IMG/VR virus record: IMGVR_UViG_3300031857_001346
Location: 1-24,249 of that record
Length of the DNA stretch: 24,249 nucleotides
Origin: a virus
Strand: one strand, 5' to 3'
In this document: positions 1 through 24,249 of the stretch, one piece after another
Position numbering within the stretch: the stretch's first letter is position 1
Layout: each line of letters starts with the position of its first letter
Program-made: the position numbers and the translations under genes
Notes under the pieces: generated by a model
Database searches by the model: none
Seen by the model: the letters and a program-made list of their open reading frames with translations, nothing else
Told to the model about the DNA's origin: nothing

Positions 1-558
1 GTGTCCGCGAGGTACACGGAGCTCCCCGGCGACGTTTACCGGCCCACGCCCGACCAGGTGTGCGAGCAGTCGAGCGACAACAAGCAGGGGCGCGGGAAGC
101 CCCTCGACGCCGCGACCGCTACGGCGTGGCTGGAGGCAGACAGTCAGGCCAGCTCCAGTTGCCGCGACCTGTACCGGTGGGCGATTGACGCGGGCGTGTC
201 CCGCGAGTTGGCGCGCATCTCGCTGCCGGTGGCGACGTACACGCGGTGGGTGTCTACCTGGGACGCCCACAACCTCCTGCATTTCCTGGCGTTGCGCCTC
301 GACAAGCACGCGCAATGGGAGGTCCGTCAATACGCGCAGATCATCGCGTCCATCGTCGCGGACTGGCTCCCGCTGACTTGGGAAGCGTTCGTGGACTACC
401 GGATCGGCGCGTTGACGTTGAGCCGGATCGAGGCGGAGGCGTTGCAGGCCATTCTTGGATCTGAGGGCTGCGCCCGCCTGCTGCGCGAGATGAGCGCGCT
501 CGGCGCGTCGAACCGCGAGGTGGTCGAGATGCGCGAGCGGCTCGGAGGTGGCCAATGA
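1..558 (+). CDS. thyX: Flavin-dependent thymidylate synthase ThyX (5' truncated by window edge)
   Basis: ThyX makes dTMP from dUMP using FAD, NADPH and methylene-tetrahydrofolate, which supports phage DNA synthesis. The visible 185 codons match the C-terminal two thirds of ThyX. The fragment opens at the S-x-R-Y that follows the RHRxxSxNE signature, so the real start and that signature lie upstream of the window. The GTG at position 1 is simply the first codon seen. Recognisable landmarks are NKQGRG (residues 27-32), SRELARISLP (67-76), YTRW (80-83) and the R-x-x-x-HAQxEVR block (about 99-109), which carries conserved substrate and FAD-site residues. It ends in a 4-nt overlap with the next gene, at the head of the plus-strand operon. 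Family assignment is firm. Confidence 0.93.
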   Translation: MSARYTELPGDVYRPTPDQVCEQSSDNKQGRGKPLDAATATAWLEADSQASSSCRDLYRWAIDAGVSRELARISLPVATYTRWVSTWDAHNLLHFLALRLDKHAQWEVRQYAQIIASIVADWLPLTWEAFVDYRIGALTLSRIEAEALQAILGSEGCARLLREMSALGASNREVVEMRERLGGGQ

Positions 559-791
559 CCGGGTCGGCAGAGCGCCGGATGGGTCGGCTCGATGAGCGGG
601 ACATCATCGTCAACTGGCTGCGGGACCAAGCCGACATGGAGGAGCTCAGGGCGCACGCCGCGGCTGCGAGCCTGACCTCGTACAGCACCGCTGAGTTCAA
701 CCGGGCGTACCTCGTCGCAGCTACGCTCAACGACATCGCGGAGCGCATCGCTTCGCTGGAGCACATCACCGGTCGCGAGGAGGACGAATGA
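555..791 (+). CDS. Small hypothetical protein
   Basis: A 78-residue soluble, probably helical protein that I do not recognise. The ATG overlaps the thyX stop by 4 nt, and its own stop overlaps the next start by 4 nt, so translation is coupled. It contains a charged helix (LDERDIIVNWLRDQADMEE) followed by a second helix ending IAERIASLEHI. No cysteines, membrane segment or catalytic motif are visible. The weak INWLR/IAxRI pattern resembles the C-terminal segment of the following gene (IVAWLRAW...LADRIERGE), which suggests a shared small helical module. That resemblance is only by eye. Its reality as a gene rests on tight operon packing and correct frame. Confidence 0.75.
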   Translation: MTGSAERRMGRLDERDIIVNWLRDQADMEELRAHAAAASLTSYSTAEFNRAYLVAATLNDIAERIASLEHITGREEDE

Positions 792-1213
792 GCAACCGAC
801 GCATCGACGCGCAGCGTGCCCGCGAACTGCTCGCAGCCGCCACCCCAGGCCCCTGGGGCCAGGATGACGCTTGCGGGCACTTTGAGGTTCACATCTACGC
901 CCCCAAGGGGGAACCGAGACTGAGCATGAACTACTGGGAGAGTCTCGTCATCGTCCACGGAAACGAGGACCAGCCGAGGATCGGCTACCAAGTCGCATGG
1001 GGTAACGCTGACCTCATCTGCGCCGCGCATGACCTCGCGCAGACCGTGGTGGACCTGCACGCTGAGGTGGAGCGCGCCGCCTCCGCCGAGCGTGGCCGCA
1101 TCGTGGCGTGGCTCCGTGCCTGGGCCGACGCATACGAGCCGAAATACTCCGTCTATCCTGACGATTGCCGCGATCTTGCTGACCGCATCGAGCGCGGAGA
1201 GGTGACCCCATGA
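788..1213 (+). CDS. Ead/Ea22-like phage accessory protein
   Basis: A 141-residue soluble protein with the pattern common in phage accessory proteins of the Ead/Ea22 type. It has an N-terminal R[11 protein letters not shown] (about residues 12-23), then a divergent central strand region, then [23 protein letters not shown] (about 74-96), leading into a helix. These proteins are widespread in phage early regions but have no established biochemical role. The C-terminal part ([12 protein letters not shown]...LADRIERGE) looks like an added helical hairpin and resembles the gene before it. It overlaps both neighbours by 4 nt. Function is unknown; the family recognition is by motif only. Confidence 0.75.
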
Positions 1214-1695
1214 CGCTCCCACCCATCCCCAACTACCTCCCGCCCTGGCAGGCCCCGCATCTCGCGTGGCTCGCCTCGCAGGGTCATCCGACGCGCTACA
1301 CCGTGCCCGAGGGTACCGCGCCCGTGCGGGCCGACCTGTACGGGGCCAACCTGCGCTGGGCCGACCTGAGCGGGGCCGACCTGAGCGGGGCCAACCTGCG
1401 CGGGGCCGACCTGCGCTGGGCCGACCTGAGCGGGGCCGACCTGAGCGGGGCCGACCTGAGCGGGGCCGACCTGCGCGGGGCCACCGGAGTCGCCTCTATC
1501 GGCCCGGTCGGCCGCGACGGTCGCATGATCTACGCCGTCGCGCACGCTGACGGGACGAGGATCCAGTCGGGGTGCTGGTGGGGCAGCGTCGAGGACACGA
1601 TCGCCCGAATCGAGGCCGACTATGCGGATGACACCGTAGCCCGTGACTGCTACATCGCGACGGTGCGGGCTCTGGCTGCGTTGGTGGCCCCATGA
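1210..1695 (+). CDS. Pentapeptide-repeat protein
   Basis: A 161-residue protein. Residues 41-90 are ten perfect pentapeptides of the A(D/N)LxX type, which fold as a right-handed quadrilateral beta-helix. The flanking N-terminus (1-40) is Pro-rich. The C-terminal domain (about 91-161, with [21 protein letters not shown] and GCWWGSVED) is a module I associate with phage pentapeptide proteins. There it usually follows the repeats and looks like a small beta sandwich. Some pentapeptide proteins mimic DNA and inhibit gyrase, but ten repeats is short and nothing here proves that role. It overlaps both neighbours by 4 nt. The repeat class is certain, the function is not. Confidence 0.9.
1330..1479 (+). 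repeat. 15-bp tandem coding repeat (10 units)
   Basis: Ten in-frame 15-bp units encode the pentapeptides. The commonest unit reads GCCGACCTGAGCGGG, with AAC-for-GAC and CGCTGG or CGCGGG variants. Unit identity is high at DNA level, including synonymous positions, so copy number probably changes by slippage or recombination. Confidence 0.95.
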
Positions 1696-2072
1696 AGCCC
1701 GAGCTCGAAGCCCTCGCCCGCCGCGCCGTTGCCTGCCCTCGCTGGCGGTGGATTTCTGGGATGCTGCGGCTGCGCGACGCTCCCGGAAAGGCAGACCACG
1801 GCAAGCGCGAGGGGCGCGTCGAGGCTCGCGACGAGTGGTCTTACGCCGAGTGGCCTTGTCTGCCCGACCTTACCGACCCCGCCACGCTGGGCTGCTTGCT
1901 CGCGCTGGTGCGGGAGTCCTGGGGTCAGACCGCCTACACGATGTACTACTACAGCCGGTGGATGTCGTGCGGCCGGTGGACGTTGTGCGCGGACCGCGAC
2001 CAGAAGGTCGATCCGGGTGACGACGTGACCGAGGCTGGCGCGCTCGTCTCCGCCCTGGAGGCCGCGCCATGA
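1692..2072 (+). CDS. Conserved phage hypothetical protein
   Basis: A 126-residue protein with the pattern A[11 protein letters not shown]..GM at the N-terminus (residues 9-24). It continues with [18 protein letters not shown] (about 58-75) and a C-terminal [15 protein letters not shown] recall this combination from many phage hypothetical proteins, usually among small accessory genes, without an assigned function. The central part is variable and Tyr/Trp-rich. It overlaps both neighbours by 4 nt, including a start that sits on the end of the pentapeptide gene. No membrane segment is seen. What it does is unknown. Confidence 0.75.
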
Positions 2073-2335
2073 AGCGCCACTACACCTACGGCGAGGAGCG
2101 AGGCATCGGCACGCTGCTCTACGGTGACGCACGCATCTGGGTAGGCGGCACCTACCGCACCGCCTGCGGGCTGTGGCTCCAGCTCGATGCGTGCGCCGAC
2201 TACGTCACCGGCGTCACCTGTGCGTCTTGCTCGCGCGCCCTGGACCGTGACGCGCCCGATCTGACGGTGCGGTGCCTGCACCGGTGGCACGCGCACGCTG
2301 GCCTGCATGACTGGCACCAGGGGGTGGCGTCATGA
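2069..2335 (+). CDS. Small Cys-rich (putative zinc-binding) protein
   Basis: An 88-residue protein. A possible metal site is formed by TACG (Cys33) together with VTCASCSRAL (Cys51, Cys54); Cys42, Cys69 and several histidines near the C-terminus (HRWHAHAGLHDWH) could also take part. The order TxCG, then about 15-20 residues, then VTCxxCxxxL is common in small phage proteins next to replication or modification genes. No catalytic motif is seen. It overlaps its neighbours by 4 nt in the accessory operon. Zinc binding is an inference from Cys spacing; the function is unknown. Confidence 0.7.
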   Translation: MKRHYTYGEERGIGTLLYGDARIWVGGTYRTACGLWLQLDACADYVTGVTCASCSRALDRDAPDLTVRCLHRWHAHAGLHDWHQGVAS

Positions 2336-2538
2336 CGCCCGAAGACTACGGCAACGCGGAGGGCGAGTTGTGGCTCCCCACGCCGTGCGGGCACATCCAG
2401 GCCGCGGACATGCGGATCAACGCCTGCCCCTACTGCGGCGCGAGCATCAAACGAAGCCGGGCCGAGGAGGTCGGGCACAACCTTTGGCTGGCTTGGGCCA
2501 AGCGTGAAGGACTGGTGGTGAACCATGATCGAGACTGA
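2332..2538 (+). CDS. Small zinc-ribbon-like protein
   Basis: A 68-residue protein with TPCGH (Cys19, His21) and NACPYCGASIK (Cys32, Cys35), a half-knuckle arrangement typical of minimal zinc ribbons. A short C-terminal amphipathic segment (GHNLWLAWAKREG) follows. The start overlaps the previous stop by 4 nt. The 3' end overlaps the next gene by 14 nt, the only unusually long overlap among these small genes. DNA or protein binding is plausible for such ribbons but not shown. Confidence 0.7.
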   Translation: MTPEDYGNAEGELWLPTPCGHIQAADMRINACPYCGASIKRSRAEEVGHNLWLAWAKREGLVVNHDRD

Positions 2539-2713
2539 CCGCGAGCGGCTGCGCACCGCAGTCCGCGACCTGCCGGGGCAGAGCACGCGAGAGCTTGCCG
2601 AGGCGCTCGGCATGAGCAAGCGCAACGCGCTCACCGACCTGTCGCGCCTCGAGCGCGAGGGACTGGTTGAGCGGTGGTGGGACGGCAGGTCCACGCGATG
2701 GTTCCCGCCATGA
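2525..2713 (+). CDS. Minimal winged helix-turn-helix protein
   Basis: A 62-residue protein that is essentially one winged-helix domain. It has helix 1 (RERLRTAVRDL), then the turn-helix pair STRELAEALGMSKRNALTDLSRLEREGLVER (about residues 20-50), then a wing (WWDGRSTRWF). The pattern is that of MarR/IclR/ArsR-type DNA-binding domains. With no sensor domain it may be a small phage transcription factor. Its stop overlaps the methyltransferase ATG (ATGA), so the two are translated together, and it could tune expression of this operon. That regulatory target is an inference. Confidence 0.75.
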   Translation: MIETDRERLRTAVRDLPGQSTRELAEALGMSKRNALTDLSRLEREGLVERWWDGRSTRWFPP

Positions 2714-3684
2714 GCGCCTACTACAACGAGATCGACCCTTTCGCCGCGGCTTGGCTGCGCGAGCTCATCAAGCATGGCCACATCGCACCGGGCGAGGTGG
2801 ACGAGAGGAGCATCACCGATGTCCGACCAGCTGACCTTGTGGGGTTCACCCAGGTCCACCTATTTGCCGGCATTGGAGGCTGGAGTCTCGCCGCCCGCCT
2901 TGCCGGATGGCCCGACGACCGTCCCCTCTGGACCGGCTCGGCCCCCTGTCAGCCCTTCTCTGGCGCAGGACGCCGCGGCGGCACCGACGACGAGCGCCAC
3001 CTCTGGCCCGTCATGCGCGACTTGGTCGCCGTCTGCCGACCTCCAGTCGTCGTTGGAGAGCAGGTTGCGAGCGGCCTTGGCCTCGACTGGTTGTCCGATG
3101 TACGTTCTGACCTGGAAGCCGAGGGCTACGCGGTCGGGGCCGCCGATCTGTGCGCTGCGGGGGTCGGTGCGCCGCACATCCGACAGAGACTCTACTGGGG
3201 TGGAGTCAGGCTGGCCGACACCGGCGGCGAACGAGTTCGAGACAGCCGATGTGGATCGGATGCTCGAGCGACGGGAGGAGTGCCGAGCCAAGGGGTACAA
3301 CGGGAACGGGTTCGGCATGACGCTGGGCATGACGACCATGGCAGTCCTGCACGGCTGGGCGACACCAGCGGCACGCGACTACCGGTTCCCCAACCTGCGA
3401 CCCTGGGCGGAGAGGGGTGGCGGGACGCGAGGGGAGCAGCTCAACAACCAAGCGGCGCACCTCGCGGGCTGGACGACGGAGGATGGACCGGCGCGGCTCA
3501 CCGTGGATGGGCAGATGCTGACTGGCTCTTCTGCCGGGATGGCAAGTGGAGGCCAGTTGAACCCGCAACATTCCCGCTGGCTCATGGGGTACCCAGCCGC
3601 GTGGGAAGACTGCGCGGCTACGGCAACTCCATCGTCCCGCAAGTCGCGGCGACGTTCCTCCGAGCCCTCGTAGGTGACCCATGA
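2710..3684 (+). CDS. DNA (cytosine-5-)-methyltransferase
   Basis: A 324-residue phage-type C5 cytosine methyltransferase that would methylate phage DNA using AdoMet. Visible motifs are FAGIGGWS (motif I, residues 52-59), the catalytic PCQ loop (SAPCQPFSGAG, Cys80), GEQVA at 116-120 in place of the usual ENV, and HIRQRLYW (156-163, the QRxR-like motif). Near the end, DGKWRPVEP and LRGYGNSIVPQVA form motif X. The GEQVAS variant is common in phage enzymes. The ATG at 2710 is chosen because it overlaps the previous stop (ATGA) and begins the family's usual YNEIDPFAAAWL start; in-frame ATGs upstream lie inside the winged-helix gene. The target-recognition region (about 165-290) is low-complexity and Gly/Arg-rich, probably because the same DNA is also read in the +1 frame. 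Confidence 0.88.
   Translation: MSAYYNEIDPFAAAWLRELIKHGHIAPGEVDERSITDVRPADLVGFTQVHLFAGIGGWSLAARLAGWPDDRPLWTGSAPCQPFSGAGRRGGTDDERHLWPVMRDLVAVCRPPVVVGEQVASGLGLDWLSDVRSDLEAEGYAVGAADLCAAGVGAPHIRQRLYWGGVRLADTGGERVRDSRCGSDARATGGVPSQGVQRERVRHDAGHDDHGSPARLGDTSGTRLPVPQPATLGGEGWRDARGAAQQPSGAPRGLDDGGWTGAAHRGWADADWLFCRDGKWRPVEPATFPLAHGVPSRVGRLRGYGNSIVPQVAATFLRALVGDP
2803..2810 (+). promoter_or_regulatory. Shine-Dalgarno of the overlapping +1-frame ORF
   Basis: GAGAGGAG stands 8 nt before the ATG at 2819, inside the methyltransferase coding sequence. It is a strong ribosome-binding site at normal spacing. It decides the start of the nested ORF over the earlier ATG at 2774. Confidence 0.6.
2819..3673 (+). 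CDS. Nested +1-frame ORF with WPTP and LNPxxxxWLMG motifs
   Basis: A 284-residue ORF lying wholly inside the methyltransferase gene in the +1 frame. It looks like a real protein. It starts MSDQLTLWGSPRST, then has SSLESRLRAAL (78-88) and PMYVLTWKPRATRSG (93-107). Next come repeated GWPTPAA (131-137) and GWATPAARDYR (179-189) blocks, LAGW, and PARLTVDGQMLTGS (224-237). It ends with GGQLNPQHSRWLMGYPAAW (244-262) and a basic tail containing PSSRK. I recall the LNP...WLMGxP..W and WPTP patterns from predicted phage proteins and methyltransferase-associated regions; I could not check this. A good Shine-Dalgarno precedes the ATG. The stop falls 11 nt before the methyltransferase stop. It may be an accessory to the enzyme, but the function is unknown. 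Confidence 0.68.
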   Translation: MSDQLTLWGSPRSTYLPALEAGVSPPALPDGPTTVPSGPARPPVSPSLAQDAAAAPTTSATSGPSCATWSPSADLQSSLESRLRAALASTGCPMYVLTWKPRATRSGPPICALRGSVRRTSDRDSTGVESGWPTPAANEFETADVDRMLERREECRAKGYNGNGFGMTLGMTTMAVLHGWATPAARDYRFPNLRPWAERGGGTRGEQLNNQAAHLAGWTTEDGPARLTVDGQMLTGSSAGMASGGQLNPQHSRWLMGYPAAWEDCAATATPSSRKSRRRSSEPS

Positions 3685-3887
3685 AGCCGACCCGACCCGA
3701 TGACCCTACCCGCTGCTGGTGGTGCGGCTGGCCCGACGCCGACATCCAGCTCGGCGGCGATCCGCTCCACGGGCAGACCGAGAAGCAGCGCGCAGCACAC
3801 CAGGGGCGCATCCTGCTGGTGTGCGACGAGGAGTGCTCCGACCGCGTCGAGGTCTTCGTCCAGCTTGAGGAGATCGACGGGCGCTAG
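3681..3887 (+). CDS. Small CxxC/CxxxC protein
   Basis: A 68-residue acidic protein with RCWWCGWP (Cys12, Cys15) and LVCDEECSDR (Cys48, Cys52), which together could bind one zinc ion. It is the last gene of the plus-strand operon and overlaps the methyltransferase stop by 4 nt (ATGA). It ends in CGC TAG, whose DNA forms one arm of the inverted repeat at the convergent junction. The fold is suggestive of a small treble-clef or ribbon; the function is unknown. Confidence 0.72.
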   Translation: MKPTRPDDPTRCWWCGWPDADIQLGGDPLHGQTEKQRAAHQGRILLVCDEECSDRVEVFVQLEEIDGR

Positions 3888-3920
3888 GCGTCACCACGCG
3901 CCCTGGGGGGCCCCTAGCGC
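3881..3920. terminator. Possible bidirectional terminator at convergent junction
   Basis: An 8-bp perfect inverted repeat GCGCTAGG (3881-3888) / CCTAGCGC (3913-3920) includes the two facing TAG stop codons. A GC-rich spacer contains GGGGCCCC (3907-3914), which can form an alternative local hairpin. There is no U-tract on either side, so intrinsic termination is uncertain. The position between converging operons supports a role in ending both transcripts. Confidence 0.35.
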
Positions 3921-4180
3921 ATCGCGGAGTCGATCTCCGCGTCTATCTCATCGGCTAGGCGCACCAGCTCCTCACAGCGGCAGCTAGACGCCTCTGCGCG
4001 CAGTCGCGCCACATCACGCGCCATGTGGAGCAGGCCGAGCCGCATGCGGTCTGCTTGCAGCTGCGCCGCATCCCGCTCGACACGGTACTGAGCGGCGCGT
4101 GCGCCCGCGGCCACACGCTCGACCAGCAGCGTCACGCATGTCGAGAGACCCGCCACCAGGGCGGGGAGCATCTCGAGCAT
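3914..4180 (-). CDS. Small membrane-anchored coiled-coil protein (possible spanin-like)
   Basis: An 88-residue protein and the last gene of the late operon. Residues 1-27 (MLEMLPALVAGLSTCVTLLVERV...) are hydrophobic and could be an uncleaved membrane anchor. The rest is a continuous charged helix (RVERDAAQLQADRMRLGLLHMARDVARLRAE) with heptad-like spacing, followed by a CRC motif. An N-terminal anchor plus coiled coil next to the endolysin resembles an Rz-type inner-membrane spanin. The length is short and no partner outer-membrane lipoprotein is seen, so it could equally be a holin or tail-associated protein. The stop TAG is one arm of the junction inverted repeat. Confidence 0.6.
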   Translation of the reverse strand: MLEMLPALVAGLSTCVTLLVERVAAGARAAQYRVERDAAQLQADRMRLGLLHMARDVARLRAEASSCRCEELVRLADEIDAEIDSAMR

Positions 4181-4183
4181 GGC

Positions 4184-4498
4184 TCACTTCGCAGGGTGTG
4201 AGTCGTCCTGACGGGTTTGCAGCCGCACGATGTCCACGCGCATGGCCTGCACCTCGTCGGACAGGTTGGAGACCCGCGCATCCACCTCTGAGATCTGGCC
4301 GACCAAGCCGCCGTCCGCGCCGCCGTCGATCTTCTCCTCGATGGAGTCGAGCCGGGCCTGGAGGACCGACCAGAAGATGTACAGGCCCGTGGCGATAGAC
4401 GGCGTCGAGCGCAGCGCCTCTGCCAAGATCGCCTGCGGCAGGGTGGTCGGCGTCACCGGCGCGGGAGGCTGCTGCTCGGGAGGGGTAGGGGTGGTCAT
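4184..4498 (-). CDS. Putative holin-like or lysis-associated small protein
   Basis: A 104-residue protein in three parts. The N-terminus is Pro/Thr-rich (residues 1-22). A short hydrophobic stretch follows (about 35-50, IATGLYIFWSVLQ), possibly one membrane segment. The C-terminus is a coiled coil (RLDSIEEKID, then VDARVSNLSDEVQAMRVDIVRLQTRQ) with heptads. It starts with ATGA coupling to the endolysin gene stop. Position directly after the M15 peptidase suggests a role in lysis, but one weak membrane segment is not diagnostic. A structural coiled-coil protein is the main alternative. Confidence 0.55.
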   Translation of the reverse strand: MTTPTPPEQQPPAPVTPTTLPQAILAEALRSTPSIATGLYIFWSVLQARLDSIEEKIDGGADGGLVGQISEVDARVSNLSDEVQAMRVDIVRLQTRQDDSHPAK

Positions 4499-4995
4499 GT
4501 CACGCTCCGGTAGATGCGCGCTGCGTCGGTTGGATCCCAGCTAGCCTGCCACATGGTCTTGGCGGCGTAGTCGAACTTCTGGCCTTTGTCGCCCAAGATG
4601 GCGACATGAAGCCATTGGCCAGAGCCCTCGCCCATCGGCTCGTCCACGGACTCCTCGTCGCCGTGCAGCGACTCCGCGATCACCTGACGGAGCGCGTGCG
4701 GGAATAGACCGGCGTTGTGCAGGCGGCGCACCAGGCGCAGCAGGTACAACGGCGACAGACCATCGGCCTGGATGTCCGCGGCTTGGCCCTGACCGTGCTG
4801 GAGCGGGTCGCCGTGCCGGTAGCCAGAGGTCACGCGCAGCGGCTTGCCCACCGTGGCACGGATGACCTCGAGGCACTCCGCGAGGCGCGTGAGGTTCTGC
4901 CGAGCCAGGGGAGGCAGCTTGTCGAGGTCGGCACCGGCGACTCCCTTGCGGATCGTCAGCTCGTTCCAGGAAAAGTGAGCCGTGGGTCCGGTCAT
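4495..4995 (-). CDS. M15-type peptidase, probable endolysin
   Basis: A 166-residue zinc peptidase of the peptidase M15 (D-Ala-D-Ala carboxypeptidase/L-alanoyl-D-glutamate peptidase) fold. It would cut the peptide stems of peptidoglycan for host lysis. Diagnostic features are SGYR (57-60), QHGQGQAADI (66-75, His67 and Asp74 as zinc ligands) and WLHVAI (128-133, His130 as third ligand). The N-terminal HFSWNELTIRKG is also typical of phage M15 lysins. No signal peptide or separate cell-wall-binding domain is present, so it is expected to need a holin for export. It sits in a run of small membrane-like genes, with 4-nt overlaps on both sides. Confidence 0.85.
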   Translation of the reverse strand: MTGPTAHFSWNELTIRKGVAGADLDKLPPLARQNLTRLAECLEVIRATVGKPLRVTSGYRHGDPLQHGQGQAADIQADGLSPLYLLRLVRRLHNAGLFPHALRQVIAESLHGDEESVDEPMGEGSGQWLHVAILGDKGQKFDYAAKTMWQASWDPTDAARIYRSVT

Positions 4996-5231
4996 GCTGC
5001 ACCTGAGTCAATCAGATCACGGAGAGCTCGCGCCTGAGCGCGCAGGCGAGCGAGGCGGATCGTCGTCGCCCGGTAGCGCGGCCCGTCCTTGGGCAGGAAC
5101 GGCAGGCGCGCCTCCAGCGCGGCGATGCGACCGATCACCTCGACCAGCTGCTTCGACGGCGAGCGCGGCACGGCACAGTCCGCGACGACCTCGACCAGGG
5201 CAGCGACCCCGGCAAGGATGGCGGGGATCAT
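4992..5231 (-). CDS. Small membrane/helical lysis-region protein
   Basis: A 79-residue protein. I start it at the ATG at 5231 because that codon overlaps the upstream stop as ATGA; an in-frame start at 5243 would lengthen the overlap to 16 nt. Residues 1-19 (MIPAILAGVAALVEVVADC) form one hydrophobic helix. The remainder is a basic amphipathic helix (ARLPFLPKDGPRYRATTIRLARLRAQARALRDLID). It resembles small holin- or spanin-like proteins in layout, and the 3914-4180 protein has a similar plan. The assignment is by position only. Confidence 0.55.
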   Translation of the reverse strand: MIPAILAGVAALVEVVADCAVPRSPSKQLVEVIGRIAALEARLPFLPKDGPRYRATTIRLARLRAQARALRDLIDSGAA

Positions 5232-5530
5232 GCGGCCAACCACCGGCGCGAGATCGTGATCACGGCGGAGATGCCGCCGCCGATCTGACGCGCCTCGACG
5301 CCCTGCACCTTGGGCACATGCACCAGGGAGTTCATGATGCCGAGCCGCAGGGTGTCCGCGTGCTGGTCCGTCCAGCCAGGGCCGAGCGCGACCATGTCCG
5401 CGGCGAGGTCGAGCAGCTCAGAGCCGACCGCCATCGTCCACGCAGCACGGGCGTCCTTGACGAGGACGCTGCCGCTGCGGAGCGCACCGGACGCCGCGCC
5501 GAGCACGGACTGCACGGTCGAGCCGTTCAC
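5228..5530 (-). CDS. Hypothetical protein
   Basis: A 100-residue protein that I do not recognise. The N-terminus is Ser/Ala/Gly-rich and helical (STVQSVLGAASGALRSGSVLVKDARAAW), a central segment reads LLDLAADMVALGPGWTDQHADTLRLGIM, and a C-terminal beta-like strand is GGGISAVITISRRW. No clear membrane helix or catalytic residues are visible. It is coupled by 4-nt overlaps between the tail-fibre genes and the lysin. It could be a chaperone-like or minor tail component, but there is no direct evidence. Confidence 0.6.
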   Translation of the reverse strand: MNGSTVQSVLGAASGALRSGSVLVKDARAAWTMAVGSELLDLAADMVALGPGWTDQHADTLRLGIMNSLVHVPKVQGVEARQIGGGISAVITISRRWLAA

Positions 5531-5727
5531 GGCTGGCCCATGTCGGGGATCAACAGGCCCGCGAGGTCGTCGGCGTCGGAGATGCTGCGACCCAGGAGGT
5601 GGCGCAGGTTGTCCACATCGAGAGAGACATCGGACAGCGGCGCGGCCAGGATGAGGTCACGCAGCACCACAACGTGGGCGTGAAGCTGCACCATCTTCTC
5701 AACGAGCGACTCTTGGTCAGGCGTCAT
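5527..5727 (-). CDS. Hypothetical protein
   Basis: A 66-residue acidic, all-helical protein (MTPDQESLVEKMVQLHAHVVVLRDLILAAP, then VDNLRHLLGRSISDADDLAGLL). A strong Shine-Dalgarno, AGGAGG, is 4 nt before its ATG, in the short gap after the fibre gene. It therefore probably initiates independently rather than by coupling. No homology is recognised and the function is unknown. It overlaps the next gene by 4 nt. Confidence 0.65.
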   Translation of the reverse strand: MTPDQESLVEKMVQLHAHVVVLRDLILAAPLSDVSLDVDNLRHLLGRSISDADDLAGLLIPDMGQP

Positions 5728-5774
5728 GTGGCCTCCTGTCGGCCCCTACCGCGCACGCCCGCGCCTAGCAACGC

Positions 5775-6512
5775 TCAGGCAGGCGACCACGGCAGAGACC
5801 CGGTCGAGAGCGGAGCGTACCACGCACGGAAGCGCACCGCGTGGGGTCCGTTGTTCGCCGTGGAGGCGCAGCTCGCGAACAAGCAGATGCGCTGCGCGCC
5901 GGTGTGCGAGGACAGGGCGAGAGTCTCGGTGCCGTTGACCACGTTCCCGGCTTGGTCCTGCCCACCGGCAAACGACACGATGTGCTGGGTCGGCGTCACG
6001 ATGGAGTAGCCAGCCAGGCGCGAGCCGGGGACGCTGCTTTGGCTGTTCGCGGATGCCAGCGTGGCGGCGATCAGCGTGTAGTCTGCCGCGGCGGCGGGGG
6101 TCGAGATCCCGATGAGCAGGCCAGATCCACCCGCGGTGGGGTCGCCGTCGTTGTCCACGACGCCCATGCCGACGAGCTCGCTCGCGGCACTACCTGCCCA
6201 GCCGGTGGGGTCGCGCTGGAGCAAGAACAGCAGCACCCTGGTCGTGCCGAGCGTCGAGGTGTCGAACGGCAGACCCGACGAGTCGAGGATCGGCCAGGAC
6301 AGCCACGCGGAAACATCGGGCGCGCCCCCGATGGGCGATGGGTTCTCCAGGTCGAGCGTGATCCAGCCTTCCGCGTCCTGGGAAGCGGACGACACGCGCA
6401 CCGGCGAGGTGTTGTCCTGCCACACGCCGCCCTGCTGCGACGAGCCGAGCCGCAGCATGCGCCACGGGATCGGCGGGGTCGCCGCGGCACCGCCAAGGAT
6501 CGGGCCGATCAT
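5775..6512 (-). CDS. Putative tail-tip/receptor-binding protein
   Basis: A 245-residue protein of beta-strand-forming composition, rich in Gly, Ser, Thr, Ala and Trp, with no membrane segment or cysteine cluster. It is the last of three consecutive fibre-type genes after the baseplate genes and has a 4-nt overlap with the one before. Recurrent short patterns (SASQDAEGWITLDLENPSP, GWAGSAASELVGMGVVDNDGDP) look like lectin- or jelly-roll-like strands. The C-terminus ends in aromatic-rich VRFRAWYAPLSTGSLPWSPA. A role at the distal tail tip in host recognition is inferred from position and composition only. Confidence 0.5.
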   Translation of the reverse strand: MIGPILGGAAATPPIPWRMLRLGSSQQGGVWQDNTSPVRVSSASQDAEGWITLDLENPSPIGGAPDVSAWLSWPILDSSGLPFDTSTLGTTRVLLFLLQRDPTGWAGSAASELVGMGVVDNDGDPTAGGSGLLIGISTPAAAADYTLIAATLASANSQSSVPGSRLAGYSIVTPTQHIVSFAGGQDQAGNVVNGTETLALSSHTGAQRICLFASCASTANNGPHAVRFRAWYAPLSTGSLPWSPA

Positions 6513-7309
6513 GTCGTGGACTCAAGCGAGCAGGGCGTGAGGTCCACGCGGGCGAGGTAGGTCACGGAGCCGTCGCCAGCCACGCCAGCTACGTCGAGCA
6601 GCACGGCGGCGACACGGAGCAGACCGGAGCAGTCCATCCGCATGGCCATGCCGCCGGTGCCGACAGCGTACCGGGCGAGGCCCGTCGCCGTCGAAGCGGC
6701 GATCTCGCGCCAAGTGGTGCTGCGGATGCCCGCGTCGTAGACCGCCCCGCCAGACGGGTTGTGCGACGGGTGCGCGTACAGGCGCATCTCGGCGCTCTCG
6801 GCGTCGGCGTACAGCTCGAGGACAGCCGTGCCGGTGGCCGCGGCGTTGAACGAGTAGGTGGACGGGTCCACGGCGTAGTACGCGGTGTTGGCCTTGCCAC
6901 GGATTCGCAGGACCGGCGTGGCCGACGAGTCATAGCCGGTCCAGGAGTCGGCCTGGACGATGGCCGACACGGTCACATCGGCGTTGATCGCAGCCGCCCA
7001 CGCCGTGATGAGCGCAGCTCGGGTGGCGAACGGACCCGCGCCAGCGGACACGTTGTTGCCGTCGATGCTGACCCCGTAGCTGGCCGAGCCGTCGAACGTG
7101 GCGACGTTGACGTAGCAGGTGCGCCGGAATGGGTCGATGCGGAGCGCGGGCAGCACGAACAGCGCCATGCGACCGGAGATCGGCACGCCGCTGGTGTCGG
7201 TCAGCGGGGAGGTGACATCGCTGGCGTCGTAGCCCCCGATGGCGGAGGGACTGCGCCCTGCCGCAAGGTTGGTGACGACGTAGCTGAGACTGACCAGATC
7301 GCCTGCCAT
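6509..7309 (-). CDS. Putative tail fibre/structural protein
   Basis: A 266-residue protein of Ser/Ala/Thr-rich beta-type composition. I choose ATG 7309, which has GGAG 5 nt upstream; a GTG at 7315 that overlaps the previous stop (GTGA) is possible but has poorer spacing. The N-terminal half includes ISGRMALFVLPALRIDPFRRTCYVNVATFDGS. The middle has FATRAALITAWAAAIN, a helix often seen in phage decoration or fibre repeats. The C-terminus reads LRVAAVLLDVAGVAGDGSVTYLARVDL. It sits between two other fibre-type genes. The exact role is unknown. Confidence 0.5.
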   Translation of the reverse strand: MAGDLVSLSYVVTNLAAGRSPSAIGGYDASDVTSPLTDTSGVPISGRMALFVLPALRIDPFRRTCYVNVATFDGSASYGVSIDGNNVSAGAGPFATRAALITAWAAAINADVTVSAIVQADSWTGYDSSATPVLRIRGKANTAYYAVDPSTYSFNAAATGTAVLELYADAESAEMRLYAHPSHNPSGGAVYDAGIRSTTWREIAASTATGLARYAVGTGGMAMRMDCSGLLRVAAVLLDVAGVAGDGSVTYLARVDLTPCSLESTT

Positions 7310-7311
7310 GT

Positions 7312-8190
7312 TCACTCCACCGCGAACTTGCGGATCTTAAGGCGCACCGCTCCGACATCAGCAGTCGAACTAGATACGGCGAGAGCAGCGTGATAGATCC
7401 TGGCAAAGTACCGATTTGTCGAGGTGTTAACGTCCAGGGGGACGCCGCTCCGGTTGTCGGTCGGGGTTGCGGAGTCGATCTGATAGATCACGGTCTCAGC
7501 ACCCGTGGATTTAACCACGCTGACGATCTCGACCTTCGTTGTTGTCGAGCCCGTGACCGTTCCGGTGAGCTCAACGAACTGATACCGAACCGTCGAGAGC
7601 GCATCCGCGGTCGGGTTCTCCAGGAGCCACGGGGACAGCGACTGCCGAACTTCCGCGTTTCGAGCGGTAGAACCGCCGGTGATATGGTACAGATACCCTT
7701 CGCCCGTGCCCGTCACCCGGTACAGGATGTCGGCGGAGGTCGAGGGCTGGACGACTGCCCAGGAGCCCAGATCACCGGAGATGTCTGCATAGACATCGAG
7801 GCCGGTCGAGGCAACGCGGTAGGACAGACGGACGCCCGACGACGCCTCTGCGCGGGCGAGGATCCCGTCTTGCGCGTCGATGGTGTCGTATGCGATCACA
7901 CCGGAGGACGAGACCGTCAGTCGGAGCGTGCCTGAGGACGACCGCAACGCGATGGTGTCGGAGTAGATCCCGAACGAACCACCGGATCCATCGATCCGCG
8001 AGAGGGTCAACTGCCCGGTGTACAGGTAGGTCGTCCACTCACCAAAGTGGTAGAGCAGATCGTTGATGTGGGCCGCGGCGGGCCTCTCACCCTGAGCCCA
8101 GCCGATCTGCTGGAGCGCGACGGGCGGAGTCGTCCGCAGAGCAGCGGGATCATATGCCCAGCGGACTGGCGCGGACGCGGGAGGTGCCAT
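7312..8190 (-). CDS. Putative tail fibre protein, baseplate-proximal
   Basis: A 292-residue protein. Residues 25-56 (ALQQIGWAQGERPAAAHINDLLYHFGEW and onward) match a layout I associate with N-terminal attachment regions of tail fibres: a GW..GE(R/K)P motif, a conserved Asn and a helix ending in W..YL. The rest is repetitive beta-structure (SSSGTLRLTVSSSGVIAYDTIDAQ and similar). The AT content of the gene is slightly higher than its neighbours, which is common in exchangeable fibre genes. It follows the DUF2612-like baseplate gene with a 4-nt gap. It likely docks fibres to the baseplate. Confidence 0.58.
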   Translation of the reverse strand: MAPPASAPVRWAYDPAALRTTPPVALQQIGWAQGERPAAAHINDLLYHFGEWTTYLYTGQLTLSRIDGSGGSFGIYSDTIALRSSSGTLRLTVSSSGVIAYDTIDAQDGILARAEASSGVRLSYRVASTGLDVYADISGDLGSWAVVQPSTSADILYRVTGTGEGYLYHITGGSTARNAEVRQSLSPWLLENPTADALSTVRYQFVELTGTVTGSTTTKVEIVSVVKSTGAETVIYQIDSATPTDNRSGVPLDVNTSTNRYFARIYHAALAVSSSTADVGAVRLKIRKFAVE

Positions 8191-8194
8191 GTTG

Positions 8195-8788
8195 CTATAC
8201 CCCTGTCGCTTGGACTAGCGCGGAAAGCGACCCGTCGTCAAGACCAGAGCCGGCCCCCGAAGCGCCAAGCTCTAGGCCGGTTTCAAGACTGAGGACGCCA
8301 TAGACCTCGACGCCAGCGGCAACAGAGTCTCGGAGGATGATCCCGGCTCGGGCGAGCCAGACCGCGTCTGGCAGCTCATCCACGACAGCGAAGCACGCAA
8401 GACACGGGCTCCCAGAGATGAGCAGGCGGCGCACGCTCCAGATGGTCGGGTTGTCCGCGAGCGCACGCCAGGTCGCGGTGATGCCCGCGAGAGCGCCTCC
8501 CGCCTGCATGGCCGACACCCGGCCAAGGATGATGCGCCGGTACCACGGGTCGGTGAACCCGTTGCGCGGCTCACCCACACGCTCACCGGCTTGGTTCAAC
8601 TGGAAGCCGGTCGCAAAGTTGGGGTCGAGGGCGACCGTGAGCCCGCCCAGGATGGTGCTGATCTGCGTCAGCGGGTCGAGCGCGCCGCCGAGCGTGGCGT
8701 CCGTCACCGGGCCGCGCACCGAGCCAGGGACGATGGCGAGGCCATCGACGCGAGCATCGCGGATCGGGTAGACGCCGTCGAGCATCAC
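8195..8788 (-). CDS. DUF2612-like/tail protein I-type baseplate protein
   Basis: A 197-residue protein following the J-like wedge gene. This is the position of P2 gpI, Mu gp48 or DUF2612 proteins, which link the wedge to fibres. Residues 64-87 (LNQAGERVGEPRNGF...WYRRII) show the typical 'L..G..(I/V)G.PR.g..d..YR..I' pattern, followed by GGALAGITATW. Two adjacent starts exist: GTG at 8788, which overlaps the J stop as GTGA, and ATG at 8785. I give the coupled GTG, and the difference is one residue. The C-terminal third may be fibre-contacting and is variable. Confidence 0.7.
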   Translation of the reverse strand: MMLDGVYPIRDARVDGLAIVPGSVRGPVTDATLGGALDPLTQISTILGGLTVALDPNFATGFQLNQAGERVGEPRNGFTDPWYRRIILGRVSAMQAGGALAGITATWRALADNPTIWSVRRLLISGSPCLACFAVVDELPDAVWLARAGIILRDSVAAGVEVYGVLSLETGLELGASGAGSGLDDGSLSALVQATGV

Positions 8789-9912
8789 GACACCACGACC
8801 GAGCCAGACAGCACGATGAGCTCCGTGCTGGTCGGCACGATGTCGGCGGTGCCGCCGTCGAGCAGGACCGACGCGCCGAGCACGCCGTTGATGGGCGCGA
8901 CTGCGGCGAGCACCTGGAGCACGCGGAGCGCGTCACCGCGGCCCAGGCCAGCGATGAGCGCGATGACGGCGTCGGTCACGACGGGTGCGACCGTCGAGAG
9001 CGAAACACCGGACGCCAGGATGACGGTCACCGCGACGGTCACGGGAAGGTCGTTGCCCGCCGACCAGTAGATGGTGTCGGTGACGCCCGACACGGTCACG
9101 GTCTCGGAGTCGCTGCCCGCGGTCGCCAAGCCACCGGCAAGGGTGGTCAGGATCGCCTCCGCGAGCCCAACGCGCTGGTCGTTGCCCACCGGCGTCGGCA
9201 CGACGTACACGGCCACAACGCCCGGCGAGGGACGGATAACGTCTGCCGCCTGCACCCAGCTCAGGCCGAGCAGCACGGTGCGCAGCCCCGGCAACGACGA
9301 CGCCGCGCCCAGGGACAGCGCCTGACGCAGCCGCACGCGGTACTGGGAGTCGGTCTCGCGGGGCCTGCCGATCTCGTAGGGGTCGCCGTCGCCCGCATCG
9401 TAGGTGCAGTTGGTGAGCCCGACCGAAGGGGTGACGACCTGGAGCGTCTGAGGCCCAGCATCCATCTCGACCGAGCCAGAGTCCACAGCCTCGACGGCGA
9501 TCTCGGTCGCAGCGGTCGCACCGGTGACCGCGGACACGGTCTGCCATTGCTGACGGTCGGTGTCGCGCAGGATGGTGCCCGCCGGGATGTTGATCGTGGC
9601 GAAGCCCGCGGCCAGCGTCGGGTAGACGATGTACCTTGAGTACGTCGCCGCCCGGCGCGGGATGCCGCGGAACGCGCCGATCCGGTCGAGGTTGGCACCA
9701 GCTGCGGTCTCGGGGCTGAGAGCGTCGAGCAGCACGGCAGCGTCTGCCTCGATGCGGGACGCCTCGACGCCGAACGCGATGGTGGCAGCGCCCTCCCAGG
9801 TGCCGGGAGCGTAGGACAGCGGCTGACCCGCGGCGCTATCCCAGATCGCACGCAGCTCGGCAATGCGACCACCCGCGGTCGTTGGAGTCCAGCCTGTTGC
9901 GGAGAGCGGCAT
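8785..9912 (-). CDS. Baseplate wedge protein, J-like
   Basis: A 375-residue protein of the baseplate J family (P2 gpJ, Mu gp47, T4 gp6 type), which forms the wedge ring that triggers tail contraction. Recognisable features include LDRIGAFRGIPRRAATYSRYIV (about residues 75-96). Further on are INIPAGTILRDTDRQQWQT, VDSGSVEMDAGPQTL and EIGRPRETDSQYRVRLRQAL (about 180-200, where 'RxRETDxxYR.R' is the family hallmark), then SLPGLRTVLLGL. The length is normal for the family. It is coupled to the gp46-like gene before and the DUF2612-like gene after. Confidence 0.88.
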   Translation of the reverse strand: MPLSATGWTPTTAGGRIAELRAIWDSAAGQPLSYAPGTWEGAATIAFGVEASRIEADAAVLLDALSPETAAGANLDRIGAFRGIPRRAATYSRYIVYPTLAAGFATINIPAGTILRDTDRQQWQTVSAVTGATAATEIAVEAVDSGSVEMDAGPQTLQVVTPSVGLTNCTYDAGDGDPYEIGRPRETDSQYRVRLRQALSLGAASSLPGLRTVLLGLSWVQAADVIRPSPGVVAVYVVPTPVGNDQRVGLAEAILTTLAGGLATAGSDSETVTVSGVTDTIYWSAGNDLPVTVAVTVILASGVSLSTVAPVVTDAVIALIAGLGRGDALRVLQVLAAVAPINGVLGASVLLDGGTADIVPTSTELIVLSGSVVVS

Positions 9913-10334
9913 CAGGTCACCAGGGGGCCAGGAGAGGTCCGTCCGGTCACGCTGAACAGGGCGGGCGCACCCGTCTTGAGCAGCGGCGAGTAGGACACGG
10001 TGACGGTAGCCGATTCACCGTCTGCGCGCACGATCAGTCTCGCGACCACGTTGACCACTTGGTTGGCGGAGGTCGCCTCGACGGAGACCACCGACTGAAC
10101 GTCTGGATCGGCCTCAAGCTGCACCCGCATGAGGCTCGCCACGATGGCAGGCGTGGCCTGCGTCGGAGACTCGATCCACCGGTTGTGAGGCAACCCGAAC
10201 GTGGCATCATCCGGCCAGGTGCCGAACACGGTCGAGAGGCGCACGCCCATGCGCTGCACGACCAGCTCGATGCCGGAAAGATACCGCGCCGGGAGCGCGA
10301 GGTCGCCGCTTGGTGCCAGGGCTACTGCGCTCAT
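9912..10334 (-). CDS. gp46/DUF2634-like baseplate protein
   Basis: A 140-residue protein at the place of Mu gp46, P2 gpW or DUF2634, between spike and J-like wedge. Residues about 31-65 (VRLSTVFGTWPDDATFGLPHNRWIES) correspond to the family's 'l.t..Ge...dp..Gi....' segment. After that come VASLMRVQLEADPDVQSV and a long strand pair ending in VARLIVRADGESATVTVSYS. It would anchor the wedge to the central hub. Assignment rests on order plus this partial pattern. It overlaps the J-like gene by 1 nt and the spike gene by 4 nt. Confidence 0.75.
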   Translation of the reverse strand: MSAVALAPSGDLALPARYLSGIELVVQRMGVRLSTVFGTWPDDATFGLPHNRWIESPTQATPAIVASLMRVQLEADPDVQSVVSVEATSANQVVNVVARLIVRADGESATVTVSYSPLLKTGAPALFSVTGRTSPGPLVT

Positions 10335-11026
10335 TGGGTGTCCACCTTGATCCGAGCGGTCTGGATGTCTGCTGCCGTCGTCGGCGTCGGGAACGGAATC
10401 ACCGCAGGAGGTCCAGCGGTCGCGCCAGATACCGGCAGGACGAGCGAGTTGAGCACGCCCTCAATCGCTGCAAGCTTCGCCGCAGTCTCGGTCGCCAGCG
10501 AAAGCGCACGCGCAGCGGTCGCCTCACCGACGAGCAAAGCCTGCCCTGCCGGCAGAAGCACCACCGGCGCGGTCGTGCTCGAGGCCGACGACGGCAACGG
10601 GTCGCGGGCAGACCACGCGAGCGGCAGCACCTCCGCGTCCGACAAGTCCCACCGGCGCTGCGAGGCGGGCTGCGTCGGCACGACAGCGCCGTCGTCCACC
10701 TCGTCGTGGCTGCGGTCACGGATGAGCAGCGGCACGATGGCCCCGACCGGGAGCGGCCAAGTGATCGCCACGCCTGAGCCGTCGCCGGGCCACCGGACGG
10801 GCACGCCGGGGATCTCCAGCTCGTCGGCGTAGACCAGCCCGTCCACGATGCGCACCAGTTCGCGCACGCAGGGGCGCACCCGCGCCGTCGTCGTACTGGA
10901 GTCGTAGCTCACGATCTCGGCGTCCACGCACACGCGCACACGCCCCGTGGACGCCTGAGCGCCCTCGCGGATGGCGTCGGCCAGCCTCGCCCGGTAGGTC
11001 GTGTCGGTCGGTTGAATCACCGTCAT
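10331..11026 (-). CDS. Gp138-like membrane-piercing spike protein
   Basis: A 231-residue baseplate spike. The ATG at 11026 overlaps the hub stop as ATGA; the longer in-frame start at 11071 would overlap the hub gene by 49 nt and is not used. Residues about 27-112 form an OB-like N-terminal domain with the Gp138_N pattern: GRVRVCVDAEIVSYDSSTTTARVRP, then LEIPGVPVRWPG, then WPLPVGAIVPLLIRDRSHDEVDDG. The C-terminal part has a helix (ATAARALSLATETAAKLAAIEGVLNS) likely to trimerise, and ends in a short basic tail. It would puncture the host envelope when the tail contracts. Confidence 0.8.
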   Translation of the reverse strand: MTVIQPTDTTYRARLADAIREGAQASTGRVRVCVDAEIVSYDSSTTTARVRPCVRELVRIVDGLVYADELEIPGVPVRWPGDGSGVAITWPLPVGAIVPLLIRDRSHDEVDDGAVVPTQPASQRRWDLSDAEVLPLAWSARDPLPSSASSTTAPVVLLPAGQALLVGEATAARALSLATETAAKLAAIEGVLNSLVLPVSGATAGPPAVIPFPTPTTAADIQTARIKVDTQ

Positions 11027-11835
11027 CGGATGCGTGTCCCCACGACGCGAGTATAGAACGGCCCGTCCCAAGAGTCGAACTCATGCTCGACATCATGGGC
11101 GACGTAGTCGCCCGCCAGGTCTGCCGCCTCGACGCGGTAGCCGTCACCGGGCCGGATGGACGGCGCGAGCAGCGACTGCACCTCGACGCGACCTTCATCG
11201 GCCCGGCGCGGCGATCCGACCATGCCAGAGGTGGGCGAGAAGATCAGCGACGAGGCGCGCCTCCGCTGCCCGACCGGGAACATGGACACGATGCCGTCTT
11301 GGATGACGAGCGTAGAACCTGAGTCCTTCGCAACTCGCGCAAGCACATCCGCGACGACGCCCGACGCGACGAAGCCGCGGACATACTGCACCTCGCTGCC
11401 GAACTCGATGGATCCACGGGACAGGCCCGCCGCGTCAATCGCCCAGGACGCGATCTCCGACGAGGTGGCTTGATCCCACGCCCTCGACACCGCTGCAGCT
11501 CGCACGACGACGCGACTGTCCACGACCTCCATCGACGCCGTGCTCTCACCGGACTGGCGCACGATCTGGAGCGTGCCGGGACGCACGCTGCCCGCGAGGA
11601 CGACGGCAAGCTGGTCCCCGTAGCCCGCGAGCACGCGCACCACCGCGTTGGGCGTCTGGAGGTCACGCAGCGACTGCTCCGCCGCGCCGAACACCGTCAG
11701 CTGCGAGGCGTCGGGGGTCTCGGTCACCGAACGCTTCGTCCTGCCGACGACGCGCAGCCCAGCCAGCGTGCGAGACTCAGGAGCGCCTCGCCGCTGGATC
11801 TGCAGCTCGACGCGCCGACCGAACAGCGTCGTCAC
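11023..11835 (-). CDS. Baseplate hub protein (gp27/gpD-like)
   Basis: A 270-residue protein between plug and spike, the position of hub subunits related to T4 gp27, P2 gpD and Mu gp44. The N-terminal domain begins with strands (LFGRRVELQIQ and LAGLRVVGRTKRS) and continues VVRVLAGYGDQLAVVLAGSVRPG (about 66-88), a frequent hub pattern ('...l.aGY.....lf.G.v'). A helical linker (SSEIASWAIDAAGL...VVADVLARVAKDSGSTLVIQDG) is also typical, as is the last strand region ending VAHDVEHEFDSWDGPFYTRVVG. It forms the trimeric hub under the spike. Confidence 0.78.
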   Translation of the reverse strand: MTTLFGRRVELQIQRRGAPESRTLAGLRVVGRTKRSVTETPDASQLTVFGAAEQSLRDLQTPNAVVRVLAGYGDQLAVVLAGSVRPGTLQIVRQSGESTASMEVVDSRVVVRAAAVSRAWDQATSSEIASWAIDAAGLSRGSIEFGSEVQYVRGFVASGVVADVLARVAKDSGSTLVIQDGIVSMFPVGQRRRASSLIFSPTSGMVGSPRRADEGRVEVQSLLAPSIRPGDGYRVEAADLAGDYVAHDVEHEFDSWDGPFYTRVVGTRIR

Positions 11836-12143
11836 AGGTTCTCCCCAGGCTCAAGGTAGATCAGCTGCACATCCTGGCCCAACTGCTCTCGCCGGTACGG
11901 GTCAGGCCCAATCGCAACCAGGGAGCCGGACGGCAGCAGCGGGTTCTGCTCCTGCTGCCAGACGTAGCCTCCAGGCGAGATGCGCATGCCCGACACGATG
12001 GGAACACCGGCGGAGGTGAGCACATCGACGTACCAAGCACCCGGCCCTTCCGCCCACCGGGTGGCCAACTGCACCTCGATGCCGCCGAGAGCAACGCTCT
12101 GCCGACGACGATAGCCACCGCTGGGCATGTTGAGGACGAGCAT
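11832..12143 (-). CDS. Baseplate plug protein (DUF6983-like)
   Basis: A 103-residue protein with the pattern of small phage baseplate plug proteins. It has V-x-L-G-G-I-E-V-x-L (residues 17-26), W-Y-V-D-V (37-41), VSGMRISPGGY (50-60), then LPSGSLVAIGPDPYRREQLGQDVQLIYL (70-97). The motif 'LP.G.L......p....lG..v.L.Y' is what I recognise. It sits between the Dit-like and hub genes, where the plug closes the tube channel above the hub. Its stop overlaps the hub start by 4 nt. Confidence 0.75.
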   Translation of the reverse strand: MLVLNMPSGGYRRRQSVALGGIEVQLATRWAEGPGAWYVDVLTSAGVPIVSGMRISPGGYVWQQEQNPLLPSGSLVAIGPDPYRREQLGQDVQLIYLEPGENL

Positions 12144-12152
12144 GTCGAGCTC

Positions 12153-12815
12153 TCAGAAGGGGTTGATGGCTTGCAGCCCAGAAGTGAGGGACTCTTTGAG
12201 GTTCCAGAGCAGACCCTCTCTTGGCTCCTGCACACCGTCCTGAGCCTCGGCGTCGAGGTCTCCCCTGACGGAGTTGGATGCTCCTCCGCCTGCGCCCCCG
12301 CCTGTGCTGATCAGCCCAGCAGTCGTCCTGGAGTCTACCAGCCGCACCTCGCGGACGCCGATGGTCGCCTCGATGAAGTTGTCCATCGTCATGGTCAGGC
12401 GCATCGTTGTGATGAGGCAGTCCGACAGGCCGGGTCGTTTTGGCACAGCGACAGTCCACAGCGTTGTGCTCGCGCTCAAGATCCAGTCCCGAAACGCATC
12501 GTACTTGGCGCGGTTGGCATTGCCGGTCACACCCTTGCGCTTGAGGTCGATGCCGGTCACGATGCCGGTGAACATCATCTCGGACGGCAGTCGCTGGGTG
12601 TGATCGCTGATCTCCGCCCCGCGCTCGACCGGATGACTGGTCACAGACCAGTTGTAGTTGAGGTCCACGCTCTTGGCGAGGTCGAGCTCAAGCACCTCGT
12701 TGGTGTCCTGACGGATCAGCGTCACATACCTATAGGATGCTGTTGATGTTGGAGTTCCAATCTCAACAGTTGGGTTGATGACGTTGACATCGATGATCTC
12801 AATGTTGATAGCCAT
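12153..12815 (-). CDS. Dit-like distal tail protein
   Basis: A 220-residue protein immediately after the tape measure gene. Residues 58-86 (VTSHPVERGAEISDH and onward to FTGIVTGI) match the N-terminal Dit-like signature 'HPVE.Ga.itDH....P..l...G.v'. These proteins connect the tube end to the baseplate. The rest has AKYDAFRDWILSASTTLWTVAVPKR (a strand-helix segment) and TMTMDNFIEATIGVREVRLVDS. A Gly-rich linker (about 170-180, STGGGAGGGAS) precedes a short C-terminal helix, suggesting a flexible tail domain. It overlaps the tape measure stop by 1 nt. Confidence 0.78.
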   Translation of the reverse strand: MAINIEIIDVNVINPTVEIGTPTSTASYRYVTLIRQDTNEVLELDLAKSVDLNYNWSVTSHPVERGAEISDHTQRLPSEMMFTGIVTGIDLKRKGVTGNANRAKYDAFRDWILSASTTLWTVAVPKRPGLSDCLITTMRLTMTMDNFIEATIGVREVRLVDSRTTAGLISTGGGAGGGASNSVRGDLDAEAQDGVQEPREGLLWNLKESLTSGLQAINPF

Positions 12816-14425
12816 CAGCGTGTCCCCTGTGAGGCGGCATCGTTGGCCCCGCGAACCTCGGCATCGAGGACATTCCTCACGACGGTCTCAGCTTCCGCCG
12901 CGCTCAGCCCGTTGGCGTTGATGGTGACGTTGGTCAGCACCCTGTTCTGACCGGGCAGGCCATACAACTCGTCAAGAGTAACGCTTGAACCGCCGATGTT
13001 TACCTGCTGGCCTCTTCGACCTCCGCGGAAGACGCTCGAGATGTTCTCATCGATCATGAGTTGGATCGAGTTGAGCACATCCGAAAAGCCGAACTGACCG
13101 CTCTCAAGTGCTGTTGTGGCCTTCTGGAACCCGCGTCGAGCGGACTTTCCGCGCTGGGCTTGGTCCTCTGCGACTACACCGGGAAGGTCCGAGAGGTTTC
13201 CGCCAACGAGCAGTAGCCCGATGTTGGAGTCGATCCATGACATCGCCTCGCTGATCTTCTTGAGCAGCGGGAACTTGTCGTAGATCTTGTCGATAGCTTC
13301 AACGAAGCTATCCCCAAACGCCGCGGCGAACTTGGCAGCGTCACCGAGCATCCCTTTGGTCTCAGAGAGCGCGTTGCGGAACTCCGAGCCGAAGCCAAGG
13401 GCATCGGCAAGGTCAGCAAACACGGATGGGCCACCCTCCGCTGCGTACATCAGGTCTTCAATCGCCGCGACGAACAAGAGGAGAACGCCAGCGGGAGCAA
13501 CAAGGGGGGCGAGCTTGAGCGCCAGCCCACCCTCTCCGGTGCCAACTGCGAGCGAGAGCATCTTGATCGCGATCTGAGCGGCCCGCGCCGAAGCGAGCAG
13601 CCCGCCTATCGCGACGACCGTGCCGCCGATGGGGCCGGTAAGCGCGGCGAATGCATGCTTGAGCGAGTCAGCCGCCTTGTCTAGCTTGAGCGCGACCCAC
13701 TCCTTGTTGGCCTGCACCCACTCTAGGATGTCATGCGTGAGCAGCCTCAGGGTCGGCATAAGCGCGATGCCGAACCGCATGCGAAGCGCGTCTGAGGCGT
13801 AGCGCAGGCGGCGAAGGTCGCCCTCCAGCTCCACCGCGCTCTTCGCTGCCTCGTCGGTGATGACCCCGCCGAAGATGCGGGCCTCCTCGCGCATGCGCTT
13901 GATGCCCTCGCTGCCCTGCACAAGCAGGGGGAGCAGCTTGCGACCTACGTCGTCACCGAAGATGCGCGAGGCCGCGGCGGCTCGCTCAGCGGCGCTCCCA
14001 AGGCTCTGGATGCCGTCCGCGACCACCTCGAGGATCTCGTCGGGGTTCTTGCCCTTGAGTGCGCTGATCTCGACGCCTGCCGCCTTGAACGTCTTGACCC
14101 ACTCCTTGTTGCCGGTCGCAGCCTCGAGGGCGTAGTCGGACACCGTCTGAAGCGCGTCCGATACGTCGTTGGTGTCGGCACCGAGCGCGATGAACACCGC
14201 AGACAGCTCACGCGCACCCTGGACGCCGACGCCGAGACCCTCGCCAAGTCGAGCGTACTGGGTGATCTCCGCCGCGGTGGTTGCAGCCAAGCCAGCCAGC
14301 GCAGCAGCGGCAGCGAACGCCGCCTCAGACAGGCCAGCGACCGTGATCGTCGCCCTATCGTAGGCTTCGATGTCGCCCTGGAACACCAGCTCGGTGACGA
14401 GGCGCTCGACGGTGACGCTACTCAT
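12815..14425 (-). CDS. Tail tape measure protein
   Basis: A 536-residue protein located after the frameshifted chaperone, as expected for the tape measure. The N-terminal third is helical (EAYDRATITVAGLSEAAFAAAAALAGLAATTAAEI). It then has the conserved segment LSAVFIALGADTNDVSDALQTVSDYAL and GKNPDEILEVVADGIQSLGSAAERAAAASRIFGDD, which recur in phage tape measures. Two hydrophobic stretches (about 270-285 and 300-320, ending VLLLFVAAIEDLMYAAEGG) may form the channel. At about 0.15 nm per residue the tail would be near 80 nm, a short contractile tail. The C-terminus ends with a beta/helix region possibly attached to the baseplate. It is coupled by ATGA to the chaperone extension. Confidence 0.85.
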   Translation of the reverse strand: MSSVTVERLVTELVFQGDIEAYDRATITVAGLSEAAFAAAAALAGLAATTAAEITQYARLGEGLGVGVQGARELSAVFIALGADTNDVSDALQTVSDYALEAATGNKEWVKTFKAAGVEISALKGKNPDEILEVVADGIQSLGSAAERAAAASRIFGDDVGRKLLPLLVQGSEGIKRMREEARIFGGVITDEAAKSAVELEGDLRRLRYASDALRMRFGIALMPTLRLLTHDILEWVQANKEWVALKLDKAADSLKHAFAALTGPIGGTVVAIGGLLASARAAQIAIKMLSLAVGTGEGGLALKLAPLVAPAGVLLLFVAAIEDLMYAAEGGPSVFADLADALGFGSEFRNALSETKGMLGDAAKFAAAFGDSFVEAIDKIYDKFPLLKKISEAMSWIDSNIGLLLVGGNLSDLPGVVAEDQAQRGKSARRGFQKATTALESGQFGFSDVLNSIQLMIDENISSVFRGGRRGQQVNIGGSSVTLDELYGLPGQNRVLTNVTINANGLSAAEAETVVRNVLDAEVRGANDAASQGTR

Positions 14426-14987
14426 GTCTTCCTCCCCTTCTCCGCCTCTCGCTTGGCTTTGCGGAGGAGCGCCACATGTATCAGAGCAGTCGAGACCTCA
14501 TCGAGGGACATGGTCTTGGCTTCGACGTAGCCTACCTGGAGCTCTGGAGTCATGCTGATCACCCACATCGGCCAGGAGCTACCCCAGCCGCACTCGGTCA
14601 GGATGCGCTCTGCTTCTCGATCTCCTGAGTCTCCGCCGCGAGAGCCTTGCGCGAGATAATCAGCTGCATCCATGAATCGAAAAAACCCTCGGCCTTCGCC
14701 CGCTCCTTCGCAGCCAAGATGAGCTCTGACATGTTCTTGCCGCGGTAGATGAGCTCAGCGTCACCGGGCGTCAGCGGGACGCCGTCGCGGAACGCATGAC
14801 GACCTGGAACGCCCCACAGCAGGCGCGGCATCCAGCTCATGTCAGGCGTGACCTGACCGAGCGTGAGCGTGGCGTTCTGGAACGAGTGGTAGGCGCTCAC
14901 CAGCGGGAGTGCCTCCATGACGCCAAGCGGGGTTGCCGTGTAGGTGTGCTCGACGCCCTCGGCGTCGGTGGCGGTCCAGGTGATCAT
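14422..14987 (-). CDS. Tail assembly chaperone, long form made by -1 ribosomal frameshift
   Basis: This is the gpGT-type fusion product of 188 residues: codons 1-103 of the upstream ORF, then Arg-Phe and the 83 codons of the ORF whose first ATG is 14673. The join is at a slippery heptamer at 14679-14685. The downstream frame lacks its own Shine-Dalgarno and begins just after the heptamer, as expected for a frameshift-only extension. In lambda, the short and long forms help tail tube polymerisation around the tape measure, and only a small fraction is shifted. The gene position, between tube and tape measure, fits. It ends LRKAKREAEKGRKT, a basic helix, and overlaps the tape measure start. Confidence 0.75.
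14598..14987 (-). CDS. Tail assembly chaperone, short form
   Basis: A 129-residue unshifted product, the equivalent of gpG. It starts MITWTATDAEGVEHTYTATPLGVMEALPL and continues with a helical middle containing DMSWMPRLLWGVPGRHAFRD. Near the end AKERAKAEGFF (Phe102-Phe103, codons TTT TTC) marks the slip site, and the unshifted tail is DSWMQLIISRKALAAETQEIEKQSAS. Family membership is by position and by the paired out-of-frame ORF, since these chaperones have poorly conserved sequences. A 3-nt gap separates it from the tube gene. Confidence 0.8.
   Translation of the reverse strand: MITWTATDAEGVEHTYTATPLGVMEALPLVSAYHSFQNATLTLGQVTPDMSWMPRLLWGVPGRHAFRDGVPLTPGDAELIYRGKNMSELILAAKERAKAEGFFDSWMQLIISRKALAAETQEIEKQSAS
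14679..14685 (-). promoter_or_regulatory. -1 ribosomal frameshift slippery site TTTTTTC
   Basis: Read on the minus strand as T TTT TTC with the zero-frame codons TTT and TTC, the classic X XXY YYZ pattern with X=T, Y=T, Z=C. After slipping, both tRNA-Phe re-pair with TTT, and reading continues CGA TTC ATG. A downstream stimulatory structure was not identified by eye. Confidence 0.75.
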
Positions 14988-14990
14988 GGG

Positions 14991-15440
14991 TCAGATCCCA
15001 GGCGGAAGGATGGCGGGGCTCGGCGGGTTGATGGTGATGACCTCGACGTTGAACGTCCAGGTGACCACGGTGGGCTGCTCGGAGCTCTTGCCCGCCGGGA
15101 TCTCGTTGAACGAGCAGCCGGTGCCGATCCAGGTCTCGCCCGTGTCGCCGCGGATCCAGGAGATCACGAAGCGCGGATCCAGACCGGCCAGGGCGAGGGC
15201 TTCCTTCTGGATCTTGAGCGCAGACAGGAACGAGTAGGTCAGGTCCGTGCTCTTGCAGGTGATCGAGAAGCCGCAGTCCAATGCCGTGATCTTGTAGGTG
15301 ACCGCACCGCCGAAGCCGCGCACCCGATTGAACTGGGGCGGAACGTCGGTCCACTCGTAGGGGTCGAGCTCGGTCGGGAACGGGACAGGCACACCGTCGA
15401 TGGTGACGGCGTGCTGAAGGAGATTCTGAATGGCGCTCAT
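14991..15440 (-). CDS. Tail tube protein (putative)
   Basis: A 149-residue protein between sheath and chaperone genes, the usual place of the tail tube. It is beta-rich with one helix, as expected for the tube fold. The segments VTIDGVPVPFPTELDPYEWTDVPPQF and GFGGAVTYKITALDCGFSITCKSTD lead to a helix (SALKIQKEALALAGLDP). They are followed by WIGTGCSFNEIPAGKSSEQPTVVTWTFNVEVITIN, which ends the barrel. Small tube proteins paired with DUF3383 sheaths (DUF3277-type) are the likely relatives. I did not see a unique signature, so the call leans on order. Its ATG overlaps the sheath stop by 4 nt. Confidence 0.68.
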   Translation of the reverse strand: MSAIQNLLQHAVTIDGVPVPFPTELDPYEWTDVPPQFNRVRGFGGAVTYKITALDCGFSITCKSTDLTYSFLSALKIQKEALALAGLDPRFVISWIRGDTGETWIGTGCSFNEIPAGKSSEQPTVVTWTFNVEVITINPPSPAILPPGI

Positions 15441-16495
15441 GCGGCACGCTCCACATAGGTGACGGTGACGACCTGGGTGGTGCCGTCAAGCAGACCGACC
15501 CGCGCCGTCGCGGTGATGATGCCCCCCGACCGGGAGGTGCTGATCTCGTAGCCCTGGGGCAGGGTGTCGTTGGGCGTGAAGTAGCCAACGGCCAAGCCGG
15601 TGTTGATGGCAGGCTGGAGGCACCCGCGCAGAGCGGCCTCGCCCGCGACGTTGTACGGCCACACCTTGTTCTGCGAGGCGAAGGTGGCGTACTGGTTCGC
15701 GATGGCCGAGCGCCACCGGTAGGTCAGGAACATGACGGCGAAGCGGGTGTACAGGTACTCGTCCGACATCGCCTTGACGCCGCCCGCGGGCGGGTAGAGC
15801 AGCGTGCCACCGGCCTCAAGAGGCACCAGCGGGTTGGCATGGTTGGCGATGGCGTTGGCGCGCTGGGTCTCGGTCAGGCTGTACGTCGCCACGCTCGCGA
15901 GAGGCGCGGTGAAGTCGGGGCGCGTCGAGTCGGCAGGCGTGCCCGCGGCACGCGAGAGGATCGCCACATGCGGATACTGACCGGCGGTCGGGTGGATGAC
16001 CACGCCGAGCGAGGCGGAGGTCGTCGGGAACCCGGCGGGAGGGGTGCCGGTGCCCCAGGCGGCATCGTCGTCGGTGACGATGGCGATCATCGGGTTGGCG
16101 TCGGTGTAGCTGGCGACAGAGGTCGCCTGCGCGCCGGTGGTCGAGTCGGGAGCGACCAAGCCGAACTGGAGGCCCGCGGTGCTGATCGCGGTGAGCGCCG
16201 CGGCGAAGGTCTCGCTGGCACCAGAGTCGCGGCGACCGATGGCAAGCTGCGAGGGGGCGGGCGACTGCGCGAACGCGATGGTGGCCATAGCGAGCGCGAC
16301 GGCGCTCACCTCGCCCGCAAGGTTGTCCGTGATGACCGAGTCGAGGCTGGAGTAGAGCCGGTAGCGGTCGCCGTCCAACGTCGAGTCGGAGCTCAGGAGC
16401 AGCAGGGTGGACAGCGCGTTGTTCGTGACCGGACGGGGCTCAACGATGAAGCTACCCGACCAGAACGTGGACATGATGGTTGCGAAGCCGGACAT
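15437..16495 (-). CDS. Tail sheath protein (DUF3383-like)
   Basis: A 352-residue contractile sheath subunit. The N-terminus contains the linker strand that reaches neighbouring subunits. A Ser/Ala/Thr-rich middle follows, with FAQSPAPSQLAIGRRDSGASETFAAALTAI (about 70-100). Near the C-terminus are YLYTRFAVMFLTYRWRSAIANQY (a helix, about 240-262), GEAALRGCLQPAINTGLAVGYF and the closing beta hairpin GIITATARVGLLDGTTQVVTVTYVERAA. This resembles DUF3383 sheath proteins of myoviruses with Gp138-type spikes. GAGGAGG, 6 nt before the ATG, lies within the last codons of the preceding gene. A contractile tail is therefore likely. Confidence 0.8.
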   Translation of the reverse strand: MSGFATIMSTFWSGSFIVEPRPVTNNALSTLLLLSSDSTLDGDRYRLYSSLDSVITDNLAGEVSAVALAMATIAFAQSPAPSQLAIGRRDSGASETFAAALTAISTAGLQFGLVAPDSTTGAQATSVASYTDANPMIAIVTDDDAAWGTGTPPAGFPTTSASLGVVIHPTAGQYPHVAILSRAAGTPADSTRPDFTAPLASVATYSLTETQRANAIANHANPLVPLEAGGTLLYPPAGGVKAMSDEYLYTRFAVMFLTYRWRSAIANQYATFASQNKVWPYNVAGEAALRGCLQPAINTGLAVGYFTPNDTLPQGYEISTSRSGGIITATARVGLLDGTTQVVTVTYVERAA

Positions 16496-16496
16496 C

Positions 16497-17072
16497 TCAG
16501 CCCTCCTCGGGCGGCGGGTAGGTGATCGTCGCCTCGGCGGCGACCACGTTAGGATCTCGGATTAGGTCTAGGTCTACCACGATTGTAGCCGTCCCGTCGA
16601 GGTCCGTGTAGACCGTCTGCCGCAGGGCGAGGCTTGTCAACGTGATCACCCAACGCGGCTCGTAGCCGGTGTCAAGGAAGTGGACGACATTGCTCAGATC
16701 GCTGGCATGGGACGGCACAACGCCAGCCGCGATCAACGCACTCGTCGCCCCCAGGTCCACGCGCCAGGCGCGGCGCAGCAAGTCGCCCCAGGTCCACGCC
16801 GCCGTGCCGTAGCCCTGGATGCTCCACGACTGCTCGACCATCTGCGTGACCGTCGAGGTGTTGATATCGTCCACGACCTCGTCCACGCGCTCTGGCAGGC
16901 CCGTGGGCACCTCGATGATGGGCAGGAGGGTGATGTACCCACCCGTGGCTCTCGGGCTCTGAGAGCCCGGTGTGCTGGCGTTCTGGAGCCACACCTTGTC
17001 GATGCTGATGCCAGCCGCGGCTGCGATCCAGGTCCGCATCGACGCGAGGTCGGTCGCGAGGTCCGTGCTCAT
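16497..17072 (-). CDS. Neck terminator protein (gp12/LIC_12616-like)
   Basis: A 191-residue protein placed just before the sheath gene. Phage neck terminator proteins that cap the tail and join it to the head occupy this place. Recognisable parts are LASMRTWIAAAAGISIDKVWLQNASTP (helix, strand), YITLLPIIEVPTGLP, MVEQSWSIQGYGTAAW and the C-terminal strand EPRWVITLTSLALRQTVYTDL. The pattern of a helix followed by V..Q....P....Y......P.. is what I expect in LIC_12616-type proteins. It starts with a Shine-Dalgarno (GGAGG) encoded by the Pro/Glu codons of the gene before. The last residues, PPPEEG, are dictated by the Shine-Dalgarno for the sheath gene. Confidence 0.65.
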   Translation of the reverse strand: MSTDLATDLASMRTWIAAAAGISIDKVWLQNASTPGSQSPRATGGYITLLPIIEVPTGLPERVDEVVDDINTSTVTQMVEQSWSIQGYGTAAWTWGDLLRRAWRVDLGATSALIAAGVVPSHASDLSNVVHFLDTGYEPRWVITLTSLALRQTVYTDLDGTATIVVDLDLIRDPNVVAAEATITYPPPEEG

Positions 17073-17452
17073 GGTTCCTCCGGTGGGGGAGGCGGCGGCG
17101 GGACGTAGGTCTCATCCTCCGCGAGCGCGACGAGGATGGTCCTCCAATGCCGCGGCACGCCGCCCACTCGGGGCCAGTCCTGCACTTGGTAGACGAGCCA
17201 AGTGTGGCCAGCCCACACGACGCGGTCAGACGGTGCCCCGCCGGGTGCAGCGGTGCGCAGCTCGGACAGGGAGTAGACCTTGATGACGGCGCGAGAGCGG
17301 TCGCCCTCGGCCAGCTGCTCCAGGTCGTGACCGCTCACGGGCTGAAGCGAGCCGCGGATGGTGCTTGAGGTGGGCGCGGCATAGCTCGGCACGCCGCCCA
17401 CGTTGGACGGAGCGGCGTAGCGTAGCCGGGTGAACGCTCGCAACCCGATCAT
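17069..17452 (-). CDS. Head-tail joining/closure protein
   Basis: A 127-residue neck protein between the gp10-like gene and the neck terminator. Strands such as STIRGSLQPVSGHDLEQLAEGDRSRAVIKVYS and RVVWAGHTWLVYQVQDWPRVGGVPRHWRTILVAL are typical of small head-closure proteins (SPP1 gp16 or lambda FII-like barrels). The HWRTILVAL segment resembles the C-terminal strand of many closure proteins. The C-terminus is odd: seven consecutive prolines, then EEP. Its last codons, CCG GAG GAA CCA TGA, contain the Shine-Dalgarno of the next gene. The exact neck role is assigned by order. Confidence 0.62.
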   Translation of the reverse strand: MIGLRAFTRLRYAAPSNVGGVPSYAAPTSSTIRGSLQPVSGHDLEQLAEGDRSRAVIKVYSLSELRTAAPGGAPSDRVVWAGHTWLVYQVQDWPRVGGVPRHWRTILVALAEDETYVPPPPPPPEEP

Positions 17453-18789
17453 GCGATCAGCTCCTGCGTGCCGTCTGGTAGCACAATCTCGGCTCGGATG
17501 CTGTTGATCAACTGTCCGGTGTCCACCAGCGGCTTGCTGGAGCCCTTCTTCTTGATCGTGTACGCGGCGTTGGGCGGCGGGACGCCATTCCGAATGGTCG
17601 CCTTGTGGTTCTGGACCATCTTTAGGCCAAGCCGACGAAGTCCGCGCTCGACGCGCTCGGCCCCCTTGTACTGCTTGCGGGCGATGTCTGCCGCCATCTT
17701 GAACCAGTTGCCCTTCTCGCGAGCGGTGGTCATCCGCATGAAAGGACGCTCAGGAATGTTGATCCCCCTCTCAGGGTCTGAGAACCCGAACTCGTTGAGG
17801 TAGGCGATCCCTGCGATGGATATGTCCAGGGTCTGACCATCGCGTGGCTTGTACTTTCTCGCCCCCGGTTCGCCGGTAAGGCCGACCGCGATGACGGCAC
17901 CCATAAGTGTGCCGATGCGAGCAAGTGCAGCCGCGATGATGCCCTTTCGGTTCTTGATCTGCTCGGAGACCTTCTTTGCGGCCTCGGCTTGGGCTCGCTG
18001 CTGCTTGATCGAAGCCTCGGTAGCTGCCTTTCTGGCGGCGCGAGATGCAGCAGCTCTGGCCTTAGATTTCTGATTCTTGAGGTTGTTCCTGTTTATCCTC
18101 GCCAGCTTCGCGACGTTCTTGTTGTACTCGCGCATGCGGCGCATGCCCGCCGCTTTTTTCCGCTTCTTGGCTTGGACTTTTGACGCTCGACGGACGCGGA
18201 TCTTCCACGCCTTCTTCTGAACCCTTGCTCTGACCGCGGCCCTCTGGCGCTTGCGGGCGGCAAGGCGACCAAGTCTGCGGGCTTGCGTCTTGGCCTTGCG
18301 CTTCTGCGCTCGTACTAGCCGACGAGCGTTGCTCCTGGCCCTCTTTATAGCTGTAGCGGCCTTCCGCTTCTCTCGACGGCGCAGGATGGTCTCTTGGCGT
18401 CGAGCCTTCTTCTTGGCGCGCATCTCGGCCTTGCGAGCCTTCTGCTCGGGCGTCCTGGCCCTGCGCTTGATGTACTGACGCTTGGGCCTCGCCGCCGCAA
18501 GCTTTGCCGCCTTGTCGGAGGCACGCTTCGCCCTGGCCCTCTCCCTGGCGGCCTTGTTCACCGCAGCTCTATAGATCTTCCCCGCCTTGCGCAGGATGAG
18601 CCGAGCCTTCTGCTTCTGGGTCGGTCCCCTCTTCTGCCGCTCGGCGGCACGCTGAGTCGTCTTAGCCTTCTGCCGGGCGACCCTAGCGCGCTCTTGATTA
18701 GAGAAGCGCCGCCTCCAGTCGGCCATGCTCTTGACTTTTCTGGCTCTGGCCTTTGCTTTTTCGATCTCGCTATCGTCGCCGCCCTCCAT
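17449..18789 (-). CDS. gp10-like neck/tail-completion protein with long Arg/Lys-rich N-terminal extension
   Basis: A 446-residue protein, about three times the usual length of a gp10-like or virion-morphogenesis neck protein. Residues about 283-446 resemble the neck domain: GIAYLNEFGFSDPERGINIPERPFMRMTT (about 326-355), then KMAADIARKQYKGAERVERGLRRLG, with PLVDTGQLINSIRAEIV (420-436) as the hallmark 'L.dTG.L..Si....' end. Residues about 11-282 are a low-complexity Lys/Arg/Ala/Gln helix. I count 105 Lys+Arg in residues 1-280 against 18 Asp+Glu. This extension looks histone H1- or nucleoid-protein-like and may bind DNA. No frameshift or stop separates the two parts. It joins the DUF4054-like gene by a 1-nt overlap. 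Confidence 0.75.
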   Translation of the reverse strand: MEGGDDSEIEKAKARARKVKSMADWRRRFSNQERARVARQKAKTTQRAAERQKRGPTQKQKARLILRKAGKIYRAAVNKAARERARAKRASDKAAKLAAARPKRQYIKRRARTPEQKARKAEMRAKKKARRQETILRRREKRKAATAIKRARSNARRLVRAQKRKAKTQARRLGRLAARKRQRAAVRARVQKKAWKIRVRRASKVQAKKRKKAAGMRRMREYNKNVAKLARINRNNLKNQKSKARAAASRAARKAATEASIKQQRAQAEAAKKVSEQIKNRKGIIAAALARIGTLMGAVIAVGLTGEPGARKYKPRDGQTLDISIAGIAYLNEFGFSDPERGINIPERPFMRMTTAREKGNWFKMAADIARKQYKGAERVERGLRRLGLKMVQNHKATIRNGVPPPNAAYTIKKKGSSKPLVDTGQLINSIRAEIVLPDGTQELIA

Positions 18790-19220
18790 CAGACGACCGG
18801 AGGCACCGCGAAGGCGGCGCGGGTGCTGCGCAAGCGCATGAGGGCGACACCGTAGTGCGTCGTCGTGAGGTCCATGTCGCCCGCCGACAGGCGAAGCCCA
18901 GCCGGGATGCCGTAGGACTGCGACAGGTCACCGGTGGTGTCCGACGTAGTCAACAGCGCCGAGCCGCCACCGAGACCCGCGAGATCCTCGGTGACCGGCA
19001 TGCGGGTCAGAAGGTGAGCCGTCATCAACGCGACAGCCTCGTTGTAGAACGAGACCGGGGAGCCGGCTGCGACCTGTCCGGTGTACTTGCTGGTCGGGTA
19101 GACCACAGGCGACAGGTACGGGCCGGTCGAGTCGGCCCAGTAGCCGATCTGCGTGTCCGTGAGCGAGGCGAACTCGGGCGCGATGGCACGCACGCGAGCG
19201 TTGACGACGGCGGATGCCAT
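18789..19220 (-). CDS. DUF4054-like head-tail adaptor
   Basis: A 143-residue protein in the connector region. The N-terminus (VNARVRAIAPEFASLTDTQIGYWADSTGPYLSP) matches the 'F...FPEFa..t...I..w...A..' start of DUF4054 and HK97 gp6-like adaptors. It is followed by a helix (NEAVALMTAHLLTRM; 'AHlLt' is the DUF4054 hallmark). Then comes a Gly/Ser loop with TTGDLSQSYGIP and the final TTTHYGVALMRLRST ('T.YG..y..L'). It would sit between portal ring and tail. The start overlaps the previous stop by 1 nt. Confidence 0.8.
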   Translation of the reverse strand: MASAVVNARVRAIAPEFASLTDTQIGYWADSTGPYLSPVVYPTSKYTGQVAAGSPVSFYNEAVALMTAHLLTRMPVTEDLAGLGGGSALLTTSDTTGDLSQSYGIPAGLRLSAGDMDLTTTHYGVALMRLRSTRAAFAVPPVV

Positions 19221-19417
19221 CAGGCCACCGGCTGGAGCGGACCCTTGTCCGCGGTCAGGGAGGACCAGAGGGGGTGCTTCTTCCAGGAGTCAGGGATGAC
19301 GGCGACGATCTGGCCCGGCCCGATGACATGCTCCTTGCGGGTAGCCTTGCGGGGGTCGTCCTTGTCGTACTCGGAAAACGCGATGGTGACCTCTTGCTCG
19401 GACACGTTCTTAATCAT
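19220..19417 (-). CDS. Small neck/accessory protein
   Basis: A 65-residue protein starting at ATG 19417, which has AGGAGGA immediately upstream. An earlier in-frame ATG at 19453 lies inside the terminator hairpin and is not used. The sequence (MIKNVSEQEVTIAFSEYDKD, then HVIGPGQIVAVIPDSWKKHPLW) is a small beta-strand protein of the kind often found just after the capsid gene. It is not a family I can name. Independent strong initiation fits a gene lying right behind a terminator. Confidence 0.7.
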   Translation of the reverse strand: MIKNVSEQEVTIAFSEYDKDDPRKATRKEHVIGPGQIVAVIPDSWKKHPLWSSLTADKGPLQPVA

Positions 19418-19430
19418 GGTTCCTCCTATG

Positions 19431-19459
19431 AAAAAGGCCGAGTGGTCACCCACCCGGCC
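19431..19459 (-). terminator. Rho-independent terminator after the capsid gene
   Basis: On the minus strand a 10-bp stem GGCCGGGTGG/CCACTCGGCC (one G-U pair) is capped by the GNRA tetraloop GTGA and followed directly by TTTTT. This is a textbook intrinsic terminator placed 40 bp after the capsid stop and just before the next gene's Shine-Dalgarno. Confidence 0.85.
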
Positions 19460-19463
19460 CGGT

Positions 19464-19490
19464 GACGGGGGCAGTCAAGCCGCCCCCGTC
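19464..19490 (-). repeat. 9-bp inverted repeat between capsid stop and terminator
   Basis: GACGGGGGC (19464-19472) and GCCCCCGTC (19482-19490) form a perfect 9-bp stem with a 9-nt loop, immediately upstream of the terminator in the transcript. There is no U-tract of its own, so it may protect the 3' end of the capsid mRNA. Confidence 0.65.
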
Positions 19491-19499
19491 GAGCATAAC

Positions 19500-20642
19500 T
19501 CACGCCGTGGCGAAGAGCGCCAGCATGCAGCCCTCGGCGTAGGGCAGCTCGAGGCCGCCCGCGCTGGAGGCGTAGATGGTGACCTGACCGGTCGCATCGA
19601 CGTAGGTGTGGACGGGGGTGACATCCAGACCCTTGACGATGCGCAAGCCCTCGTTGGCCTCCGAGCGGAAGAAGAGCATGCCGTCCACGCCCGTGCCGCC
19701 GAAGTCGCGGAGCGACTTGCCGATGATGACCTGGAGGCCGAGCCCGTTGGCCTGCGCCGTGAAGAAGTCCCAAGCCGACAGCGCCGAGTACGGAGCCGCA
19801 GTCGTCGCCATGAGGCGGTTGCGGAGCCGGTCGGTGATGATGACCCGGTCGGGCGCGAGGTTCGCAGGGCTGCGCTCCTGGGCCTGCGTCATGACGTAGA
19901 CCAGCTCCGTCAGGACGTTGCCGATGGCCGCGCTGCCGATGGTCAGGCTGGAGTAGTAGCGGAGGAGACCCGGCACCGACGCCAGCGAGTAGAAGTCCAG
20001 GCCAGGAACGGTCGAGCCGCTGACCAGGGCGTTCCACCAGAAGTCGCGGATGGCGCGGTTGACCGCTTCCATCTTCCAGCGAGCGTCATCGAGGCCCGCC
20101 TGAGCGACCCGGCGAGACTCAAGCCAGCCCTGGCTGAGGGCCACGCCGCACCAATGGAGCGGACGCAGATCCTGCGACCAGGTGTAGGACACGCGGTTGA
20201 TGGCCGTGTCGTCGCCGCGGAGCAGGGTGGCGGTGCCGCCCGGCTTGACGAAGTTACGGTAGTAGCCAGCCGCGTTGCCGTCCACCGGGCGCGCCGGGAT
20301 CCCCTCGAGGATGTCGGAGCGGTCCTGGATGCGGACGAGGATCGGCGCGCCGATCTCGACCTTGCCAGAGAGGGCCGGGAGGCCCGCACCGGAGTCCTGG
20401 CGACCCGTGATCACCGGGGCAAGCTGGCGAACGAGGGAGTCGCGACGAGCGCGGTCCTGACCGGTGAGCCGGTCGATCTCGTTGAGCCACATCGCACCGC
20501 GGGCGGTCTCGGCGTCAGCACGCACCGAACTGGCGACGTTGCCAGCGATGAGCGAGGCCGGGACCGCGCCGAAGGGGCGCACGAACTGGGAGATGGGGGA
20601 GTCGGATGCGATGCGCGCACCCGCGTCGAAGATCTGGTTCAC
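19500..20642 (-). CDS. Major capsid protein (DUF2184-like)
   Basis: A 380-residue capsid subunit of probable HK97 fold. The GTG at 20642 is chosen because it overlaps the stop of the previous gene (GTGA) and has GGAG 5 nt upstream; an earlier in-frame start (20705) would run far into the previous gene. Visible segments are FVRPFGAVPASLI, ALSGKVEIGAPILVRIQDRSD, GDDTAINRVSYTWSQDLRPLHWCGVALSQGW and APDRVIITDRLRNRLMATT. The C-terminus is IVKGLDVTPVHTYVDATGQVTIYASSAGGLELPYAEGCMLALFATA. The length and position downstream of protease-scaffold and decoration genes fit. A terminator follows, consistent with a highly expressed gene. Confidence 0.8.
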   Translation of the reverse strand: MNQIFDAGARIASDSPISQFVRPFGAVPASLIAGNVASSVRADAETARGAMWLNEIDRLTGQDRARRDSLVRQLAPVITGRQDSGAGLPALSGKVEIGAPILVRIQDRSDILEGIPARPVDGNAAGYYRNFVKPGGTATLLRGDDTAINRVSYTWSQDLRPLHWCGVALSQGWLESRRVAQAGLDDARWKMEAVNRAIRDFWWNALVSGSTVPGLDFYSLASVPGLLRYYSSLTIGSAAIGNVLTELVYVMTQAQERSPANLAPDRVIITDRLRNRLMATTAAPYSALSAWDFFTAQANGLGLQVIIGKSLRDFGGTGVDGMLFFRSEANEGLRIVKGLDVTPVHTYVDATGQVTIYASSAGGLELPYAEGCMLALFATA

Positions 20643-21805
20643 GCGGCCTCCGCGACGTAGTAGGTGGTGGTCCCAATCACCTGCGACTCGCCGGTGAAGC
20701 GCCATTGCGAACCCGCGCCGACGAGGGCGACGGTGTTCTGCGAACGGGTGGGGGTGAGCGCGCCGCTGGCCGAGAGGTCAACGAACACGAAGTCACCGGC
20801 AGACGGAGCCGCCGCCGGATTGACGAGGAGACCCGCGCCGCGGAGCATGTACGGGACCGCCGTGCCGCCGCGAACGGTGGTACGGGAGCCGGTGCCGTAG
20901 GTGTCGGACGAGTCGTCGGCGGGGTCGTACACAACGGCCAGCTGACCGGGGTTCGAGCCGCTGACGCCGCTCGCCGCGGTGATCGCCGCGCCAGAGCCGA
21001 CAGCGAGGACCGACGCGGAGGTGAACGTGTAGCCCGCGGGCACCGTGACGGTGACCGTGACCACAGAGCCGACCGGAGTCGCCGCAGAAGCGGTGATCGT
21101 GCCAGGACCGAAGGTGTTGACCGCGGCAGCGGCGGCAACAGCGTTGGCACCCGTCAGGGTAGCGGTCGTGCTGGAGTCGAACTTGATCGCGAACTCCACC
21201 GCGCTGTTCGTCATGAAGTCGAACAGGCTGATGGACGCGAGATAGTTGCTCGACGCGGCGTGCGTGATCGCCAGGGTGAACGTGCCCAGCGTGGCGGCGG
21301 GCGGGATGCGGGCCTTGCGGACGCCGCTGGCGAAGTAGACCTCGACAGCCTTGCCGAAGGTGTACTCGGTCGCGGCGGCGGCGACGGTCGGGGTCGCAAC
21401 GGCCATGTGGCTGTTGGTGTCCACGACCTCGGCCACCACGATGGCCAAGCCAGGGGTGCGAGCGGTGAGCGTGACCACGCCCGCGCCGTCGTCAGCAGCC
21501 GAGAAGAGGCCGAAGGCGAGCGGGTTGGCGAGGATCGCGCTGTACATGGCCGCGGAGGCTTCCGCCGCAGACGTACCGCTATCGGTCGTGATCGCGATGA
21601 TCGCGGTCACAAACGTGAACGGGTCGGTCACGCTGATCGAGTAGGGCGAGCTATTCGACGGGCTGGAGAAGGTGACGGTGGAGACCTGAGCGACCGCGCC
21701 GTCGCCGGACGCCGCCGCACCGGCGACAGGAGTGGAGACAAGCTGGCGCACGATCTTGCCAACGCCAGTAGCGATGGGCTGCGCCGTGAACGAACCGATG
21801 GGCAT
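20639..21805 (-). CDS. Putative capsid decoration/structural cement protein
   Basis: A 388-residue protein between protease-scaffold and capsid. The ATG at 21805 has GGAGG 8 nt upstream; a TTG two codons earlier overlaps the previous stop and is less likely. The composition is dominated by Ala, Thr, Val, Ser and Gly (for example AAAAVNTFGPGTITASAATPVGSVVTVTVTV), suggesting repeated beta sandwiches. The N-terminus (IGSFTAQPIATGVGKIVRQL) and the C-terminal half (TVRGGTAVPYMLRGAGLLVNPAAAPSAGDFVFVDLSAS) look like the small cement protein that often precedes the capsid, here enlarged by an internal domain. Decoration is the best guess from position. Confidence 0.55.
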   Translation of the reverse strand: MPIGSFTAQPIATGVGKIVRQLVSTPVAGAAASGDGAVAQVSTVTFSSPSNSSPYSISVTDPFTFVTAIIAITTDSGTSAAEASAAMYSAILANPLAFGLFSAADDGAGVVTLTARTPGLAIVVAEVVDTNSHMAVATPTVAAAATEYTFGKAVEVYFASGVRKARIPPAATLGTFTLAITHAASSNYLASISLFDFMTNSAVEFAIKFDSSTTATLTGANAVAAAAAVNTFGPGTITASAATPVGSVVTVTVTVPAGYTFTSASVLAVGSGAAITAASGVSGSNPGQLAVVYDPADDSSDTYGTGSRTTVRGGTAVPYMLRGAGLLVNPAAAPSAGDFVFVDLSASGALTPTRSQNTVALVGAGSQWRFTGESQVIGTTTYYVAEAA

Positions 21806-21807
21806 GA

Positions 21808-22872
21808 TCAAGCCCTCCCGATCAGATGGGTGATGTCGTCGGCGTCGGCGCGGTGCTGCTCCGACGCGGGGACGGAGCGCGAAGCCGCGATCCAGCTCTC
21901 AAAGGTCGAGCCGTTCGCGCTATCCGCACGGCGGGCACCGGCCACGATCACAGCGTCAAGCCCGACAGAGTCGAGCGAGTCGGCGCGCTCCTTGCCAACG
22001 ATGGCACCGGCGACGGCCCGGCGGGCGTCGAGCAGCGTCACGGTGTCGGCCAGGTCCACCTTGTGCGAGGCGGCGGCGGCGAAGATCGAGCGCCACGCGC
22101 CAGCGTTGCTGTCGGCGCGATGCTCAGGCTCCTCCATCTCTTCCTTGGCGAACTTTTTGAGCTCGGCCTTGACCTCGGGGTCAGAGTGCTCGGGCTCCTT
22201 GGCTTCCTGCTCGGCCCACTTGGCGAGGGCGTCGCCAATCTTGCCGTCCATCGCGTCCATGCGGGAGTGCATGTCCTTCATGGCGGCATCGTGCGCGTCC
22301 ATGCGCTTGGAAAACGAGGTCAGATCCTCGGGACTGAACTGCATGTTGGCTCCATCGGCACGAACCGCGACTGCGGGACCACCGCGGGGGGTTAGGGTCA
22401 AGATGAGGTGGTTGGGCGCGTACATGCGGGTGCGACGGTGAGTCGCCCCGTCATGCCGGTCATCCTCCGCGGTGGGCACAGCGTCGGCGCTGTAGCCCAA
22501 CGACACGCCGCGGACGCCGCGAGCGACGGCGTCGAGACCGTCTGGCGTGTCCACGACGAGCTCACCCACCAGCGCGCCCTGCGCCGCGTCGAACCGAGCC
22601 GAGAGGATGGTCCCAGCGCGAGCGGCCCCTCGGGTGTCGCCCACATCGACCCGGTCGGGGTGTGCAACGTCCTCGAGGCCGACGACGACCGGAAGCCCGA
22701 CCAGCGACTCGATGAACTGCGGGTCCGAGAGGACGGCGGCGTCCACGCGCTCGGCACCCCAAGGGTAGCGAAGCACACCAGCTCGGGCCAACACGACCGG
22801 CAGACGGCGAGCGCCCGTGTCCAGCGTAGCTGGAACGTCGAGTCGGTCGTAGCGGGCGGGATGTGGTTGCAT
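21808..22872 (-). CDS. Prohead protease (DUF2213-like) fused to scaffold
   Basis: A 354-residue protein that probably cleaves scaffold and capsid during head maturation. Residues about 1-172 fit DUF2213-type proteases: LARAGVLRYPWG (28-39), RVDAAVLSDPQFIESLVGLPVV, HPDRV (71-75) and GVRGVSLGYSADAV (119-132). MYAPNHLILTLTPRGGPAVAVRADG (150-174) closes the domain. His71, Ser124 and His155 are candidate catalytic residues. After that, residues about 180-250 are a Met/Lys/Glu-rich helical scaffold (KRMDAHDAAMKDMHSRMDAMDGKIGD and onward). The C-terminus (KVDLADTVTLLDARRAVAGAIVG) is a normal end. The start ATG is close to the end of an 85-bp gap and has only a weak Shine-Dalgarno. Confidence 0.78.
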   Translation of the reverse strand: MQPHPARYDRLDVPATLDTGARRLPVVLARAGVLRYPWGAERVDAAVLSDPQFIESLVGLPVVVGLEDVAHPDRVDVGDTRGAARAGTILSARFDAAQGALVGELVVDTPDGLDAVARGVRGVSLGYSADAVPTAEDDRHDGATHRRTRMYAPNHLILTLTPRGGPAVAVRADGANMQFSPEDLTSFSKRMDAHDAAMKDMHSRMDAMDGKIGDALAKWAEQEAKEPEHSDPEVKAELKKFAKEEMEEPEHRADSNAGAWRSIFAAAASHKVDLADTVTLLDARRAVAGAIVGKERADSLDSVGLDAVIVAGARRADSANGSTFESWIAASRSVPASEQHRADADDITHLIGRA

Positions 22873-22878
22873 GCCTTG

Positions 22879-22907
22879 GCCCTACACCTTGCGTGCGAAA
22901 ACGTCAA
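22879..22907 (-). promoter_or_regulatory. Weak promoter candidate before the protease-scaffold gene
   Basis: On the minus strand TTGACG (22907-22902) and TAGGGC (22884-22879) are separated by 17 nt. The -35 is good and the -10 is poor (two of six). If used, transcription would begin about at the ATG (22872) and the mRNA could be leaderless. Confidence 0.22.
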
Positions 22908-22917
22908 CCCGCTGCTC

Positions 22918-22930
22918 TGACAGAATGTCA
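22918..22930. promoter_or_regulatory. 13-bp palindrome TGACA-N3-TGTCA, copy 1 (possible operator)
   Basis: The plus strand reads TGACAGAATGTCA, perfectly symmetrical around a 3-bp centre. It is one of two such sites 30 bp apart in the short non-coding gap, 11 bp upstream (in transcription direction) of the candidate -35. Confidence 0.5.
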
Positions 22931-22947
22931 GTAGGACCAGCCAGGGT

Positions 22948-22960
22948 TGACATGTTGTCA
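22948..22960. promoter_or_regulatory. 13-bp palindrome TGACA-N3-TGTCA, copy 2 (possible operator)
   Basis: The plus strand reads TGACATGTTGTCA. Its last three bases are the stop codon of the minor head protein gene on the minus strand. It has the same arms and centre length as copy 1, with starts 30 bp apart, close to three helical turns. Confidence 0.5.
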
Positions 22961-24064
22961 GTCTTCCATGATGTCGTCGGGGAGGATGGGGTCCGCGTAG
23001 CAGCGACATTGGATCGCGTCACCGGGGTGCCCCGGTTGCGTGCCCGGCCCGGCCACAGGTGGATCCGACCAGCTGAACGTCTTGCCGTCGAGCGCCCAAT
23101 GCGAGGGACGGGACCGGGCGAACCTGCCGCCAGGGCGACCTCGGACGCGCTCGTCGTCCACGGTCATCCACATGTACTTTTCCACCCCGGCGAGTCCCTG
23201 GTTGACCTGAGTGATCTGGCCGTTGAGCTTGCCCACTTGGTCGCGAGCAATCAGCTTGGCGTGGCGCGGAGCGATGCCGAGCCGCTGCATGAGCTCTCGT
23301 TGGATCCCGGTGTACCTCGACCCCTCGATGATGGACTTGGACATCCAGCTCTCGGTGCCCACAAGCCAGTCCTGCGGGATCCTGCTGATGAGGTCGAGGT
23401 TGAGCCGCACGAAGCCCTCGAGCGCCTCGGCGTGCGCCGCGGTGGGTGCGATGTTGATGAGCCGGATCGGCTCGGTCTCGATGCCGATCTGCGACTGCAA
23501 CGTCGAAGCCACGATCCCCCGCTGGGTCAGCTTGGCTGGGCTGGCACCAGCTCGGATCATCGTGCGGCGCGCCGCCTGCGTCGAGAGCCGCTCGACCTGT
23601 TGGGCCTTCGCCGCGATGGCAGCAGCGGACGCGCCGATAGCCGGGAGGATGATCGGCACATCGGACATGGACCGGCGGAGCCAGTAGACGAGGTCGGCGG
23701 CGTCGAGGTCGGTGAGTTCGTCGTCGTCGTCGGCGTCGGCGTCGAGGCGGCGCAAGCCGGGCCTGCGCTGGGTCTCCCACGCTCTAAACGCCTCCAGGAG
23801 GAGCCGTCGCATCTTGCGCGACCATTCACGCGCCAGCTTGACGTAGAGCGCCTCCAGGGGCCTCGAGGACGGTCTCCGCGGCGGCTTGCGCTCGAGGGCG
23901 TCGTCGCGGTGGCGGCGCGCCTCGATGGCGCGACCCTGCCGGGAGGCGAGCATCTTGGCTCGGCGGCGCGAGACCTCGTTGCCACGGGTGTAGGTGTAGA
24001 CCTTGCCGGTCTCACCCCACCGGTAGCCGGGCTTGCCGCCCTCGCTGGCAGGCTGGACGGGCAT
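22958..24064 (-). CDS. Mu F-like minor head protein
   Basis: A 368-residue head morphogenesis protein of the phage Mu gpF type. The ATG at 24064 is placed one base after the upstream stop; the earlier in-frame start (24130) would overlap that gene by 65 nt. The N-terminal part (YTYTRGNEVSRRRAKMLASRQGRAIEARR, about 24-51) is very basic. An Asp/Glu cluster follows (about 108-120). The C-terminal half is family-like: LIARDQVGKLNGQITQVNQGLAGVEKYMWMTVDDERVRGRPGG, then HWALDGKTFSWSDPP, then HPGDAIQCRCYADPI with the diagnostic CRC. It is a minor virion component near the portal, possibly ejected with DNA. Confidence 0.85.
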   Translation of the reverse strand: MPVQPASEGGKPGYRWGETGKVYTYTRGNEVSRRRAKMLASRQGRAIEARRHRDDALERKPPRRPSSRPLEALYVKLAREWSRKMRRLLLEAFRAWETQRRPGLRRLDADADDDDELTDLDAADLVYWLRRSMSDVPIILPAIGASAAAIAAKAQQVERLSTQAARRTMIRAGASPAKLTQRGIVASTLQSQIGIETEPIRLINIAPTAAHAEALEGFVRLNLDLISRIPQDWLVGTESWMSKSIIEGSRYTGIQRELMQRLGIAPRHAKLIARDQVGKLNGQITQVNQGLAGVEKYMWMTVDDERVRGRPGGRFARSRPSHWALDGKTFSWSDPPVAGPGTQPGHPGDAIQCRCYADPILPDDIMED

Positions 24065-24065
24065 G

Positions 24066-24249
24066 TCAGTCCTCGTCCGCGCCGGTGATGCCACGCGCCC
24101 AGTCCACGCCGCTGGTGCCGCCCCAGCCAAGCCACGCGACGTACCCGGCGTCCTTCCACGGGGTGTCCTTGTGCTCGGCGTCGATCTCGGCGTTCTTGCG
24201 GTGACGGTTGAACGCCGCCATCTTGGAGACGGTCTCGTAGCCGACGTAC
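24066..24249 (-). CDS. C-terminal fragment of an upstream head gene (possibly portal), truncated by window edge
   Basis: The last 60 codons of a gene that continues beyond the window; I translated them from the sequence. They read roughly ETVSKMAAFNRHRKNAEIDAE, then TPWKDAGYVAWLGWGGTSGVDWARGITGADED. The WGG-x-x-G-x-x-WA motif with an upstream RHR helix is a small module I recall at the ends of various phage head and portal proteins. Its place just upstream of a Mu F-like gene makes the portal protein the best guess. The fragment is too short to decide. Confidence 0.5.
   Translation of the reverse strand, partial: YVGYETVSKMAAFNRHRKNAEIDAEHKDTPWKDAGYVAWLGWGGTSGVDWARGITGADED

Follow-up and report, generated by a model that had tools for sequence, protein, structure and literature searches.

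A tail completion protein with a polybasic N-terminal arm in the head-tail gene cluster of a contractile-tailed phage

Here, we describe the gene for a tail completion protein with a long, strongly basic N-terminal extension in a stretch of viral DNA of 24,249 bases (G+C content 67%), which is a virus record catalogued as a whole assembly in itself and is called the window below. Profile matches place the structural gene cluster of an uncultivated contractile-tailed phage on its minus strand, in the order Mu-F-like head morphogenesis protein, DUF2213 protease-like protein, major capsid protein, DUF4054 adaptor and then the gene studied here, followed on the 3' side by an E217-gp28-like collar protein, the terminator, the sheath, the tape measure protein and then the baseplate genes. 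The features are listed below with the evidence for each; L004 is a diverged homologous locus.

18789..19220, minus strand: upstream neighbour, a DUF4054 head-tail adaptor-like protein (PF13262, E 2.6e-12; phrog_302)
18787..18791, minus strand: TGATG junction, where the adaptor stop overlaps the ATG of the studied gene (sequence)
17449..18789, minus strand: the whole gene, a 446-aa tail completion (Neck1) protein with an N-terminal polybasic extension (open reading frame, PHROG_222)
17950..18789, minus strand: Arg/Lys/Ala-rich extension, residues 1-280, predicted helical (composition, model, dN/dS)
18766..18789, minus strand: N-terminal acidic tag MEGGDDSE (MKEGGDDSE in L004)
18358..18408, minus strand: residues 128-144, conserved motif KARRQETILRRREKRKA (with a single difference in L004)
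18148..18450, minus strand: predicted helix H114-214, 101 residues, the most basic part (block mean pLDDT mostly 87-94, 77 at the end)
17905..18123, minus strand: predicted helix H223-295, leading from the arm into domain helix 1 without a break (model)
17452..17949, minus strand: tail completion / HK97-gp10-like domain, residues 281-446 (PHROG_222, fold match)
17519..17577, minus strand: family signature PPNxxxTIxxKGxxxPLxDT (conserved in homologues)
17069..17452, minus strand: downstream neighbour, collar/stopper-like protein of the E217 gp28 type (PF22755, E 4e-5, below the cut-off; phrog_939, E 5e-21)
16497..17072, minus strand: tail (neck) terminator (PF23961, E 4e-13)
15437..16495, minus strand: contractile tail sheath (phrog_205, E 2.6e-25)
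12815..14425, minus strand: tape measure protein, 536 aa (phrog_8125, E 2e-25)

Elsewhere in the cluster, the major capsid protein is encoded at 19500-20705 (minus strand), and between the protease and capsid genes lies a gene for a 390-aa protein (20639-21811, minus strand; Lys+Arg 3.3%, Asp+Glu 5.4%) that matches phrog_29986 weakly and is perhaps a capsid decoration protein. The sheath (15437-16495, minus strand) has only 352 aa against the 493 positions of the DUF3383 profile, an unusually compact contractile sheath.

The TGATG overlap likely couples translation of the adaptor and tail completion genes, judging by its sequence, and the corresponding junction in L004 is near-identical (TGAGATG); at its other end, the tail completion gene overlaps the collar/stopper-like gene by ATGA. 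No ATG, GTG or TTG codon occurs between residues 220 and 295 of the 446-aa protein and M296 is already within the conserved domain, so the tail completion domain cannot start alone at a normal codon, and the alternatives raised in the earlier note, a start-codon artefact or a real start near residue 283, fail. Two further IMG/VR contigs (L002 and L003) carry an identical gene (100%), and a third, L004, encodes, directly 3' of its adaptor gene, a 440-residue homologue of similar charge that is 52-54% identical over the full length. In a codon comparison of the window with L004, dN/dS is 0.50 in the extension (bootstrap 0.35-0.68) and 0.34 in the domain, which shows selection on the reading frame. 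In favour of an artefact, from a wrong start codon, from GC-rich DNA in the wrong frame or from misassembly, long Arg-rich open frames do occur 5' of the domain in other GC-rich loci. Those frames, however, are Arg-only, and an ATG lies close to the domain in them or they run across coding sequence of another gene, whereas here Lys and Arg are both high, no internal start is available, the adaptor gene stops at the ATG, the further contigs concur and the frame is under selection; an artefact is barely conceivable. The extension is real and its start is correct.

The whole protein matches PHROG_222 ('tail completion or Neck1 protein') at E 1.9e-37, and residues 281-446 alone match profile positions 122-262 of 276 at E 8.7e-38, which upholds the earlier reading of a gp10-like neck domain directly after the extension and refines its identity to that of a tail completion protein. 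Modelled alone, the domain has a mean pLDDT of 87, and its predicted fold matches 17 predicted structures of viral proteins with E ≤ 1e-3 (best E 9e-9), several of them annotated as neck or virion morphogenesis proteins. Among solved structures, Foldseek returned no useful match to the predicted domain; the absence of an 80alpha structure from its list excludes nothing. The position of the gene, between the DUF4054 adaptor (5') and the collar, terminator and sheath genes (3'), is alike in relatives, and relatives of the domain are present in hundreds of phage records, including those of Acinetobacter, Pseudomonas and Vibrio phages. In public records many close relatives of the domain bear the label 'RNA polymerase', apparently an annotation error passed on from record to record. 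The neck proteins of Obolenskvirus and Pbunavirus, HK97 gp10, lambda gpZ, SPP1 gp16.1 and 80alpha gp51 have the C-terminal domain in common with the window protein, and the same PHROG_222 proteins share its signature motif, predicted fold and head-tail cluster position. The window gene encodes a member of the tail completion class of lambda gpZ, SPP1 gp16.1 and 80alpha gp51, in a contractile-tailed phage. This kind of protein is already known; new here is the basic arm on it. Known tail completion proteins have 112-255 aa (PMC11099176), compared with 446 aa here.

The counts that the earlier note made by eye, 105 basic and 18 acidic residues among residues 1-280, are exact for the open reading frame on the minus strand (47 Lys, 58 Arg, 4 Asp, 14 Glu), which also has 61 Ala and 19 Gln in this part; Lys makes up 17%, Arg 21%, Ala 22% and Pro 1% (3 Pro in 280). 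From these counts the net charge of the extension is about +87; the computed charge is about +86 and the pI about 12. Given the extension's own base composition, at least 105 Lys+Arg in 280 residues have a probability of 3e-10, and Lys alone occurs 47 times against about 15 expected (binomial P about 2e-12), an excess contrary to that base composition. Upstream of the domain in other GC-rich genomes, frames read wrongly consist almost wholly of Arg and contain scarcely any Lys, whereas the extension is rich in both; of 2815 open stretches of 150 residues, from 188 sources, it is the most basic.

Homologues were surveyed over viral and bacterial collections with the degenerate signature PPNxxxT[IV]xxKGxxxPLxDT, which gave 159 loci outside the window's lineage whose 5' frame is closed; the survey covers members close enough to the family to carry the signature or match the profile. 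In these 159 homologues the median distance from the most upstream start to the conserved PPN motif is 128 residues, versus 404 here, so the earlier statement that such proteins usually have about 150 residues holds. With ATG starts, the longest extension past the normal domain in the 159 loci is about 105 residues, and no comparable extension, with strong basicity from Lys as well as Arg, occurs in any of them. In 680 further genomes searched by profile, everything found was either a compact member or an Arg-rich opening in a wrong frame. Comparison with relatives, proposed earlier as a check, finds the extension absent from the 159 other homologues and conserved in the diverged L004, and on these sequences the arm appears lineage-specific, limited to one phage lineage among those surveyed. 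Searches with the capsid, sheath and collar proteins returned the same contigs again, plus one (L207, from the sheath search) that starts inside the sheath gene, so the arm's history is not traceable further. An origin of the arm as a once-separate small gene was considered and rejected, since in L005 and L006 the small genes beside the one for the completion protein are not basic; the arm turned up nowhere as a stand-alone copy, which leaves the 'fused module' of the earlier note unproven. A tblastn comparison with 50,697 phage records gave no match for the major capsid protein or for the adjoining protease-like protein, which marks the lineage as remote from cultivated phages.

AlphaFold2 models the arm as mostly helical (residues 6-17, 22-54, 58-100, 114-214 and 223-295), with pLDDT mostly 80-94, and the domain-only model gives the same start for the last of these helices. 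AlphaFold often renders charged low-complexity sequence as long helices, and helical arm models for such sequence are uncertain. A straight arm would be about 40 nm long (0.15 nm per residue), by simple arithmetic about half the tail length expected for a 536-residue tape measure. The spectra of Lys/Arg and of Ala along the arm peak near 3.75 residues and hydrophobic residues are few, so no clear heptad coiled coil is present.

The earlier likening of the extension to H1-like nucleoid proteins is not supported. Searches with the arm gave no match that would point to such homology: nothing in Pfam up to E 10, nothing in NCBIfam up to E 1 and no PDB relative, the best PDB sequence match (ribosomal L7, E 0.35) being compositional. 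Tails of the H1 type, such as that of AlgP (net charge +55), are disordered and rich in Lys, Ala and Pro (PMC9239181). AlgP and PhaF likewise join a long, strongly basic, Ala-rich segment to a folded domain, but that tail is disordered and built of Lys, Pro and Ala with KPAA repeats, whereas the arm has more Arg than Lys and is predicted helical, and, compared with AlgP, is without the KPAA-type repeat composition of H1-like tails. From its charge, DNA binding by the arm is plausible; genome compaction is unlikely, because one copy (as in 80alpha) with a charge of about +87 neutralises only about 43 bp. The arm should rather be named a 'polybasic helical arm of unknown ligand' than 'histone-like'.

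Between the window and L004, most neighbouring genes are 86-96% identical in product (one 77-residue gene, 78%), the domain is about 70% identical and the arm 45%. The tape measure protein (12815-14425, minus strand) diverges along with the neck protein, at 68% identity overall, 80-88% in its N-terminal half and 33-52% in its C-terminal part. Synonymous divergence is higher in the arm (1.2) and the tape measure (1.0) than in the neighbours (0.3-0.7), and part of the divergence may therefore come from older or exchanged alleles. In the arm, 155 of the 280 aligned positions have changed (including 23 Lys/Arg swaps), with 26 basic residues lost and 28 gained, and 79 positions are basic in both, versus 40 expected by shuffling; the KARRQET[IV]LRRREKRKA motif and the acidic tip EGGDDSE are almost unaltered. 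The arm's charge and a few spots are retained while the remainder drifts.

A tolerated low-complexity expansion, only loosely required to be positively charged and with no specific task, would accord with the rapid divergence, with a dN/dS of 0.5 that exceeds the 0.1-0.3 of the neighbours and with occurrence in one lineage only, but the whole bootstrap range stays below 1, the motif at residues 128-144 is near-identical, the N-terminal EGGDDSE is kept, and length (438-446 aa matched) and charge are similar and near-equal, respectively, in window and L004; we consider it rather unlikely. The arm may instead be a cargo or pilot segment, ejected via the tail with the leading DNA end and binding DNA, RNA or membrane in the cell. 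Lying below the DNA in the channel, such a protein would exit first, divergence as rapid as that of the arm (45% versus about 90% identity for most neighbours) is typical of host-facing parts, and the C-terminal half of the tape measure diverges similarly. We hold this to be quite unlikely, however, as the arm has no known effector or nucleic-acid-binding domain and, so far as the SPP1 account shows, cells pre-making gp16.1 failed to rescue gp16.1-less particles, which speaks against an intracellular role for gp16.1.

The working of tail completion proteins was obscure for decades, and one has been seen in place only lately, in 80alpha, where it is a monomer within the neck, a loop of which caps the DNA end while its N- and C-terminal helices are bundled with three tape-measure helices below (PMC11661146). 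SPP1 gp16.1 is required for correct DNA routing into the cell (PMC11099176), and T5 p143 is located at the tail tip (PMC11784142). For contractile tails, no structure of a tail completion protein in place was found in the literature: in E217, DNA threads the portal and neck and the protein is unmodelled (PMC10329688), phage 812 is without one (PMC12886913), and neither map shows it.

With these precedents, we infer the placement of the arm, its contact with DNA and its function as follows. About 280 residues would have been added at the N-terminus of the tail completion protein's first helix, forming an arm that is polybasic and mostly helical. The domain would be seated in the neck at the genome end, a contact that is plausible by analogy with the DNA-end-capping 80alpha protein (PMC11661146), and the arm would lie in the neck and tail channel beside the tape measure protein, its presumed partner there. 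Because the 80alpha N-terminal helix bundles with tape-measure helices below, extra residues at the N-terminus would be directed down the tail, and in the model H223-295 of the arm continues into domain helix 1. The arm would be held by the acidic channel wall, by DNA or by both, since a hydrophobic-poor arm of +87 needs a polyanion partner; by charge computation, most other structural proteins are acidic, including the tube and the terminator. It could then serve as a clamp or filler of matched charge, helping first to hold the leading DNA end and afterwards to guide it, and would exit ahead of or together with the DNA. The 80alpha analogy comes from a siphophage and a distant protein, the location of T5 p143 and the lack of a contractile-tail structure also count against the explanation, and we give this explanation as a whole tentative credence, a little short of even.

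If the arm pointed upward, it would bind DNA, either the packaged genome or the final stretch inside portal and neck, in line with the binding suggested in the earlier note. Its strong basicity, the contact of tail completion proteins with the DNA end (PMC11661146) and the course of DNA through portal and neck in E217 (PMC10329688) all favour such an arm, yet the 80alpha N-terminal helix faces away from the DNA, a single copy of about +87 is far too little for genome packing, and there is no histone or nucleoid-protein match, so that this placement seems unlikely.

For the arm in the channel, the nearest parallel is with 80alpha gp56 and Mu gp42, likewise helical, positive proteins that fill an acidic tail channel (PMC11661146). 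Those phages carry the positive charge on the tape measure (net +45 in 80alpha, +34 in Mu), whereas here it is on the tail completion protein and the tape measure is acidic (net -16). That an acidic tape measure explains the basic arm is a weak idea only: the tape measures of BUCT618 and Amjad_SA are acidic too and their completion proteins are ordinary, so the acidity is not by itself an explanation. A doubtful proposal is that a long, single-copy polybasic rod in the tail channel below the genome end serves as DNA-end guide or first-ejected pilot, replacing the role of a positively charged tape measure. A natural variant with a large, conserved, charged arm offers a handle on whether such proteins clamp, guide or precede DNA, and the arm also bears on whether the tape measure and completion proteins share the charge balance of the channel.

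Outside the head-tail region, the far end of the tail cluster holds three genes (5775-8190, minus strand; 245, 268 and 292 aa) that have no PHROG match and probably encode host-recognition or fibre proteins. A divergent early module occupies 1-3684 on the plus strand, with a thymidylate synthase-like gene (1-558) and a DNA methyltransferase gene (2674-3684).
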